A stretch of DNA of 64,000 nucleotides, taken from contig NZ_FOYX01000001.1 of the NCBI RefSeq assembly GCF_900112245.1, forward strand, positions 1,909,856 through 1,973,855. The letters are read 5' to 3'. Numbering within the stretch: position 1 is the first letter of the stretch; every line of letters starts with the position of its first letter. Source of the stretch: Maribacter stanieri (GTDB lineage Bacteria; Bacteroidota; Bacteroidia; Flavobacteriales; Flavobacteriaceae). The notes beneath the pieces were generated by a model. It made no database searches and was not told where the DNA came from. It saw only the letters and a list, made by a program, of their open reading frames with translations. Made by a program: the position numbers and the translations under genes. This document shows, piece after piece, positions 1 through 64,000 of the stretch.

Positions 1-641
1 GTGCCTTGGTAATGACACATAGCGATGATAATGGATTGGTAATTCCACCAAAATTGGCGCCTATACAAGTTGTTATTGTACCAATTTACAAAGGAATGGA
101 TCAATTGGACCAAATATCCGATACGGTTAATCCATTAGTAAAAGAATTAAGGGCTAAAGGTATTTCTGTGAAATTTGATAATAGGGACACACATAAGCCA
201 GGATTTAAGTTTAATGAGTATGAAATGCGTGGAGTTCCTGTTAGATTGGCAATTGGACCAAGAGATATGGAAAATGGCACGTATGAAGTTGCAAGAAGGG
301 ATACATTGCAAAAAGAAACAGTTTCTGCGACTGATGTAGTAGCTAAAATTGAATTTTTAATGGAGGATATTCAGAAGAATATGTTCCAAAAAGCACTCGA
401 TTATAGGGCTGATCATATTACAGAAGTGGATTCTTATGATGAATTCAAGAAAGTTTTGAATGAAAAAGGTGGATTTATTTCAGCTCATTGGGATGGTAGT
501 AAAGAAACTGAAGAACGTGTAAAAGATGAGACAAAAGCTACGATAAGGTGTATTCCTATTGATGCGAAGGAAGAAAAAGGTGTTTGTATGGTTACTGGAA
601 AACCATCTAATAAAAGGGTACTATTTGCTAAAGCGTATTAA
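1..641 (+). CDS. proS: Prolyl-tRNA synthetase, C-terminal part (5' end outside window)
   Basis: This charges tRNA-Pro with proline in the cytoplasm. Only about the last 213 residues are present; the reading frame is open from base 3 and continues off the left edge. The visible part holds the anticodon-binding domain (start [14 protein letters not shown], roughly residues 18-120 of the fragment) followed by the extra C-terminal domain of the archaeal/eukaryotic-type enzyme. That domain contains RCIPID and [10 protein letters not shown] and ends in a terminal Ala-Tyr, which is typical of the short ProS type found in Bacteroidota and absent from the E. coli type. Two tRNA-Glu genes and rpsT follow on the same strand. 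Identification is firm; the true start cannot be seen. Confidence 0.93.
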
Positions 642-689
642 TTTTTTCAAAAAATTATAATCAGGTGTTGTGATAGTAAAAAATATTTG

Positions 690-697
690 TATTTTTG
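690..697 (+). promoter_or_regulatory. Bacteroidota-type -7 box for the tRNA-Glu pair
   Basis: TATTTTTG matches TAnnTTTG. A TTG about 20 bases upstream (near 667-669) is a plausible -33 element. The box lies about 22 bases before the first tRNA-Glu, the right distance for a stable-RNA start. Confidence 0.6.
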
Positions 698-719
698 CAT
701 CCGCAATTGCGCAAAGTAT

Positions 720-791
720 GGTCCGTTCGTCTAGGGGTTAGGACGCCAGGTTTTCATCCTGGTAACAGGGGTTCGATTCCCCTACGGACTA
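720..791 (+). tRNA. tRNA-Glu (anticodon TTC), copy 1
   Basis: Reads GAA/GAG codons. The 72-nt sequence folds as a cloverleaf. The acceptor GGTCCGT pairs with ACGGACT (first pair G-T), and the discriminator is A791. The anticodon stem CCAGG/CCTGG encloses the loop TTTTCAT, which gives anticodon TTC. The T arm is AGGGG-TTCGATT-CCCCT. CCA is not encoded: the genomic sequence after A791 is CTA. It lies 42 bases before an identical copy. Confidence 0.97.
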
Positions 792-833
792 CTAATTAAC
801 ATTTGGATGTATTTCCAAGCATTGACATATAAT

Positions 834-905
834 GGTCCGTTCGTCTAGGGGTTAGGACGCCAGGTTTTCATCCTGGTAACAGGGGTTCGATTCCCCTACG
901 GACTA
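834..905 (+). tRNA. tRNA-Glu (anticodon TTC), copy 2
   Basis: All 72 nt are identical to the first copy, including the anticodon loop TTTTCAT and the A discriminator. It is probably transcribed with copy 1 and possibly with rpsT, which starts 48 bases downstream. No TAnnTTTG box is seen in the 42-base spacer between the two genes. Confidence 0.97.
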
Positions 906-953
906 CAAAAATTGAATGGATGAGAATCCGAAGAAATTATAATAAATTATAAA

Positions 954-1205
954 ATGGCAAATCACAAGTCGGCATTAAAGAGAATCAGAAGAAACGAAGC
1001 AGTTCGTTTACGTAACAGATATCAGCATAAAACTACGCGTAACGCTATAAAAAGATTACGTGGAGAAGAATCTAAGAAAGATGCAGAGGCTCTTTTTCCA
1101 AGTGTTGTTAGTATGATCGATCGTTTAGCAAAACGTAACATTATACATGATAATAAAGCTGCCAACTTAAAAAGCAAATTAGCTAAGCACGTAGCTGCAC
1201 TTTAA
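954..1205 (+). CDS. rpsT: 30S ribosomal protein S20
   Basis: A primary-binding protein of the small ribosomal subunit that contacts 16S rRNA. The 83-residue, very basic protein starts MANHKSALKRIRRNE, the hallmark S20 N-terminus, and continues as a long helical hairpin ending KSKLAKHVAAL. The length is normal for the family. It follows the two tRNA-Glu genes by 48 bases and may share their transcript. A strong hairpin with a T run lies 26 bases after the stop codon, so transcription probably ends there. Confidence 0.97.
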   Translation: MANHKSALKRIRRNEAVRLRNRYQHKTTRNAIKRLRGEESKKDAEALFPSVVSMIDRLAKRNIIHDNKAANLKSKLAKHVAAL

Positions 1206-1230
1206 TTTAGCTTTAAGTTAAAAGTATAGA

Positions 1231-1259
1231 GCCTTCCTTTAATTAGGAAGGCTTTTTTT
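1231..1259 (+). terminator. Intrinsic terminator after rpsT
   Basis: GCCTTCCT and AGGAAGGC form a perfect 8-bp stem around TTAATT, followed directly by a run of seven T. It lies just before the convergent minus-strand membrane-protein gene. Confidence 0.88.
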
Positions 1260-1270
1260 GTTTAGTTTTT

Positions 1271-1960
1271 TTAAATTGTTTCGTTCGTTATTCTTAGTCT
1301 CTTCATGAATAATAGCCCTAGAATAATACAAGAGTAGAAAATTCCAATAGTGGCGTAATGGTATTTAGATAAATTATAAGCGGTAAATAACTCGTAATTA
1401 AAGGATAATATATACATGGTAATTGGGTAACACGTATAAAAAATTAAAATACCAACACTGATCCAAAATAGAAGATTTGTATGTAATGGCAACTTGTGTT
1501 TAATCGTAATTAATTTATACAAATAGATTATTGCTGCGTATAACAAGATTATTGAGCCTGCAATAATTCCAAAATTTTGAGGTTCCGTAAAAAAATCTTG
1601 ATAAAATAAATTTACTATACATGTTATTACAAAAAATACACTACCGTATTTAATTATCTTCTTTGTTATTGGATATTTACTTAAATGGTAATAAATGTAA
1701 AAGAAGTAAAGAAAAAATATAATATCGAATACATTAAAAATGATAGTATTGTAATTGTGAAATTCTTGCTTGTAAATAAGTTGAATGTCATCTACATCTC
1801 TAACTATTAAGCCTAGGACTTCAGACAAAAAAGTATATGCGAGTAGAATTGGGAAATATCTTAATACAGTATCATAATAGCGTTGATATTTAGCTATGGA
1901 CAGAACCAACGCTATAAAATAGAGTAATATAAAATAATTCTCCAATAGGTATTCCAGCAT
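1271..1960 (-). CDS. Conserved hypothetical integral membrane protein
   Basis: I do not recognise a named family. The 229-residue protein is almost entirely hydrophobic, with about six to seven predicted membrane spans rich in Phe, Tyr, Leu and Ile, joined by short charged loops such as KYPITKKIIKYG and KLITIKHKLP. No signal peptide separate from the first span and no catalytic motif are visible. It lies 27 bases downstream of a lipoprotein gene on the same strand, so the two are probably co-transcribed, but nothing links their functions. An inner-membrane location is the only safe inference. Confidence 0.72.
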   Translation of the reverse strand: MLEYLLENYFILLYFIALVLSIAKYQRYYDTVLRYFPILLAYTFLSEVLGLIVRDVDDIQLIYKQEFHNYNTIIFNVFDIIFFLYFFYIYYHLSKYPITKKIIKYGSVFFVITCIVNLFYQDFFTEPQNFGIIAGSIILLYAAIIYLYKLITIKHKLPLHTNLLFWISVGILIFYTCYPITMYILSFNYELFTAYNLSKYHYATIGIFYSCIILGLLFMKRLRITNETI

Positions 1961-1987
1961 AATTCAGCTCAAGTGTTTACAAGATGA

Positions 1988-2683
1988 TTAATTTTTTGGT
2001 GGTGGTACGCCTGAGCCTCTATTGAGCGTTAAACTTTGTTGACCTTGAATGTTTAAAGGTTTTGCGGCTGTTTTTGAAATTGGTGCAAATGATGCATGCG
2101 CTTTGTTGTTTTCATTTGTATGTATGCTGTAACCTTTTATATTTTCAAAATCATTGTTTAAAGGAACTGCTTGTTTGCCTTTTGCACCTTGCCCTATGTA
2201 GAACAGATAATCTCGTTTTCCATCATTATAGGTTGGTGAAAGCATAATTGAATTCTGTCTTGGGTGTTTAATGGAATCTTTTGAATTCGGGAAAAACACA
2301 TCATCTGGGTAATTAGAATAGTATAATCTTAAAGTCGATATTTCTACGTTGGCATCTGCAGCTTCCTGTTCAATAAATTTTAGATACTGCTTTAAGATTT
2401 TATAATCGTAATATACATATCTGCCAACATCAAATTCTTTGTCATCTTTATAATGCTGGTTTATAGAATCTTCGTAATGTTGAATTAGAGGAACCCTTCT
2501 TTTGCTATAAGAATCAAACATGTTTTTAGCTTGTGATACTTCTACAATTTGAGCAGGAGCTTCTACAGTGGGTTTATCATTTTTATCAGGCTCATTGGGC
2601 TTTTGTACTTGGTTACAGCTAACAAGCGCTGTGAGCATCAAAATAAAGGTGATTCTAGTCAGTAACATGGTTGGTCTTTTCAT
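1988..2683 (-). CDS. Hypothetical lipoprotein
   Basis: The function is unknown. The N-terminus is a lipoprotein signal: a basic start, a hydrophobic stretch, then lipobox LVSC with Cys at about residue 23. A Pro/Lys/Glu-rich linker (KPNEPDKNDKPTVEAP) follows, then a globular region of about 160 residues and a disordered tail ending RGSGVPPPKN. Asp and Tyr are common in the globular part, but I see no recognised motif. It is likely the first gene of a two-gene unit with the downstream membrane protein. It is probably anchored on the periplasmic face of a membrane; no acidic surface-export signal directly follows the Cys. Confidence 0.75.
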   Translation of the reverse strand: MKRPTMLLTRITFILMLTALVSCNQVQKPNEPDKNDKPTVEAPAQIVEVSQAKNMFDSYSKRRVPLIQHYEDSINQHYKDDKEFDVGRYVYYDYKILKQYLKFIEQEAADANVEISTLRLYYSNYPDDVFFPNSKDSIKHPRQNSIMLSPTYNDGKRDYLFYIGQGAKGKQAVPLNNDFENIKGYSIHTNENNKAHASFAPISKTAAKPLNIQGQQSLTLNRGSGVPPPKN

Positions 2684-2840
2684 TTTCCAGGAATTAGATT
2701 AATTAGTTAGAAAATAGAAAAAAGACTGGGGGAGATATCTTTCTCTAATTATGATAAAGATATTAAAAATAATGTAGGACTGCTCATAGATGACTTTGGG
2801 TTTTAAAGGAGTTAAGATTATGGAAGTTTATAAAAACAAA

Positions 2841-2869
2841 AATCCCGATTTCTAATAGAAATCGGGATT
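2841..2869. terminator. Hairpin terminator downstream of rho
   Basis: A perfect 13-bp stem (AATCCCGATTTCT / AGAAATCGGGATT) around AAT, flanked by A-rich sequence on the left and T-rich on the right. It lies just past the rho stop codon, so on the minus strand it would end the rho transcript. Confidence 0.82.
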
Positions 2870-2889
2870 TTAAAATTATTTATAAAATT

Positions 2890-4524
2890 CTATTGATTCA
2901 TAGTCATCAAGAACTCTTCATTATTTTTTGTTTGCTTAAAGCGTTGCTCAATAAATTCCATTGCTTCCACAGGGTTCATATCCGCAAGGTATTTACGCAT
3001 AATCCACATACGCTGTAAAGTGCTTTCGTCTAAAAGCATATCATCTCTACGTGTACTAGAAGAAGTAAGGTCAATGGCAGGGAAGATTCTTCTATTGGCA
3101 ATCTTACGATCTAATTGAAGTTCCATGTTACCAGTACCTTTGAATTCTTCAAAAATTACTTCGTCCATTTTAGAACCGGTCTCCGTTAATGCAGTAGCAA
3201 TAATAGATAATGATCCGCCACCTTCGATATTACGTGCTGCACCAAAGAATCTTTTTGGTTTGTGTAATGCATTTGCATCAACACCACCACTTAATACTTT
3301 ACCTGAAGCTGGTTGTACAGTGTTGTAGGCTCTTGCTAAACGTGTAATGGAATCTAAAAGGATAACAACATCATGACCGCATTCTACCAAACGTTTTGCT
3401 TTTTCTAAAACAATGTTGGCAACACGTACATGTTCTGTTGGTTCTTTGTCAAATGTAGAAGCAACAACCTCGCCACGTACATTACGCTGCATATCGGTAA
3501 CCTCTTCTGGTCGTTCATCAATTAATAATATAATTTGATAAACCTCTGGGTGGTTTGCTGCAATACCATTAGCTATATCTTTTAAAAGCATGGTTTTACC
3601 AGACTTTGGTTGAGATACGATCATTCCTCTTTGTCCTTTTCCAATAGGAGAGAACAAATCTATAATACGAGTAGATATCGTGCTTTGACGCTCAGCTAAA
3701 TTAAATTTTTCTTGAGGGAATAATGGAGTCAAATGTTCAAAGGACACTCGGTCACGAACTATTTGAGGGTCGATTCCGTTAATTTTATTCACCTTAATAA
3801 GCGGAAAATATTTTTCCCCTTCTTTTGGTGGTCTTACATTACCCAATACGGTATCTCCAGTTTTTAAACCGAAAAGACGAATCTGAGACTGAGAAACATA
3901 AATATCATCAGGAGAGGATAGGTAATTATAATCAGAGGAACGTAAAAATCCGTAACCATCTTGCATAATATCTAAAACTCCTTCACTAGCTATAATAGAA
4001 TCGAACTCATATTCAGGTTCCTTATACCTATTCTTTAAGTCCTTGTCAAAATTGCTTTTGTCATGGGTAGGTCTAGGGTTTGGCTTCTTATTCTGATTAT
4101 TATTCTGCTGAGGATTCTTTTGCTTATTAGGCTGGTTAGCAGGTTTTGGCCTAGGTCTAGGTCTTTTTTGCTCTACTGGTTCTTTTGACTCAGTTGCTTG
4201 CGTTACCTCTTTTTTTGCTGGAGCTACTTTTGTAGGCTCAGTTTTTGCAGGGGCATTTCCATCCTTGTCCGTGTTTTTTTCAACACGTGGTCTAGGTCTA
4301 GGTTTTGGTTTTGGCTTCGGCTTTTCTTCTGCTGGTTTGCTTACTTCTTCAGTTTTTGAAGGAGCTATAGCTGCAGCCACTTTAGGATTAGCTGCCTGTA
4401 AGTCCAAAATTTGATAAACTAAGTCTAGTTTTTTCAAGGTTTTGAATTTAGGAACCTTTAGTCCTTTAGCAATTTCCTGAAGCTCAGGTAGCTTTTTTGA
4501 TTTTAAATCTGAAATCTCAAACAT
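2890..4524 (-). CDS. rho: Transcription termination factor Rho, with basic insert
   Basis: A hexameric RNA-dependent ATPase/translocase that ends transcription. Its order of parts is: a Rho N-terminal SAP-like domain (residues 1-45); a disordered insert rich in Pro, Arg, Lys, Asn and Gln (about 50-165); the OB-type RNA-binding domain (about 175-245, [15 protein letters not shown]); and the RecA-like ATPase with Walker A QPKSGKT (near 305) and Walker [17 protein letters not shown]. The insert makes it about 125 residues longer than E. coli Rho, as in many Bacteroidota and other phyla. The gene stands alone between a terminator and a divergent DUF4293 gene. A 6-bp inverted repeat (4617-4634) in its upstream region could be regulatory, but this is weak. 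Confidence 0.97.
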
Positions 4525-4689
4525 TAAGTAGTAGAATAAATTATAAGTAGTTTGTATTGTAAGAAGTAAATAATTTTATTTGGATAATCTCAAGGAATGT
4601 TTTCCTTATTGGTAGGCGTTATGACTTGATAACGTAGCAATATTACAAATTATTTTGAATTAAATGGCTATAATTTTTGAAAAGACCTG

Positions 4690-4697
4690 TATTTTTG
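4690..4697 (+). promoter_or_regulatory. -7 box upstream of the DUF4293 gene
   Basis: TATTTTTG matches TAnnTTTG and lies 23 bases before the start codon. No convincing -33 TTG is found at the usual spacing. Confidence 0.5.
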
Positions 4698-4720
4698 CAG
4701 TGTAAAGTGGTAATTGATTT

Positions 4721-5131
4721 ATGATTCAAAGAATACAAAGCCTTTATTTAATAGTTGTAGCAATACTTACAGGTGTTCTACCGTTCTTCTTTAACCTATG
4801 GGTTAATATAGATGGGGCAGAAGTATTCGCGAATAATGAAATGCTTATTTCTATTGCCTTTTATGCGAGTGCAGTATTAGCTGTTTGGGCTATAGTACAA
4901 TTTAAAAAAAGAAAATCTCAGTTTGTTATAAACAGGCTGAACATGATATTAAATGTTTTTTTATTAGGATTTTTCGTTTACCGATCACTAAACTTATCCG
5001 GAGAGACCTTGGTCTCTGAGAAGGGTATTGGGATGCTGATTCCAGTATTTTCTATCATTTTTTTGGTCCTTGCAAATAGGGCTATAAAGAAGGATGAAGA
5101 TCTTGTAAAATCTGTGGATCGCTTACGTTAA
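4721..5131 (+). CDS. DUF4293 family membrane protein
   Basis: A conserved Bacteroidota membrane protein of unknown function. The 136 residues start MIQRIQSLYLIVVAIL, the characteristic opening of DUF4293, and hold four predicted membrane spans (about 7-28, 45-62, 75-92, 103-122) ending in a short charged tail, EDLVKSVDRLR. The family is often found beside rho in Bacteroidota, as here, where it is divergent from rho. A -7-like box sits 23 bases upstream and a terminator follows, so it is probably a single-gene unit. The family call is from its start motif and topology; no function can be given. Confidence 0.82.
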   Translation: MIQRIQSLYLIVVAILTGVLPFFFNLWVNIDGAEVFANNEMLISIAFYASAVLAVWAIVQFKKRKSQFVINRLNMILNVFLLGFFVYRSLNLSGETLVSEKGIGMLIPVFSIIFLVLANRAIKKDEDLVKSVDRLR

Positions 5132-5160
5132 GCCTATAATCTTAGTAGTATTAGTGCGTT

Positions 5161-5188
5161 AAAACCCGGGGTAGTTTCCGGGTTTTTT
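5161..5188 (+). terminator. Terminator after the DUF4293 gene
   Basis: AACCCGG and CCGGGTT pair around a GGTAGTTT loop, with a run of T on the 3' side. Confidence 0.82.
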
Positions 5189-5310
5189 TATGCCCTTTTA
5201 TTTCTGAAAACAAGTTTCTTCTTTTCAATTATCACAAAACTGTTGCAGGATTTTAGCCTAATGTGATAAACTCTTTATGTTTTCTTGAATTCTTCGTGAT
5301 ACCGCATTTT

Positions 5311-5318
5311 TATGTTTG
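5311..5318 (+). promoter_or_regulatory. -7 box upstream of the DM13 lipoprotein gene
   Basis: TATGTTTG matches TAnnTTTG. A TTG lies at 5285-5287, a slightly long spacing for a -33 element. Transcription from here would give a leader of about 70 bases that carries the hairpin at 5337-5353. Confidence 0.5.
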
Positions 5319-5336
5319 TTCCAAGAAACAGAAAGG

Positions 5337-5353
5337 CTAACGATAGCCGTTAG
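5337..5353 (+). promoter_or_regulatory. Inverted repeat in the DM13 gene leader
   Basis: CTAACG-ATAGC-CGTTAG is a perfect 6-bp stem with a 5-base loop, and it overlaps an alternative pairing GGCTA-ACGA-TAGCC. It lies between the presumed transcription start and the start codon at 5395. It could be a leader hairpin or an operator. Confidence 0.4.
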
Positions 5354-5394
5354 TTATGCTGTTTAAAACAAAAACAAATTTAAAAATTACGATT

Positions 5395-5892
5395 ATGAAA
5401 AACAGAAAATTTACTCTTGTATTATTAGCTAGTGCCATGACAACTTTTTTTATTAGTTGCTCTGATGATGATGCTGAAGTAGTAACAGTGACAGAAACGG
5501 TGGTTGAAACAGAAACTGTTGAAGTGGATTCTTCTTTGCCAGTAGGTGATTTGATGGTAACATTAAGTGGAAATTTGGTTGCTGAGAGTGGTACACCAAC
5601 ACAAGGTTTGGTTGAAGTTGGTGTTGATGCAGAAGACGTTAATTTTGTTCGTTTTGCAGATGATTTTACAACCGAGCTTGGCACTGGAACAGTAGGTATT
5701 TTTCTTTCTACATCAGATGTTTTTACTGCTGATCCTGCTAATGGAAATCCAGATTTAATGCTAATTGGTAATGTTGCGGATAATGGTGAAATGTTCATTA
5801 AATTGAGCGATACGCCCGATGCTAAATACACACACATCATTCTTTGGTGTGCTACAGCTAACATACCATTTGGTAATGTAGCTTTAAACTAA
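5395..5892 (+). CDS. DM13-domain lipoprotein
   Basis: A secreted lipid-anchored protein of 165 residues. I place the start at 5395, not at the upstream in-frame ATG at 5356, because MKNRKFTLVLLASAMTTFFI followed by lipobox FISC gives a clean lipoprotein signal. An acidic stretch (SDDDAEV) follows the Cys, a pattern linked with surface export in Bacteroidota. A Thr/Val/Glu-rich linker leads to a DM13 domain (about residues 45-165) with the conserved core NFVRFADDFTTELG and the near-terminal Cys motif ILWCATANIPFGNVAL. DM13 domains are thought to bind a redox cofactor or take part in electron transfer through that Cys; this has not been shown for bacterial lipoproteins like this one. An outer-membrane barrel gene lies downstream. 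Confidence 0.8.
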   Translation: MKNRKFTLVLLASAMTTFFISCSDDDAEVVTVTETVVETETVEVDSSLPVGDLMVTLSGNLVAESGTPTQGLVEVGVDAEDVNFVRFADDFTTELGTGTVGIFLSTSDVFTADPANGNPDLMLIGNVADNGEMFIKLSDTPDAKYTHIILWCATANIPFGNVALN

Positions 5893-5906
5893 AATAACAT
5901 ATTACT

Positions 5907-5964
5907 GCCTTTGGGAATAGAGACACATGATTCTGTTTTTCTATGTCTCCCAAAGGCTTTTTTT
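5907..5964 (+). terminator. Long-stem terminator after the DM13 gene
   Basis: GCCTTTGGGA (5907-5916) pairs with TCCCAAAGGC (5948-5957), with inner pairing of GAGACA to TGTCTC, then a run of seven T. It separates the DM13 gene from the following barrel gene, so any read-through would be partial. Confidence 0.8.
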
Positions 5965-6009
5965 CGGGATACACTTTCTGTATTTCCTGAAATTTAATAT
6001 CACAGAATT

Positions 6010-6870
6010 ATGAAAAAAATAAAAAATTTAATTTTTGTATTTTTTTGCTTCTCTGCCGTTTGCTTACAAGCCCAAAGTGGTTGGACGAGAGAAGCCAAAG
6101 GATTATATCTACAAGCTTCGGCATCACATTTTTCTTCTAATGATTATTATACTACAGAAGGTAGATTAGCTGATCAAGGAAGTACTTTTAATACAAGTGC
6201 TTTTTTAATTTATGGAGAATATGGAATATCTAATAGACTTACCGCTATTGTTGATTTACCGTTAGTTCGTTTAAATAGTTTTAGTACAACAGAAACTGTA
6301 GGCGGTGTTGGTAACATTCAGCTTGGTGTAAAGTATAAGTTGTTAAAAAACTTTCCATTGTCTTTACAAGTAGCATTAGATATTCCTAGTAATGATGGCA
6401 ACAATTTTGCGCAATCAAAAAATGCAAATGATTTTGGGGAATTTGATGAGATAAATTTACCGCTTTCTGATGGTGAGTTTAACATTTGGACCACCTTAGC
6501 TGCATCTCATGGATTTAAAAATGGAAAATCATATGTTTCTGCATTTTCAAGCGTAAACTTTAGAACAGAGAATTTTAGTAACCAGTTTCAGGCTGGGGCA
6601 GAAGTAGGTCATTTGTTCTTTAATAAATTGTATTTGATAGGGAAGTTGAAAATTCAGGAAAGATTGTCTTCTGAGAATAATGTACAAAGCGGATCATTTT
6701 TATTTGGAGAGGGAACAACGTTTACAAGTTATGGTATTACCTCAATGTATAAGTTGACCGATCATTTAAACTTAGTGGCTCAATATTCAGATTACGCAGG
6801 TTTTTTAGTAGAGCGTAAAAATATATATGACGGTGGTACATTTTCATTAGGGGTGGCGTTTGAATTATAA
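6010..6870 (+). CDS. Predicted outer-membrane beta-barrel protein
   Basis: A secreted 286-residue protein with a signal peptide ending near LQAQ (about residue 22). The remainder alternates short amphipathic strands ending in aromatic residues, with a C-terminal strand GGTFSLGVAFEL that ends in a hydrophobic residue, as in barrel proteins. The pattern (GVGNIQLGVKYKLL, SLQVALDIPS) resembles the MetA-pathway phenol-degradation/transporter-like barrel group, but I cannot assign a substrate. It lies 117 bases after the DM13 lipoprotein, beyond a terminator-like hairpin. No clear promoter of its own is seen. It may be a small pore or an assembly partner for the lipoprotein. Confidence 0.7.
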   Translation: MKKIKNLIFVFFCFSAVCLQAQSGWTREAKGLYLQASASHFSSNDYYTTEGRLADQGSTFNTSAFLIYGEYGISNRLTAIVDLPLVRLNSFSTTETVGGVGNIQLGVKYKLLKNFPLSLQVALDIPSNDGNNFAQSKNANDFGEFDEINLPLSDGEFNIWTTLAASHGFKNGKSYVSAFSSVNFRTENFSNQFQAGAEVGHLFFNKLYLIGKLKIQERLSSENNVQSGSFLFGEGTTFTSYGITSMYKLTDHLNLVAQYSDYAGFLVERKNIYDGGTFSLGVAFEL

Positions 6871-6881
6871 TTTGCGGTATT

Positions 6882-6911
6882 ACAGGGTGTGTTCATTTAA
6901 ATTCGCCCTGT
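6882..6911. terminator. Weak two-way terminator between convergent genes
   Basis: ACAGGG and CCCTGT pair across an 18-base loop, followed by TTTCTATCTTTT on the plus strand. It sits between the barrel gene and the convergent phosphoesterase gene. Confidence 0.45.
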
Positions 6912-6913
6912 TT

Positions 6914-7408
6914 CTATCTTTTGCCAAGTTCTATAACTTCTAAATCTTTTATATTATCCTCTTCAATAATAAAACGTAACATGGTTCGCATTTGGTGAAA
7001 ACCGTGTTTTCCGCAAGCACCAGGGTTCATGTGCAGAACGCCTAATTTTTTGTCCATCATTACTTTTAGAATATGAGAATGCCCAGAAATGAATAATTTC
7101 GGAGGATTTTCTCTTATCATATCACGAGTTCTAATGTTGTATTTAGGGGGATAGCCTCCTATATGTGTTATAAGTACATCAACACCTTCGCAAAAAAATC
7201 TATTGTTTTCTGGAAATTCTTTTTGGATTATATGGTCGTCTATGTTACCATATACACCTTTTAAGGGTTTTAATTTTGCTATGGCATCAGTAACATCTAA
7301 AGTTCCTATATCGCCGGCATGCCATACTTCATCTGCCCATTTTACATGTTTTAAAATGGCGTCATCTATATGGGAGTGGGTATCGGAAAGTAAAAGAATT
7401 TTGGTCAT
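6914..7408 (-). CDS. YfcE/MJ0936-family metallophosphoesterase
   Basis: A small cytoplasmic phosphodiesterase of the calcineurin-like superfamily (164 residues, normal for the YfcE type). All metal-ligand motifs are visible: SDTHSH (D9, H11), HAGDIG (D33), YGNIDD in place of the usual GN(H/C)D, THIGG, and GHSH. The family acts on model phosphodiesters and is metal-dependent; its natural substrate is unknown. It has no signal peptide. It converges on the barrel gene and is divergent from truA. Confidence 0.88.
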   Translation of the reverse strand: MTKILLLSDTHSHIDDAILKHVKWADEVWHAGDIGTLDVTDAIAKLKPLKGVYGNIDDHIIQKEFPENNRFFCEGVDVLITHIGGYPPKYNIRTRDMIRENPPKLFISGHSHILKVMMDKKLGVLHMNPGACGKHGFHQMRTMLRFIIEEDNIKDLEVIELGKR

Positions 7409-7486
7409 TAAAAGTTTAGGTTTGATGAAGATTTAAGTTTTACTCTGAGTAATTGGCTAAAGGTGATTAAACGTATCCTTTTTAAT

Positions 7487-7494
7487 ACCTTTGC
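7487..7494 (+). promoter_or_regulatory. -7 box upstream of truA
   Basis: TACCTTTG matches TAnnTTTG and lies 24 bases before the truA TTG start. No good -33 element is seen. The position supports the TTG as the start codon. Confidence 0.55.
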
Positions 7495-7518
7495 AGTATA
7501 CAAAATTAGTACATCCTT

Positions 7519-8268
7519 TTGAGATTCTTCATTCAATTTTCATACTTCGGTAAAGCTTATCATGGCTGGCAGTATCAGCCTAATGCCATAACAGTGCAAG
7601 AAGTACTTGAAAAAGGTATGTCTAAACTTTTAAATGTCCCTATTTCACTTATGGGCGCAGGTCGTACAGATACAGGTGTGCATGCAAAAGTTATGTATGC
7701 CCATTTTGATGTTAATAGTTTAGACAATATTCCAGAATACATTTTTAGATTAAATTCTTTCTTGCCAAGCGATATTGCAGTTGGTCGTATTTTTGAAGTT
7801 AAGGATGATGCTCATGCTCGTTTTCATGCTACATCACGTACTTATGAATATCATATAACAAAAAAGAAAGACCCTTTTTCTTCAGATTTAGCCCATTTTA
7901 TTAAGAAAGAGCTGGACTTGGAGCAAATGAATATGGCTGCAAACCTGTTACTGGGAAAGAAAGATTTCGAATGTTTTTCAAAATCGAATACTGATGTTTT
8001 TACTAATATTTGTGATTTGCAGAAAGCGGAATGGACATTAGAAAATAACACTCTTGTTTTTACGATCACGGCAGATAGATTTCTTAGAAATATGGTTAGA
8101 GCTATCGTAGGAACACTATTAAATGTAGGATTGGGTAAATATTCTGCCGACTATGTTAATACCATATTAAAAAGCAAGGATAGAACAAAAGCTGGTGTTT
8201 CTGTTCCTGCAAAAGGACTATATTTGACCTCTATTGTTTACCCCAATACTATTTTAAAGAATGGATAA
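7519..8268 (+). CDS. truA: tRNA pseudouridine(38-40) synthase TruA
   Basis: Converts uridines at positions 38-40 of the tRNA anticodon stem to pseudouridine. The 249-residue protein starts RFFIQFSYFGKAYHGWQYQP and has the catalytic motif GAGRTDTGVHA with Asp51. The C-terminal region RFLRNMVRAIVGTLLNVG is also typical. The start is TTG: no ATG lies near the family N-terminus, and a TAnnTTTG box 24 bases upstream agrees. The last 8 bases overlap the ABC exporter gene, so the two are translationally coupled. Confidence 0.96.
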   Translation: MRFFIQFSYFGKAYHGWQYQPNAITVQEVLEKGMSKLLNVPISLMGAGRTDTGVHAKVMYAHFDVNSLDNIPEYIFRLNSFLPSDIAVGRIFEVKDDAHARFHATSRTYEYHITKKKDPFSSDLAHFIKKELDLEQMNMAANLLLGKKDFECFSKSNTDVFTNICDLQKAEWTLENNTLVFTITADRFLRNMVRAIVGTLLNVGLGKYSADYVNTILKSKDRTKAGVSVPAKGLYLTSIVYPNTILKNG

Positions 8269-10027
8269 GGATTCTGGAAAAGCATTTGACACTCGTCTTT
8301 TTAAACGCTTACTAGCCTATACAAAACCGTATAAAATCACTTTTTATGGCGTTGCTTTGGCTGCCATTTTATTGTCTGTTTTTGCCATTCTTACTCCTTT
8401 AATTGTTAAGAAAATAATTGATGAAGCCATAAAGGGCAACAACGAAGAAATGTTGTTGTACCTAACGATTGCTATGCTGGTGGTTTTATTAGGGCAAGTA
8501 ATATGTCAATTAGCTTTTAATTATTATGCCAACTGGCTAGGAGAATCTGTTATCAAGGATATCCGTATTGATCTATTTAAGAAAATGCTCTCTTTTAAAA
8601 TGAAGTATTTTGATAACTCTTCATTGGGTGTTTTGGTGACCAGAGCCGTAGCAGATATGCAAAGAATTGGAGAAATTTTTAGTCAAGGCTTTTTTGTGAT
8701 TGTGGCAGATTTACTTAAAATGGTCGTTGCGGCAGTTGTAATGCTATTTATAAATTGGAAGCTCTCATTGATTGTTTTTGCTTTATTACCAATAATAGTA
8801 TATGCAACAAGATGGTTTCAAAAGGCAATGAAAGTTGCGTTTACCGAAGTTAGGGCAGAGGTTTCTAACTTAAATTCTTTTGTTCAAGAACGTATTACGG
8901 GAATGAAAATAGTACAACTATTTACCCGTGAAAAAATTGAGAGCGATAAGTTTAGAGAAATTAATGAGAAGCATAAAAAGGCTTGGTTAAAAACAGTTTG
9001 GTACAATTCTATATTTTTTCCAATTGCAGAGATAGTTTCGTCTTTAACCGTTGGGTTAATCGTGTGGTATGGAGGTTTACAGAATGTGGCAAATATTACA
9101 ACCGATATTGCAGGTACGATTTTTGCTTTTATCATGTTGATTGATTTATTGTTTAGACCACTACGTCAAATTGCAGATAAGTTCAATACACTTCAAATGG
9201 GTATGGTAGCTGCAAATAGAGTATTTAAAATATTAGATACAGACAGCCATATACAAAATGTTGGTTCTTTTGAGAAAGATGTAGTTAGTGGAGATATTAA
9301 GTTTGATAATGTTCGTTTTGGGTATTTGGAAGACGAAGAAGTTTTACACGGAGTTACTTTTGATGTAAAAGCAGGGGAAACCGTTGCTATTGTTGGTGCT
9401 ACAGGTGCTGGTAAAAGTACTATCATCAATTTATTAAATAGATTTTACGAAATCAATTCAGGTTCTATTATGGTTGATGGTGTTGATATTAAAGAGTATA
9501 ATTTATCTTCTTTACGTAAACATATTGCCGTAGTATTACAAGATGTCTTCTTGTTTGCCGATACGATTGCAAATAATATTTCTTTAAAGGATGCTACCAT
9601 AAGTGTAGATGATATCGAAAATGCAGCTAAAGCTATTGGTGTAGATGAATTTATTTCTAGTCTCCCTGGCGGATATCAATACAATGTAAAGGAAAGAGGT
9701 ACTATGCTTTCTAGCGGGCAACGACAACTAATAGCATTTTTACGTGCATATGTTAGCAACCCTAGCATTTTGATATTAGATGAGGCTACATCGTCCGTAG
9801 ATACATATTCTGAGCAATTGATTCAATTGGCTACAGATAAAATTACACAAGGAAGAACATCAATTGTAATTGCTCACCGTTTGGCTACAATTAAGAAGGC
9901 AGATAAAATTATTGTAATGGATGCCGGTAACATAGTTGAGACAGGTACACATAAAGAACTTCTTAAAAAAGGTGGTTATTATAGTAATCTGTACGAGGCT
10001 CAGTTCTTAGCTGAGGAGGTTGCTTAA
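8261..10027 (+). CDS. MsbA-type ABC exporter (fused membrane and ATPase domains)
   Basis: A half-transporter that works as a homodimer or heterodimer, exporting a lipid or hydrophobic compound across the inner membrane. The six-helix membrane domain fills residues 1-320. The ATPase domain has Walker A GATGAGKST (379-387), a signature motif MLSSGQRQL, Walker B ILILDEATSSVD and H-loop AHR. The 588-residue length is standard. It overlaps truA by 8 bases. Its stop codon directly touches the stop codon of the convergent DUF3667 gene with no terminator between. Lipid A flipping is possible, but multidrug-type exporters look the same and the substrate cannot be read from sequence. Confidence 0.93.
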   Translation: MDKDSGKAFDTRLFKRLLAYTKPYKITFYGVALAAILLSVFAILTPLIVKKIIDEAIKGNNEEMLLYLTIAMLVVLLGQVICQLAFNYYANWLGESVIKDIRIDLFKKMLSFKMKYFDNSSLGVLVTRAVADMQRIGEIFSQGFFVIVADLLKMVVAAVVMLFINWKLSLIVFALLPIIVYATRWFQKAMKVAFTEVRAEVSNLNSFVQERITGMKIVQLFTREKIESDKFREINEKHKKAWLKTVWYNSIFFPIAEIVSSLTVGLIVWYGGLQNVANITTDIAGTIFAFIMLIDLLFRPLRQIADKFNTLQMGMVAANRVFKILDTDSHIQNVGSFEKDVVSGDIKFDNVRFGYLEDEEVLHGVTFDVKAGETVAIVGATGAGKSTIINLLNRFYEINSGSIMVDGVDIKEYNLSSLRKHIAVVLQDVFLFADTIANNISLKDATISVDDIENAAKAIGVDEFISSLPGGYQYNVKERGTMLSSGQRQLIAFLRAYVSNPSILILDEATSSVDTYSEQLIQLATDKITQGRTSIVIAHRLATIKKADKIIVMDAGNIVETGTHKELLKKGGYYSNLYEAQFLAEEVA

Positions 10028-10825
10028 TCAAGGAGTCATTTTCTGAAATGTGTCCGTGAAAAAAGCCAAATAAGCAGATATTCCGATTATAAAAAACGTA
10101 AACACAGCGCCTAATAAAACTAGAAATAATAATAGTTTTAGTATGGTTTGTTTTATAGTGAGATTAAAGATTTTGTAAAATACCCAAGTAAAAAATAAAA
10201 TTTGGAAAATCATATTTCCAAAAGAGACATAATACAGCATTTTAGAACTCCAAATAGTCAACAGATATAAGGTGTTGATGAGAATCGACATTTGAGAGTA
10301 TGCATAAATGTTGATTACAAAATGTTCACTCAGATTAAATTGTTTTTTGTTGATAAATACAAGTCTAGATATCAGTGCTAGAAATGGAAGCATGGCTATA
10401 TATGCGAGACTTTGATATTTAAACAGATAAGTATTCCATTGTTTTTGAAAATCCTGTCCCATTTTTTCTGCTTCGGTCATAGAATCTCCACTTTGATATA
10501 GAAAATCAAAGTCTAAAGCTTTTGGGAAAAATTCTGTGTAAACATAAACAAACAAACCCCCAAGGGTAATGGCTATTGTGAAATAGCTAATGGGGTTTAA
10601 ATACTTCTTTCTAACACCATTAATGTAACCTCCAATAACTACATCTGGTTTTGTAAAAAGGTGTTTGAAAGTTATAAGAAAGGTGTTGTCAATGTTGAAA
10701 AATCGCTCGGTGGCATCATACCATAGATTTTTCACGGTAAGCCTATTTCGAATTACTTTAGCCCCACAATCGGGGCAGTAACTATAATCTGTTCTTAGGT
10801 TGTTTTGACAATTTTTACAATCCAT
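10028..10825 (-). CDS. DUF3667 zinc-ribbon membrane protein
   Basis: A 265-residue inner-membrane protein of unknown function. It starts with a zinc ribbon (CKNCQ at 3-7 and CPDCG near 17-21), then a conserved RLTVKNLWYDATERFFNID segment and a YINGVRKKYLNPISYF motif typical of DUF3667. About five predicted membrane spans follow. Its ATG overlaps the cdaA stop codon by one base (TAATG), so the two proteins are translationally coupled. That makes a role linked to cyclic-di-AMP, membrane stress or potassium/osmotic balance plausible, but this is only contextual. Confidence 0.82.
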   Translation of the reverse strand: MDCKNCQNNLRTDYSYCPDCGAKVIRNRLTVKNLWYDATERFFNIDNTFLITFKHLFTKPDVVIGGYINGVRKKYLNPISYFTIAITLGGLFVYVYTEFFPKALDFDFLYQSGDSMTEAEKMGQDFQKQWNTYLFKYQSLAYIAMLPFLALISRLVFINKKQFNLSEHFVINIYAYSQMSILINTLYLLTIWSSKMLYYVSFGNMIFQILFFTWVFYKIFNLTIKQTILKLLLFLVLLGAVFTFFIIGISAYLAFFTDTFQKMTP

Positions 10826-11610
10826 TAAGCTAAATCTTGTTTAATCATATTACTTAACTGTGTAATAGAATCATAAAGAACAAATTCACCGTTTTTGATA
10901 TAGGAAATTAAACCGGTTTCCTCACTAACCACTATGCTTAATGCATCGGTCTTTTCACTAATGCCAACGGCAGCTCTATGTCTTAATCCAAATCTTAGCG
11001 GAATATTACGCTCATTAGAGACAGGAAGAATTACCCTGGTTGCTACAATATAATTTCCAACTATTACTGCAGCGCCATCATGTAAGGTGCTGTTCTTATA
11101 GAAGATACTTTCTAGAATTGGTTGGTTAATTTCAATATTCATTCTATCCCCCGAACTTTTAATGAAATCTAATGAGTTGCTACGCTCTATTACTAAAATA
11201 GCACCTGTTTTAGTACTTGCCATTTTTTCACAAGCTTTAATTATAGCGTCTACATCCGTATCGGTAGATATACCTTCTTGTTTTAAAAACTTAAAGTGTT
11301 TTACAAAATTTCTTTTGTTAGCAAAATTGGTAGACCCGATCATTAATAAGAATTTTCTAATCTCTTGTTGAAAAACGATGATTAGCGCAATAAGTCCTAC
11401 TTGCATAAATGCACCAACCATACTGCTGATCATTTGCATGTCTAACAATTCGGTCAATTTCCAAAAAGCCCAAACTATTACAATTCCAATAAAAATGTTG
11501 ATAGCAACAGATCCTCTAACCAACTTATATATGTAGTATAGAAGTACGGCAACAAAAATGATGTCTAAAACATCTGTAATCTTAAAGTCAATAAAATTTA
11601 AAAAATCCAA
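10825..11610 (-). CDS. cdaA: Diadenylate cyclase CdaA
   Basis: Makes cyclic di-AMP from two ATP at the inner membrane. Three N-terminal membrane spans (about residues 10-80) are followed by the DAC catalytic domain, with HDGAAVI (near 177) and LRHRAAVGISE (near 207), the DGA and RHR motifs needed for activity. The length (261) fits the CdaA class. The start appears to be TTG at 11610, since MDFLNFIDFKITDVLDI matches the family N-terminus. In Bacillota cdaA is usually next to cdaR; here the partner is a DUF3667 gene overlapping by one base, with folP upstream on the same strand. Confidence 0.95.
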   Translation of the reverse strand: MDFLNFIDFKITDVLDIIFVAVLLYYIYKLVRGSVAINIFIGIVIVWAFWKLTELLDMQMISSMVGAFMQVGLIALIIVFQQEIRKFLLMIGSTNFANKRNFVKHFKFLKQEGISTDTDVDAIIKACEKMASTKTGAILVIERSNSLDFIKSSGDRMNIEINQPILESIFYKNSTLHDGAAVIVGNYIVATRVILPVSNERNIPLRFGLRHRAAVGISEKTDALSIVVSEETGLISYIKNGEFVLYDSITQLSNMIKQDLA

Positions 11611-11664
11611 TCGGTACTTTTTTAGTAAAATTAAGAAAATAGATTACAAGTAATTCATATAAAC

Positions 11665-12489
11665 TTAGGCATTTAATTGTTCATATAGTTTTACACATTC
11701 CAAAGCTTCTTTTACATCATGCACCCTTAAAATATTTGCACCTTTTTGTAGGCAAACCATATGTAATGCCGTTGTGCCGTTTAACGCTTGGTCAGCAGTA
11801 GTTTTTAGTGTTTTGTAAATCATTGACTTTCTGCTAATGCCTGCTAAAATAGGATGCTCAACAAAATTCATAATTTCCATTTGTTTTAAAAGTTCATAGT
11901 TTTGTTCTAAGTTCTTTGCGAAACCAAAGCCTGGGTCAATAATGATATCTTTGATTCTTAAAGCTTTTGCTGCTACAAGTCTTTCTGAAAAAAAGGAAAG
12001 AACCTCCTTTAAGATATCATCATAGTCTGTATGTTGCTGCATGTTTTGTGGTGTACCCCGCATATGCATCATAATATAGGGTACATTTAATTTTGCAACG
12101 GTAGGTAACATTTTGTCATCTTGTAATCCTGCAGAAATATCATTAATAATTGCAGCACCATTTCCAATACATTCTTTAGCCACCTTACTTCTAAATGTAT
12201 CAATTGATAAAATAGTTTTTGGAAATTTTTGCAGAATCAAGCTTACTATGGGTAAGATGCGTTTTAGTTCAATTGCCTCATCTACTTCTAAAGCGCCAGG
12301 TCTTGTGCTATATGCACCAACATCTATAAAAGTAGCGCCATCGTTTAACATTTTTTCGACCTGATTTAAAATACTAGACTCATCTTTATATTTTCCGCCG
12401 TCATAGAAAGAATCTGGAGTAATGTTTAAAATACCCATTATTTTGGGCTGGTCTAGAGATATAAGATTACCGTTGCAATTTATGGTCAT
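11665..12489 (-). CDS. folP: Dihydropteroate synthase
   Basis: Joins p-aminobenzoate to 6-hydroxymethyl-dihydropterin pyrophosphate in folate synthesis; it is the sulfonamide target. Family motifs are IMGILNITPDSFYDGG near the N-terminus, FIDVGAYSTRPGA, IINDISAG, YIMMHMRGTP and IIDPGFGFAKNLEQNY. The TIM-barrel length is normal. I start at the ATG at 12489 (274 residues); a TTG two codons upstream is also in frame. It lies 54 bases before cdaA on the same strand and is divergent from the DUF1599 gene. Confidence 0.96.
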   Translation of the reverse strand: MTINCNGNLISLDQPKIMGILNITPDSFYDGGKYKDESSILNQVEKMLNDGATFIDVGAYSTRPGALEVDEAIELKRILPIVSLILQKFPKTILSIDTFRSKVAKECIGNGAAIINDISAGLQDDKMLPTVAKLNVPYIMMHMRGTPQNMQQHTDYDDILKEVLSFFSERLVAAKALRIKDIIIDPGFGFAKNLEQNYELLKQMEIMNFVEHPILAGISRKSMIYKTLKTTADQALNGTTALHMVCLQKGANILRVHDVKEALECVKLYEQLNA

Positions 12490-12592
12490 TATCAATATTT
12501 AATAGGAATTTGTGGCATTTTCCAAGTTTAAACCGTCAATCTTGATGGTTACAATTTTTTAAGCGAAATTTACACAAATTAGAAAGAATTAC

Positions 12593-13141
12593 ATGCTAGA
12601 TACGGCAAAGGAATACGATGAGGTAATTGAGGTTTGTTTAAATCTGTACCAGAAAAAAATGTCAGATTACGGTAGTGCGTGGCGAATTTTGAGATTGCCA
12701 TCACTTACAGATCAAATATTCATAAAAGCGCAACGTATACGTGGCCTTCAAGAAAATGATGTTCGTAAGGTTGATGAAGGTGAACAATCGGAGTTTATCG
12801 GTATCATAAATTATTCTGTTATGGCATTAATTCAACTTGAATTGGGTGTTGCTGAACAACCAGATTTAAACACAGAAGAAGCGGTAGCATTATATACTAA
12901 GCATATTAAGATTACTAAAGATCTAATGCTAAATAAAAACCATGATTATGGTGAAGCTTGGCGAGATATGAGAGTAAGTTCGCTTACAGATTTAATTTTG
13001 CAAAAATTACTTAGAGTAAAGCAGATTGAAGATAATAAGGGAAAAACTTTAGTAAGTGAAGGTATTGATGCCAACTATCAAGACATGATTAATTATGCAG
13101 TTTTTGCATTGATACATTTAGGGTCAGAATCAGATAAATAA
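12593..13141 (+). CDS. DUF1599 protein, two tandem domains
   Basis: A 182-residue protein made of two copies of the same module. KKMSDYGSAWRILRLPSLTD (first half) and NKNHDYGEAWRDMRVSSLTD (second half) align, each followed by a K/R-rich LR(V/I)-type helix and an Asp/Tyr-containing INY motif. DUF1599 is also called nucleotide-modification-associated domain 1 from its occurrence near DNA-modification genes, but in Bacteroidota it is a stand-alone conserved gene near folP and tpiA, as here. No enzyme activity is established. It starts an apparent operon with the DoxX-like gene 8 bases downstream. Confidence 0.85.
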   Translation: MLDTAKEYDEVIEVCLNLYQKKMSDYGSAWRILRLPSLTDQIFIKAQRIRGLQENDVRKVDEGEQSEFIGIINYSVMALIQLELGVAEQPDLNTEEAVALYTKHIKITKDLMLNKNHDYGEAWRDMRVSSLTDLILQKLLRVKQIEDNKGKTLVSEGIDANYQDMINYAVFALIHLGSESDK

Positions 13142-13149
13142 GAGTAAGA

Positions 13150-14247
13150 ATGAAGTATTTAGTAGGGGTCGTTAGAATTTTTGTAGGTATTCTTTTTATT
13201 ATTAGTGGGTTTATTAAATTGAATGATCCGGTAGGATTCTCATTTAAACTAGAAGAATATTTTAGTCAAGGTGTTTTGGACCTTCCTTTTTTGACGCCTT
13301 TTGCCTTGGCAATATCTATTCTTGTAGTTATTGTAGAAGTAATGGTTGGGGTCATGCTAATTTTGGGGTACAAGCGCAAAATTACGGTTTGGACCTTGCT
13401 GGCAATGATAATTTTCTTCACTTTCCTTACGTTCTATTCGGCTTACTTCAATAAAGTGACCGATTGTGGTTGCTTTGGAGATGCTATAAAACTGACTCCC
13501 TGGGAATCATTTACAAAAGATATTGTTCTCTTGGTACTGATTCTAATTATTTATATTGGCAGAAAATATATTACTCCGTTGGTAAATTCAAAAACGTTGA
13601 TGACTTTGTTGATCGGGTCTTTACTTGCTTGTGTGGCTTACGTGTATTACGTATTAAATCACTTGCCGGTTATAGATTTTAGACCATATGAAATTGGTAA
13701 AAATATTGAAGAGGGCATGAGTACGCCAGAAGATGCACCAAAGGCAATCTTTGAATATAAGTGGAAATTTAATGTAAACGGCAATCAAGAAATTTATGTC
13801 ACTAATGGAGATTACCCAACTGTTGACGGAGAATTTATTGATGTTGAAACTAGTGAGATTCAGGCTGGGTACGAACCACCTGTTCATGATTTTACAATTG
13901 AACAAGAAGGAGAAGATTTTGCAAGTTCATTATTACAAGAACCAAAGTTGGTCATGGTCATCGCTTATGATTTAAGAAAATCTAACCTTGAAGTTTTTAA
14001 GGAAATTAAAACGGTTACAGATAAAGCTTTAAAATCAGGTTACAAGGTCATTGGAATGTCTGCTTCTGGTCCTGATCAAACAGATGCGTTAAAGAAAGAG
14101 AATAATCTTGGATTCGATTTTTACTTTACAGATGAGACTACGTTGAAAACCATAGTAAGATCAAACCCTGGTATATTGGTTTTAGAGAAGGGTACAATAA
14201 AACAAAAAGTACATTATAACGATTTAGAAAATTTAGTATTCGAGTAA
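13150..14247 (+). CDS. DoxX/MauE-like membrane protein with thioredoxin-fold C-terminus (BT_3928 type)
   Basis: A two-part protein of 365 residues. The N-terminal half has four membrane spans (about 5-25, 48-70, 76-98, 120-140) with a DoxX-type opening (VGILFIISGFIKLNDP) and the Cys pair DCGCFGD before the last span, as in MauE-like proteins that handle disulfides. The C-terminal half (about 240-365) looks like a thioredoxin fold, but its active site lacks a CxxC motif. This fused type is conserved in Bacteroidota, usually just before tpiA, as here (39 bases). A redox or disulfide role is likely; the exact reaction is unknown. Confidence 0.82.
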   Translation: MKYLVGVVRIFVGILFIISGFIKLNDPVGFSFKLEEYFSQGVLDLPFLTPFALAISILVVIVEVMVGVMLILGYKRKITVWTLLAMIIFFTFLTFYSAYFNKVTDCGCFGDAIKLTPWESFTKDIVLLVLILIIYIGRKYITPLVNSKTLMTLLIGSLLACVAYVYYVLNHLPVIDFRPYEIGKNIEEGMSTPEDAPKAIFEYKWKFNVNGNQEIYVTNGDYPTVDGEFIDVETSEIQAGYEPPVHDFTIEQEGEDFASSLLQEPKLVMVIAYDLRKSNLEVFKEIKTVTDKALKSGYKVIGMSASGPDQTDALKKENNLGFDFYFTDETTLKTIVRSNPGILVLEKGTIKQKVHYNDLENLVFE

Positions 14248-14286
14248 GATTTTAAACGGAAATAGTATAATTAGAAATATAATAAC

Positions 14287-15036
14287 ATGAGAGCAAAGAT
14301 AGTAGCAGGTAACTGGAAGATGAATAAGAATTTAGCTGAAACAGAAGCGCTTTTGGCAGAGTTATCGGCAAAATTACCAGATACAAATGCAGAGGTAATG
14401 GTAGCACCTACATATGTTAACTTAGCTAGTGCGGTACGTACTTTAGAATCTTCTAAAATAGAAGTTATTGCACAGAATATGCATTATGCGGAAAGCGGTG
14501 CTTTTACTGGTGAGATATCTGCAGATATGTTATTGGATATAGGTATTGATACAGCAATAATTGGACACTCTGAAAGAAGAGCATATTTCGGCGAAAGTGA
14601 TGAGATTCTATCAAAAAAAGTGATTACGGCCTTAAACAAAGGTATTCGCGTAATGTTCTGTTTTGGTGAAGAATTAGAAGATCGTAAATCTGGAAACCAT
14701 TTTAAATTGGTTGAAAGTCAGTTGAAAAATGTACTATTTAATTTAGAGCCTTCAGCTTGGACAAATATCGTGTTGGCATATGAGCCAGTTTGGGCCATAG
14801 GTACTGGTGAAACAGCTTCTCCGGAACAAGCTCAAGAAATGCACGCATTTATACGTAAAACTATTTCAGAAGCTTTTGATGCTACTATAGCAAATAATGT
14901 AACCATTCTATACGGTGGTAGCGTTAAGCCAGGTAATGCTGTAGAAATTTTCTCTAAGCCAGATGTTGATGGTGGTTTAATTGGTGGAGCTTCATTAGTA
15001 GCTGACGATTTTATTGCAATCATTAAGGCTATATAA
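14287..15036 (+). CDS. tpiA: Triosephosphate isomerase
   Basis: Interconverts dihydroxyacetone phosphate and glyceraldehyde 3-phosphate in glycolysis. The 249-residue TIM barrel has all key motifs: GNWKMN with the substrate-binding Lys, IIGHSERR with catalytic His94, AYEPVWAIGTG with catalytic Glu166 and the lid loop, and the phosphate-binding YGGSVKPGN and GGLIGGASL. It sits between the DoxX-like gene and prmA (14 bases), probably in one transcript. Confidence 0.98.
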   Translation: MRAKIVAGNWKMNKNLAETEALLAELSAKLPDTNAEVMVAPTYVNLASAVRTLESSKIEVIAQNMHYAESGAFTGEISADMLLDIGIDTAIIGHSERRAYFGESDEILSKKVITALNKGIRVMFCFGEELEDRKSGNHFKLVESQLKNVLFNLEPSAWTNIVLAYEPVWAIGTGETASPEQAQEMHAFIRKTISEAFDATIANNVTILYGGSVKPGNAVEIFSKPDVDGGLIGGASLVADDFIAIIKAI

Positions 15037-15050
15037 GCGAAAAAGTAAAA

Positions 15051-15887
15051 ATGAGCGATACAGTATATATTGAATACCGTTTTACGGTAAAACCAAAAGA
15101 ACCGGCATCAGACCTTCTTATAGCAGAATTGGGTAATGTTGGTTTTGAAAGTTTTGTTGAAGAAGAAGATGATGTGTTGGCGTACATTCAGAAAACTGAT
15201 TGGTCTGAAAATATCTTAGAGAATGTTCAGATTCTTGATAATCCCAGATATTCATTTACTCACGATTATAAAGAGATTGAGCAAGAGAATTGGAATGCCA
15301 CATGGGAGCAAAATTTTCAACCTATTATAGTTGATGATGTTTGTATGATCAGGGCTCCTTTTCATGAGAAAATTAAGGTTGAATATGACATTGTTATTGA
15401 ACCTAAAATGAGTTTTGGTACAGGTCATCATGAAACAACCCATATGATGCTTCAGCATATTTTGCAGTTAGATGTAAAAGATAAAACTGTTCTAGATATG
15501 GGAAGCGGTACAGGCGTATTGGCTATTTTAGCAGGTATGAGAGGGGCAACAACAATTGATGCTATAGATATCGATAATTGGTGTTACTTAAATGCCAAAG
15601 AGAATGTTGAGCGTAATAATATGGATTTTATATCTGTGTATGAAGGTGATGCTGCGTTATTAAAAGGGAAAAAGTACGACTTAATAATAGCAAATATCAA
15701 TAGAAACATATTATTGGCAGATATGCCTAAATATGTACAATCTTTAAATTCTGGAGGGGTATTGTTATTAAGTGGTTTTTATACAGAAGACTTAGATATG
15801 ATTACACAAAAGTGTGTCGATTTAGAGTTAAAGTTTGAAAAAAACCTTGAACGTAATAATTGGGTTGCAGCAAAATATGTAAATTAG
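15051..15887 (+). CDS. prmA: Ribosomal protein L11 methyltransferase
   Basis: Methylates L11 amino groups using S-adenosylmethionine. The N-terminal substrate-recognition domain (residues 1-90) includes NWNATWEQNFQPI. The catalytic domain has MSFGTGHHETTHMM, the SAM-binding VLDMGSGTGVLAILAG, DAIDIDNWCYLNAKENV, and a DLIIANINRNIL motif IV. The length of 278 matches the family. The order tpiA-prmA-clpS is tight (14 and 20 bases) and is common in Flavobacteriia. Confidence 0.96.
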   Translation: MSDTVYIEYRFTVKPKEPASDLLIAELGNVGFESFVEEEDDVLAYIQKTDWSENILENVQILDNPRYSFTHDYKEIEQENWNATWEQNFQPIIVDDVCMIRAPFHEKIKVEYDIVIEPKMSFGTGHHETTHMMLQHILQLDVKDKTVLDMGSGTGVLAILAGMRGATTIDAIDIDNWCYLNAKENVERNNMDFISVYEGDAALLKGKKYDLIIANINRNILLADMPKYVQSLNSGGVLLLSGFYTEDLDMITQKCVDLELKFEKNLERNNWVAAKYVN

Positions 15888-15907
15888 ACAGTATTAATTA
15901 AATTAAT

Positions 15908-16183
15908 ATGAGCACTAAAGAAGAAATTTACGAAGAACTACTTTTAGAAGAAGAGACGGTTCAGCAAAATGAAATCGTTCTTTTCAATGATGAGGTGAAT
16001 ACTTTTGATCATGTAATAAATACATTAATTTCTGTATGTGAACATTCGCCAGAACAAGCAGAGCAATGTTCTTTAATTGTACACTATAAAGGAAAATGTA
16101 CTGTGAAGACGGGGGAGTATGAAGAACTTAAACCACAATGTTCAAAATTGTTACAAGCGGGTTTAAGTGCTGAAATTACTTAA
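15908..16183 (+). CDS. clpS: ClpS adaptor of the Clp protease
   Basis: Delivers N-degron substrates to the ClpAP-type protease. The 91-residue protein has the ClpS core: VLFNDEVNTFDHVINTL, where the Asn-Asp pair contacts the N-terminal residue of substrates, then HSPEQAEQCSLIVHYKGKCTVKTG with the conserved His and Lys-Gly. The N-terminal tail is acidic (EEIYEELLLEEE). It ends the tpiA-prmA-clpS run, followed by a two-way terminator. Confidence 0.95.
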   Translation: MSTKEEIYEELLLEEETVQQNEIVLFNDEVNTFDHVINTLISVCEHSPEQAEQCSLIVHYKGKCTVKTGEYEELKPQCSKLLQAGLSAEIT

Positions 16184-16215
16184 GACTGAGATTTTATTCA
16201 TTATCTATTAAAATA

Positions 16216-16249
16216 AAAAAGACCCCTTATTTCTATAAGGGGTCTTTTT
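16216..16249. terminator. Two-way terminator between clpS and a convergent small gene
   Basis: A perfect 15-bp stem AAAAAGACCCCTTAT / ATAAGGGGTCTTTTT with a TTCT loop. The A/T-rich ends provide a U tract on both strands. Confidence 0.9.
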
Positions 16250-16291
16250 ATTAGATTAATCTAAAAAATAAATTATATGATAGATAGAAGT

Positions 16292-16540
16292 TTATACCAA
16301 TGGTACACCATTCAGTCTCTTTTCAATCTTCTTCTTTTTCTCGGTTAATCTTTTCATTACGTCCATTAAATTAGAATCCTTAGTTTCTTTATAAACCTCG
16401 TTGATGCTCAAGATAAGTGCTTTCGCCTCTCTTGATGCTTCTACTCGGTCACTAGTGGACATATTGCTCATTTTTCGACTTTCAAATTCCTGAGCTTTTT
16501 CAAGTAACTCCATGTGATGCTTTTTTTTCAAAGTTAACAT
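16292..16540 (-). CDS. Conserved small hypothetical protein
   Basis: The function is unknown. I start at the ATG at 16540 (82 residues, MLTLKKKHHMELLEKAQEFE); a TTG start at 16558 would add six residues. The protein is highly charged and predicted all-helical, with likely coiled-coil segments (LEKAQEFESRKM, VMKRLTEKKKKIEKRLNG) and no membrane span or signal peptide. It is probably a small cytoplasmic protein. It converges on clpS, and a long AT-rich region separates it from uxaC. Confidence 0.62.
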   Translation of the reverse strand: MLTLKKKHHMELLEKAQEFESRKMSNMSTSDRVEASREAKALILSINEVYKETKDSNLMDVMKRLTEKKKKIEKRLNGVPLV

Positions 16541-16812
16541 AATATTCAAATTACGCAATTCTTTGTTGATTGTATATAGTTATGAGGCTATTAGATAATA
16601 GTATTTATGAACAATTTAACAAAAATGGGGGGTTTAGAACCTTTTTTTCGGAAGGGAGTGCGATTTTTATTTCATTTTTTTAATCTGTGATTTATAAATT
16701 TATAATTTGAGGTGATTTTTTAGTTTAATTCTGTTATTCAAGGTCTTAAATTATATATCAGATAAATTGTAGTACTTTAATTGATGATTAATCTAATTTT
16801 AAGTCTATTTAG

Positions 16813-16842
16813 TTGCTAAATATTTAAAATTGGATATATTTG
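16813..16842 (+). promoter_or_regulatory. uxaC promoter (-33 TTG, -7 TATATTTG)
   Basis: TTG at 16813-16815 and TATATTTG at 16835-16842, separated by 19 bases, match the Bacteroidota consensus. The operator-like palindrome follows the -7 box with no gap. Confidence 0.7.
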
Positions 16843-16856
16843 TGTAATCGATTGCA
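16843..16856. promoter_or_regulatory. LacI-family operator upstream of uxaC
   Basis: TGTAATCGATTGCA is a near-perfect palindrome with a central CG, the form bound by LacI/PurR-type repressors. Its exact reverse complement lies at 30764-30777, upstream of the first uxuA and at nearly the same place relative to the -7 box. A binding site covering the transcription start fits repression. The likely regulator is encoded at 24242-25258. Confidence 0.75.
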
Positions 16857-16969
16857 TTAATTTACAACGCGAATTATTTTTTGTGAAAATTTAGTGTTTT
16901 TTCATTCTAGAATAGTAATGCAATACGTCGTTTAATATCAAATAAAGGGAAACCTTCAAACAAAAAGTA

Positions 16970-18388
16970 ATGAGTAAGTCCGTAGTAAATAATAAAACAT
17001 TCATAACAGAAGATTTTCTATTAGAAAATAAATTCTCCCAACGATTATTTCATGAGTATGCGGCTCAAATGCCAATTATAGATTACCACTGTCATTTGCC
17101 ACCTAATGAAATTGCAAACAATCGTCAGTTTGAAAATCTGACTAAGATTTGGTTAGATGGTGATCATTACAAATGGCGTGCAATGCGAACTTTTGGTATA
17201 GATGAAAAGTATGTTACGGGTAATGCATCAGATAAAGACAAATTTATTGAATGGGGTAAAGCGGTACCTTATACATTGAGGAATCCTTTATATCATTGGA
17301 CACATTTAGAGTTACAACGCTATTTTGATATTGATACTTTATTAAATGCCGATACGGCAAATGATATTTATGATGAGGCCACGGCAAAACTACAAACACC
17401 TGAGTATAGTTGTCAAAGTCTTATTAAAAAAATGAATGTTGAAGTTATTTGTACAACTGAGGATCCAATTGATAGTTTAGACCATCATACTACTATTAAA
17501 AATAGTGATTTTGATACTACTGTAAGTACTGCATTTAGACCAGATAAGGCAATCGTAATTTCTAGCGAAACTTATCTTGAATATATAGAAAAGCTATCTA
17601 CAGTTAGTAAAGTGACTATTAATTCATACAAAGCTTTGTGCGATGCACTTTTGGTAAGATTAGATTATTTTGAAGAGAATGGCTGCACTCTTTCTGATCA
17701 TGGTTTAAGTTATGTTCCTTTTAGCACATTTACAGATGCTGAGATAGAAATCATTTTTCAAAAAAGAGTTGCTAAAAAACAATTGTCTTTAGAAGAGGAC
17801 GAGAAATTTCAAACGTCCATTTTATTGTTTTTATGTGAAGAGTATCATTCTCGTGGATGGATACAGCAATTTCACCTTGGGGCATTACGAAATAATAATG
17901 CTAGAATGACACGTATTCTAGGTCCAGATACTGGCTGGGATTCTATAGGTGATTATTCTCAAGCTAGAACACTTTCTAGTTTCTTAAATGCTTTAGATGC
18001 TAAAGACAAGCTTACTAAGACTATTTTATATAACCTTAATCCTGCAGATAATGAGGTATTGGCAACCATGATCGGTAACTATAATGACGGTAAGATAAAA
18101 GGTAAAATGCAGTTTGGTTCTGGTTGGTGGTTTTTAGACCAAAAAGATGGCATGACAAAGCAGTTGAATGCGCTATCTAATATGGGATTGATAAGTTGTT
18201 TTATTGGTATGTTGACAGATTCTAGATCTTTTCTTTCATACCCTAGACATGAATATTTTAGAAGAATTGTATGTAACCTTTTTGGACAAGAAATGCAGAG
18301 GGGCGAACTACCACAAGATTTTGAATTGGTTGGTAAAATAATTCAAGATATAAGTTACAATAATGCCAAAGCTTATTTTAAATTTTAA
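16970..18388 (+). CDS. uxaC: Uronate (glucuronate/galacturonate) isomerase
   Basis: Converts D-glucuronate to D-fructuronate and D-galacturonate to D-tagaturonate in the cytoplasm. The 472-residue amidohydrolase-superfamily protein has the metal-binding IIDYHCHLPP (His40, His42), then WLDGDHYKWRAMRTFG, WIQQFHLGALRNNN, FGSGWWF and MLTDSRSFLSYPRHEYFRR, all typical of UxaC. It is the first gene of a six-gene operon with TRAP transporter genes, uxaB and uxaA, with gaps of 17 bases or less or overlaps. The promoter carries a LacI-type operator, so hexuronate or an intermediate probably induces it. Confidence 0.97.
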   Translation: MSKSVVNNKTFITEDFLLENKFSQRLFHEYAAQMPIIDYHCHLPPNEIANNRQFENLTKIWLDGDHYKWRAMRTFGIDEKYVTGNASDKDKFIEWGKAVPYTLRNPLYHWTHLELQRYFDIDTLLNADTANDIYDEATAKLQTPEYSCQSLIKKMNVEVICTTEDPIDSLDHHTTIKNSDFDTTVSTAFRPDKAIVISSETYLEYIEKLSTVSKVTINSYKALCDALLVRLDYFEENGCTLSDHGLSYVPFSTFTDAEIEIIFQKRVAKKQLSLEEDEKFQTSILLFLCEEYHSRGWIQQFHLGALRNNNARMTRILGPDTGWDSIGDYSQARTLSSFLNALDAKDKLTKTILYNLNPADNEVLATMIGNYNDGKIKGKMQFGSGWWFLDQKDGMTKQLNALSNMGLISCFIGMLTDSRSFLSYPRHEYFRRIVCNLFGQEMQRGELPQDFELVGKIIQDISYNNAKAYFKF

Positions 18389-18400
18389 GCAATAAAAGCT

Positions 18401-19378
18401 ATGAAAACTAAAAAAATTGTACTGTTATTCATTTTAATTGGCACCTTTTTAGGTTGTGAAATACAAAGTGATGTAAAGACTTTGCGTTTGGGTCACGGTC
18501 TAGATGTTAGCCATTCTGTACACAAGGCAATGGTAAAAATGGGCGAAGATTTATTAAAGCGCTCAGGTGGTAAACTTAAGCTTGAAATTTATCCTAGTCA
18601 ACAATTGGGTACAGAACGAGAATGTTTGGAGCTTTTACAGATCGGTAGTTTAGATATGACCAAAGTATCTGTTGGCGTTTTGGAGAATTTTGCTCCTAAA
18701 ATGAAGGTTCTAGGTCTTCCTTTTTTGTTTAGAGACCGTCAACATTCATTTAATGTACTTGACGGACCTATTGGTGAAATGTTGTTGAATGACGGTGAAA
18801 AATATTGGCTAAAAGGTTTAGGATATTATGATGCCGGTAGCCGTAGTTTTTATACTATGAATAAACCTATTGAAAAACCAGAGGATTTAGTTGGTGAAAA
18901 AATACGGGTTATGGAAAGTGCTACTGCCGTTAATATGGTAAAAGCCCTTGGCGGTTCGCCAACTCCAATTTCATGGGGAGAATTATATACTTCGTTGCAA
19001 CAGGGAGTAGTGGATGGTGCAGAAAATAATCCTCCTAGTTTTTATCTGTCTAGACATTATGAGGTTTGTAAATACTATTCTCTAGATGAGCACACCGTAT
19101 TGCCAGATGTTTTATTAATGGGTACATATGTTTATGACAAATTAAACGAACATGAGCGAAAATGGCTTAAAGAAGCAGTGACAGAATCGGTGAAATACCA
19201 ACGTATTCTTTGGGCAGAAGCTGAAGAGGAAGCATTACGCGAAGTTCAAAAAGCGGGAGTACAAGTCATTAGACCAGATAAATCATTATTTGCGGAAAAG
19301 GTAAAAGGTATTTTCGAAGGGTATAAAGATGATAAAGATATTTACCCACTTATCAAACAAATTCAAGAAACTAAATAG
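18401..19378 (+). CDS. TRAP transporter substrate-binding lipoprotein (DctP type)
   Basis: Captures an organic acid, here probably a hexuronate, for the TRAP permease. The family fold is visible: LRLGHGLDVSHSVHKAMVKM at the start, YPSQQLGTERECLELLQIG, the conserved carboxylate-binding Arg at about residue 169 in EKIRVMES, and QQGVVDGAENNPPSFY. The signal peptide ends in lipobox LGC (Cys at about 19), so it is lipid-anchored, whereas most DctP proteins are soluble. Substrate assignment rests on its place between uxaC and uxaB. Spacing to the next permease gene is 6 bases. Confidence 0.93.
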   Translation: MKTKKIVLLFILIGTFLGCEIQSDVKTLRLGHGLDVSHSVHKAMVKMGEDLLKRSGGKLKLEIYPSQQLGTERECLELLQIGSLDMTKVSVGVLENFAPKMKVLGLPFLFRDRQHSFNVLDGPIGEMLLNDGEKYWLKGLGYYDAGSRSFYTMNKPIEKPEDLVGEKIRVMESATAVNMVKALGGSPTPISWGELYTSLQQGVVDGAENNPPSFYLSRHYEVCKYYSLDEHTVLPDVLLMGTYVYDKLNEHERKWLKEAVTESVKYQRILWAEAEEEALREVQKAGVQVIRPDKSLFAEKVKGIFEGYKDDKDIYPLIKQIQETK

Positions 19379-19384
19379 TTTACT

Positions 19385-19843
19385 ATGCGAAACAAAATAG
19401 ATTCCATTTTGGGCAAGACATTGGTGCTTATCATGTCGATTATGGTCATAAATGTACTATGGCAAGTATTTACAAGATATGTAACGGGCAATCCAAGTTC
19501 TTTTACAGATGAGCTGGCGCGTTATCTTATGATTTGGATTGGTGTACTTGGAGCTGCATATGTTTCTGGACGTAATTTACATGTAGCCATAGATATTTTA
19601 CCGCTTAGACAGAATAAGAAAACACAGAAGAGACTTAAAGTTATTGTTACCGTACTGATTATACTTTTTGTTCTTTTTGCTTTTGTAATTGGCGGTTCAC
19701 GCTTGGTGTACATATCCTATGTTCTAGGGCAACAATCACCAGCTTTACAGGTGCCATTGGCACTTGTTTATATTATTATTCCAATTAGTGGATTATTGAT
19801 TATGTATTATAAAATTTCTGACTTAAAAAATATTGAATCATGA
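19385..19843 (+). CDS. TRAP transporter small permease (DctQ type)
   Basis: The small membrane subunit of the TRAP transporter: 152 residues with four predicted spans (about 10-30, 45-65, 85-108, 125-145). The family motif around RYVTGNPSSFTDELARYLMIW is clear; this Glu-Leu-Ala-Arg region is the best conserved part of DctQ. Its stop codon overlaps the start of the large permease (ATGA), giving translational coupling. With the DctP lipoprotein and DctM it forms a complete sodium-driven uptake system, presumably for hexuronates. Confidence 0.93.
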   Translation: MRNKIDSILGKTLVLIMSIMVINVLWQVFTRYVTGNPSSFTDELARYLMIWIGVLGAAYVSGRNLHVAIDILPLRQNKKTQKRLKVIVTVLIILFVLFAFVIGGSRLVYISYVLGQQSPALQVPLALVYIIIPISGLLIMYYKISDLKNIES

Positions 19844-21138
19844 TGGAGCATTTACCAATTCTTGTTTTAGTTATTAGCTTCATATGTTTATTGTCAATTG
19901 GTACTCCGGTAGCTTGGAGTATTGCTATTTCATCTTTATTGACAATGCTGGTAAGTATACCTGCAATGCCGGCATTTACCACGGTATCTCAACGTATGGC
20001 AACTGGTCTCGATAGTTTTGCCCTCTTGGCTATACCTTTCTTTGTGCTTTCTGGTGAACTGATGAATAAAGGTGGTATTGCCCACAGACTCATTGCTTTT
20101 GCAAAAACTTTGGTAGGGTCATTTCCTGGCGGCTTGGCTTTAATTAACGTAATTGCTGCAATGTTAATGGGAGCTATCGCTGGTTCGGCAATGGCATCTG
20201 CATCTGCAATGGGAAGTATTTTAGGTCCAGAAATGGAAAAAGAAGGGTACTCTAAAGAATTCGGTGCAGCAGTAAATATAACATCAGCGACCACAGGTTT
20301 AATTATTCCACCAAGTAATGTATTGATCGTTTATTCATTAGCAAGTGGTGGTGCGTCTATTGCAGCTTTATTCTTGGCAGGATACATTCCAGGTATTATG
20401 ACAGGTTTATTTCTAATGATAGTTGCATCTTTTTGGGCGAAAAAGAAGAAATATAAAGTAGGTAAACGCAGTAGTTTAAAAGAGGTAGGTAAAACATTTA
20501 TTGATGCATTACCTAGTCTTTTTATGTTGGTCGTGGTTATTGGAGGTATTGTTACAGGGATTTTTACAGCTACAGAGGCTTCTGCTATTGCTGTATTATA
20601 CAGTTTAATTTTAGGTTTTATTTACAAGGAGATTACCTTGCCAAAACTACCTCAAATTTTATTGGATTCTTCGGCAACAACTGCAATTGTAATGTTATTG
20701 ATAGGTTCTTCTATGTGTATGTCATGGGCATTGTCTTATGAAAACATTCCACAGGATATTAGTAGCGGACTTTTAAGTTTAAGTGATAATAAAATTGTTA
20801 TTCTGTTGATTATAAACTTATTGTTATTGTTCGTAGGTATTTTTATGGATATGACTCCTGCGGTATTAATATTCACTCCAATATTTTTACCAGTTGTAAC
20901 AAAACTAGGTTTGGATCCTGTTCACTTTGGTATTATCATGGTTCTTAACTTATGTATAGGATTGTGTACACCACCTGTAGGGTCGGTCTTATTTGTTGGG
21001 GTTGGTGTAGCCAAAACTACCATTGAGAAAGTCTTTAAACCTTTATTGCCTTTGTTTATAGCAATGATTATTGCACTGTTTTTGGTAACCTATATTCCAC
21101 AGTTAAGTTTATGGTTACCTAGCTTATTTGATTTATAA
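19840..21138 (+). CDS. TRAP transporter large permease (DctM type)
   Basis: The ion-coupled transport subunit: 432 residues with about 12 membrane spans. DctM motifs are present: LLAIPFFVLSGELMNKGGIAHRL, IAGSAMASASAMGSIL, TGLIIPPSNVLIVYS, and near the C-terminus MDMTPAVLIFTPIFLPV and GLCTPPVGSVLFVG, which contribute to sodium and substrate sites. The length is normal. It overlaps the small-permease gene by 4 bases and is followed 16 bases later by uxaB. Confidence 0.95.
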   Translation: MMEHLPILVLVISFICLLSIGTPVAWSIAISSLLTMLVSIPAMPAFTTVSQRMATGLDSFALLAIPFFVLSGELMNKGGIAHRLIAFAKTLVGSFPGGLALINVIAAMLMGAIAGSAMASASAMGSILGPEMEKEGYSKEFGAAVNITSATTGLIIPPSNVLIVYSLASGGASIAALFLAGYIPGIMTGLFLMIVASFWAKKKKYKVGKRSSLKEVGKTFIDALPSLFMLVVVIGGIVTGIFTATEASAIAVLYSLILGFIYKEITLPKLPQILLDSSATTAIVMLLIGSSMCMSWALSYENIPQDISSGLLSLSDNKIVILLIINLLLLFVGIFMDMTPAVLIFTPIFLPVVTKLGLDPVHFGIIMVLNLCIGLCTPPVGSVLFVGVGVAKTTIEKVFKPLLPLFIAMIIALFLVTYIPQLSLWLPSLFDL

Positions 21139-21154
21139 TTTTATACTAAAAATC

Positions 21155-22597
21155 ATGCAGAAATTAAATAGAAATAATATTGAGGTTTCTGATGTGTTAC
21201 CTATAAAAATTGTTCAATTTGGGGAAGGTAATTTTTTGCGAGCCTTTGTAGAATATGCCTTTCAGACTTTAAATAATGAAGTAGGGTTTAATGCTGGTAT
21301 TGCCGTGGTACAACCTATTGACAAGGGTATGGTGTTAATGTTAAATGATCAAGACGGTCTGTATACACTTTTTACAAAAGGCTTAGAGAATGGTGTTGCT
21401 GTTGAGAAAAAAGAACTGATTACTAATATAGTATCGGGCATTGATCCTTATTTAAATTTCAATGATTTTTTAAATCTATCGAGAGAGCCGGAATTAGAAT
21501 TTGTAATTTCAAACACTACAGAAGCAGGTATTTCATTTGTGGAGATAGATGAATTTAATATGGCTCCGCCAAGTTCGTTTCCGGCAAAGCTTACAAGATT
21601 ATTATTTGAACGTTTTACTTATTTTAATGGGGCAAGTGATAGAGGTTTAACCATAATACCATGTGAACTTATCAATTATAATTCAGATACTTTAAAACAA
21701 ATAATCCTGGATTATATCTCTCTTTGGAATTTATCAAAAGAATTTAAATATTGGATTTTAAATTCCTGCACATTTCACAATACATTGGTAGACCGTATTG
21801 TACCTGGTTATCCTAGAGATCAAATTGAAGCTTATAATAAGCAGTTAAACTATCAAGATAATTTAATTGTAAGCGCAGAAACCTTTTTTTTATGGGTAAT
21901 AGAGGGTGATGAAGCGTTAAAGAAGAAATTACCATTTCATAAAACTAGCTTAGACGTTAAAATTGTAAATGATATGCAGCCTTTTCGTACCAGAAAAGTT
22001 CGTATTTTAAATGGTGCGCATACTGCTATGGTTCCATTTTCATTATTGTACGGTAACGCAACAGTGAAAGAAACTGTGGAGGAGGATTTTACGGGACCAT
22101 TTATTCGTTCTTTAGTATTTGACGAAGTTATTCCAACTTTAGAAATGGAAAAAGAGGAGCTGAACGAATTTGCTAATGCAGTTTTTGATCGATTTAGAAA
22201 TCCGTTTATAAAACATCAGTTAGCAAGTATTGCTTTAAATTCTATTTCGAAATTTAAAGTTAGAGTGCTGCCAAGTTTGCTCATGTACCACCAAATAAAA
22301 GGAAATTTACCGACTAAAATGGTATTTGCATTTGCTTGTTTAATACGATTTTACAAAGGAAATTATAATGGAAATGTTATGCCCGTTAATGATGATAATG
22401 ATGTTGTTTCCGAAATGGCGTTGCTATGGAAATTATGTTCCATGAATGAAATTGCCACGAAAGTTTTGGGTAAAACTCAGTATTGGGGGCAAGATTTAAA
22501 TGAGATTGAAGGTTTGACCAATGCTATAACAACATCTTTAGAACTCATAGAAGAATACGGTATAGAAAAAGGATTTTTGAAATTAGGTCAGTCGTAA
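21155..22597 (+). CDS. uxaB: Tagaturonate reductase (altronate oxidoreductase)
   Basis: Reduces D-tagaturonate to D-altronate with NADH, the second step of galacturonate breakdown. It belongs to the long-chain mannitol dehydrogenase family: the N-terminal Rossmann part has VQFGEGNFLRAFVEYAFQ, then EFVISNTTEAGISF, and the catalytic region includes KVRILNGAHTAMVPFSLL with the family Lys/Asn/His. I start at the ATG at 21155 (480 residues); the in-frame upstream start at 21128 would overlap dctM and adds non-family residues. It is 10 bases from uxaA. Confidence 0.94.
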   Translation: MQKLNRNNIEVSDVLPIKIVQFGEGNFLRAFVEYAFQTLNNEVGFNAGIAVVQPIDKGMVLMLNDQDGLYTLFTKGLENGVAVEKKELITNIVSGIDPYLNFNDFLNLSREPELEFVISNTTEAGISFVEIDEFNMAPPSSFPAKLTRLLFERFTYFNGASDRGLTIIPCELINYNSDTLKQIILDYISLWNLSKEFKYWILNSCTFHNTLVDRIVPGYPRDQIEAYNKQLNYQDNLIVSAETFFLWVIEGDEALKKKLPFHKTSLDVKIVNDMQPFRTRKVRILNGAHTAMVPFSLLYGNATVKETVEEDFTGPFIRSLVFDEVIPTLEMEKEELNEFANAVFDRFRNPFIKHQLASIALNSISKFKVRVLPSLLMYHQIKGNLPTKMVFAFACLIRFYKGNYNGNVMPVNDDNDVVSEMALLWKLCSMNEIATKVLGKTQYWGQDLNEIEGLTNAITTSLELIEEYGIEKGFLKLGQS

Positions 22598-22607
22598 ATA
22601 CAAGGCA

Positions 22608-24224
22608 ATGCAAAAGAAAATAATTAAAGTTCAGGAAGAGGATAATGTGGCAATTGCTTTGATAGACCTTGTAAAAGGAGACCGTTGTGAATACAATGGT
22701 GAAGAGATAATTATTTTATCTAACACGAAGGCAAAACACAAAATAGCATTCGTTGATTTGGCTATCAATGATTCTATTTATATGTATGGCGTATTGGTTG
22801 GTAAGACAGTTGTTTCAATCGCAAAGGGTGATCTGTTGACCACGGAGAATGTAAAACACCAAAGTGATAAGGTGGTGGCTAAAACCAAAAACATAGTTTG
22901 GAATGCACCCAACATTTCCAATTGGAAAGACAGAACTTTTATGGGGTATCATAGGGCAGATGGTCAAGTGGGTACCCAAAATGTTTGGTTATTTTTTCCA
23001 TTGGTCTTTTGTGAGAATAGAAATATAGAAGTACTTAAAGAGGTTTTTGAAAAAGAACTTTCTATGGGGAAGGAGCGTAAGCAAAGACAATTGCTACGTA
23101 ATCTTATAAATGGTAATGATGTAGATTTTAATGATGGTAAACAGCAAGTTTCTGAGCAAACTTTTGATAATGTAGATGTAAAGTTTATAACTCACCAAGG
23201 GGGTTGTGGCGGTATACGTCAAGACTCACATACATTAGCCAAATTATTGGCAGGTTATGTGAAAAATCCTAATGTAGCTGGTGCAACGGTATTAAGTTTA
23301 GGTTGTCAAAATTTACAGATAGATATTTTTAAAGATGCCTTGAATTCTATTGATTCCAATCTAGACAAACCAGTGCTAATTTACGAACAGCAGCAAATGG
23401 GTACGGTAGATGATATGTTGAATATCATAATCAAAGATTCATTTGCGGGTATTAAAGCAGCTAATTCTATTGAACGTAAACCAGCACCAATATCAAAATT
23501 GAAAATGGGTTTGGAATGTGGAGGTTCAGATGGTTTTTCAGGTATTTCTGCAAATCCAGCTTTGGGTTATGCTTCAGATTTTTTAGCTGCTGTTGGTGGT
23601 TCACCAATTCTTTCCGAATTTCCAGAGTTATGTGGTGTTGAGCAAGAGTTGGTAAATAGATGTGTAGAAGATGGGGACGCAGAAAGGTTTATGTTTTTAA
23701 TGAAAGCGTATGAGGCTTCAGCAGAGGCGGCTGGTTCAGGATTTGATATGAATCCGTCACCAGGCAATATTAAAGATGGTTTAATTACCGATGCAATGAA
23801 ATCTGCGGGTGCTGCAAAGAAAGGGGGTACATCACCTATTGAAGCTATCTTAGACTATGGTGAGTATGTTACTAAACCGGGCCTAAATCTACTTTGTACA
23901 CCAGGTAACGATGTAGAAAGTACAACAGGTATGGTAGGTTCAGGTGCCAATATCGTTGTTTTTACAACTGGCTTGGGGACACCAACAGGAAATCCTATTG
24001 CTCCTGTTTTAAAAGTTTCTTCTAATTCTATATTGGCGGAGCATATGCCTGATATTATCGATATAGATACGGGTGCTGTTATTAGGGGAGAAAAGACCAT
24101 TCAAGAAATGGGAGAGGAGATTTTGGAATATGTAATTCAAGTAGCCAGCGGTGAGAAAAAGGCAAAAGCTGATATTTTAGGTCAAGATGACTTTATTCCG
24201 TGGAAAAGAGGGGTTTCACTTTAA
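22608..24224 (+). CDS. uxaA: Altronate dehydratase
   Basis: Dehydrates D-altronate to 2-keto-3-deoxygluconate (KDG), ending the galacturonate branch. The N-terminal SAF domain (about 1-90) is joined to the large catalytic domain starting WKDRTFMGYHRADGQVGTQN. Other motifs are FITHQGGCGGIRQDS, VLSLGCQNLQ, LKMGLECGGSDGFSGI and FTTGLGTPTGNPIAPVLKVS; the conserved Cys residues fit an iron-dependent dehydratase. The length of 538 includes both parts in one chain. It is the last gene of the uxaC operon and faces the convergent lacI-type gene across 17 bases, with no terminator visible. Confidence 0.96.
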   Translation: MQKKIIKVQEEDNVAIALIDLVKGDRCEYNGEEIIILSNTKAKHKIAFVDLAINDSIYMYGVLVGKTVVSIAKGDLLTTENVKHQSDKVVAKTKNIVWNAPNISNWKDRTFMGYHRADGQVGTQNVWLFFPLVFCENRNIEVLKEVFEKELSMGKERKQRQLLRNLINGNDVDFNDGKQQVSEQTFDNVDVKFITHQGGCGGIRQDSHTLAKLLAGYVKNPNVAGATVLSLGCQNLQIDIFKDALNSIDSNLDKPVLIYEQQQMGTVDDMLNIIIKDSFAGIKAANSIERKPAPISKLKMGLECGGSDGFSGISANPALGYASDFLAAVGGSPILSEFPELCGVEQELVNRCVEDGDAERFMFLMKAYEASAEAAGSGFDMNPSPGNIKDGLITDAMKSAGAAKKGGTSPIEAILDYGEYVTKPGLNLLCTPGNDVESTTGMVGSGANIVVFTTGLGTPTGNPIAPVLKVSSNSILAEHMPDIIDIDTGAVIRGEKTIQEMGEEILEYVIQVASGEKKAKADILGQDDFIPWKRGVSL

Positions 24225-24241
24225 TAAAGTAGCAAATGTTA

Positions 24242-25258
24242 CTACTGCTTACTTGATGATTTTCTAATAATTAGTTTGGCAGGCAATACAACGTTTTCAT
24301 CTATTCCACTTTCATCATTTTCAATTTGCTTTAAAAAAACTTTAGCAGCCATTTTACCCATTTCCATAGGTGATTGGTCTACAGAACTAATGGATGGTTC
24401 CAGAAATTGAGTGAAAGGTTCGTTACTGAAACCTACTACACAAAAATCTTCTGGTATTTTTACAGATATACTTTGAAGATATTTTACAGCTCCCAATAAG
24501 CCGTTATCCGTGGAAGAGAAAATAGCATCTGGCGGTACGGGTAATTTCATAAGTTTTTCTGCAGCCTCCTTTCCTGCTTCCATATCACTGGTTAACGAAA
24601 TTATATAATCACTATGGTATGCAATTCTATGTTTTAAAAGGGCATCTTTATAACCATTTAGTCTATTGTTATAGAGTTCAATATTTTGGTCTACATAAAA
24701 ATGGGCTATTCTTTTACAACCTTGATATATTAAATGCTCGGTAGCATCAAAACCACCTTGATAATCATCTATAGTTACCGTACTGGTGCCATCAAAATTC
24801 AAAACACGATCAAAAAATATAAAAGGGGTAGATTTTTTTAATTCTTGATTTAGTTGCTCTTTATTCTCGTTGGTAAAAGATGTAGAGATAAGAATACCAT
24901 CTACTTGGGCATTTATTAAATTTTGAATAATCTTTTTTTCACGGTCAACATCTTCATGGGTCTGGGATATAATTACGTGAAATCCTTTTGGGTACAGTTC
25001 ATCTTCAATACCTCTAATAACAGATGCGAAAAAGTTTTTATTAATGAACGGTACAACTACACCTACATTTTTGCTTTTACCGCTTTTAAGGGCCAATGCT
25101 AATTTATTCTGCTTGTAATTCATTTTTGCAGCAGTAGCATGTACAAGCTCTCGTGTTTTTTTACTGATTTTAGGATTATTGTTTAAAGCCCTAGAAACAG
25201 TAGCTGCTGTTATTTTTAGCTCTTTTGCAATGTCGTAAATAGTAGCTTTTTTGCTCAT
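24242..25258 (-). CDS. LacI-family transcriptional regulator
   Basis: A 338-residue repressor. The N-terminal helix-turn-helix with hinge helix is typical (TIYDIAKELKITAATVSRAL, then NPKISKKTRELV), followed by a periplasmic-binding-protein-like sensor domain (NVGVVVPFINKNFF, GILIST, FIFFDRVL, DAIFSSTDNGLLGAVKYL). It is convergent with uxaA and near the uxa and uxu genes. A matching palindromic operator lies at both the uxaC and first uxuA promoters, so it is the best candidate regulator of hexuronate use. The effector cannot be read from sequence; fructuronate, tagaturonate or KDG are guesses. No copy of the operator is seen upstream of its own start. Confidence 0.92.
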   Translation of the reverse strand: MSKKATIYDIAKELKITAATVSRALNNNPKISKKTRELVHATAAKMNYKQNKLALALKSGKSKNVGVVVPFINKNFFASVIRGIEDELYPKGFHVIISQTHEDVDREKKIIQNLINAQVDGILISTSFTNENKEQLNQELKKSTPFIFFDRVLNFDGTSTVTIDDYQGGFDATEHLIYQGCKRIAHFYVDQNIELYNNRLNGYKDALLKHRIAYHSDYIISLTSDMEAGKEAAEKLMKLPVPPDAIFSSTDNGLLGAVKYLQSISVKIPEDFCVVGFSNEPFTQFLEPSISSVDQSPMEMGKMAAKVFLKQIENDESGIDENVVLPAKLIIRKSSSKQ

Positions 25259-25453
25259 AGGAAAGTGTATTACGAATTTACGATTATTGAATTAAAAAAA
25301 AGTAAAGTAGAAAGCTTAATAATTAGCACGTTTTAAATTTTAGAAATTTAATAATTCACTGTTTTTCTGTGTTGTTTATTTTCACGAAATTCAAGGGATA
25401 GAAACTCCAATTTTACTACATATTTTTATATTTACAGGTAAACATGGTATCTT

Positions 25454-26626
25454 ATGTTTTTAGCGAAAATGAGTAACACTACAATATTATTTATCATTAT
25501 TTTAATGCCTTATTTAGCTCATCATTCCAATTTTGAAAATATGATTAAAAAAGATTTAAAAGATGCTGTTACGATTGAAAAAAGAAGTTATGGTACAACT
25601 ACAGATGGTGAACTAGTAGATCAATTTAGCTTAAAAAATAAAGGAGGAATTGAAGTTCGTATTATAACCTTTGGTGGAAGAATTACTGAAATAAACACAG
25701 CTGATAAAAATGGTAAACTAGAAAATGTTGTTTTAGGCTTTAATAGCTTAGAACAATATGAGAAAAAGAACCCATTTTTTGGTGCTTTGGTAGGTCGTTA
25801 TGGAAATCGTATATCTAAAGGAAAATTTAGCTTAAATGGAACGGAGTATTTATTGGCTAAGAATAATGGAGAAAACAATTTACATGGTGGTTTAAAAGGC
25901 TTTGATAAAGTAGTTTGGATAGTTGAAAATGTAGAGGAATCTACTTCTTTTGCTTCTTTGAAATTGAGTTATTACAGTGCGGATATGGAAGAAGGTTTTC
26001 CTGGTAATTTAAAAACTACCGTTACATACACGTTACATAGTAACAATAGCTTGGACGTATTGTATGAAGCAACTACTGATAAAACCACAGTAATTAATTT
26101 AACACAGCATTCTTATTTTAACTTATCAGGTAATTTTTCTCAGTTGATAGAAAATCACGAAGTTGAAATAGATGCGGATAAATTTGTTCCGGTTGATGCT
26201 TCGTTAATTCCTACGGGTGAATTGGCTTCTGTTGAAAATACCCCTTTTGATTTTAGAAAGTCAAAAATTGTGGAGACTGCTATCAATAGGGAACATAAAC
26301 AATTAAAAATAGGCGGTGGTTTTGATCATTGCTGGGTACTCAATGGTAAAGGGTATAGATTGGTAGCAAAAGCACATCATAAAGAATCGGGTCGTGTAAT
26401 GGAGGTTTTTACCGATCAACCTGGTATGCAATTTTATACTGGTAATTTTTTAGATGGTACTTTGCCAGCCCCAAATAACAGAGTTTACGTAAAAAGAAGT
26501 GGTCTTTGCTTTGAGACACAGCATTTTCCAGATTCTCCAAATCAACCACAATTTCCAGATACAACTTTAGAACCAGGACAGAAATATGAAACTAAAACTA
26601 CTTTTAAATTTTATATTAATAGTTAA
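25454..26626 (+). CDS. galM: Aldose 1-epimerase (mutarotase)
   Basis: Interconverts alpha and beta anomers of free aldoses. The family motifs are present: VRIITFGGRITEI, PFFGALVGRYGNRI with the substrate-binding Arg, NNLHGGLKGFDKVVW, INLTQHSYFNLSG with catalytic His, FDHCWVLNG, and near the C-terminus GLCFETQHFPDSPNQPQFP with the catalytic Glu. The N-terminus is hydrophobic (ILFIIILMPYLAHH), pointing to a signal peptide and periplasmic location. The start is uncertain: 25454, or 25469 (MSNTTILF). It is divergent from the lacI-type gene. It probably speeds up anomer conversion of monosaccharides released by the exported hydrolases. Confidence 0.92.
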   Translation: MFLAKMSNTTILFIIILMPYLAHHSNFENMIKKDLKDAVTIEKRSYGTTTDGELVDQFSLKNKGGIEVRIITFGGRITEINTADKNGKLENVVLGFNSLEQYEKKNPFFGALVGRYGNRISKGKFSLNGTEYLLAKNNGENNLHGGLKGFDKVVWIVENVEESTSFASLKLSYYSADMEEGFPGNLKTTVTYTLHSNNSLDVLYEATTDKTTVINLTQHSYFNLSGNFSQLIENHEVEIDADKFVPVDASLIPTGELASVENTPFDFRKSKIVETAINREHKQLKIGGGFDHCWVLNGKGYRLVAKAHHKESGRVMEVFTDQPGMQFYTGNFLDGTLPAPNNRVYVKRSGLCFETQHFPDSPNQPQFPDTTLEPGQKYETKTTFKFYINS

Positions 26627-26707
26627 TTTTAGACCAGTTCCTTTCCATTTTTAGGACATTATTTATTTGGTATTATTTACATGGCAATCTCGTGTTAGTA
26701 ATTTTTG

Positions 26708-26719
26708 TTATCGCGATAA
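26708..26719. promoter_or_regulatory. Palindromic operator candidate before the glucose-dehydrogenase-like gene
   Basis: TTATCGCGATAA is a perfect 12-bp palindrome directly after TTTTTG, the end of a possible -7 box. The arrangement mirrors the uxaC and uxuA operators, but the core differs (ATCGCGAT instead of ATCGAT). The gene starts 47 bases further on. Confidence 0.45.
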
Positions 26720-26766
26720 TTTAAATCGGTATTGACGAATATATTTATTCATAAAAAAAGAACATC

Positions 26767-27585
26767 ATGCAAAAACCAAATAAAAGATTAGAAGGTCAAA
26801 CTTGTATAGTTACTGGCTCTAGTGACGGTATCGGTGAAGCGGTAGCAAAAGCTATGGGAATGGAAGGCGGTAATATCGTTGTCAATTATCACAGCAGTAA
26901 AGAAGAAGCAGAGGAAGTTGCCCATTGGATCAGTACAAACTCTAATTGCGGTAGTGCAATAGTCGTTAAATGCGATGTAAGCAAAGAAGATGATGTAAAG
27001 AACATGTTTAAACAAACAATTGCAGAATTTGGTACTGTAGATGTCTGCGTAGCTAATGCTGGTTTGCAATTAGATCACCCATTACATGAGATGCCTTTAA
27101 AAGATTGGCAGCGTGTAATAGATGTGAATCTTACAGGTCAGTTTCTTTGTGCAAAAGAAGCTATTATAGAATTTAAACGAAGAGGTATGAGACCAGAGGT
27201 TTCTAAATCTCTTGGTAAAATAATTCATATGAGCTCGGTTCATGAGGTAATTCCATGGGCGGGTCATGCAAATTACGCAGCTTCTAAAGGCGGATTGGTA
27301 ATGTTGATGCAAACTATTTGTCAAGAATACGGTCCAGATAAAGTAAGATGTAATTCAATAGCTCCGGGAGCAATAAAAACAGATATCAATAAAGAGGTTT
27401 GGAGCACAAAAGAAGGAAGAGATGGTATGTTGAAACTTATACCCTATAAACAAATTGGTGTGCCAGACGATATTGGAAGCGTTGCCAGTTGGTTAGCATC
27501 AGATGAATCTGAATATATTAATGGAACGACAATTTTTGTAGATGGAGGCATGACATGTTACCCAGGTTTTACGGCAAATGGGTAG
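26767..27585 (+). CDS. Glucose 1-dehydrogenase-like SDR
   Basis: A classical short-chain dehydrogenase of 272 residues. The cofactor motif is TGSSDGIGEAVAKAMG; later come NAGLQLDHPLHEMPLKDW, the catalytic Ser in HMSSVHEVIPWAGH and the YAASK Tyr/Lys, and the end GGMTCYPGF. The VHEVIPW and GGMTxYPxF segments closely match Bacillus glucose 1-dehydrogenase, so oxidation of glucose or a similar aldose to a lactone is the best guess. It stands alone between a palindrome-bearing upstream region and a terminator. The aldose epimerase just upstream fits as a partner, since dehydrogenases of this type use one anomer. Confidence 0.85.
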   Translation: MQKPNKRLEGQTCIVTGSSDGIGEAVAKAMGMEGGNIVVNYHSSKEEAEEVAHWISTNSNCGSAIVVKCDVSKEDDVKNMFKQTIAEFGTVDVCVANAGLQLDHPLHEMPLKDWQRVIDVNLTGQFLCAKEAIIEFKRRGMRPEVSKSLGKIIHMSSVHEVIPWAGHANYAASKGGLVMLMQTICQEYGPDKVRCNSIAPGAIKTDINKEVWSTKEGRDGMLKLIPYKQIGVPDDIGSVASWLASDESEYINGTTIFVDGGMTCYPGFTANG

Positions 27586-27600
27586 TTGTGAATAAAAAAA

Positions 27601-27622
27601 GCCGCCCAATTAGGCGGCTTTT
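27601..27622. terminator. Two-way terminator between convergent genes
   Basis: GCCGCC-CAATTA-GGCGGC hairpin with an A run on the left and a T run on the right. It lies between the glucose-dehydrogenase-like gene and the SYLF gene. Confidence 0.88.
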
Positions 27623-27641
27623 ATATTTATAATTCAAATGA

Positions 27642-28178
27642 TTATTTCATCATTGGCTTGTAATCAAATTTTTGTCCACCAACAGATGCATCTGCCATTA
27701 AACCAGCTTTTGGTAAAGCGAATACGGCAACACCATCTCTATATTTGGCATTAACTGAAACTCCAGATTTTAAAGCAACCGCAGAAGCTTCTGCAGAGAA
27801 TTCAAAATCACCTTCTTTAAACTCAGCTAAATCATCTGCTGTCTCAAAGAATATTACTTCGGTAATTGCTTGTCCACCAGCTTGTAATCCTACACTTAAT
27901 TTTTTCAAATCAGCCATTCCAATCATAGTACCATTTTCATATACTACCCCATTACCAGATGCTCCACCAATTATAAACCCTCCTTTACCTACATTAGGAA
28001 AAATCACATAACCTGCAGAATTATTGAAGAAATTGTCTAAACCAACTTCCATTTTCATTAGTTTATCTTTTGCCTTATTGGCATCTTTTATAACTTTTTG
28101 GTCTTTGCTGTTTTGTGCATTTAGCCCTACTGCTAAGAATAACAAGGTTGTAAATGCAATCGATTTTAAAATTTTCAT
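27642..28178 (-). CDS. Secreted SYLF (Ysc84) lipid-binding domain protein
   Basis: A 178-residue protein with a signal peptide ending at GLNAQ (about residue 22), then a SYLF domain. The domain core is visible: NFFNNSAGYVIFPNVGKGGF, GASGNGVVYENGTMIGMADLKKLSVGLQAGGQAITEVIFF, and FEFSAEASAVALKSGVSV. SYLF domains bind phosphoinositides or other lipids in eukaryotic Ysc84/SH3YL1; bacterial members are periplasmic with an unknown role. A TAGCTTTG box lies about 41 bases upstream on the minus strand, and the terminator at 27601 ends the transcript. Confidence 0.87.
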   Translation of the reverse strand: MKILKSIAFTTLLFLAVGLNAQNSKDQKVIKDANKAKDKLMKMEVGLDNFFNNSAGYVIFPNVGKGGFIIGGASGNGVVYENGTMIGMADLKKLSVGLQAGGQAITEVIFFETADDLAEFKEGDFEFSAEASAVALKSGVSVNAKYRDGVAVFALPKAGLMADASVGGQKFDYKPMMK

Positions 28179-28218
28179 ATGTTCTAGATTTTAGGTTTAA
28201 TAATTTTTATTAACAGTA

Positions 28219-28226
28219 CAAAGCTA
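28219..28226 (-). promoter_or_regulatory. -7 box of the SYLF gene
   Basis: Read on the minus strand, TAGCTTTG matches TAnnTTTG. It lies 41 bases before the SYLF start codon. No -33 TTG is seen at normal spacing. Confidence 0.5.
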
Positions 28227-28458
28227 AATTTTACTTGTGTAATGAATTGACTTATTAGCCTTAAATCTTAATTCAAATAAGTGTTAAATATATGTGAATC
28301 AGTTAATTAGAAGTTAAATTATGATTTATGTAAGAGAATAATTTCTTCTAACTTGTTTATTGATAGGAATTTATCTAGTAAATTGATTTCTTAAAAATTT
28401 GTTAATTATTACTAATAGTTATATATTCAATAAATAATCTAACTCATAACATAATAAG

Positions 28459-28650
28459 ATGGGGAACCAAGAGAATTTTTTTGATTCAAAAATGATAGCA
28501 AACCTAATTATAGCTTTCGCTTTGTTATTTTCTGCCATTTATTATTTCAATTACGCTCAAGAAATTGAAGATGACATTAATACTGTTATTGTAAATTCTC
28601 TTAAAGATGCAAGCAATAGCTTGGCTGAGCAGGAGACTGCACATAAATAA
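28459..28650 (+). CDS. Small single-span membrane protein
   Basis: A 63-residue hypothetical protein. It has one predicted membrane span (about residues 14-32, ANLIIAFALLFSAIYYFNYA) with a short N-terminal end and an acidic C-terminal helix (QEIEDDINTVIVNSLKDASN) that may form a coiled coil. No family is recognised. It is preceded by 280 AT-rich bases with no other gene and followed by a terminator-like hairpin. Reading-frame composition fits a real gene, but the short length keeps confidence moderate. Confidence 0.5.
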   Translation: MGNQENFFDSKMIANLIIAFALLFSAIYYFNYAQEIEDDINTVIVNSLKDASNSLAEQETAHK

Positions 28651-28674
28651 TTTAAATTTCTGACCATAACTATA

Positions 28675-28708
28675 GGCTGCCAATTCATAGTGATCGGTAG
28701 CTTTTTTT
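28675..28708. terminator. Possible terminator after the small membrane-protein gene
   Basis: GCTGCC (from 28677) pairs with GGTAGC (to 28701) with one G-T pair, across a 14-base loop, followed by seven T. Confidence 0.4.
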
Positions 28709-28721
28709 ATGCCTCTTTCAA

Positions 28722-29552
28722 TTATCTTTTACCCACAAGAACATTAGTTACTAACGCTGCTACTATCATTAGGATACCTAAAAGGCTCCAAAGAGAATAG
28801 ATGTCTCCGAACCAGAAAATACCGACCATAATTGTAAATATGACTTCAATGTACTTTAAGGGAGCAACTAAATTGGTTTTGGCAATTTGAAATGCTTTGG
28901 TCATAAAAATCTGTCCGAAAAAACCAAAAACCCCTAAACTTAGAAGTATTAACCAGTCCATACCTTCCGGGTTAATCCAATTATTAATACTTAGTAGACC
29001 ACCAATAACAGTACCTGTGAACATAAAATAATTAACAATAACCAAAGGGTGGTCACTGTTTCCTATTTTTCTAATTAGTACATATACTAAACCGCTAAAC
29101 ACAGAAGCCGCTAAAACTAGAAGTAAGCCTGTAGTGTTTATATTTTGATCAAATCCTTTTAAAACCAGTACTCCCGCAAAAGCAAATAGAAATAGAAACC
29201 ATTGAATTGGTTTTAATTTCTCTTTAAGTAAAAAGACGGCAAACATTGCGGCATAAATTGGAGCAAGATATCTTAGGGAAACAGCGGTTCCAACTGGTAG
29301 GTATTGTAAAGACATAAAAAACAAACTCATAGCCGTTAAACCAACTAAAGCTCTATATATCATTAATTTACGACTATTTCCGAATATAGGTATGCCTTTA
29401 ATTAAAATTAGGGCGGTTCCTAAAACAAGTGAGCCAATAGCTCTAAAGAAAACAATTTCGAAAGTAGGGTAGTGATTTAGGTATTTTACGAAAGAATTCA
29501 TTAAACTAAATGAAAACGTACTAATAATCATATATAATATTGCCTTCTTCAC
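28722..29552 (-). CDS. EamA-type (DMT) transporter
   Basis: An inner-membrane exporter of the drug/metabolite superfamily with ten predicted spans in two EamA repeats (about residues 1-130 and 140-276). I choose the GTG at 29552 as start, giving KKAILYMIISTFSFSLMNSFVKY, which matches EamA N-termini. The in-frame TTG at 29588 lies upstream of a TAnnTTTG box (29571-29578 on the minus strand), so it should not be in the transcript. The substrate is unknown. Its neighbours are hexuronate genes on one side and a small membrane protein on the other, with no clear link. Confidence 0.83.
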   Translation of the reverse strand: MKKAILYMIISTFSFSLMNSFVKYLNHYPTFEIVFFRAIGSLVLGTALILIKGIPIFGNSRKLMIYRALVGLTAMSLFFMSLQYLPVGTAVSLRYLAPIYAAMFAVFLLKEKLKPIQWFLFLFAFAGVLVLKGFDQNINTTGLLLVLAASVFSGLVYVLIRKIGNSDHPLVIVNYFMFTGTVIGGLLSINNWINPEGMDWLILLSLGVFGFFGQIFMTKAFQIAKTNLVAPLKYIEVIFTIMVGIFWFGDIYSLWSLLGILMIVAALVTNVLVGKR

Positions 29553-29570
29553 AGTCTTAATTTGTGATTG

Positions 29571-29578
29571 CAAAGTTA
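29571..29578 (-). promoter_or_regulatory. -7 box of the EamA transporter gene
   Basis: On the minus strand TAACTTTG matches TAnnTTTG. It lies about 19 bases upstream of the GTG start and downstream of the in-frame TTG, so it decides the start choice. Confidence 0.5.
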
Positions 29579-29911
29579 CTCGTGACAAATAGAATTAAGT
29601 CTTAATACAATGAAAAATAACTATTTAACTATAAGTTTTACGATACCCATAATTTTATAGTTATATATGTTGCTGTTCAATGACATATTGAAGATTAAGG
29701 TTCATAAATGAAAATAAACCCTTATGTTTTTTGATTAATCTATTTTCTATATTTTTCTGTTAATAAATGTTCTGTATTTAGTTATAATAGGTTGAACGTT
29801 ATGTATCATTTTAAGAAATCTCTTAACTTGGCAGAACAAAACAAATTGATTGGTTTAAGCCATTTTTTTAATTGGAACTTAATCTTATCAGATTGAAAAA
29901 ACAGAATTAAT
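29579..29911. other. AT-rich intergenic region before the first SDR/uxuA pair
   Basis: No gene is supported here. An 8-bp inverted repeat AACTATAA/TTATAGTT occurs at 29627-29634 and 29655-29662. No LacI-type palindrome or clear TAnnTTTG box for the SDR gene is visible. Confidence 0.4.
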
Positions 29912-30730
29912 ATGAACGAATTGTTATCGTTGAAAGATAAAAATTATGCCCTATCTGGGGGAACAGGAACCTTGGGTGGTTCAATTGCTAAATATTTAGT
30001 GGAAAATGGAGCAAGAGTTCTTTTATTAGGTAGATCAGAGGAAAAATTAAAAGAGAAGCAAGAGGAGTTAAATAGTCTTGTTGCTGATAGTACATTTATT
30101 TTTAAGGTAGATGTAATGGATGAGAGTGATCTTATCAATTTGAAGAATAAAATTAAAAAAGAATTTAACCACTTAGACGGGTTGGTGAATCTTGCCGGAG
30201 GAAATATACCAGGAGCTACTTTAAAACCTGATCAAACAGTTAGAGATATCGCTATGGATGATACTAGAAAAGTAGTCGATATTAATTTATTCGGTACCGT
30301 TACACCAACGGTTATTTTAAGTGAGTTAATGGTAAAACAAGGTTATGGTTCTATTGTGAATATTTCATCTATGGCTGCCAAGCAAACTATTTCTAGGGTT
30401 CTCGGGTATTCTATGGCCAAAGCTGCAGTTGATATTTTTACGAAATGGATGGCAAATGAACTAGCGTCTAAACATGGAGATAAAATTAGGGTGAATGCAG
30501 TAGCTCCTGGTTTTTTCATAGGAAATCAAAACAGACGATTACTTACTAATGAAGATGGTTCATTTACAGATAGAGGTAATAGTATTATTAAAAACACCCC
30601 AATGGGTCGTTTTGGTGATGCATCAGAACTTAATGGTATGGTTCATTATTTGCTTAGTGATGCCTCAAGTTTTGTAACTGGTAGTATCTTTGATGTAGAC
30701 GGCGGATTCAGTTCTTTTTCAGGTGTTTAA
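29912..30730 (+). CDS. SDR-type fructuronate reductase (mannonate oxidoreductase), copy 1
   Basis: Probably reduces D-fructuronate to D-mannonate, the step before UxuA. The 272-residue short-chain dehydrogenase has the cofactor motif LSGGTGTLGGSIAKYL, NLAGGNIPGAT, the catalytic Ser in IVNISSMAAKQ and Tyr/Lys in YSMAKAA, then VAPGFFIGNQNRRLL. SDR-type UxuB (as in Bacillus) is known beside uxuA, and uxuA follows here by 83 bases. It is paralogous to the SDR at 35506-36321: shared segments include VAPGFFIGNQNR, FTDRG, IIxNTPMxRFG and the end FSSFSGV/FSAFSGV. The assignment is by family and neighbour. Confidence 0.83.
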   Translation: MNELLSLKDKNYALSGGTGTLGGSIAKYLVENGARVLLLGRSEEKLKEKQEELNSLVADSTFIFKVDVMDESDLINLKNKIKKEFNHLDGLVNLAGGNIPGATLKPDQTVRDIAMDDTRKVVDINLFGTVTPTVILSELMVKQGYGSIVNISSMAAKQTISRVLGYSMAKAAVDIFTKWMANELASKHGDKIRVNAVAPGFFIGNQNRRLLTNEDGSFTDRGNSIIKNTPMGRFGDASELNGMVHYLLSDASSFVTGSIFDVDGGFSSFSGV

Positions 30731-30757
30731 ATAGTATTTAATAGTTAGAACAGTATT

Positions 30758-30765
30758 TATTTTTG
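30758..30765 (+). promoter_or_regulatory. -7 box of the first uxuA
   Basis: TATTTTTG matches TAnnTTTG and overlaps by two bases the LacI-type palindrome that follows. No clear -33 TTG is seen. Confidence 0.6.
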
Positions 30766-30777
30766 CAATCGATTACA
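30764..30777. promoter_or_regulatory. LacI-family operator upstream of the first uxuA
   Basis: TGCAATCGATTACA is the exact reverse complement of the uxaC operator at 16843-16856 and sits in the same place relative to the -7 box (centre about 13 bases after the box start, 15 at uxaC). It would give uxuA its own repressible promoter separate from the SDR gene before it. Confidence 0.75.
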
Positions 30778-30813
30778 TATGTAATATGTGATGATTTGTA
30801 ACATGTAGAACGT

Positions 30814-32010
30814 ATGGATTATTTAAAGAAAACCTTTCGCTGGTTTGGACCTGATTTTGGAGTTAGCTTAATAGATATAAAGCAGCTTGGTATTGAAGGT
30901 ATTGTAACGGCATGTCAAGAAATTCCAGTAGGTGAGGTATGGCCATTAGCTTCAATTGCTAACTTGAAATCACAAATTGAAGCTAACGGAATGGAATGGT
31001 CCGTTGTTGAAAGTGTTAATATCCATGCAGATATTAAGTATGGGCTTACTAACAGAGATCGGTACATTGCTAATTATATTCAAACGCTTAAAAACCTTGC
31101 TGAAAATGGTATTTATGATGTTTGCTATAATTTTATGCAATTAATTGATTGGACACGAACCGATTTAGATTTTAAATTACCCTCAGGAGCATCAGCTCTA
31201 AATTTTGATCCTATCGCGGCAGCAGCTTTTGATTTATACATATTGGCTCGTGAAAACGCAGAACAATCTTATTCAGATGCTATTTGTAAACAAGCCAAAA
31301 ATTATTTTGAGGCACTAACGGATATTGAAAAAATAAATCTAAAAAATGCGATTTTGGCTGGTATGCCAGGTTCTAGGAAGTTGATTGCCTTAGATGATTT
31401 TAAAACAAATCATGCGGCTGTTTTAAAAATTGGTAAGGAAAGTTTACAAAATAATTTATCTTATTTTTTAAATGCTGTAATACCAGAAGCGGAAAAAATT
31501 GGCATTCGTATGGCAATCCACCCAGATGATCCACCATTTTCAGTTTTTGGTGTTCCAAGAATCGTTTCTAATTACCAAGATATTAAGTTTATACTTGAGT
31601 GTTGTCCATCCACTAGTAATGGATTAACATTCTGCTCAGGGTCGTTAGGAGCATCCGAAGAAAACAACCTGGTTAAGATGATTGAAGATTTCGGGGATAA
31701 AATCCACTTTCTACATTTAAGAAATGTTAAGCGTTTAGAAGATGGTAGTTTTTATGAAGCTGATCATTTAAATGGTTCAGTACCTATGCAAGAGGTAATG
31801 AAAGCTATTATAATAGAACAACAGAAAAGAGTAAACAACGGTAAGGGCATCGTTAATATTCCTATGAGACCTGATCATGGTCACGTACTTTTAGATGACA
31901 AAAAAAGAATAGATGAATTCTACTCCGGTTACTCCTTAATAGGCAGGGCAATAGGTTTGGCTCAACTTTCTGGTTTGGAATTAGGTATTAGGAATGGTCT
32001 TAAATTATAA
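30814..32010 (+). CDS. uxuA: Mannonate dehydratase, divergent copy
   Basis: Dehydrates D-mannonate to 2-keto-3-deoxygluconate. The 398-residue UxuA-type TIM barrel keeps the metal-site motifs AIHPDDPP, TFCSGSLGAS, LHLRNVKR and MRPDHGH, as well as VCYNFMQLIDWTRTDLD. It differs from the canonical copy at 34308-35486: the HHIPNG motif is QEIPVG, and [10 protein letters not shown] is CYNFMQLIDW. The N-terminus has a few extra residues. It may have a different sugar-acid preference or simply be a second isozyme. It has its own promoter with a LacI-type operator. Confidence 0.88.
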   Translation: MDYLKKTFRWFGPDFGVSLIDIKQLGIEGIVTACQEIPVGEVWPLASIANLKSQIEANGMEWSVVESVNIHADIKYGLTNRDRYIANYIQTLKNLAENGIYDVCYNFMQLIDWTRTDLDFKLPSGASALNFDPIAAAAFDLYILARENAEQSYSDAICKQAKNYFEALTDIEKINLKNAILAGMPGSRKLIALDDFKTNHAAVLKIGKESLQNNLSYFLNAVIPEAEKIGIRMAIHPDDPPFSVFGVPRIVSNYQDIKFILECCPSTSNGLTFCSGSLGASEENNLVKMIEDFGDKIHFLHLRNVKRLEDGSFYEADHLNGSVPMQEVMKAIIIEQQKRVNNGKGIVNIPMRPDHGHVLLDDKKRIDEFYSGYSLIGRAIGLAQLSGLELGIRNGLKL

Positions 32011-32064
32011 TTCTTAGTATCGAAAAAATAAATTAATATTTAGGTTATAATCACATATAGTTTC

Positions 32065-34299
32065 ATGCGCATATCATTTTTATTCTTACTAATTATTTCA
32101 TCACTATTATTTTCTTGTCAATCTAAGTTTAATGAAACTATAGTTGCTTTAGATTCTTATAAAATTGAAGACGGATTTAATTTAAAAGTGATAGCTGCAG
32201 AGCCACTTTTAAAAGCGCCGGTGGCTATAGATTTTGATGCAAAAGGTCGAGTTTGGGTAGCACAGATGCCGGGTTACATGAATGATTTACAAGGGTCTGG
32301 TGAAGAAGACCCTTCTGGTAGTATTGTTATTCTGGAAGATTTGGATAATGACGGTATTGCTGATCATTCAAAAGTTTTTATGGATAGCCTAGTGATGCCC
32401 CGTGCATTGGCACATGTCTATGGCGGATTGTTATATGCAGAACCACCATATTTATGGTTTGTTGATATTAAAGATGATAAGCCTGTAAATAAGGTGATGG
32501 TAGATTCTATGTATGCTGTTGAGGGAAATCCGGAGCATCAACCAAACGGACTAGAATTAAATATTGATAATTGGATTTATAATGCGAAATCTAATTTTAG
32601 ATATAGAAGAAAAGCTGGGAAATGGGAAAAAGAACCTACAACTTTTAGGGGACAATGGGGTATTACCCATGATAATTTTGGGAGGTTATATTACAATGAT
32701 AATTCTAGAATATTACTAGGGGATTATGCTCTGCCAAATACATTTATCAATAATAAATTTTTCACGCCAAAATCTAGTTTAGATAAGCTTCTGACTAGTG
32801 ATCAAAGGGTATATCCTGTATTTGCTGGTTCGGTTAATAGGGGGTATGCAAAAGGTGTTTTAAATGCTGATAGCATTTTAGTAAATGCAACCGCTGCATG
32901 CAGTCCTTTAGTGTATAGGGGAGGTGAGTTTACAGAATCTTATGACGAAAATGTTTTTATCTGTATACCAGAAGGTAATTTAGTAAAGCGAGCACTATTG
33001 ACTTTTACGGGAGATTCTGTTATTGCAAAACAAGCTTGGCAAGAAAAGGAATTTATAACTTCTACCGATGAAGGTTTTAGACCTGTAAGTTTAAAAAATG
33101 GTCCAGAAGGTAGTATGTATATAGTGGATATGCATAGAGGGATGATAGGTCATCATGCGTACATGAGTCCGTATCTAAGAGATAAGGCAAAGGCTAAGGA
33201 ATTGGACACTATTATAAACTTTGGGAGGATACTAAAAGTTGCTCACGAGAATTCTACAGCTGATAAAATACCTGACTTTAATGCTTTGAACGGAAGTGAA
33301 CTGGTGAAATTACTATCTAACGATAATGGTTGGATTCGAGACCGTGCACAGCATTTTCTAATTTTTAAAGAAGTTAAAGATGTAATTGATGAAGTAAAAG
33401 AAGTAGCACTTAATTCTGAAAATCAGTGGAGTCAAATTCATGCATTGTATGTGCTGGAGGGCTTGAATGCCTTATCGTTTGATTTCTTGATAACCATAAT
33501 AGATAAGAGTAATAGTCAAGTAGCTTCTCATGGCTTGGTCCTATTAAAGGAATTTGCATCCACAGCGCATATAGAAAAGGCGCTAGTTTTATTTAATAAT
33601 GTGATAGAACGTAATGAAATAGAATTGGACTTGTACTTAGGGAATAGTTTAGGAACTTGGATGAGTTTAGATGAAAGGAAATTCACACCTGTTATGATGA
33701 AAATCTTAACAAGAAAACCGGACAATAACACTTTAGCAGATGCTGTAATTGGTGGTTTGTCTGCTGTAGATACAGAGGTCTACAACAATTTCGTTATCAT
33801 GGATAGTTTAAAGCATACGCCGTTTGTAAACAAGTTGGCAAGAACTATTTCAGATAAGAATGCAGGTAAGATGAACGCCATTTTTACTAAAGAAAAAACT
33901 AAAGAAGATACCCGCACTAGTGGTGCAAGAATGTTTTTTCAAATTTGTGCATCTTGTCATGGAGCCGGAGGAAAGGGCATAGAAGGTTTGGCACCTCCTT
34001 TAATGAACTCTGAGCATGTAAAAAATACAGAGAGATTGGCCCTTATAATATTACATGGTCTTGAAGGACCTGTACACGTTAATGGTGAACTTTATAATAT
34101 AAACTTGGCAATGCCTGGTCTTATACGTAATGAGAGTATAACCGATAAAGATATTGCCAATATTATATCATATGTAACCAATGCTTTTTCTGATAAACCA
34201 AAAAGATTGAGCACCACACGTATACAGGAACTAAGAAATGTAAAGTCTTCCTCTGGTATGGAATTTACAGAGAAAGAACTTCAAGCACTTGATAAATAA
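32065..34299 (+). CDS. PVC-type beta-propeller/cytochrome c lipoprotein
   Basis: A 744-residue lipoprotein (lipobox FSC near residue 18) with three parts. The first is a six-bladed propeller of the PVC-type membrane-bound dehydrogenase/sorbosone-dehydrogenase fold (about 35-400; FDAKGRVWVAQMPGYMND, GPEGSMYIVDMHRGMIGHHA). The second is a HEAT-like helical part (about 410-590). The third is a C-terminal cytochrome c domain with CASCH (Cys628, Cys631, His632) and a likely Met ligand in NLAMPGL. Such proteins are thought to oxidise sugars or sugar derivatives in the periplasm and pass electrons to the haem. It lies 55 bases after the first uxuA on the same strand, so it is probably co-expressed. 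Confidence 0.85.
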   Translation: MRISFLFLLIISSLLFSCQSKFNETIVALDSYKIEDGFNLKVIAAEPLLKAPVAIDFDAKGRVWVAQMPGYMNDLQGSGEEDPSGSIVILEDLDNDGIADHSKVFMDSLVMPRALAHVYGGLLYAEPPYLWFVDIKDDKPVNKVMVDSMYAVEGNPEHQPNGLELNIDNWIYNAKSNFRYRRKAGKWEKEPTTFRGQWGITHDNFGRLYYNDNSRILLGDYALPNTFINNKFFTPKSSLDKLLTSDQRVYPVFAGSVNRGYAKGVLNADSILVNATAACSPLVYRGGEFTESYDENVFICIPEGNLVKRALLTFTGDSVIAKQAWQEKEFITSTDEGFRPVSLKNGPEGSMYIVDMHRGMIGHHAYMSPYLRDKAKAKELDTIINFGRILKVAHENSTADKIPDFNALNGSELVKLLSNDNGWIRDRAQHFLIFKEVKDVIDEVKEVALNSENQWSQIHALYVLEGLNALSFDFLITIIDKSNSQVASHGLVLLKEFASTAHIEKALVLFNNVIERNEIELDLYLGNSLGTWMSLDERKFTPVMMKILTRKPDNNTLADAVIGGLSAVDTEVYNNFVIMDSLKHTPFVNKLARTISDKNAGKMNAIFTKEKTKEDTRTSGARMFFQICASCHGAGGKGIEGLAPPLMNSEHVKNTERLALIILHGLEGPVHVNGELYNINLAMPGLIRNESITDKDIANIISYVTNAFSDKPKRLSTTRIQELRNVKSSSGMEFTEKELQALDK

Positions 34300-34307
34300 T
34301 TACCAAG

Positions 34308-35486
34308 CTATTTAAAACTTTTTCTAATGCCCATTTCTAGACCTCGTAGCTCAGCTAAACCTCTTAGTCTACCTATGCCAGAGTAACCTGGGTTTGTTTT
34401 CTTTCTTAAATCATCTAACATTTTATGGCCATGATCTGGGCGTAATGGCATTCTAGTATCTGTTCTGCCAGAGGCTTTTCTCTTTTCTTGTTCTTTTATC
34501 AATGCCTGCATAACCAAAAACATATCTACATCTCCTTCTAAATGATTTGCTTCATGAAAATTACCATCGGCATCACGCTGTGTACTTCGTAAATGAATAA
34601 AATGAATACGATCACCTAAGCGCTCTATCATTCCTGGTAAGTCATTATCTGGTCTAACACCAAATGAACCTGTGCAAAATGTAAGTCCGTTGTTTGGGCT
34701 ATCAACAGCATTGTAAAGGTCAATGATATCTTGCTCTGTACTTACAACTCTTGGAAGTCCTAAAATAGGAAATGGAGGGTCATCAGGATGAATACACATA
34801 CGCACACCAGCCTTTTCAGCTACCGGAATAATATTAGATAAAAATTCGAATAAATTATCTTTAAGTTCTTTTGGTCCAATAGCGTCATAGGTAGCTAAAA
34901 TTGTATTGAACTCTTCTAGAGAATATCCTTCTTCTGCACCAGGTAGACCAGCTATAATATTGCTGATTAATTTGGTTTTATCGTCTTCAGAAAGCGACTT
35001 TAAGTATTCTTTAGCGGCAGTTTTTTGGGCTTCTGAGTAGGTATCTTTAGATCCTGGTCTTTTCAATAGAAATAATTCAAAGGCCGCGAAAGCAGCAGCT
35101 TCAAAACGTAGTGCGGTAGAGCCATCTTCTATTTCATAATCTAGATTGGTCCGTGTCCAATCTAATACAGGCATGAAGTTGTAACAGACCGTATCTATAC
35201 CACATTGACCGAGGTTAGCAATGGTTTGTTTATAGTTCTCATAATAAACTTTATAATCCCCTTTTTGGGTTTTTATTTGTTCATGAATGGGAACGCTCTC
35301 TACAACAGACCATGTTAAGCCAGCGGCTTCTATTATATTTTTACGCTCAATAATTTCCTCTACCGGCCATACCATGCCATTAGGAATATGATGCAAAGCA
35401 CTAACTACACCTGTTGCACCTGCTTGTCTAATATCTGATAATGATACGGGGTCATTTGGACCGTACCAACGCCATGTTTGTTCCAT
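34308..35486 (-). CDS. uxuA: Mannonate dehydratase, canonical copy
   Basis: Dehydrates D-mannonate to 2-keto-3-deoxygluconate. The 392-residue protein starts [16 protein letters not shown] and keeps [81 protein letters not shown] and [12 protein letters not shown], a very close match in style to E. coli UxuA. It is the last gene of the minus-strand arm of the utilisation locus, 19 bases after its SDR partner. It converges on the propeller/cytochrome gene with an 8-base gap and no terminator. Confidence 0.96.
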
Positions 35487-35505
35487 TTTTCTAAATTATA
35501 TTTTA

Positions 35506-36321
35506 TTAAACTCCACTAAAAGCACTAAAACCTCCGTCAATTGGGACTACTACGCCAGTTACAAATTTTGATGCCTCTGCGCATAGGTAATGAATAGTAC
35601 CATTTAATTCGTCCGTCTCACCAAATCTTTTCATGGGTGTATTTCTAATAATGGTATCACCTCTGTCAGTAAAATTACCGGTTTCTTGGTCAATTAAAAG
35701 ATTTCTATTTTGATTTCCGATAAAAAAACCGGGAGCAATAGCATTAACACGTAAACCTTCTCCAAATTTTGTAGCTAATTCTACAGACAACCATTTCGTG
35801 AAATTATCTATAGCTGCTTTTGATGCAGAATAGCCTACCACCCTAGTGATTGCACTTTGTGCAGTCATTGATGATATATTAATGATAACACCTTGTTTAT
35901 TCTTTACCATTTCTTTGCCGAAAACCATTGCGGGTAGAATGCTGCCAAATAGATTAAGGTCTACCACTTTTTTAAAGTGATCAATGTTTACATCAAAAAT
36001 AGTTTGGTCAACACCTATAGTTGCACCAGGCATATTACCGCCTGCAGCATTTATTAGGATATCTATTTTACCATGTTGCGCTATAATTTCATCTGAAACT
36101 CTAATTAGACTTTCTTCATCTAAGGCATTACACACAAAACCGGATACATTATCGCCTATGGTTTTAAGTTTTTCAACGGCTGCGTTTACAATGTCTTCTT
36201 TGTAATCTAAAATAACGATTGTAGCGCCATTTGAAAGTAAGTAATTAGCCATTTCACCGCCAAGTACTCCGCCACCTCCGGTAATTAATATTACTTTGTT
36301 TTCTATACTAAATAAGTTCAT
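35506..36321 (-). CDS. SDR-type fructuronate reductase (mannonate oxidoreductase), copy 2
   Basis: Probably reduces D-fructuronate to D-mannonate for the adjacent UxuA. The 271-residue short-chain dehydrogenase has LITGGGGVLGGEMANYL, NAAGGNMPGATIGVDQTIF, the catalytic INISSMTAQS and YSASKAA motifs, IAPGFFIGNQNRNLL, FTDRGDTIIRNTPMKRFG and the end GGFSAFSGV. It is diverged throughout from the copy at 29912-30730, so it is not a recent duplicate. It lies between the GH78 gene (10 bases) and uxuA (19 bases), which ties glucuronate breakdown directly to the glycan-degrading genes. Confidence 0.85.
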   Translation of the reverse strand: MNLFSIENKVILITGGGGVLGGEMANYLLSNGATIVILDYKEDIVNAAVEKLKTIGDNVSGFVCNALDEESLIRVSDEIIAQHGKIDILINAAGGNMPGATIGVDQTIFDVNIDHFKKVVDLNLFGSILPAMVFGKEMVKNKQGVIINISSMTAQSAITRVVGYSASKAAIDNFTKWLSVELATKFGEGLRVNAIAPGFFIGNQNRNLLIDQETGNFTDRGDTIIRNTPMKRFGETDELNGTIHYLCAEASKFVTGVVVPIDGGFSAFSGV

Positions 36322-36331
36322 ATTGTACTAT

Positions 36332-38167
36332 TTATTGTTTCAATTCAATGGTATGAACACCACTTGTAAAGTATACAGTGTTATTGGTTATTTTTACCTT
36401 TTTACCATTATGTTTAATTTTTGAAAAAATTGGGGGAACTGTAAATTCTGCGGTCATTTCCTTAGGAATCTCAATGCTGTAATGCTCTGTATTCTTGTCT
36501 TTTTTAAAGCTAGCGGTTATGATGCCGTTTTTTGTAGGTACTTTAATATTGGAAAAAGTTAAGTCTGCCAATTGAGGTTTAATTTCAGCTACTTTAAAAC
36601 CGGCTATTTTTGGTTTTATACCCCACATGTAACGAGTAGTAATGTTCAAAGGCGCTGTACCCCAAGCATGATTCCAATCAGAATTCGGTTTGTACTTTAC
36701 ATCCCAAGCTTCTAAAGTCATGGTTGCACCTATTTCAATCATATTCCACCAACTTCTATCGCTTTCTGTTTCTGTGATTAGGTCTAATGCGTACTGTGCC
36801 TCGCCACTTTTATATAATCCTTCTAATAAGTATTGAGACCCATAAACACTACAAGCCATTCCTCTGGTTTTTATAAAATCTGTAACGGATTTAATATGTT
36901 CTTTAGGTACTAGACCAAAAGCTAGTGGCATCATATTGCCATGTAAAGAAGAATGAGTAGAGTTTTCTCCATCTAAGTAATACCCTTTTTTAGTATCAAA
37001 TAGTTTAGTGTTAATAACGCTCTTGATGGTTGCAGCCTTATTTTGAAAAAATACAACATCATCGTCTTTTTCAAGAAATTCAGCAACCTTTGCCATTAGG
37101 ACAAGGTTGTAGTAATAAAAAGAATTAACGACTGTATTCACTGGTACTATTTCATAACCATCTCTTTCGCCTTCTGCGGTAGCCAATTCCCAACCTGTAT
37201 CTTTTTGTGCCGGTGGCCAATCTATAATGTCTTTAATTTTGGTGTCTGGTTTCTTGAAACCTAATTTTATAATTAACTCTTCGTTCATTTGCGGAGAAGA
37301 AGAGCTGATGAGTCCGTCTTCACGTTCCAAATCCATTAAAGTCTTTAACTTTAGATTCTCATAATGCTCCTTCAGTGGTTCCAAATCGCCCGTATACATA
37401 TAATCTGCATAAAACATGGGTACGGTATGTAGCAACCATTCTGTAGGCCAAGTTGGGTTTTTTATAAAGTAGGCATTGGTTCTTCTTCCCATAGCATAAA
37501 GACTATCTACGCTATAATGACTTAGTTGATTTATATAGGCATCTGCTTCATACGGTATTCTTTCACGGTCACCATCTATATAATAACCCGTAAAACTGGT
37601 AGCTTTAATAGTATGCTTACAAAGTTTCCATATAGAGTCTAATATTGCATTTGATGAGGAGAAACTACTTGCTTCTTCATTAAAATTATTATGTGTCGCT
37701 TTTTGAAAGACTTCTATATTTTCAATAGGTATTTTTAAATTCTCAATTTCACAATACCTAAAAGGCATAACTACGCCTATACTATTAGGTAACAGTATAG
37801 CTGCACCAGATGTATTTCTTTTGTTAGGGATCACTTCAATATTGGTAATCGTATTTGCTTGTAGATTATGCAATACAATTCTTTGATATCTAATAGACCC
37901 ACCTGGATTTCTGTCTATTCTATTTTGTGCATTTAATTTTTCACCAAGGTGAATGACTAACGAATCGTTTTGAGTTGTCGTACTTTTCAATTCAACTGTA
38001 CCAAAATATGCTTTACCAAAATCTAATAAATACGTGTCTGTTGATACTTCACTTATTTCAACAGGACTGTTGAAAGTAGTTCTCAAATTGATATCACTGG
38101 TACTATTTTGAGCTTGACAATAGAAAATAGAAAGGGTGATAAGACATATGCAAATATGCTTTTTCAT
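36332..38167 (-). CDS. GH78-type alpha-L-rhamnosidase
   Basis: A secreted 611-residue enzyme expected to release terminal alpha-L-rhamnose. The signal peptide ends at CQAQ (about 20). A beta-sandwich domain (about 25-175, LLDFGKAYFGTVELK) leads to the six-hairpin catalytic domain with GYYIDGDRERIPYEADAYIN, the GH78 acid/substrate-binding Asp/Glu cluster, and near the end WNHAWGTAPLNI with a C-terminal beta domain. It is shorter than many GH78 enzymes and lacks an N-terminal carbohydrate-binding module. The gene before it in transcription order is the Gfo/Idh/MocA gene, across 175 bases with a long inverted repeat; the SDR follows by 10 bases. Terminal rhamnose on glucuronate is a known plant and algal motif. 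Confidence 0.82.
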   Translation of the reverse strand: MKKHICICLITLSIFYCQAQNSTSDINLRTTFNSPVEISEVSTDTYLLDFGKAYFGTVELKSTTTQNDSLVIHLGEKLNAQNRIDRNPGGSIRYQRIVLHNLQANTITNIEVIPNKRNTSGAAILLPNSIGVVMPFRYCEIENLKIPIENIEVFQKATHNNFNEEASSFSSSNAILDSIWKLCKHTIKATSFTGYYIDGDRERIPYEADAYINQLSHYSVDSLYAMGRRTNAYFIKNPTWPTEWLLHTVPMFYADYMYTGDLEPLKEHYENLKLKTLMDLEREDGLISSSSPQMNEELIIKLGFKKPDTKIKDIIDWPPAQKDTGWELATAEGERDGYEIVPVNTVVNSFYYYNLVLMAKVAEFLEKDDDVVFFQNKAATIKSVINTKLFDTKKGYYLDGENSTHSSLHGNMMPLAFGLVPKEHIKSVTDFIKTRGMACSVYGSQYLLEGLYKSGEAQYALDLITETESDRSWWNMIEIGATMTLEAWDVKYKPNSDWNHAWGTAPLNITTRYMWGIKPKIAGFKVAEIKPQLADLTFSNIKVPTKNGIITASFKKDKNTEHYSIEIPKEMTAEFTVPPIFSKIKHNGKKVKITNNTVYFTSGVHTIELKQ

Positions 38168-38201
38168 AGGTTTTACGGTAAGTTGATTTATGATAAGTAG
38201 T

Positions 38202-38237
38202 ACTAGATACTATGTTGTTTAAAACATAGTATCTAGT
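38202..38237. repeat. 15-bp perfect inverted repeat between GH78 and Gfo/Idh/MocA genes
   Basis: ACTAGATACTATGTT (38202-38216) and AACATAGTATCTAGT (38223-38237) form a perfect 15-bp stem with a 6-base loop. It lies in the 175-base gap between two minus-strand genes. On the minus strand it has no following T run, so it is not a standard terminator. It could be an mRNA-processing or stability hairpin that sets relative expression, or a protein-binding site. Confidence 0.7.
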
Positions 38238-38342
38238 TTATTTACTTTTAGATTGTACTACACCTTTATCATTCTAGATACTTTCCAAACTCTATAGAAA
38301 AGTAGATGCAGTAGTGTTTTTAATCTTATTAATATGAAGAGA

Positions 38343-39698
38343 TTATACAGGTTTAATTTCCCAACCTGGCTCATAGGATCTAGACCATAATTTCATAGCC
38401 TCTCTATTAAATATACGACCAGTTGTTTCATCTATTTCAAAAGAGTCATCTATTCTTGACGCTATATTTGCGTAATGCGTAAGCATTTGGCTAATAGCAC
38501 CTTCATCTATTGGTGAAGTTAATTCAGCTTTACCTCTTATTGCATCAAAAAAGTTAACCGTGTGCAATGTTGACATATCGCCACCACCACCAAGTGCTGT
38601 ACCTGCTTCTTCATTCGCTGAAATATTTTCTTTGATAAGACCTCCTTTTTGGTCGAATAATTTATATCCGCCACGATCAATGTAAGCTGTACCTTCAGAA
38701 CCAGCTACTATTGTACCTCTACCATATTTGTTGCCGTATTTATGATATCCGGTTCTACTGTTACCGTCCCATTTTATGGTTTTATTGCCAGCAAATTTAA
38801 ATGTAGCTTCCATAGTATCATACATTTCCCAGCCATCATCTTTGTAGTGATATTTACCTGCATCAACAGATACCTTTTCAGGATATTTTACACCTAATGC
38901 CCATCGTGCAATATCTAATTCATGGGTAGCATTATTACCCATTTCTGCGGTACCATAATCCCAACCATACCAGTGCCAGTTATAATCCCAAGTGTTATCT
39001 GTATATGCTCTTCTTGGAGCAGGACCTTGAAATAAATCCCAATCTAAACCTTCTGGCGGATTTGCTTTTGTTTGATGTGGTACACGACTTCTGGCACTAA
39101 CATAAAAAGCAGTTGCTTTATATACATCACCAATAACACCATTGTGAATTTCTTTTATTATTTCTTGAGACTCTGGTGCTGAACGTTGTTGGTTACCCAT
39201 TTGCACCACTTTATTGAATTTCTTTTGATAAGCAACAACCAATTCTCCCTCACGAGGATTATGGCTACACGGCTTTTCTAAAAAAACATGTTTACCGGCT
39301 TGCATTGCCATACATGCACCAGGAGCATGCCAGTGATCTGGAGTTGACATAAATATAGCGTCAACCTCTTTATCATCTAGAATTTTACGAATGTCATTTT
39401 CTAATTGTGGCTTATAATTAATTTTAGAAGCCAATTCGGTAGCAGCTTTATCTCGCTGACTTTTCATGACATCACATAAATATTTAAGCTCTACGTTATT
39501 TTTTTTATGGGCTATTGCTGGTATATATGCACCATATCTTCTTCCCAAACCTTGTATTGCAACATTAATTCTGTCGTTTGCACCTATTATTTTGGAATAA
39601 CTCTTAGCTGTCATAGCATTTGCACTAGAGCCAACTAAAGTAGCCCCAACGGCTCCAATTGCAGTCTTCTTTATAAAATCTCTTCTATTTGAACTCAT
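38343..39698 (-). CDS. Tat-exported Gfo/Idh/MocA oxidoreductase
   Basis: A periplasmic NAD(P)-type sugar oxidoreductase of 451 residues. A twin-arginine signal (SSNRRDFIKKTAIGAVGATL) shows that it folds with its cofactor before export. Family motifs are INVAIQGLGRRYGAYIPA, VDAIFMSTPDHWHAPGACMA, VFLEKPCSHNPREGE with the catalytic Lys, and MGNNATHELDIARWALG with the active-site Asp/His. Substrates of such exported members are often glycosides oxidised at C3. The DUF1080 gene immediately upstream (5-base gap) supports a 3-keto-glycoside role. Inositol-like substrates are also possible in this family. Confidence 0.87.
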   Translation of the reverse strand: MSSNRRDFIKKTAIGAVGATLVGSSANAMTAKSYSKIIGANDRINVAIQGLGRRYGAYIPAIAHKKNNVELKYLCDVMKSQRDKAATELASKINYKPQLENDIRKILDDKEVDAIFMSTPDHWHAPGACMAMQAGKHVFLEKPCSHNPREGELVVAYQKKFNKVVQMGNQQRSAPESQEIIKEIHNGVIGDVYKATAFYVSARSRVPHQTKANPPEGLDWDLFQGPAPRRAYTDNTWDYNWHWYGWDYGTAEMGNNATHELDIARWALGVKYPEKVSVDAGKYHYKDDGWEMYDTMEATFKFAGNKTIKWDGNSRTGYHKYGNKYGRGTIVAGSEGTAYIDRGGYKLFDQKGGLIKENISANEEAGTALGGGGDMSTLHTVNFFDAIRGKAELTSPIDEGAISQMLTHYANIASRIDDSFEIDETTGRIFNREAMKLWSRSYEPGWEIKPV

Positions 39699-39703
39699 GT
39701 TGT

Positions 39704-41092
39704 TTATTCTTTAGTATTACTAATTGAACGAATCTTTACATTTTTGAAAGAAACCAAATCACCGTGGTCTTGAAGTAAAATTTGACCTTTGTCCAATTCT
39801 CCAAAATTGGGCCACTTAGCATATTTACTTTCAGAAACTAACTTTCTGTATGCATCGCTCTTTCGTTCGTATTCTAAAACCTTTGTACCATTTAACCAAT
39901 GTTCTACGTGGTTATCTTTTGATATAATGTAAGCTGTATTCCATTCACCAATTGGGTTAATAGGTTTATTTACATCAGCCTGAATTAAATCGTATAGTGA
40001 ACTTACCGTTCTACTACCTTCATGATTTCCTAGTTTAGCATCTGGATGTAGGTTGTCATCTAATATTTGATATTCTAGTCCTATAGAAGAACCTTCACCT
40101 TTATTAATATTGGTATCTACATAATACTTGATTCCACTGTTAGCACCAGGTGTCAATTTAAAATCTACTTTTAATTCAAAATCTCCATACAGTTCTTTGG
40201 TAACAATATCACCACCGGCAGAAGATTCTGCGCCTCCTGAAGAAAGAACACTTAAAATTCCATCTTCAATTTTCCAACCCTGTTCTGGGAACTCTTCTAG
40301 CTTGGCACCTCTCCACCCGTTGGTAGTTTCTCCATCCCAAAGTAATTTCCATCCATCTTTTTTCTCATCAATAGTTAATTGATTTTTGGTGATGATAGGA
40401 GTAAGTGGCGATTTTCTAGAATATTTAGAAACGCTATCGGTAACTATTTTTACATTTTTCCAAATAATATCCGTTCCAGCTTTTTGGTCATCATGTATAC
40501 TGTGTACTTGCAAACAGATAAATCCTTTTGCAGTTTTATCATCAATTAAGTAAGCTGCAGGAACATCGTTTACCCAGGTTTTAATAGTGTCGCCAATTGC
40601 TTCTATACGATAATGGTTCCAGTCGTTTTGCTTAAACGCTTTTTGCGCAGCCGGGTTGTCTGTCATTGGGTTTAACCATCCACGTCTAGACTCGTCATAT
40701 ATACCACCGCTCCATGCTCTTTCAGATGGATCAATTTCAACTTGGTATCCATGTACTCTACCATCTCTATAGGTAGGTATGCTATTACTTCTAATCTGTA
40801 TACCAGAATTCATAGTCGAATCAACTTTATAGTCTAATTCTAAAATGAAATCATCATACATTTTATCTGTGGTCAAAAATGTATTCGGTGTATCATGGGT
40901 GGTAGTGCCTACAATTGCACCGTCTTTTACATTATAGGTAGCATCGCCACCTAGTTTATGCCAACCGTTTAAAGTTGTGCCGTCAAATAAATCTACCCAA
41001 GGGGTTTCATCTTTAGTGTTTTCGGTACAGCTAACTATTAATGCTAGTGCTGTTACCATCAGTAATTTACTGGTTGAAAGGTAATTTTTCAT
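39704..41092 (-). CDS. Lipoprotein with two DUF1080 (3-keto-glycoside hydrolase/lyase) domains
   Basis: A 462-residue lipoprotein (lipobox VSC near residue 22) with two DUF1080 lectin-like beta-sandwich domains: about 30-215 ([31 protein letters not shown]) and about 247-457 ([32 protein letters not shown]). DUF1080 is annotated as 3-keto-disaccharide hydrolase, and members are known to cleave 3-keto-glucosides. The partner oxidoreductase is 5 bases downstream. It is the first gene of the minus-strand arm, divergent from susC across 312 bases. The two domains are not identical, so they may divide elimination and hydration steps or differ in specificity. Confidence 0.88.
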
Positions 41093-41404
41093 TATTAATT
41101 TATTGGTTTTGGAATGGCTCTACAAAGTACAGCGATTGTGGTTTTAAGGGATGGACATTTTAATACAAAGCATGGATTTAGCATTCTAAACGTTAAATGG
41201 TGTTATGTATTGAAAAATGAAAATATGTAATTTTTTGTCTAATAGCTATATGAAATATTTAAAAATTAAGGAGATTATTTGATGATTTAGCAAGATAAAA
41301 ATAATTCATTTTTTTATGGCTGTCCATATTTCCGATGAATATGTCCATTCGTTAACATGGTCTTAACAATACATTAGTAGTCAATTAACTTAACAATAAC
41401 AAAA
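41093..41404. other. Divergent control region of the utilisation locus
   Basis: These 312 bases separate the DUF1080 gene (minus) from susC (plus) and hold no gene. TGTCCAT occurs at 41321-41327 and 41342-41348, with an inverted copy ATGGACA at 41151-41157 nearer the minus-strand arm. A one-mismatch -7 box TACATTAG is at 41370-41377. This is the likely control point for both arms. Confidence 0.55.
41321..41348 (+). promoter_or_regulatory. Direct repeat, candidate activator site for susC
   Basis: Two TGTCCAT copies start exactly 21 bases apart, two turns of the helix, as expected for a dimeric AraC-type activator. The second ends 21 bases before the imperfect -7 box at 41370, so it would touch the -33 region. 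The hybrid two-component protein at the right end of the window is the obvious candidate. Confidence 0.55.
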
Positions 41405-44400
41405 ATGAAAAAACTAAAACTATTAATGGTATTCCTTTTATTGGGCATGTCATCAGTACTATGGGCGCAGAGTAGCGTAACGGGTACGGTGGCAGATGAC
41501 CAGGGTATGCCTATTCCAGGAGCATCTATTGTAGTAAAAGGAACATCAAATGGTACGGTAACGGATTTTGATGGAAATTTTAGCATTTCAGTAGAAGAAG
41601 GAAATGTATTAAGTGTATCCTATTTAGGTTATAAACCTGTAGAGGTAGCTTATTCCGGTCAATCTAACATATCGGTAACTATGACAGAAGATACTGCACA
41701 GTTAGATGAGGTTGTAGTAATAGGATATGGGTCTGTAAAGAAAAGTGACTTGACCGGTGCTGTTGCTTCAGTTGATAGTGAAACACTAACAGAACAGAGA
41801 AAGACCGATATTGGTCAAGCAATTCAAGGTCGTATTGCGGGTGTTGATGTTAGAACATTAAACTCTAAGCCTGGTGCGCCATTATCTATTAAAATACGTG
41901 GTAATACGGTTATTACTGCAAATCAAGGTGGTGAGCGTGATGGTGTAAGTGATGATTTAGCAGATGATCCTTCTAAACCGCTATTTGTGGTTGATGGAAT
42001 ATTTTTTGATGACATCAGTGTTTTAAATCCTTCTGATATTGAGCAGATGGATATTTTAAAAGATGCTTCCGCAACCGCTATTTATGGTTCTAGAGGTGCA
42101 AACGGTGTTGTTATCATTACAACTAAAAGTGGAATTGAAGGCAAAACTGTTTTTACTTATGATTCTTCTTTTGGTTTGCGTTCGGCAACTAACATACCAG
42201 AACTTTACTCGGGTCCTGAATATGTTCAGTTTGTTGATGATGTTTTAAGAGCAAGAGCATGGCAAGGTACAGATAGAACTGTTGCATCTTATAATAGTGT
42301 AGAAGTAGATAGGTCTACAGAAATTCAATCTTCTAACGAAGAAGCATCAAATGTTGCAAATGGTAGATATACTGATTGGATGGATACATTTAGAAAATCT
42401 GGCTTACAAACAAGCCATACCGTTGGTATGTCTGGTGGTAGTAATGGTTTGGTCTACAATGGATCTATAGGTTATTTACATGACGAAGGTGTTATGGGAA
42501 TAGAAGAGTACGAAAGGTATAACTTAAGTGCTTCGCTATCTAAAAAGGTATCTGATAAGGTAACTGTAGGTATTAAATCATATTTAGCCCTTTCTGAAAG
42601 AGAGCAGGGTAGTAGAGAATTGTTTAGAAGTACGTTACGTTTAGCGCCAACGGTTAATCCTTATGATGAAAACGGAGAGCCTATTCTATTTCCAGATGAT
42701 CAAGATTTAAGATTTGTTAACCCTATATATGATGCGGAAGGTGCATGGAGGTTAAACAATAGATCTTTAGACGTTATTGCAAATGTGTTTTTCAACTATA
42801 AGCCAAACGATTGGATCAACTTTAAAACACAATTTTCACCAAATATTTCTGCACAACGTTTTGGAGAATATCGTGGCTTGTTAACGAAGTCTTCTAGAAA
42901 TGATCCTTCAAGAATTCAGTCTCATTATCAATCAGATTTTAAAACATCTTATACTTGGGATAATATTCTTGATTTCGATTTTGATATTGCTGAAGGTCAT
43001 AATCTTAAAACAACTTTAATCAATTCTATATATTATTCTAACCCTGAAGGGAGTGATATTCAAGTACGTAATTTTGATACTGATGCTTACTTATTCTTTA
43101 ATACACAAGGTGGCTCTGATGTACCTAGAGACTATGGTAGTTTTTATGAAAAGGAGACATTAGCTTCTTTTGCAGGTCGTTTAAACTATAATATAAAAGA
43201 TAGATACCTATTTACTTTTACAGGTAGATACGATGGTTCATCTAAATTGGCAGTAGGTAATAAATGGGCATTCTTTCCATCGGCAGCTTTTGCATGGAGA
43301 GCAAGTGAAGAACCATTTTTAAAGGATGTAGACTGGCTTAGTAATTTAAAACTACGTTTAAGCTATGGTGAGTCTGGTAACGATAAAACAGTTAATCCAT
43401 ATAGTTCACTTGCCTTCTTATCTCAAGACAGTTATTTGTTTGGTGATGATTTTAGCATTGGTAAATCTGTTGCAGGTCTTTCTAATGCAGATTTAACTTG
43501 GGAAATTTCTAAAGAATATAACTTTGGCTTAGACTTATCGATCCTTAACAGTAGAGTTAATTTTGGTTTTGAATACTACAGTAAAGAAACAGAAGGAAGT
43601 ATTCTTGCCCGTCAATTATCTTTTGTAACCGGTTTTGGTGATTCTGGTACCATAGGTAATTTTGGTTCTGTAAGAAACAGAGGTGTTGAACTTACTTTAA
43701 ACACTGTTAACGTACGTACAGATAATTTTACATGGCGTACGAATATTAACTACACTAAAAATGATAATGAAATACTTGCCCTTTATGATGATATAGACCA
43801 GATTTTGGTTGGGTCAGATTCTAGATTAAACGGTGTTTTACAAGTAGGCGCACCAATTGATGCTACATTTGATTATGAAGTTGACGGTATTTGGCAAATA
43901 GACGAAGCTGCAGAAGCAGAATCTTTTGGACTATTACCTGGACAATATAAATATGTTGATCAAAATGGTGATGGTGTAATTAATCAAGAAGATAAAAGGG
44001 TTATTGGTTCTCAATCCCCAGATTGGATTGCAGGTATGACAAACACGTTCAATTATAAGAATCTTGAAATGAACGTGCAAGTGAATACAAGACAAGGGGT
44101 ATTCGGTCATTCAGAATTTCATCAAAATTTTGCGAGTTTCAATGGTGACGGTGCTGTATTCAACAGCTTAAAACAAGATTATTGGACACCTAATAATCCT
44201 GATGCTAAATATCCTTCACCAGAATATGGAGAGTCTTCTTATCCTTGGTTCTATGAAGATATGTCGTTTGTAAGAATTGGTAATATTGGTCTTGCCTATT
44301 CATTTCCTCAAGACCTTTTAGACAAGTTGAAAATGTCCACGTTACGTTTATCACTTGATGTTCAAAATCCATTCACTTTTACCGATTTTGCTGGTCCAGA

Positions 44401-44482
44401 TCCAGAAACAGGTTTGCAGAATTCCTATAACATGGGGTATTCGGTTAAAACAGTTTTATTCGGATTAAAATTATCGTACTAA
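41405..44482 (+). CDS. susC: SusC/RagA-type TonB-dependent outer-membrane transporter
   Basis: Imports glycan fragments across the outer membrane with SusD. The 1025-residue protein has a signal peptide ending at LWAQ (about 22), a carboxypeptidase-like regulatory domain (about 25-100, GTVADDQGMPIPGASIVVKG), a plug domain starting QLDEVVVIGYGSVKKSDLTG, the SusC motif ATAIYGSRGANGVVIITTK, and a 22-strand barrel ending VLFGLKLSY. No extra FecR-type signalling domain is present, which suits regulation by a hybrid two-component system. It is the first gene of the plus-strand arm; susD follows by 18 bases. Confidence 0.96.
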   Translation: MKKLKLLMVFLLLGMSSVLWAQSSVTGTVADDQGMPIPGASIVVKGTSNGTVTDFDGNFSISVEEGNVLSVSYLGYKPVEVAYSGQSNISVTMTEDTAQLDEVVVIGYGSVKKSDLTGAVASVDSETLTEQRKTDIGQAIQGRIAGVDVRTLNSKPGAPLSIKIRGNTVITANQGGERDGVSDDLADDPSKPLFVVDGIFFDDISVLNPSDIEQMDILKDASATAIYGSRGANGVVIITTKSGIEGKTVFTYDSSFGLRSATNIPELYSGPEYVQFVDDVLRARAWQGTDRTVASYNSVEVDRSTEIQSSNEEASNVANGRYTDWMDTFRKSGLQTSHTVGMSGGSNGLVYNGSIGYLHDEGVMGIEEYERYNLSASLSKKVSDKVTVGIKSYLALSEREQGSRELFRSTLRLAPTVNPYDENGEPILFPDDQDLRFVNPIYDAEGAWRLNNRSLDVIANVFFNYKPNDWINFKTQFSPNISAQRFGEYRGLLTKSSRNDPSRIQSHYQSDFKTSYTWDNILDFDFDIAEGHNLKTTLINSIYYSNPEGSDIQVRNFDTDAYLFFNTQGGSDVPRDYGSFYEKETLASFAGRLNYNIKDRYLFTFTGRYDGSSKLAVGNKWAFFPSAAFAWRASEEPFLKDVDWLSNLKLRLSYGESGNDKTVNPYSSLAFLSQDSYLFGDDFSIGKSVAGLSNADLTWEISKEYNFGLDLSILNSRVNFGFEYYSKETEGSILARQLSFVTGFGDSGTIGNFGSVRNRGVELTLNTVNVRTDNFTWRTNINYTKNDNEILALYDDIDQILVGSDSRLNGVLQVGAPIDATFDYEVDGIWQIDEAAEAESFGLLPGQYKYVDQNGDGVINQEDKRVIGSQSPDWIAGMTNTFNYKNLEMNVQVNTRQGVFGHSEFHQNFASFNGDGAVFNSLKQDYWTPNNPDAKYPSPEYGESSYPWFYEDMSFVRIGNIGLAYSFPQDLLDKLKMSTLRLSLDVQNPFTFTDFAGPDPETGLQNSYNMGYSVKTVLFGLKLSY

Positions 44483-44500
44483 TTTTTAAACTATAAAAAG

Positions 44501-46150
44501 ATGAAACTATTTAAATATATAAAGATTATAACGGTCTTCTTGGTTATGCTGTCGCTGTCTTATGCATGCGAGGATTATTTAGAAGAAGAAATATACTCAG
44601 ACATTACTTCTGAGAATTTTATTACTCAAGACAATGCAGATCAATTAGTGATCGGTGTATATAGTAGTCTGCGAAATGTATATAATGAGTATACGTACCA
44701 ATTTTTGGGCACAGATATTTTTACAAGTAAAAGTGAAATATTCTCTTTTAGCGCAACTAATGACTATTTCAATTTAAACTCTGGCACAGGCTTAGCGGTT
44801 TGGTCAAATAACTATAGTGTAATTGGTAAAGCGAATACCGTTATTAATAGGTTTGAAAATCAAATAAGCTGGAGCGATGCTAATTTAGGCGATAGAGATT
44901 ATGGTATTGCACAAGCAAAAGCACTTAGAGGTTTGGCATATTTTAATTTAGTGCAGCAATATGGTGGTGTAGTTATAGAACTGGAAGAAGCCCAAACTAT
45001 TCGTACAGATTATGCTAGGTCTTCTGAGGCTGAAACATATGCTCAAATAATTTTAGATTTAGAAGAGGCTATTCCTACATTGATAGATAACCCTAGTACA
45101 GGTAGAATATCTAAAAGAGCGGCACAACATTTATTGGCAGAGGTATATCTTACAAGAGCGTACACATCTGCAGGTAGTTCTGCCGATTTTGATACTGCTG
45201 CAGCATTGGCTGAGCAGGCAATTGGTAATTATGATATTCGTAGTCAATCATATGCTGAGGTTTTTGATTATGATAATCAAGAAAATGATGAAATATTGTT
45301 TGCCGTACAATATGGAAATAGCGGTTTAGCGGCAGATAAAAGCAATAACAAGCATTCACTTTTTATGAATCAGGTTTTTAATTATCCTGGTGTAAATAGA
45401 ACTACAACTCCATATGGTGTAAGTAGTTTTGGAGCAATGCCTACTCCTTTCTTTTATTCTTTGTTCGCTGATAATGATACAAGAGAAGATGCCACAATAC
45501 ATCGTGCAATTATTGCAGATAGCGATGAGCCAGATGGTCCAGATAATATTGTTGCTGGTGATACGATTGTGTATTACCCAAAGAATGCTTTAGATGCGGA
45601 AGAATTGGCAGAACGTTTAGATCGATATTGGGTATACCAACCAGATCAATATCTTTTTGGATTACCAGAAGATGTACCGGGAGTTAATTATTTATACTCT
45701 TTGAATATTGAACGTACAAATTTCCCAATATTCAAGAAATTTGATGATCAAGATTTTAATGAAGATACCGACGGTGCTAGAGATACATTTGTATACAGAG
45801 TAGCAGGTACACATTTAATTGCTGCAGAGGCTTATTTAGGAGCAGGTAATACTGCAGCTGCATTAAATCATTTAAATATAGTTCGTGAGCGCGCTACTGG
45901 CGTGGCAAATGAATATACCTCGGTTACTATTGACGATATTTTAAATGAAAGAGCATTAGAGCTTGCAGGTGAAGATAATAGATGGGCCGTGCTTAAAAGA
46001 ACAGGTAAGTTAGAAGAGCGAATAGAACTTTACAATCCTCATGTTATTGATCATGGAGCTTTTGATGCTAGTATTCATTTATTAAGACCTATACCTGCAA
46101 ATGAATTGCAGTTGTCAGATGGTTCTTTGGTGCAAAACCCTGGTTATTAA
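44501..46150 (+). CDS. susD: SusD/RagB-type glycan-binding lipoprotein
   Basis: A surface lipoprotein that lids the SusC transporter and binds the glycan. The 549-residue protein has lipobox YAC with Cys23 followed by acidic EDYLEEE, the export signal typical of surface lipoproteins. The TPR-rich fold is visible (AKALRGLAYFNLVQQYGG, RAAQHLLAEVYLTRAY), with the C-terminal region LNERALELAGEDNRWAVLKR and the end LRPIPANELQLSDG. SusD sequences diverge with substrate, so this one does not identify the glycan. It follows susC by 18 bases, with a weak hairpin after the stop codon. Confidence 0.95.
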   Translation: MKLFKYIKIITVFLVMLSLSYACEDYLEEEIYSDITSENFITQDNADQLVIGVYSSLRNVYNEYTYQFLGTDIFTSKSEIFSFSATNDYFNLNSGTGLAVWSNNYSVIGKANTVINRFENQISWSDANLGDRDYGIAQAKALRGLAYFNLVQQYGGVVIELEEAQTIRTDYARSSEAETYAQIILDLEEAIPTLIDNPSTGRISKRAAQHLLAEVYLTRAYTSAGSSADFDTAAALAEQAIGNYDIRSQSYAEVFDYDNQENDEILFAVQYGNSGLAADKSNNKHSLFMNQVFNYPGVNRTTTPYGVSSFGAMPTPFFYSLFADNDTREDATIHRAIIADSDEPDGPDNIVAGDTIVYYPKNALDAEELAERLDRYWVYQPDQYLFGLPEDVPGVNYLYSLNIERTNFPIFKKFDDQDFNEDTDGARDTFVYRVAGTHLIAAEAYLGAGNTAAALNHLNIVRERATGVANEYTSVTIDDILNERALELAGEDNRWAVLKRTGKLEERIELYNPHVIDHGAFDASIHLLRPIPANELQLSDGSLVQNPGY

Positions 46151-46521
46151 TATTTAGTAGTTGTATAAAATAAATAAGAAGTTAGTTTTTATTGAGTGAG
46201 TTAATATGGGCAGGTGTAAAACCTGCCTGTATTTTACACTATATCCGATAAAGACTAGATTCTTCTGTCTTAGCCAAAAAATGTTCATTAATTAATATTC
46301 AATTTAAACGGAATTTTGAGATTCGCTTTTCTTTATCAGTTAATTTGAAATTTAGATATTCGATTTCATTGAATAACTTATCATATTTATTCTATCGCAA
46401 TATTATATTCTAAAGTAGTAGTTGCAACTGTATTTTATCTTATACCTAATATGAGCAAATATGTATGTGACTTTAAAGATTCATTGTCCCAAAACCTAAG
46501 TAAATAGAAAGACCTAAACGA
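46151..46521. other. Intergenic region between susD and the hydrolase genes
   Basis: These 371 AT-rich bases contain a hairpin close to susD and no gene that I can support. No TGTCCAT copy or exact TAnnTTTG box is seen, so the downstream hydrolases may depend on read-through from susC or on an unrecognised promoter. Confidence 0.5.
46209..46227 (+). terminator. Hairpin after susD, possible partial terminator
   Basis: GGCAGGT-GTAAA-ACCTGCC, a 7-bp stem followed by TGTATTTTAC, a weak T tract. It could let susCD be expressed more strongly than the downstream enzyme genes. Confidence 0.5.
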
Positions 46522-48576
46522 ATGATTAAAAAATATAGATTAACACAATTCTTATTACTTGCCATGTGCATGGTATTTTGCCTGGCATGTAATACTGGTG
46601 TTGAACAACCATCAACTGTTTATTTAATTACAGGTGAAAATTCTAATGCTGTTGAAATTTCTACCATAAATGATTTAAAGAAAGACTTAGAAAAAGTTTT
46701 AAAAGAGGAGGTGCACATTGTAAAAGAAGGTGTGGAAATTCCGAATAAATCTTTGGTTTTTATAGTAGGTACAGCAAATTCCAATACCATTATCACGGAT
46801 ATGGCGACAAATGGGGAATTGGTTTTAACAGATTTACAACCAGGTCCTCGTGGTGGTATTTGGTCTAAAAATACATACACCGATTCTGATGTCATTGTAA
46901 TAGCGGGATCAGATGTACAGGGATTACAATATGCAATATATGATTACTCAAATCAGGTCTTAGGCGTAGATCCATTAGAATATTGGACAGGTAAAACACC
47001 GGTAGCATTAAAAGTTAATGATATTTACAATTTTGAACCAAAAACAATTGAACCACCTAGAGTTCCCAACTTAACATATTTTGAAAATGATGTAGATGAA
47101 TTGGCAAACTACAGAGGTGAGTTATTAAAATACGATTGGGAGAGTTATACTGAAATGATCAATTCTCTGGTACGCCTTCGATACAATTCAATTCAACTTT
47201 TTGATATGTTGGGTAGACCCGAGTTTTTTATTAGACCCGAGTATAAAGCCTTAAAACCAGATTATCAAATAGATATTGATTATGTGGAGAAAATGATAGA
47301 TTATGCCCATGAGAAAGGAATGAAGATAGCTGTAGATTTTGCTTTAGGTTATCAAATCCATCCTATGGATGCCGAGAAAGCAGATTGCTGGAAAACATAT
47401 AAAGCAGATTGGTTACAGGCTTGGCGCTATTATTTTGAACATACACCATTGTCAAAAACAGATATTTTTATTTTACGACCACGGCATCAAGTTTGGGATT
47501 GGGAATATGAAAGTACTTGTGGAGAAAGCAAAATTGAAGTATTCAATGAGGTTTATGCTGCTTTTGGAGAATTAGTGGATGAATATAAACCCAATTCTGA
47601 AAAAGTACTCGTATGTTATTCTGATGGTATGGAAATGTGGAACGAAGGTTTTAGACCTCCTACAGATTGGACAGTACTTTGGTCTGATCACGGATTTGGT
47701 GAATTTGAACATTTACCAAATACTACAGATGGTTATGATTTTGGCACCTATATGCATGCCGGTTATTGGTTGAACCATACCGTTCACAATCCTTATCCAG
47801 GGAAGGTGGAATTGGTAATGAAAGAAATGTTTCAGAAATATGAAGCTGACAATTATTGCTTGGTTAACGGTCAAAATTTCAGGCCATTTTTGTTGAACCT
47901 GGTCGCTTATAGTGAAGTATGTAACAATCCAGATACGTTTAATGCAGATGCTTTTTACAAAGAATGGACAGAACAATATTTTACACCTAAAGCAGCTGAA
48001 CACGCCGTTCAATCAATGAAATGGTTAAGCGAAGCTCAAGAAGGTAGAAAAGGGTATGTAGAACATTTATGGGAAATTAGAGAAGCTGTTTCATACCTTT
48101 CTAATGCACCGATCGTAAGACCAGGTAAATCTCCTGTACCATTTGATTATAATCGTGTAATTGGAGATGTGGAGAATGTAAAACGAGTGAAAGAAGTTTT
48201 AGAGAAATCACTTTCAGAGGCAGAATTAGGATATGAACTATTGAAGAGAAACGATAATTTTTACCATTCTTATATTCTTCTACCTGCTCAGCTTTATTCT
48301 GATTTAATAACTTTTGAAACAGAATTACACAACATGGCATTGCTTAAAAAGCAGTTTGAAACTACTAAGGATATAAAGTATTTAAACGAAGCAATTTCTT
48401 TGCTGCCAACGGCAAAGAATAAACTTAAAATCGTTTTTGATCATAGAAGTTCTGGTGATATCGATGACAAATGGAAGAATTGGTATTCGATAGCAAATAG
48501 AAGACAAAACAATGGTTTTCCTACCTATGAAATGCTAGATGCGATTGAGGCTAATCTTAATAAAATGACACTTTAA
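46522..48576 (+). CDS. Divergent GH115-like (alpha-glucuronidase-related) lipoprotein
   Basis: A 684-residue lipoprotein (lipobox LAC near residue 23). The plan follows that of GH115 enzymes: an N-terminal alpha/beta domain with GSDVQGLQYAIYDYSNQVLG and DPLEYWTGKTP, matching GSDRRGTAYGILELSRNIG and PWEWWADVTP of the full GH115 gene at 55854-58844; then a TIM barrel opening EMINSLVRLRYNSIQLFDM, like ELLLRLRANTIWPAM. It is 300 residues shorter, ending after a helical domain and lacking the C-terminal beta modules. Catalytic residues cannot be assigned. It may be a distinct family related to GH115/GH67 with a new specificity. It starts the enzyme block of the plus-strand arm. Confidence 0.6.
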   Translation: MIKKYRLTQFLLLAMCMVFCLACNTGVEQPSTVYLITGENSNAVEISTINDLKKDLEKVLKEEVHIVKEGVEIPNKSLVFIVGTANSNTIITDMATNGELVLTDLQPGPRGGIWSKNTYTDSDVIVIAGSDVQGLQYAIYDYSNQVLGVDPLEYWTGKTPVALKVNDIYNFEPKTIEPPRVPNLTYFENDVDELANYRGELLKYDWESYTEMINSLVRLRYNSIQLFDMLGRPEFFIRPEYKALKPDYQIDIDYVEKMIDYAHEKGMKIAVDFALGYQIHPMDAEKADCWKTYKADWLQAWRYYFEHTPLSKTDIFILRPRHQVWDWEYESTCGESKIEVFNEVYAAFGELVDEYKPNSEKVLVCYSDGMEMWNEGFRPPTDWTVLWSDHGFGEFEHLPNTTDGYDFGTYMHAGYWLNHTVHNPYPGKVELVMKEMFQKYEADNYCLVNGQNFRPFLLNLVAYSEVCNNPDTFNADAFYKEWTEQYFTPKAAEHAVQSMKWLSEAQEGRKGYVEHLWEIREAVSYLSNAPIVRPGKSPVPFDYNRVIGDVENVKRVKEVLEKSLSEAELGYELLKRNDNFYHSYILLPAQLYSDLITFETELHNMALLKKQFETTKDIKYLNEAISLLPTAKNKLKIVFDHRSSGDIDDKWKNWYSIANRRQNNGFPTYEMLDAIEANLNKMTL

Positions 48577-48586
48577 ATTGAAACTA

Positions 48587-50911
48587 ATGACATTTGCTCA
48601 CACATTAAAAAATAGCGTTGTCTTACTAAGTATTTTAATCTTGTTTTTAGGCTCTTGTAAACAACAGGTCAATGAAACCAAACCGGTCAGTGCTCCAGAA
48701 ATTGACTATGCGGCAAAGGTATATCCGCTTTTAGATACAGAAAATTCTAGGTGGTTTTACTTCTCATCGGCAAGTAGACCTTTTGGTATGGTCAACCTGA
48801 GTCCAGACACCCAAATTGGTGGCGCTTGGGGAAGTGGTTACCGATATAAGACAGATACTATAAAAGGTTTTAGCCATATTCATGCATGGCAAATGTCTGG
48901 TATTTCAGTGATGCCCGTAACTACCAATGAGAAAACCAAAGATGATATTTTTAAAGATTTTTATTCAAAATTCAATCATGATAATGAGGTTGTTATACCA
49001 GGTTATCATAAAGTTGAATTAGACAGATATGCAATAGAGGCTCAACTATCGAGTACTAAAAGAGTTGGTTTTCATCAATACACTTACCCGGATAACGAAG
49101 AGGAAAAGGCCATACTTTTTAATTTAAATACGTTATTAGGACCAAGTAGTAACATAGATGGAGTTTTGAATCAAAATTTTGACAATGAACTTTCAGGAAA
49201 AGTTACGATGGAGCCTACGCATAGGCGTCCAAAACCTATGACCGTTTATTTTAAAGTACAGCTGAATACTCAAATATCTTCTATTGAAAAAGATGATAGT
49301 ACAGGAAATTATCTCATCATATTAAATGAAAATAAGAATGATGTTTTAATGAAAGTGGGTATTTCTTATACCTCGGTTGCCAATGCTGAACTTAATATAA
49401 TTACAGAATTACCTAACTGGCAATTTGAAAACGTAAGAAGTGAAGCAAAACAAGAATGGAATAGTTTATTAGGCAGAATTGATGTTAAAGGCGGTTCTGA
49501 CCAAGATCAAAGAAGATTTTATACAGATTTATGGCATGCTTTACAGGGACGCAGAATTATAAATGACGTAAATGGTGCTTATCCTGATAATACTGGCGAA
49601 ATTTTTAGGATTGGACAATTGCCATTAGATGCTAATGGTACACCTAAGTTCAATCATTTTAATTCAGATTCTTTTTGGGGAGCACAATGGACTTTAAACA
49701 CGTTGTGGGGCTTGGTGTATCCAGAAATAATGTATGACTTTTCAAATTCTTTAATGCAGTATTATAAAGATGGCGGACTCGTACCACGTGGTCCTTCGGG
49801 AGGTAATTATACCTACGTGATGACAGGGGCAAGTGCTACACCTTTTATGGTTACTGCAATACAAAAAGGAATTATTGTAGATGAATTGGAAGACGTTTAC
49901 CAAGCTTTAAAGAAAAATCATTTAGCTGGAGGAATTATGGAGAAAGCCGGCTATGAGCACACTACTAATGTTGGTGGTGGCTTAGAATATTATATGGATC
50001 AAGGTTATGTGCCTTACCCTATTCCAGAAGGTAAATTTGGTAGCCATCAAGACGGTGCTAGTTTAACCATGGAATATGCGTACCAAGACTGGACGTTGGC
50101 GCAATTAGCGAAAAAGATGGGTCACAAAGAAGATTATGATTATTTCTTGGCGAGATCTTCTAGTTATAAAAATGTTTTTGATTCCGAAATAGGATGGATG
50201 CGTCCCAAAAATGTTGATGGAAAATGGAAAGCCGATTATGATCCATACCAAGCAGAAAATGGCTTTATAGAATCTAATGGAGCACAATCTACATGGTTTG
50301 TCCCTCATGATATAAAAGGACTGGCAAGCTTAATGGGAGGTGAAGATGCTGCTATTAGAAAGCTAAATGAACAGTTTGAAACTGCAGAAGATTTAGGTTT
50401 TACGGCGGGTACATCACATTCGGTAGAATTACATCCTGAGTATAGTAGAATTCCAATCAATTTTGGAAATCAACCTTCAATACAATCAGCTTTTATTTTT
50501 AGTCAATTAAATAGACCAGATTTAACCCAATTTTGGTCAAGAAAAGTGGCGAAAACTGTATTTGGCGGCTTATCACCATCCACCGGATACAATGGAGATG
50601 AAGACCAAGGATTAATGGGCAGTTTGGCTGTACTTATTAAAATTGGAATATTTCAAATGAACGGTGGTACAGAAGCTAATCCTGAATACCAAATAGGAAG
50701 CCCTATTTTCGAAGAGGTTACTATTAAATTGAATAAAGATTTTTATAGTGGCGACCTATTTACCATAAAAGCGAACAACAATAGTGATGCTAATTTTTAT
50801 GTATCAGAGGCCGAGTTTAACGGAATATCAATAAAAGCTAATAGCTTAAGACATGAAGATATTGTAAAAGGGGGCGAGCTAATTTTGGAAATGACCAATA
50901 CAGTAAAATAA
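48587..50911 (+). CDS. GH92 alpha-mannosidase-family lipoprotein
   Basis: A Ca2+-dependent exo-alpha-mannosidase-type enzyme of 774 residues (start ATG 48587; a TTG three codons upstream is less likely). The lipobox is LGSC. Family motifs: FSSASRPFGMVNLSPDT, GFSHIHAWQ, SDSFWGAQWTLNTLW, RGPSGGNYTYVMTG, FIESNGAQSTWFVPHD with the presumed catalytic Glu562, and YNGDEDQG with the base Asp pair. The usual GNEP-H motif of the sugar-binding site reads GNQPSIQ, so linkage or sugar preference may differ from standard mannosidases. It lies 10 bases after the GH115-like gene and 4 before GH29. Confidence 0.88.
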   Translation: MTFAHTLKNSVVLLSILILFLGSCKQQVNETKPVSAPEIDYAAKVYPLLDTENSRWFYFSSASRPFGMVNLSPDTQIGGAWGSGYRYKTDTIKGFSHIHAWQMSGISVMPVTTNEKTKDDIFKDFYSKFNHDNEVVIPGYHKVELDRYAIEAQLSSTKRVGFHQYTYPDNEEEKAILFNLNTLLGPSSNIDGVLNQNFDNELSGKVTMEPTHRRPKPMTVYFKVQLNTQISSIEKDDSTGNYLIILNENKNDVLMKVGISYTSVANAELNIITELPNWQFENVRSEAKQEWNSLLGRIDVKGGSDQDQRRFYTDLWHALQGRRIINDVNGAYPDNTGEIFRIGQLPLDANGTPKFNHFNSDSFWGAQWTLNTLWGLVYPEIMYDFSNSLMQYYKDGGLVPRGPSGGNYTYVMTGASATPFMVTAIQKGIIVDELEDVYQALKKNHLAGGIMEKAGYEHTTNVGGGLEYYMDQGYVPYPIPEGKFGSHQDGASLTMEYAYQDWTLAQLAKKMGHKEDYDYFLARSSSYKNVFDSEIGWMRPKNVDGKWKADYDPYQAENGFIESNGAQSTWFVPHDIKGLASLMGGEDAAIRKLNEQFETAEDLGFTAGTSHSVELHPEYSRIPINFGNQPSIQSAFIFSQLNRPDLTQFWSRKVAKTVFGGLSPSTGYNGDEDQGLMGSLAVLIKIGIFQMNGGTEANPEYQIGSPIFEEVTIKLNKDFYSGDLFTIKANNNSDANFYVSEAEFNGISIKANSLRHEDIVKGGELILEMTNTVK

Positions 50912-50915
50912 AAAT

Positions 50916-52211
50916 ATGAGAATCAAGGTATCAGTTCTATTGGCTCTTTTTTGCTCTACAATTTATTCACAAATAAATAATAGGGTAGATTTAGAACAGG
51001 ATTTTATGGATATGGGATTTGGGATATTTGTGCATTGGAGCGTTGATTCCCAATTAGGTAGTGTAATAAGTCACTCATTGGTAGGAGCATCAGATGATTA
51101 TGTTAATCGGTATTTTAATGAACTTCCTAAAACATTTTATCCAGATAAGTTTAACGCAGACGAATGGGCAAGGTTATTTAAAATAACTGGTGCTGAATAC
51201 GTTGTATTTACTACCAAACACCATAACGGATTTTGCATGTGGAATACGGAAACCACTGATTTTAACATCATGAATACTCCTTACGGTAAGGACATTACTG
51301 GTGAGCTTTTTAATGCATTACGTAAGCAAGGGCTAAAGGTAGGTGTGTATTTTTCTCCTGAAGATTTTAACTTTTTAAATAAGCAAGGAGAACTCATTTC
51401 AAGAAATAGTAGAATGAGTCAGATTACAGAAAATGAAGAACTGCTGGAGTACGATAAAATACAGGTCAAGGAATTGGTGAGCAATTACGGACCTATTGAC
51501 GTAATATTTTTCGATGCTTTTAAAACAACACCTATAGTACAGTATGTACATTCTTTAGACCCAAATATTGTAGTTACAAGAGGAGAAATGGAAACTCCAG
51601 AACAGAGTATACCCAATACAGCAATGCAAGGACCATGGGAAACCTGTATGACCATGGGAACCCAGTGGCAGTATAAACCTACTAATGAGTCTTATAAAAC
51701 TGGAACTGAATTAATTGAAAAACTAATAGAAATAAGAGCAAAAGGAGGTAACTTTTTAATGAATGTTGGTCCTAAGCCTAATGGCGAAATTCCAATAGAA
51801 CAAGAAGAACGGTTAAGAGAAATTGCCCTTTGGATGTATGTAAATAGTGAAGGGATCAAAAACGTAAGACCTGTGCCAACTATAATTAAAGATGGCGATA
51901 TGTGGTTTACTAAAGGTAAAGATGAAAATACGGCATATGTTTTTATAACTGGTCAAAAAGATTGGTTTAAAGGTTTTAGAAGAAATTTTCTGCTTAAAAA
52001 TATGAAGGCAACTAAAAATACGGCTGTTTCTGTTTTAGGGCAGAATGATTTAGTGGTTGAATATTGGCCGGAAAACACACCTAAATCTCAATTTGTTCAA
52101 CATAAAGATTTACTGGAAATCTCAATAAGTAGAGCACAACGGCTCTACAATGATAAGGTTTGGCCTAACCCTATTGTGGTTAAGGTGACAAATGTGGAAT
52201 TTATTAAATAG
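50916..52211 (+). CDS. GH29 alpha-L-fucosidase
   Basis: A retaining exo-alpha-L-fucosidase-type enzyme of 431 residues, with a signal peptide ending at IYSQ (about 19). The family N-terminal motif is FGIFVHWSVDSQLGS, followed by YVVFTTKHHNGFCMWNT and the nucleophile motif YGPIDVIFFDAF with Asp200. GGNFLMNVGPKPNGEIP is also typical of GH29. The length is close to the catalytic domain plus a short C-terminal beta domain. It sits tightly between the GH92 and GH3 genes. Fucose is the most likely target; some GH29 members accept other 6-deoxy sugars. Confidence 0.88.
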   Translation: MRIKVSVLLALFCSTIYSQINNRVDLEQDFMDMGFGIFVHWSVDSQLGSVISHSLVGASDDYVNRYFNELPKTFYPDKFNADEWARLFKITGAEYVVFTTKHHNGFCMWNTETTDFNIMNTPYGKDITGELFNALRKQGLKVGVYFSPEDFNFLNKQGELISRNSRMSQITENEELLEYDKIQVKELVSNYGPIDVIFFDAFKTTPIVQYVHSLDPNIVVTRGEMETPEQSIPNTAMQGPWETCMTMGTQWQYKPTNESYKTGTELIEKLIEIRAKGGNFLMNVGPKPNGEIPIEQEERLREIALWMYVNSEGIKNVRPVPTIIKDGDMWFTKGKDENTAYVFITGQKDWFKGFRRNFLLKNMKATKNTAVSVLGQNDLVVEYWPENTPKSQFVQHKDLLEISISRAQRLYNDKVWPNPIVVKVTNVEFIK

Positions 52212-52247
52212 TAAGGCCGTCTGAGTAAGTTTATCAAAATACGATTT

Positions 52248-54812
52248 ATGTCGATTAAGAAAATTGTACCATTATTCGCAATATTTATATTGATTCCCTT
52301 AGCTGGTTTCTCACAAAATCAATGGGAATTTCAAAATCAAGATTTACCGTTAGAAACAAGGGTAGATGATTTAATGACTAGACTATCTATTGAAGAAAAG
52401 GTTTCTTTGTTGATATCTACTTCAGAGGCTATTCCAAGATTAGAAATAGAAAATTATTATCATGGTAACGAAGCGTTGCACGGTGTAGTAAAAGGTGGTC
52501 GATTTACTGTTTTTCCGCAAGCAGTGGCATTGGCTTCAACATGGAATCCTAATTTAATACAACAAGTTTCAACCGCTATTTCAGATGAAGCTAGGGGTAA
52601 ATGGAATTTCTATAACCAAGGTAAAGATCAAAAGAATGTTTATAGTGATCTATTGACATTTTGGTCTCCGACCATTAATATGGCTAGAGACCCACGCTGG
52701 GGTAGAACTCCTGAAACTTATGGTGAAGACCCATATTTAACGAGTAGAATTGGTGTTTCCTTTGTCAAGGGATTACAAGGCGATGATGATAAATATCTAA
52801 AAGTAGTTTCTACACCGAAGCATTTTGTAGCCAATAACCAAGAAGAAAATAGGTTTGCTTACAACGCCAATATTTCAGAAAAATCTTTACGGGAATATTA
52901 TTTCCCTGCATATAAAATGGCTGTTCAAGAAGGTAATGCCCAATCTATTATGAGTGCATACAACGCTTTAAATGGAGTGCCTAGTACTGCAAATGGTTGG
53001 CTATTGAATACTGTTCTAAGAGATGAATGGGGTTTTGAGGGTTACGTAGTTAGTGATTGTGGTGCGCCCACCTATATTCAGAAATCGCACAAATATGTGA
53101 ATACAAAAGAAGAGGCTGCCAAGGTAGCTCTAGAAGGTGGACTTGATTTGGAGTGTGGAGACGATATTTATGCTGAACACCTAATAAAAGCATATGAAAA
53201 TGGGCTGGTGTCCCAAGAAAATTTAGATAAGGCGGTAAAAAGGGTTTTAACCGCTCGTTTTAAATTAGGGATTTTTGATAAAGTTGACGACAACCCTTAT
53301 ACTAAAATCTCGCCAGATGTAATTGGATCTAAAAAGCATCAAGAACTGGCATTGGAAACATCTAGACAATCTATGGTTTTGTTGAAGAATCAAAATGATA
53401 TTTTGCCTTTAAATGTAAGTGATATTAAAAAAATTGCGGTTGTTGGTTTTAATGCTAATCAAGTTGTTTTTGGTGATTATAGTGGTCTTCCCGTAATTAA
53501 ACCCATATCACCTTTAGAAGGTATTAGAAATAAAGTCGGTGATAAGGCAGAGGTCACTTATGTAAAATGGAAAACGGCGGCTAGAAACTTAAATTTAATT
53601 GAAGCTGAAAATTTAGTGAATGACCAAACTGGTGAACCGGGTTTGTACGGAGAATATTATGATGACAAGTTTTTAGAGGGCACGCCACAAACGCGCGTTG
53701 ATAAAGTGGTGAATTTTGACCCGGTAAATAATCCACCAGATCCGTTTACCAACTTTCGTCATAAATCTATGCGTTGGTCTGGTTACATAACTCCAAACTT
53801 TTCAGGAGTGTATAAGATTGGGGTGAATTCTGATGATGGGGTTCGTATGTGGTTGAATGGTGAATTGGTAGTTGATGAATGGCACAACCGTGGTATGACC
53901 ACAGACCAGGTAGAATTAGATATGGAGGCGGGTGAAAAATACGCTATTAAATTAGAGTATTTTGATAATGGAGGCGATGCCATTTGTCAATTGCTTTGGG
54001 AAGTACCAGCAACTACAGACGATTTATATACGGAGGACAAGCAGGTTGCCAAAGAGAGCGATTATGTGATAGCTGTAATGGGTATTAATAAATCAATTGA
54101 AAAGGAAGGTCGCGATAGAACTTCGTTAGCGTTGCCAGAAGACCAGGTCAATTATTTAAAAGAAATATATGCCGAGAACAGAGATCTAATTGTTGTTTTG
54201 GTTGCTGGTAGCTCTTTGGCTATTAATTGGATGGATGAAAATGTACCTGCAATTATAAATGCATGGTATCCGGGTGAAGCCGGCGGTACTGCCATTGCAG
54301 ATGTATTGTTTGGAGATTACAATCCTGCAGGTAGATTGCCATTTACCTTTTACAAATCGGTTTCAGATTTACCTGATATGGATGATTACGAGGTGTCTAA
54401 TGGTAGAACATATATGTATTTTAAGGGAGACGTACTGTATCCTTTCGGATATGGATTAAGTTATACCCAATTTAAATATGATTCTTTAAAAGTAAAGTCT
54501 GAATCTGATGCTGTTTTAATATCTGCAACAATTAAAAATACCGGGACATTTAGTGGCGATGAGGTAGTGCAGTTGTATTATACGGTTAATAATTCAGCTG
54601 TAAAAAGACCTATTAAAAAATTGATAGGGTTCGAAAGAATCAGCTTAAATGTTGGAGAATCAAAAACTATTGAATTTAAAGTGACTAAAAATGACCTGCA
54701 GTATTGGGATGAAAAAGCTAATCAATGGTCGTTCGAAAAAGGCGAATATCAATTTATGATAGGGTCATCTTCTAAAGATATACGACTTCAAAAATCAAAA
54801 AAAATAAAATAA
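52248..54812 (+). CDS. GH3 beta-glycosidase with inserted PA14 domain
   Basis: An exo-beta-glucosidase/xylosidase-type enzyme of 854 residues, with a signal peptide ending at GFSQ. The TIM-barrel domain has HGNEALHGV, FPQAVALASTWNP, NMARDPRWGRTPETYGEDPYL, TPKHFVANNQ and the nucleophile motif VVSDCGA with Asp270 (Cys replaces the common Trp). The second domain is interrupted by a PA14 module (about 463-585, GLYGEYYDD to LLWEVP), followed by the acid/base region and a fibronectin-III-like end. The sugar cannot be fixed; glucose, xylose or a uronate-linked residue are possible. The stop codon overlaps the next gene by one base (TAATG). Confidence 0.92.
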   Translation: MSIKKIVPLFAIFILIPLAGFSQNQWEFQNQDLPLETRVDDLMTRLSIEEKVSLLISTSEAIPRLEIENYYHGNEALHGVVKGGRFTVFPQAVALASTWNPNLIQQVSTAISDEARGKWNFYNQGKDQKNVYSDLLTFWSPTINMARDPRWGRTPETYGEDPYLTSRIGVSFVKGLQGDDDKYLKVVSTPKHFVANNQEENRFAYNANISEKSLREYYFPAYKMAVQEGNAQSIMSAYNALNGVPSTANGWLLNTVLRDEWGFEGYVVSDCGAPTYIQKSHKYVNTKEEAAKVALEGGLDLECGDDIYAEHLIKAYENGLVSQENLDKAVKRVLTARFKLGIFDKVDDNPYTKISPDVIGSKKHQELALETSRQSMVLLKNQNDILPLNVSDIKKIAVVGFNANQVVFGDYSGLPVIKPISPLEGIRNKVGDKAEVTYVKWKTAARNLNLIEAENLVNDQTGEPGLYGEYYDDKFLEGTPQTRVDKVVNFDPVNNPPDPFTNFRHKSMRWSGYITPNFSGVYKIGVNSDDGVRMWLNGELVVDEWHNRGMTTDQVELDMEAGEKYAIKLEYFDNGGDAICQLLWEVPATTDDLYTEDKQVAKESDYVIAVMGINKSIEKEGRDRTSLALPEDQVNYLKEIYAENRDLIVVLVAGSSLAINWMDENVPAIINAWYPGEAGGTAIADVLFGDYNPAGRLPFTFYKSVSDLPDMDDYEVSNGRTYMYFKGDVLYPFGYGLSYTQFKYDSLKVKSESDAVLISATIKNTGTFSGDEVVQLYYTVNNSAVKRPIKKLIGFERISLNVGESKTIEFKVTKNDLQYWDEKANQWSFEKGEYQFMIGSSSKDIRLQKSKKIK

Positions 54813-55876
54813 TGAAACAGACCATTGCTTTGTGTATGTTGTTATTTGCTTTTGCATTCGTAGGCTGTAAGAGCAAACATGTGTCACTAAACGATATTCA
54901 AGTAATAGGTAGTCATAATTCATATAAAATTGCGATTGAAAGACCGTTGTACGACTACTTACATACGGTGGAACCAAAGAAAATAGAAAGTTTGCAATAC
55001 ACCCATATTTCTTTAGAGGAACAATTGAATTTAGGTTTACGGAATTTAGAATTGGATGTTTTTTATGATCCAAAAGGAAATCATTTTTCTAACCCTAAAG
55101 GATTAGAAATAGTAAGATCTCTTGGTCAAGAACCTTTGACTTTTGATGTGGAAGAAAAGTTGAAACAACCCGGACTTAAAATGTTTCATGTTCAGGATAT
55201 TGATTTTAGAAGCCACTATTTATTGTTTTCTGATGGATTAAAAGCCTTGAAAAAATGGTCGGATAACAACCCAAATCATACTCCTTTAATTATTCTCATC
55301 AATACGAAAGATCAAAAAGTATTACAAACCAGAGAACCTTTGTCATTTGATAAAAGCGCCTTAAATGCGCTTGATGATGAAATAAAAAGTGTGCTTCCTG
55401 CAAGTCAATTAATAACTCCAGATGATGTTAGGGGTGATTTTGAATCCCTTGAAAAAGCTATTTTAACAAAGGGGTGGCCAAGCTTGAATAGTGTAAAAGG
55501 GAAGTTCTTATTTGTATTGGATGAAAAAGAAGAGCGTATTCAGAATTATTTACAAGGTCATGAATCGCTTAGGGGTAGGGTGCTTTTTGTGAATAGCAAA
55601 GAAGGTAATCCTGAAGCTGGTTTTAGAATAGTAAATAATCCGATTAAAGAGTTGGCGTATATAAAAGAACTGGTTTCTAAAGGGTATATGGTTCGTACTA
55701 GGGCAGATGCCGGTACCAAAGAAGCAAGAACAAATAGCTATGAAAAATTTGAGAAGGCAAAGGCATCGGGAGCGCAAGTAATCTCTACAGATTATTATGT
55801 GCCTTCCACATTATTTGATTCTGATTATAAAGTGATTTTTGAAGATGGAACGTATGAGAAAATTAAGAAAAAGTAA
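54812..55876 (+). CDS. Ca2+-dependent PI-PLC-like lipoprotein
   Basis: A 354-residue lipoprotein (lipobox VGC near residue 19) of the Ca2+-dependent phosphoinositide phospholipase C family (PI-PLC-C1). Matching motifs are LNDIQVIGSHNSYK with the first catalytic His, QYTHISLEEQLNLGLRNLELDVFYDP with metal-ligand residues, PGLKMFHVQDIDFRSHY with the second His, and the end ISTDYYVPS. The position normally holding an acidic residue in a LLExK segment reads LINTK, so one metal ligand may be missing or replaced. The family cleaves phosphodiesters of inositol lipids. It overlaps GH3 by one base and the GH115 gene by 23 bases, so it is firmly part of the operon. Confidence 0.83.
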   Translation: MKQTIALCMLLFAFAFVGCKSKHVSLNDIQVIGSHNSYKIAIERPLYDYLHTVEPKKIESLQYTHISLEEQLNLGLRNLELDVFYDPKGNHFSNPKGLEIVRSLGQEPLTFDVEEKLKQPGLKMFHVQDIDFRSHYLLFSDGLKALKKWSDNNPNHTPLIILINTKDQKVLQTREPLSFDKSALNALDDEIKSVLPASQLITPDDVRGDFESLEKAILTKGWPSLNSVKGKFLFVLDEKEERIQNYLQGHESLRGRVLFVNSKEGNPEAGFRIVNNPIKELAYIKELVSKGYMVRTRADAGTKEARTNSYEKFEKAKASGAQVISTDYYVPSTLFDSDYKVIFEDGTYEKIKKK

Positions 55877-58844
55877 CTTAATAAAGAAGATAGTTGTAAC
55901 GCTCATTTACATTCAAGTGGCAGTATTAGCGGCACAAGAGCAAGCTACTTCTGATTTTGTACTAGTAGCGGGAAATACGATTGCCTCTATTTTAGTAGAT
56001 AAGAAAGATGCAAAGGTTGTAACTATAGCATCAAATATATTTGCAACTGACGTTTATAACATCACAGGAAAAAAGCCTGTTGTCTCCACTAAAGATAGTA
56101 GGTCTGAAACTACAATAATTGCCGGTACAATAGGTAAGAATAAATGGATTGATAGCATGATCGCTGCTGGTAAAATTGATGTTTCTGAAATTGAAAATCA
56201 ATGGGAACGATATAGTATTCAAATAGTTGAAAACCCAACATCCACCATTAAGAAAGCTTTAGTTGTTGTAGGTAGTGATAGAAGAGGAACAGCTTATGGT
56301 ATTTTAGAACTTTCCAGAAATATAGGCGTATCTCCATGGGAATGGTGGGCAGATGTTACACCAGAAAAAAAAGAGTCGCTCTCAATTTCTATAGAAGAAG
56401 AAGTTTCAAAATCTCCTTCCGTAAAGTATAGAGGAGTCTTTTTAAACGATGAAGATTGGGGATTACAACGTTGGGCAGCTTTAAATTATGAGCCAGAAAC
56501 TGGTGATATAGGTCCAAAAACTTATGCCAAAGTATTTGAATTGTTATTACGATTAAGGGCAAATACTATTTGGCCTGCCATGCATTCTAGTACTAAACCT
56601 TTTTATTCGTATCCAGAAAATAAGTTTGTGGCAGATGATTATGCCATTGTTATTGGTACATCGCATGCTGAACCCATGCTTAGTAATATAAATACCGAAT
56701 GGAAACATGACGAAATGGGGGAGTATAGGTATGATACCAATTCAGAAACCATTAAGAGTTTGTTCACCAAAAGAGTAAAAGAAACAGCCAAATTAGAAGG
56801 TATTTACACTACGGGTATGCGTGGTGAGCATGATTCTCCAATGATCGTTGGTGAGGATGATACTGATGCTCAAGTACATTTATTGGAACGTGTAATTACC
56901 GACCAACGAGCCATTTTAAAAAAGGAGACCAAGAAAGAACCATCAAGTATTCCACAAGCTTTTGTGCCATATAAAGAGGTGTTGAATTATTACCAAAGCG
57001 GACTAAAATTACCTGAGGATATCACTTTGGTTTGGACCGATGACAACTACGGGTACATTCGTCAATTAAGTAATCCGCAAGAGCAAAAAAGAGCTGGTGG
57101 AGCTGGGGTATACTATCATACCTCATATTGGGGTAGGCCGCATGATTATTTGTGGTTGAATTCTACCAATCCGGTTTTAATGTGGGAAGAAATGTCCAAA
57201 GCTTACGAGTTCCAATCTCGTGATATTTGGATTCTAAACTGCGGTGATATAAAACCACATGAATATAACATTGAACTGTTTTTAGATATGGCTTGGAATA
57301 TGGAGGACTTTAAAGAAAGTTCGTCTGTAAAAGAGCATACCAAAAATTGGTCTTCGCGTGAATTTGGTGAAGCATCTGCAGCTAAAATAACAGATGTATT
57401 ATTTGAAAATAACCGCTTGGCGTATATAAGAAGACCGGAGTTTATGGCGTGGAGCCAGGTGGAGCCCGTAACTAAAGAAGGCGAAACAGAATTAACACAG
57501 TTTCATTATGGTGATGAGGTTTCAGCACGCATAGAAAGCTATCAAGGTTTAATTGATATTACTGAAAGTTTATATACTGAAATACCAGCCTATAGAAAAG
57601 ATGCTTTTTATCAATTGGTGTATTATCCGGTTATTGGCGCTTCAAAATTAAATCAGAAATGGTCGTATAGTTTTAAGAACAAGTTTACCGCAAAGCAAGG
57701 CAGACAAAGTGCTAATGCTTTTGGGGCTTTATCTGAAGAAGCTTATAATCGAATTCGTAAAGAAACCGATTACTACAATACAGTGCTTAAAAATGGTAAA
57801 TGGAATCATATTATAACGATGGCTCCACGTTTTCTTTCTGTTTTTGCACAGCCAGCAACATCAACTATTACTAGCAGCGAAAAAACTAGTTTGGGTTTAG
57901 CCTTGGAAGGGTATCAGATGGAGGTTAATGATAAGGTAATTAATAGCTATGCAGATGTACTTCCTGTTTTTAATAGCTATACTAAGAGTACTTATTATAT
58001 TGATGTTTTTGCAAATGGTAAGGGTACGGTTAATTGGGAAGCAAAACCCAAGGCAGATTGGATTCGTTTATCAGAAAGTAAAGGGACCTTAACTTCCGAT
58101 AATTTAGAAAAACGTATTTGGGTCAGTATCGATTGGAGTAAAGTTCACCAAGGCGAGAATAAAAAAGAAGCTCCACTAGGGCACGACTTTCAATTGATTC
58201 CGCCGAGTTATAAGGTGAATAGTGCTATTGAATTTATATCAGAAGGGAAAACTACTACCATTGGTGTATCTGCTTACAATCCTAAATTCGAGGCATTAAA
58301 AAACTACAATGGTTTTGTTGAGGATAAGGGTTATGTATCTATACATGCCGAAAACTTCACCAGAATGAAAGAAGGTAATGAGGCAAATTGGAAGTTATTT
58401 GAAGGAATGGGCTATACCAATAAGGTCATAACTGCACTTCCTAGAACTGCAACGCCTTTGGTAGATTTAGAGGAAATAAAAGCGAATAGTCCGGTTTTGG
58501 AATATGATTTTTATACTTTTAATTTTGGTGAGGTAGATGTGAATATACAAGCGGTGCCCACTCATGCCCCATATGCTGGAATAGGTGTTCGCTGTGCAAT
58601 TTCTATTGATGATGCTACACCGGTATTTGTAGATTTTGAAACTACAGGTCGTAGTGAGGAATGGAAAGAAAATGTGCTTAAAAATGCATCGGTACAAACG
58701 GCAAAACAAATTGTAAATAAGGCAGGAAAACATACATTGAAAATATGGATGGTAGATCCTGGAGTACTAATAGATCAAGTGTTGATAGATTTAGGTGGAT
58801 GGAAAAAGAGCTATGCGTTTCCGAAAGAAACGGTCAAAAAGTAA
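55854..58844 (+). CDS. GH115 alpha-glucuronidase
   Basis: Removes alpha-linked (4-O-methyl-)glucuronic acid from glycans. The protein is 996 residues from the ATG at 55854, which gives a signal peptide (MRKLRKSNLIKKIVVTLIYI, then LAAQ); in-frame starts at 55839 and 55845 are less likely. An N-terminal alpha/beta domain (GSDRRGTAYGILELSRNIG, SPWEWWADVTP) is followed by the catalytic barrel (YRGVFLNDEDWGLQRWA, RANTIWPAMH, TGMRGEHDSPM, VWTDDNYGYIRQLS, GGAGVYYHTSYWGRPHDYLW), a helical domain, and C-terminal beta modules. The length is normal. The gene overlaps the PI-PLC gene by 23 bases. Confidence 0.95.
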   Translation: MRKLRKSNLIKKIVVTLIYIQVAVLAAQEQATSDFVLVAGNTIASILVDKKDAKVVTIASNIFATDVYNITGKKPVVSTKDSRSETTIIAGTIGKNKWIDSMIAAGKIDVSEIENQWERYSIQIVENPTSTIKKALVVVGSDRRGTAYGILELSRNIGVSPWEWWADVTPEKKESLSISIEEEVSKSPSVKYRGVFLNDEDWGLQRWAALNYEPETGDIGPKTYAKVFELLLRLRANTIWPAMHSSTKPFYSYPENKFVADDYAIVIGTSHAEPMLSNINTEWKHDEMGEYRYDTNSETIKSLFTKRVKETAKLEGIYTTGMRGEHDSPMIVGEDDTDAQVHLLERVITDQRAILKKETKKEPSSIPQAFVPYKEVLNYYQSGLKLPEDITLVWTDDNYGYIRQLSNPQEQKRAGGAGVYYHTSYWGRPHDYLWLNSTNPVLMWEEMSKAYEFQSRDIWILNCGDIKPHEYNIELFLDMAWNMEDFKESSSVKEHTKNWSSREFGEASAAKITDVLFENNRLAYIRRPEFMAWSQVEPVTKEGETELTQFHYGDEVSARIESYQGLIDITESLYTEIPAYRKDAFYQLVYYPVIGASKLNQKWSYSFKNKFTAKQGRQSANAFGALSEEAYNRIRKETDYYNTVLKNGKWNHIITMAPRFLSVFAQPATSTITSSEKTSLGLALEGYQMEVNDKVINSYADVLPVFNSYTKSTYYIDVFANGKGTVNWEAKPKADWIRLSESKGTLTSDNLEKRIWVSIDWSKVHQGENKKEAPLGHDFQLIPPSYKVNSAIEFISEGKTTTIGVSAYNPKFEALKNYNGFVEDKGYVSIHAENFTRMKEGNEANWKLFEGMGYTNKVITALPRTATPLVDLEEIKANSPVLEYDFYTFNFGEVDVNIQAVPTHAPYAGIGVRCAISIDDATPVFVDFETTGRSEEWKENVLKNASVQTAKQIVNKAGKHTLKIWMVDPGVLIDQVLIDLGGWKKSYAFPKETVKK

Positions 58845-60685
58845 ATCAAATTAGTATAAGATGGCACTATAGATTTTTATGTGTTGCTGTGCTATTTTTG
58901 ATATTTTCTTGTGATAATAATAGAGAAGAGGAATTTAAAGAAACGAAAATTGCATTCATTGCAGATGCCCATTTTCAAGATATCTATGCACATTTCGCAG
59001 ATGCCGATTACAAAGGAATAGAAAACCCACAAACGGGCGGCTTTGTGAACATTCGTACCATGAATGCGCAATTACAGTCTACCAGAATATTCAATGAAAA
59101 TTATTTTGCATTTATTGAAGCACTAGATGATATTGTAACCAAGGGAATTAAATTAGTAGCATTGCCAGGAGATTTTAGTGATGATGGGCAACCTGTTCAC
59201 GTTAAGGGTTTACGAAAGATTTTGGACAAGTATTCTAAAGACCATGGAATACTCTTTTTTGCAACTACGGGAAATCATGATCCTGTAAAACCTTTTACAC
59301 AAGAAGCGGGTAAAACAGATTTTTTAGGTGTAGGAGGTAAAGAGCAAATTATTACAAGTTCTATTAAAAATATTAAGGGTACTGTCGCGGGTCAGCTTAC
59401 ACCGATTATTACTTCGGGAATTCAAAAATGGGGATACCAAGATATATTAAATGAAATGTCTGCCTTTGGTTTTTATCCAAAGAAAGAATATTTGTATTGG
59501 GAAACTCCTTTCACTGAATATGCTTACGAAGAGTATACTTTTGATACAGCGATAAAAGCATCTACATTAAGCAAAAGAACCTATGCTATTGATGAATTTA
59601 ATAAGCACCCAGATGCTAGTTATTTGGTAGAACCAACTGAAGGCGTTTGGTTATTGGCACTAGATGCCAATGTATATCTGCCCAAAAAAAAAATATCAGA
59701 AGTTTCTGAAAATGCCAATGATTTTGAAGGTGCCAGTATTGGTTACAATAACGTGCTTTTACAAAAAAGACATTTAATTGATTGGGTGAAAAAAGTATCA
59801 GAGAAGGCTAAAAAAATGAACAAGGTCTTAATTGCTTTTAGTCATTACCCTATGGTAGATTTTAATGACGATGCATCAGAAGAAATGATACATTTTTTTG
59901 GTGGAAATAATATGCAATTACACCGAGTACCAAAAGAAGAGGTAGCAGAGCTATTTGCAGATGCAGGTATTGAAATTCACTTTGGTGGTCATATGCATAT
60001 TAATGATACTGGTGTAAGAATAAGTACAAAAGGAAACACTTTATACAATATTCAAACTCCGTCATTGGCAGCTTATGCACCTGGTTATAAGATTTTAACT
60101 ATACATTCTACGAATGATTTTGAAGTAGAGACTGTGGTGATTGAAAAAGCCAAAAACTTCAATAGTTTGTATTCTTTATATGAGCAAGAACATGATCATT
60201 TAAAAGAAACGCAAGCACCTGAAATTTGGAATAAAGACATTTTAACAGCTGAGAATTATAGAGATTTTACACAATGGCATTTAAAGGAATTGGTTAGGCT
60301 TCGTTTTTTGCCAAATGATTGGTCTCAAAAATTTGTTGAATCTTTTATACATAAAACAGGTGAAGAGCTTTTAATGGCTCAAAACGATGATCTTGACAAT
60401 AGTTTTAATAGCGCCAATTTATCTAGAGGTGATTTTAAGGCCTGGACGGGTTTTGACATGATATATGATTTTTATCGCTTAAGAAGTGCAGATGAATTGG
60501 CTTTTACAGATATTGGTGAAGCTCGTTTAAAACAATATGAAATAGTTTGTAAGCAGTTGAAAGAATCTGAAAATAGCGCTTACAGACTATGGGCCAATAT
60601 TTTCGAGAAGAGTATAAATGGCAAACCTTCCGATCATTTTAAAATAGATTTAAAACAAGGTACTATTGAAAGTATAACACCTTAA
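58799..60685 (+). CDS. Calcineurin-like metallophosphoesterase lipoprotein
   Basis: An exported phosphoesterase of about 628 residues. All motifs of the superfamily are present: IAFIADAHFQD (Asp, His), LPGDFSDDG, TTGNHDP, FSHYPMVDF and FGGHMHINDTG. The signal WHYRFLCVAVLFLIFSC ends in lipobox FSC. The start is unclear: the ATG at 58799 adds a charged 20-residue lead and overlaps GH115 by 46 bases, while a clean signal would need a rare ATT at 58850. The C-terminal 200 residues are helical with no named domain. Its likely role is to remove phosphate groups, or cleave a phosphodiester, from the glycan or lipid headgroup. Confidence 0.85.
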   Translation: MEKELCVSERNGQKVNQISIRWHYRFLCVAVLFLIFSCDNNREEEFKETKIAFIADAHFQDIYAHFADADYKGIENPQTGGFVNIRTMNAQLQSTRIFNENYFAFIEALDDIVTKGIKLVALPGDFSDDGQPVHVKGLRKILDKYSKDHGILFFATTGNHDPVKPFTQEAGKTDFLGVGGKEQIITSSIKNIKGTVAGQLTPIITSGIQKWGYQDILNEMSAFGFYPKKEYLYWETPFTEYAYEEYTFDTAIKASTLSKRTYAIDEFNKHPDASYLVEPTEGVWLLALDANVYLPKKKISEVSENANDFEGASIGYNNVLLQKRHLIDWVKKVSEKAKKMNKVLIAFSHYPMVDFNDDASEEMIHFFGGNNMQLHRVPKEEVAELFADAGIEIHFGGHMHINDTGVRISTKGNTLYNIQTPSLAAYAPGYKILTIHSTNDFEVETVVIEKAKNFNSLYSLYEQEHDHLKETQAPEIWNKDILTAENYRDFTQWHLKELVRLRFLPNDWSQKFVESFIHKTGEELLMAQNDDLDNSFNSANLSRGDFKAWTGFDMIYDFYRLRSADELAFTDIGEARLKQYEIVCKQLKESENSAYRLWANIFEKSINGKPSDHFKIDLKQGTIESITP

Positions 60686-60760
60686 TAAGGTAATAAAAAA
60701 CTATTGCCAGAAGCTTTTGTACATTTATAATAAACCTAACTCAAACATTTAAAACAGTAC

Positions 60761-63700
60761 ATGCGAAATGTTTTCTGCATATTTATAAGTATTATTTTAT
60801 TTGCTGCAAGCCTAACGGCTCAGGATATAAAATTTGAACATTACAATGACGACAGTGGGTTGTCTCATAATGCTGTTAGGCATATTGTACAAGATAAACA
60901 TGGGTTTTTATGGTTAGGTACATTCGCTGGTTTAAATAGATTTGATGGCTATGAGTTTAAATCTTACTTAAGCTCTTCTACAGATAAGACCAAACTACAT
61001 AATGATGATATTACAGCTTTAGAGTTAGATGAGGATTCTAACAGCTTATGGATCGGTACCAGAAATGGTCTGTCCCTTTTTAAAACCGATACCCACACAT
61101 TTAGCACCTATTTGCCAGAAAAGAATAATGAAAACAGTCTTCCAGAAGGAGAGATAAGATCTGTTTATGTCGATAAATTTAAAAGGATTTGGGTTGGTAC
61201 AAAGAACAGTGGACTCTATATTTTAAAAAGTAAAACGGATACATTCAAGAAAGTAGAAATTAAAAATTTCAACTATATAAAGGCAATTGTTGAAGATAAG
61301 AACGGAGATATATGGATAGGTAGTTATGAATCTGGTGGTGTAGCTAAATTGACTTTGGGCGCAGAAGGAGAAATTATTCAAAAAAATATATATAACCTTT
61401 CGATACCAAATTCGGTTGAAAAAAATCCGTACTTAAACTTTATATATGAAGATGCAAAATCGGATATTTTCATAGGTACTAGAGTAGGACTCTATAAACT
61501 AAATAAAACCACTAATGAGTTTGTAAACCTTGAAATTGAAGATCCTGGGATTAAAGATGGTTTAGGACCTTATTTTCTTTCAGTAACTCAAGCACCAGAT
61601 GGTAAATATTGGGTAGGTACATTAGGAGGTTTACTAGTTTGCGATCAGTTAGAAGATATAGGTAAAGGTGAATTTAAATGGCATTATTCCGTATTGCCAG
61701 ATGATACCTCTTTGGTAGATAATTTGGTGTCAGCACTATTTTTTGATGATTCAGGAGTGTTATGGATTGGTACTGAAGATGGTTTGGATAAATATGATCC
61801 ATTTGAAAATCAGTTTAATAGCAATAAGGACATTTCCTTACATATAAATAATCAGGTTCCAAGAATTAGAGGATTTAGCAAAACCTTTGATAATAAAGTG
61901 GTAGTTGCAACAAGGCACAACGGACTTTTTATATCAAATGAAGAAGATTTTTTACCGCTTTATAACAACCAAAAAGATATTGCAAGTATTTATTCTATAG
62001 ATGGCACTATATTTTACTGTGGTTTATGGAATGGGAATTTATTGGTATATGATTATAAAGCAAACTCGGCTAAAGAAATTTCGGTTGGTTTTGAACAATC
62101 ACCAATATTTGCTTTTGAGGCGTTAGATGAAAATCATTTACTATTGGGCTCTTTTGGGGAGGGAACTGTGTTATTGAATACCAAAAGCCTTAAGAAAGCA
62201 GATAGTACAGCTATAATTTTAAATGGATATCAAATAAATGAAATCGTTAAGCAAGATGATTCCAATATTTGGTTTGCTACCGAGACTGGGGTTGTTCACT
62301 TTTTAAGGGATAAAAACACTTTTGAATATTATAAATCTACTGATACACCAAACGTAGGATTGCTACATGATAATGTGAGTGATATTATGTTTGATAACGA
62401 AGGGCGACTGTGGGCGGCAACAAGAAAAGGTATTAGTCTTTTTGATTTTGAGACCAAAGAATTTAATCCTTTAGAGGAACCTGTAGAGTTAAGGGATAAG
62501 TGGATAACCGATATGCTTACCTATACCAATGGTGATATCTGGTTTAACATGAACAGTAACAGTGTAGCCAGGTTAAAATCAAATTTAAAAAATTACAATA
62601 TTTATGATGTTAAAAGTGGTAATAGGTTAGATGTTTTTAGCTCAAGTGGTTTTTACAATTTTGAAAATTCCAATATATATTTAGGAGGAAAGAATGGAAT
62701 TATCTATTTTTCACCATATGCCATAAGTGAGAACAAAGTTGCCAAAAAGCCAATGATTACTGAGTTTAAGATTCAGAATGAGGTGATACATCCAGGTACT
62801 GAAATTAATGGCGAAATTCCATTAAAGAAAAATTTAAACGAAACTAAAAGTGTAACCTTAGATTATAAGAATAGAAATTTTTCACTTCAATTCTCTGCAC
62901 CTTCATACGTAAATGAAAAGCTTAACAAGTTTGAATATATGCTAGAAGGTTTTGATGAAAACTGGATTTCTACAACCAGTAATTCAAGAACCGTACAATA
63001 CACCAACTTGTTTCCTGGCGACTATACTTTTAAAATTAAATCTAGTAATAGTGATGGTTTTTGGAGTGATGTAAATTCATATAATATTACAGTAACTCCT
63101 CCTTTTTGGTTAACCTATCAAGCATTGATATTATTTCTAGCCTTATTCGCTTTAATCATATATTTCATAAGGAAAGAAATGAAAAACAGGTTGCGTTTAA
63201 AGCAAGAACTTGTTACCGAAAAAGTAAATAGGGAACGCGATATTAAGTTGAATAATGAAAAGCTTCGCTTTTTTACAAATATATCTCACGAGCTAAGAAC
63301 TCCTTTGACTTTAATATTAGGTCCTGCAAAACAGTTGTTAGAAGAAAGCAACGAAAACAGTAGCGAGTATCAAAAAAGCAGATTTAATCTAATTCATCAA
63401 AATGCAAGTAGACTTTTAAATTTAGTGAATCAGGTGCTAGATTTTAGAAAGGCACAAACGGGTGAATTAAAACTTAAGGTTTCTAAAACAGATGTGCTAT
63501 TATTTACCACCAACACGTTTGAATCTTTTAAGGAGTTTGCTTACAATAAGCAAATAGAACTGAATATTAATAGCGAAGTAGAGACGCTATTTGGTTGGAT
63601 AGATAGAGATAAATTCGACAAAATTTTATATAACCTTTTGTCTAACGCCATTAAGTTTACCAACAAATACGGTCATGTAGATTTATTTCTAAAGCTAAAA

Positions 63701-64000
63701 GAAAACAATAGTGAAATATTGGTTATTGAAGTTAGCGATGATGGTATTGGTATACCCTTAAAAAGTCAAGAAAAAATATTTACCAGATTTTACCAAGCCA
63801 CCAATAGTAAAGAGAACAATACAGGTTCAGGTATTGGTCTGTCACTTGTAAAATCTCTTGTAGAATTACATAAGGGAACTATAGTTGTAGAAAGTAAACC
63901 TAATGAAGGGAGTACGTTTACGGTAGAAATACCTATTAGTCGAGATAGTTATACTAAAAAAGAGGTCTTTGAATTTATTTCTAATACTGAGGTAGAAGAG
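60761..64000 (+). CDS. Hybrid two-component system sensor/regulator, 3' end outside window
   Basis: Senses a glycan fragment in the periplasm and controls the locus. The frame is open from the ATG at 60761 to the window edge (1080 residues seen). A signal peptide (to LTAQ) is followed by about 700 residues of two-component propeller repeats (LSHNAVRHIVQDKHGFLWLG, LWIGTRNGLSLF), a Y_Y_Y domain, and a membrane span near 785-808. The histidine kinase has FFTNISHELRTPLTL with phosphoacceptor His843 and the ATPase motifs NLLSNAIKFTN and GSGIGLSLVK. Receiver and AraC-type DNA-binding domains are expected beyond the edge. It lies 75 bases after the phosphoesterase gene. Confidence 0.93.
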   Translation, partial: MRNVFCIFISIILFAASLTAQDIKFEHYNDDSGLSHNAVRHIVQDKHGFLWLGTFAGLNRFDGYEFKSYLSSSTDKTKLHNDDITALELDEDSNSLWIGTRNGLSLFKTDTHTFSTYLPEKNNENSLPEGEIRSVYVDKFKRIWVGTKNSGLYILKSKTDTFKKVEIKNFNYIKAIVEDKNGDIWIGSYESGGVAKLTLGAEGEIIQKNIYNLSIPNSVEKNPYLNFIYEDAKSDIFIGTRVGLYKLNKTTNEFVNLEIEDPGIKDGLGPYFLSVTQAPDGKYWVGTLGGLLVCDQLEDIGKGEFKWHYSVLPDDTSLVDNLVSALFFDDSGVLWIGTEDGLDKYDPFENQFNSNKDISLHINNQVPRIRGFSKTFDNKVVVATRHNGLFISNEEDFLPLYNNQKDIASIYSIDGTIFYCGLWNGNLLVYDYKANSAKEISVGFEQSPIFAFEALDENHLLLGSFGEGTVLLNTKSLKKADSTAIILNGYQINEIVKQDDSNIWFATETGVVHFLRDKNTFEYYKSTDTPNVGLLHDNVSDIMFDNEGRLWAATRKGISLFDFETKEFNPLEEPVELRDKWITDMLTYTNGDIWFNMNSNSVARLKSNLKNYNIYDVKSGNRLDVFSSSGFYNFENSNIYLGGKNGIIYFSPYAISENKVAKKPMITEFKIQNEVIHPGTEINGEIPLKKNLNETKSVTLDYKNRNFSLQFSAPSYVNEKLNKFEYMLEGFDENWISTTSNSRTVQYTNLFPGDYTFKIKSSNSDGFWSDVNSYNITVTPPFWLTYQALILFLALFALIIYFIRKEMKNRLRLKQELVTEKVNRERDIKLNNEKLRFFTNISHELRTPLTLILGPAKQLLEESNENSSEYQKSRFNLIHQNASRLLNLVNQVLDFRKAQTGELKLKVSKTDVLLFTTNTFESFKEFAYNKQIELNINSEVETLFGWIDRDKFDKILYNLLSNAIKFTNKYGHVDLFLKLKENNSEILVIEVSDDGIGIPLKSQEKIFTRFYQATNSKENNTGSGIGLSLVKSLVELHKGTIVVESKPNEGSTFTVEIPISRDSYTKKEVFEFISNTEVEE

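Follow-up and report, generated by a model that had tools for sequence, protein, structure and literature searches.

A Maribacter stanieri gene cluster with features of a locus for glucuronosyl-inositol phospholipid glycans

The window analyzed here is a stretch of 64,000 nt from Maribacter stanieri (assembly GCF_900112245.1, contig NZ_FOYX01000001.1, positions 1,909,856 to 1,973,855, forward strand). Its forward strand carries a co-directional cluster that starts with a SusC-type TonB-dependent transporter (41405..44482; TIGR04056, 822 bits) and a SusD-type protein (44501..46150; SusD_RagB, 101 bits; SusD-like_3, 82 bits), followed by a divergent GH115-like protein, hereafter GH115L (46522..48576; PF15979, 62 bits, cutoff 27), a GH92 protein of the exo-alpha-mannosidase family (48578..50911; PF07971, 442 bits) and a GH29 alpha-L-fucosidase family protein (50916..52211; PF01120, 250 bits). 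Profile searches placed within the same cluster a GH3 protein with a PA14 insert (52248..54812; PF00933, PF01915, and PF07691) that is closest to xylosidases by sequence comparison, a PI-PLC-C1 (54812..55876; PF16670, 418 bits over model positions 2 to 326 of 329, cutoff 29.9), a GH115 alpha-glucuronidase family protein (55845..58844; PF15979, 440 bits, plus a GH115_C match), and an exported metallophosphoesterase (58745..60685; PF00149, 39 bits; nearest PDB neighbor Lmo2642, E value of 5.4e-7). The PI-PLC and GH115L each have a lipobox recognized by eye. An HTCS hybrid two-component regulator comes next (60761..64000, continuing beyond the window end; L003:617-4651). The cluster has what defines a PUL, namely, a SusC/SusD pair, the glycosidases GH92, GH29, GH3, and GH115, and an HTCS, all on one strand, with intergenic distances of -32 to 371 bases. 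The GH92, GH29, and second GH115-like genes, as well as the exported phosphoesterase after GH115, had already been recognized in a sequence-only reading of this DNA, and the profiles agree with it. GH89 was absent from the profile scan of the cluster genes.

That reading had also described the PI-PLC gene as overlapping both of its neighbors, which is borne out. GH3 ends at 54812, giving a one-base overlap, while on the other side the open reading frame list starts GH115 at a TTG (55839), an ATG at 55845 or 55854 being likelier; from either of these, the overlap is still 32 or 23 bases. The start of the metallophosphoesterase is uncertain, with candidates at ATG 58745 or in frame near 58799, since 58841 is a GTA and no start. 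The profile scans of this protein and of GH115 were run from 58841 and 55866, respectively.

We consider the strongest clue to lie past the end of the window, where, 0.9 kb on, the HTCS gene is followed by MIOX (L003:4805-5683; 373 bits) and an SSS sodium/solute symporter (L003:5773-7350). MIOX converts inositol to glucuronate, and the His and Asp positions of inositol oxygenase 2huo, among which we take the di-iron ligands to be, are identical in the alignment. The window also holds a glucuronate route outside the cluster that would support catabolism. Uronate genes lie at 16970..24224 (forward strand), with UxaC (675 bits; glucuronate isomerase model, 619 bits), TRAP transporter parts (DctP, 270 bits; DctM, 418 bits), a tagaturonate reductase (650 bits), and an altronate/galactarate-type dehydratase (GD_AH_C, 319 bits). 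A mannonate oxidoreductase of the SDR type and a mannonate dehydratase, UxuA, are found at 29912..32010 (forward strand; NF006132, 308.7 bits with a cutoff of 281; TIGR00695, 456 bits), and a second UxuA plus SDR at 34308..36321 (reverse strand; 442.8 bits and adh_short, 142.5 bits). The earlier proposal that released glucuronate would feed the uxuA/SDR genes thus has a route in the window and, in addition, MIOX downstream.

The best foldseek matches of the PI-PLC were 3h4w and 5fyr. Residues H35, N36, E80, D82, and H126, which we take to be the active-site His, Asn, Glu, and Asp by their PLC-delta roles, were kept in 40 of 40 fetched sequences, although loop 31 to 38 was poorly modeled. Asn164, in the motif LINTK, aligns with a Glu of 3h4w and an Asp of 5fyo, presumably a metal ligand in Ca2+-dependent PI-PLC enzymes, and the acidic residue is missing there. 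The sequence-only reading was right that this position differs, but its doubt about activity is no longer warranted. Asn occurs in 34 of the 40 relatives and Glu in 6, so that Asn164 is a common natural alternative and the majority state, and we rejected the idea that LINTK marks an inactive enzyme. As a marker of glycan type, N164 was discarded too, because Asn is also found at loci without the searched glycosidases (e.g., L061, L062, L076, L079, and L080).

The nearest PDB sequence to GH115 was BtGH115A (5by3; E value of 1.1e-182), with which, as with the xylan alpha-1,2-glucuronidases of the family, it shares the GH115 and GH115_C profiles and the R-G-x-x-D and N-D-E motifs; the characterized activities of those enzymes, however, are on xylan or arabinogalactan (PMC9063842). 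Residues N194, D195, R319, and D323 were invariant across 11 aligned sequences, and in our mapping R319, D323, and D195 correspond to the Arg, Asp, and Asp positions discussed for BoAgu115A and wtsAgu115A (PMC9063842). In the tree, the GH115s of inositol-type loci formed one side of a 100/100 branch, with 25 other GH115s of the family on the other side. The latter were taken from 44 family GH115 places outside inositol-type loci; BtGH115A, the near-duplicate loci L055, L057, L058, and L060, and proteins no longer than 800 residues (e.g., L100) were left out. GH115L lacks a GH115_C match, and its R-G-x-x-D motif did not align cleanly, although hhalign related it to GH115 with a probability of 99. 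Its model (pLDDT 70.6) resembled GH115, GH138, and GH67 structures, with low TM-scores.

Across 299 Flavobacteriaceae genomes, MIOX was present in 17 of the 21 with a full-length PI-PLC versus 27 of the 278 others (p of 1.3e-12), part of this co-occurrence among relatives reflecting shared descent. The score cutoffs for this count were 380 bits for PI-PLC (exceeded in 21 of 24 genomes) and 300 bits for MIOX (exceeded in 44 of 121). PI-PLC and MIOX lay within 25 kb of each other in 11 of the 21 PI-PLC genomes (0.2 pairs expected by chance), and GH115 and MIOX formed 11 pairs in 10 genomes (0.35 expected), both expectations assuming 4-Mb genomes. In one of the latter pairs (G149:C22:211510, L093), the GH115 belongs to the other group and sits in a different cluster. 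The GH115L list used for these counts includes three other GH115 places of 195 to 249 bits (G282, G207, and G037:C31), which gave no pairs, and excludes one 23-bit fragment. Type-B MIOX (313 to 328 bits) was rejected as a linked form, as only 1 of 26 places (G041) was 25 kb or less from a PI-PLC or GH115. Outside the family, the 13 MIOX stretches read (of 18 such genomes) had neither PI-PLC nor GH115, 20 of all 28 nonwindow genomes having been fetched; two of these stretches, L155 and L157, carry GH89.

The genome search for PI-PLC-C1, GH115, and GH92 that the sequence-only reading had proposed gave 21 loci, including the window, in which PI-PLC recurs with GH92-type genes and HTCS more than by chance, while gene order and accessory genes vary. 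These glycosidase-bearing PI-PLC loci have a GH115-type gene in 20/21 cases and MIOX in 20/21, whereas GH29 (window GH29 as query) and GH3 appear in 11 and 9, respectively. A gene counted as present when it scored more than 140 bits with a query from the window or a sister locus, and neighboring stretches were added for L063, L067, L070, L074, L077, and L021 and none for L013. All eight GH89 loci of this set also encode a NagX/HGSNAT-like glucosamine acetyltransferase. HGSNAT and NAGLU (GH89) carry out a step of lysosomal heparan breakdown, and the sister loci pair the same two types of protein, which would here remove HexN from GlcA; they differ in having inositol catabolism alongside, and the pair is missing from the window cluster. 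GH115 or GH115L is retained with MIOX in PI-PLC-free loci (L088, L089, L090, and L091-L092). At odds with this pattern, L117 and L121 combine an inositol-group GH115 with GH89 and their genomes gave no strong MIOX match; L105 and L108 have GH89, NagX, and MIOX within 20 kb without GH115. PI-PLC loci without any searched glycosidase class (unclassified open reading frames scanned in part) were found in 10 of the 21 PI-PLC genomes of the family; there are 18 among the other PI-PLC loci, L065 among them having weak GH3 and GH29 matches.

From the gene content, recurrence, co-occurrence, conserved positions, and GH115 grouping described above, we infer the substrate, the order of steps, every activity, and the specificity of transporter and sensor. 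The cluster is probably (about 60%) a PUL-type locus for a glucuronosyl-inositol phospholipid glycan. The likeliest such substrate is the GIPC head group of plants or algae (Man- or HexN(Ac)-GlcA-inositol-P-ceramide). The sequence-only reading had suggested an inositol-phospholipid glycan locus feeding glucuronate, and MIOX with its symporter, the joint occurrence of PI-PLC, GH115, and MIOX, the separate GH115 group, and the GH89/acetyltransferase sister loci support it. GH29, GH3, and GH92 would trim outer sugars, GH92 removing an alpha-Man on GlcA, and GH115 and/or GH115L would release the alpha-1,2-GlcA from inositol, freeing its 2-OH. The classical PI-PLC mechanism requires this hydroxyl to be free. 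GlcA, if on inositol O2, would block such an enzyme, and the PI-PLC would therefore act only after GH115, separating inositol phosphate from ceramide. The phosphodiester cut proposed earlier stays, but its place as the first step may be reversed. The phosphoesterase would then release inositol and phosphate, the SSS symporter would import inositol, and MIOX would turn it into glucuronate. This glucuronate and the GlcA set free earlier would share UxaC, mannonate oxidoreductase, and UxuA, and the HTCS would sense a product.

GH92 and GH115 suit the Man-alpha1,4-GlcA-alpha1,2-myo-inositol head group (PMC4230332), and the sister loci with GH89 and NagX/HGSNAT-like proteins fit the HexN- and HexNAc-HexA-IPC series of plants (PMC12201980); between them, the two locus versions match the two GIPC head groups of plants, Man- or GlcN(Ac)-GlcA-inositol-phosphate. 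GH29, and GH28 in the sister loci, have no clear role in known GIPCs, which counts against GIPC as food, as does the marine host. The seagrass Zostera noltii is reported to contain GIPC (PMC12201980), and for red algae the available text of PMC4820303 reports only IPC. In L063, L070, and L090, GH125 stands with two GH92 genes, a set that would fit a GPI glycan too, which is another point against GIPC.

It is unlikely that the cluster serves GPI anchors (Man3-GlcN-inositol-P-lipid), perhaps those of arabinogalactan proteins. Mannosidases, the acetyltransferase with GH89, and PI-PLC would dismantle the anchor, and GH115 and GH29 would act on the attached glycan. PI-PLCs cleave GPI, MIOX is compatible with any inositol source, and the sister loci with GH89 and a NagX-like protein or with GH125 are in keeping with it; against this, we know of no GlcA in the GPI core, the window cluster lacks GH89, and the GH115-type gene is nearly constant at glycosidase-bearing PI-PLC loci and persists with MIOX where PI-PLC is absent. 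BtGH115A is reported to be arabinogalactan active, but arabinogalactan GlcA is beta-linked (PMC9063842). Phosphate scavenging, with glycosidases opening glycosylated inositol lipids for phosphorus more than carbon, seems quite improbable. The model would be PUSI of Flavobacterium johnsoniae (Fjoh_4168/9 and 4171-4173), with the same pair of PI-PLC-C1 and PF00149 beside SusCD, induced upon Pi depletion (PMC8115612), and loci with a PI-PLC but none of the searched glycosidases are common, numbering 18. PUSI, however, has an ECF sigma factor instead of the HTCS found here, and neither glycosidases, MIOX, nor HTCS is named for it in the available part of PMC8115612. Besides, MIOX and the symporter indicate carbon use, and MIOX occurs with GH115 or GH115L with no PI-PLC nearby.

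Least probable, and very much so, is an ordinary polysaccharide locus (glucuronoxylan, sulfated glucuronomannan, or arabinogalactan) with a strayed PI-PLC and phosphoesterase. Most characterized GH115s are xylan active (PMC9063842), marine glucuronomannan loci typically include GH92 (PMC9723552), and the GH3, as noted, comes closest to xylosidases. However, no xylanase, GH43, GH105, or sulfatase was detected among the 12 cluster genes scanned, while putative glucuronomannan PULs are defined by GH92 plus sulfatase and their GlcA is beta-linked (PMC9723552). Given also the joint recurrence of PI-PLC, GH115-type genes, and MIOX and the 25 other-context GH115s across the 100/100 branch, we rejected all three polysaccharides as the main substrate.

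Returning to GIPC, a phospholipase C of Botrytis cinerea likewise cleaves the plant lipid and releases inositol phosphate glycans, but it is fungal and was chosen among sphingomyelinase candidates, not PI-PLC-C1 (PMC11496612). The iol clusters also use myo-inositol as carbon, whereas the window locus has the MIOX route; they occur in 2% of 810 Flavobacteriaceae, and the available text of that survey mentions inositol oxygenase once, for yeast (PMC9430895). No bacterial gene cluster for GIPC was found among the matches listed in the open-license PMC literature, mostly titles and abstract openings. The chances are about even that these loci are a new class feeding on GIPC head groups, in two interchangeable versions (Man- and GlcN(Ac)-capped), with a GH115 group shifted from polysaccharides to GlcA-alpha1,2-inositol and MIOX converging the inositol and GlcA arms. 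GIPCs have been called major sphingolipids on Earth (PMC11907402), and, if the proposal is true, there would be concrete genes for their turnover in both marine and terrestrial settings. GH115 and GH115L would be candidate enzymes for the GlcA-alpha1,2-inositol linkage, and tools for GIPC head-group analysis would be gained. Flavobacteriaceae would have a MIOX-based inositol route separate from iol, and the cluster would let its host feed on the sugar acid as well as the inositol of inositol lipids.

The window lies on contig C9 of a 4.46-Mb genome, and its co-directional cluster opens with SusC/SusD at 41405 and also contains a divergent GH115-like protein (here GH115L, 46522 to 48576), GH92 and GH29. 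The GH3, PI-PLC-C1, GH115 and metallophosphoesterase genes that the sequence-only reading had described are all present and overlap one another at 52248 to 60685, with some uncertainty as to the starts of GH115 (55845 or 55854, ending at 58844) and of the metallophosphoesterase. A hybrid two-component regulator (HTCS) starts at 60761 and ends beyond the window, in the continuation L003 (617 to 4651), where it is followed by a myo-inositol oxygenase (MIOX, 292 residues; PF05153, 373 bits) and a sodium/solute symporter (725 bits). Over 266 residues, the MIOX aligned to 2huo, an inositol oxygenase, with an E value of 1e-86. Uronate genes inside the window encode UxaC, a mannonate oxidoreductase, two UxuA, a tagaturonate reductase and an altronate/galactarate-type dehydratase. 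Two tandem tRNA-Glu genes (720 to 906) have no bearing on the cluster. We propose that the cluster would act on the glycans of glucuronate (GlcA)-bearing inositol phospholipids, most likely the head groups of plant or algal glycosyl inositol phosphorylceramides (GIPCs).

Nine of the 36 genus genomes have PI-PLC-C1, and 21 of the 299 family genomes have it at full length; the window protein shares 80 to 90% identity with four Maribacter records. We read 20-kb neighborhoods around PI-PLCs outside the window genome and around 17 named matches, in partly overlapping genomes, and found PI-PLC together with glycosidases in the window and at 20 other distinct loci (n = 21, the window row having been entered by hand from its profile matches). 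The co-occurrence of PI-PLC-C1, GH115 and GH92, left by the earlier reading to a genome search, proved to be recurrent, with GH92-type genes at 21/21 loci and GH115 or GH115L at 20 (the exception being L015). HTCS genes were found at all 21, a phosphoesterase at 20 (missing at L074) and MIOX in or beside 20 (at L013, with its short flank, none was found), with GH29 at 11 and GH3 at 9. The searched glycosidase classes were not found at 18 further PI-PLC loci (weak GH3/GH29 matches only at L065), most of them with SusC and six with a phosphoesterase; these 18 loci resemble PUSI, the Pi-depletion system of Flavobacterium johnsoniae (PMC8115612). Among PI-PLC loci without these glycosidases, L071, L079 and L080 nevertheless adjoin uxaC and a uronate-type TRAP transporter. 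Outside the 21 counted loci, stretches of the same family (L143, L144, L146, L147, L149, L150 and L151) carry HTCS, MIOX, a symporter and mostly a phosphoesterase and GH2; in L151, which is truncated on one side, PI-PLC, phosphoesterase, HTCS and MIOX are consecutive.

MIOX was present in 17 of 21 PI-PLC genomes versus 27 of 278 PI-PLC-free genomes of the family set (Fisher P = 1.3e-12; 299 genomes) and in 9/9 versus 11/27 genomes of the genus set (P = 0.002), although these co-occurrence events are partly nonindependent, since the genomes are related by descent. In the family set, PI-PLC and MIOX lay within 25 kb of each other in 11 genomes (0.2 pairs expected), and proximity to MIOX was also found for GH115 (10 genomes, 11 pairs; 0.35 expected) and GH115L (6 versus 0.14 expected). 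At four places (L088, L089, L090 and L091-L092) MIOX is linked to GH115 or GH115L with no adjoining PI-PLC; three of these four genomes have no PI-PLC match, and G187 has one on a different contig. One MIOX match with PI-PLC nearby (genome G041, contig C3 near 86117, L065) contains two in-frame TGA codons and may be a decayed copy.

The PI-PLC structure model (pLDDT of 75.7) gave 3h4w and 5fyr as top matches and PLC-delta lower, all with TM-scores of <0.6. Residues H35, N36, E80, D82 and H126 did not vary across 40 sequences; at position 164, 34 of them carried Asn and 6 Glu. At L011 (9137 to 10981), L012 (9134 to 10984), L015 (9146 to 10996) and L068 (8659 to 10509) an N-terminal BD-FAE-like esterase domain is fused to PI-PLC, and at L075 a SASA/BD-FAE esterase directly precedes it, which suggests that an acyl group may need removal close to the PI-PLC step. 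In the GH115 tree, whose root is for drawing only, a 100/100 branch separated 20 locus GH115s from 25 others. R319 and D323, identical in all 11 aligned proteins, would, by our mapping, be the counterparts of the Arg/Asp pair considered in BoAgu115A and wtsAgu115A (PMC9063842). The nearest solved GH115, BtGH115A, has reported activity on arabinogalactan, although arabinogalactan GlcA is beta-linked (PMC9063842). The GH115L model (pLDDT of 70.6) matched GH115, GH138 and GH67 uronidases.

As to marine sources of the substrate, inositol phosphorylceramide (IPC) has been reported in red algae (PMC4820303) and GIPC in a seagrass (PMC12201980); no report of GIPC in algae was found in the literature searched. 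Likewise, no bacterial GIPC locus appeared among the matches listed from open-licence PMC literature on GIPC in connection with PULs, CAZymes, GH families or flavobacteria, and, in the available part of a survey of bacterial inositol catabolism, the single mention of inositol oxygenase concerns yeast (PMC9430895). Variation in the capping enzymes is consistent with known head groups. PI-PLC and GH115 at L013 (Flavobacterium undicola) and at L067 have two further neighbors, an alpha-N-acetylglucosaminidase of family GH89 and a membrane protein. Two copies of this membrane protein scored 153 to 164 bits against the NagX (glucosamine N-acetyltransferase) model, below its cut-off of 480, and one further copy exceeded the HGSNAT cut-off (33.7 versus 22). 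This NagX-like protein occurs at all eight GH89 loci of the locus table, six of which also have the locus-type GH115, and at L100 without GH89 in the stretch read. L105 and L108 combine GH89, NagX and MIOX but have no GH115; GH115 and GH89 occur together at L117 and L121, whose genomes have no strong MIOX match. Acetylation of glucosamine, followed by GlcNAc removal from GlcA, is what breakdown of HexN- and HexNAc-GlcA-IPC would need. Both compounds are reported from barley, and related B-series GIPCs from Zostera noltii (PMC12201980). The predicted activities of the window-type cluster (GH92 and GH115) fit Man-alpha1,4-GlcA-alpha1,2-myo-inositol, a product released from rose cells (PMC4230332). 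The short clusters L094, L095, L096 and L097, with a recognised core of SusC, SusD, GH115L, GH92 and HTCS, are perhaps a minimal Man-GlcA-inositol locus. To our knowledge, known GIPCs do not explain the fucosidase, the GH28 of sister loci or the GH125 found with two GH92 in L063, L070 and L090; a GPI glycan may be the substrate of some loci.

For GIPC head groups, a probable order of steps can be put forward. A classical PI-PLC uses the inositol 2-OH in its mechanism, so that, if GlcA is carried on inositol O2, such an enzyme would be blocked until GH115 has acted. Outer sugars would thus be trimmed first, followed by GH115, PI-PLC and then the phosphoesterase, with import next and MIOX last. 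With MIOX past the window end and the uronate genes inside it, inositol and GlcA would both be convertible to glucuronate, and the two can share a common predicted entry into a single glucuronate pathway.
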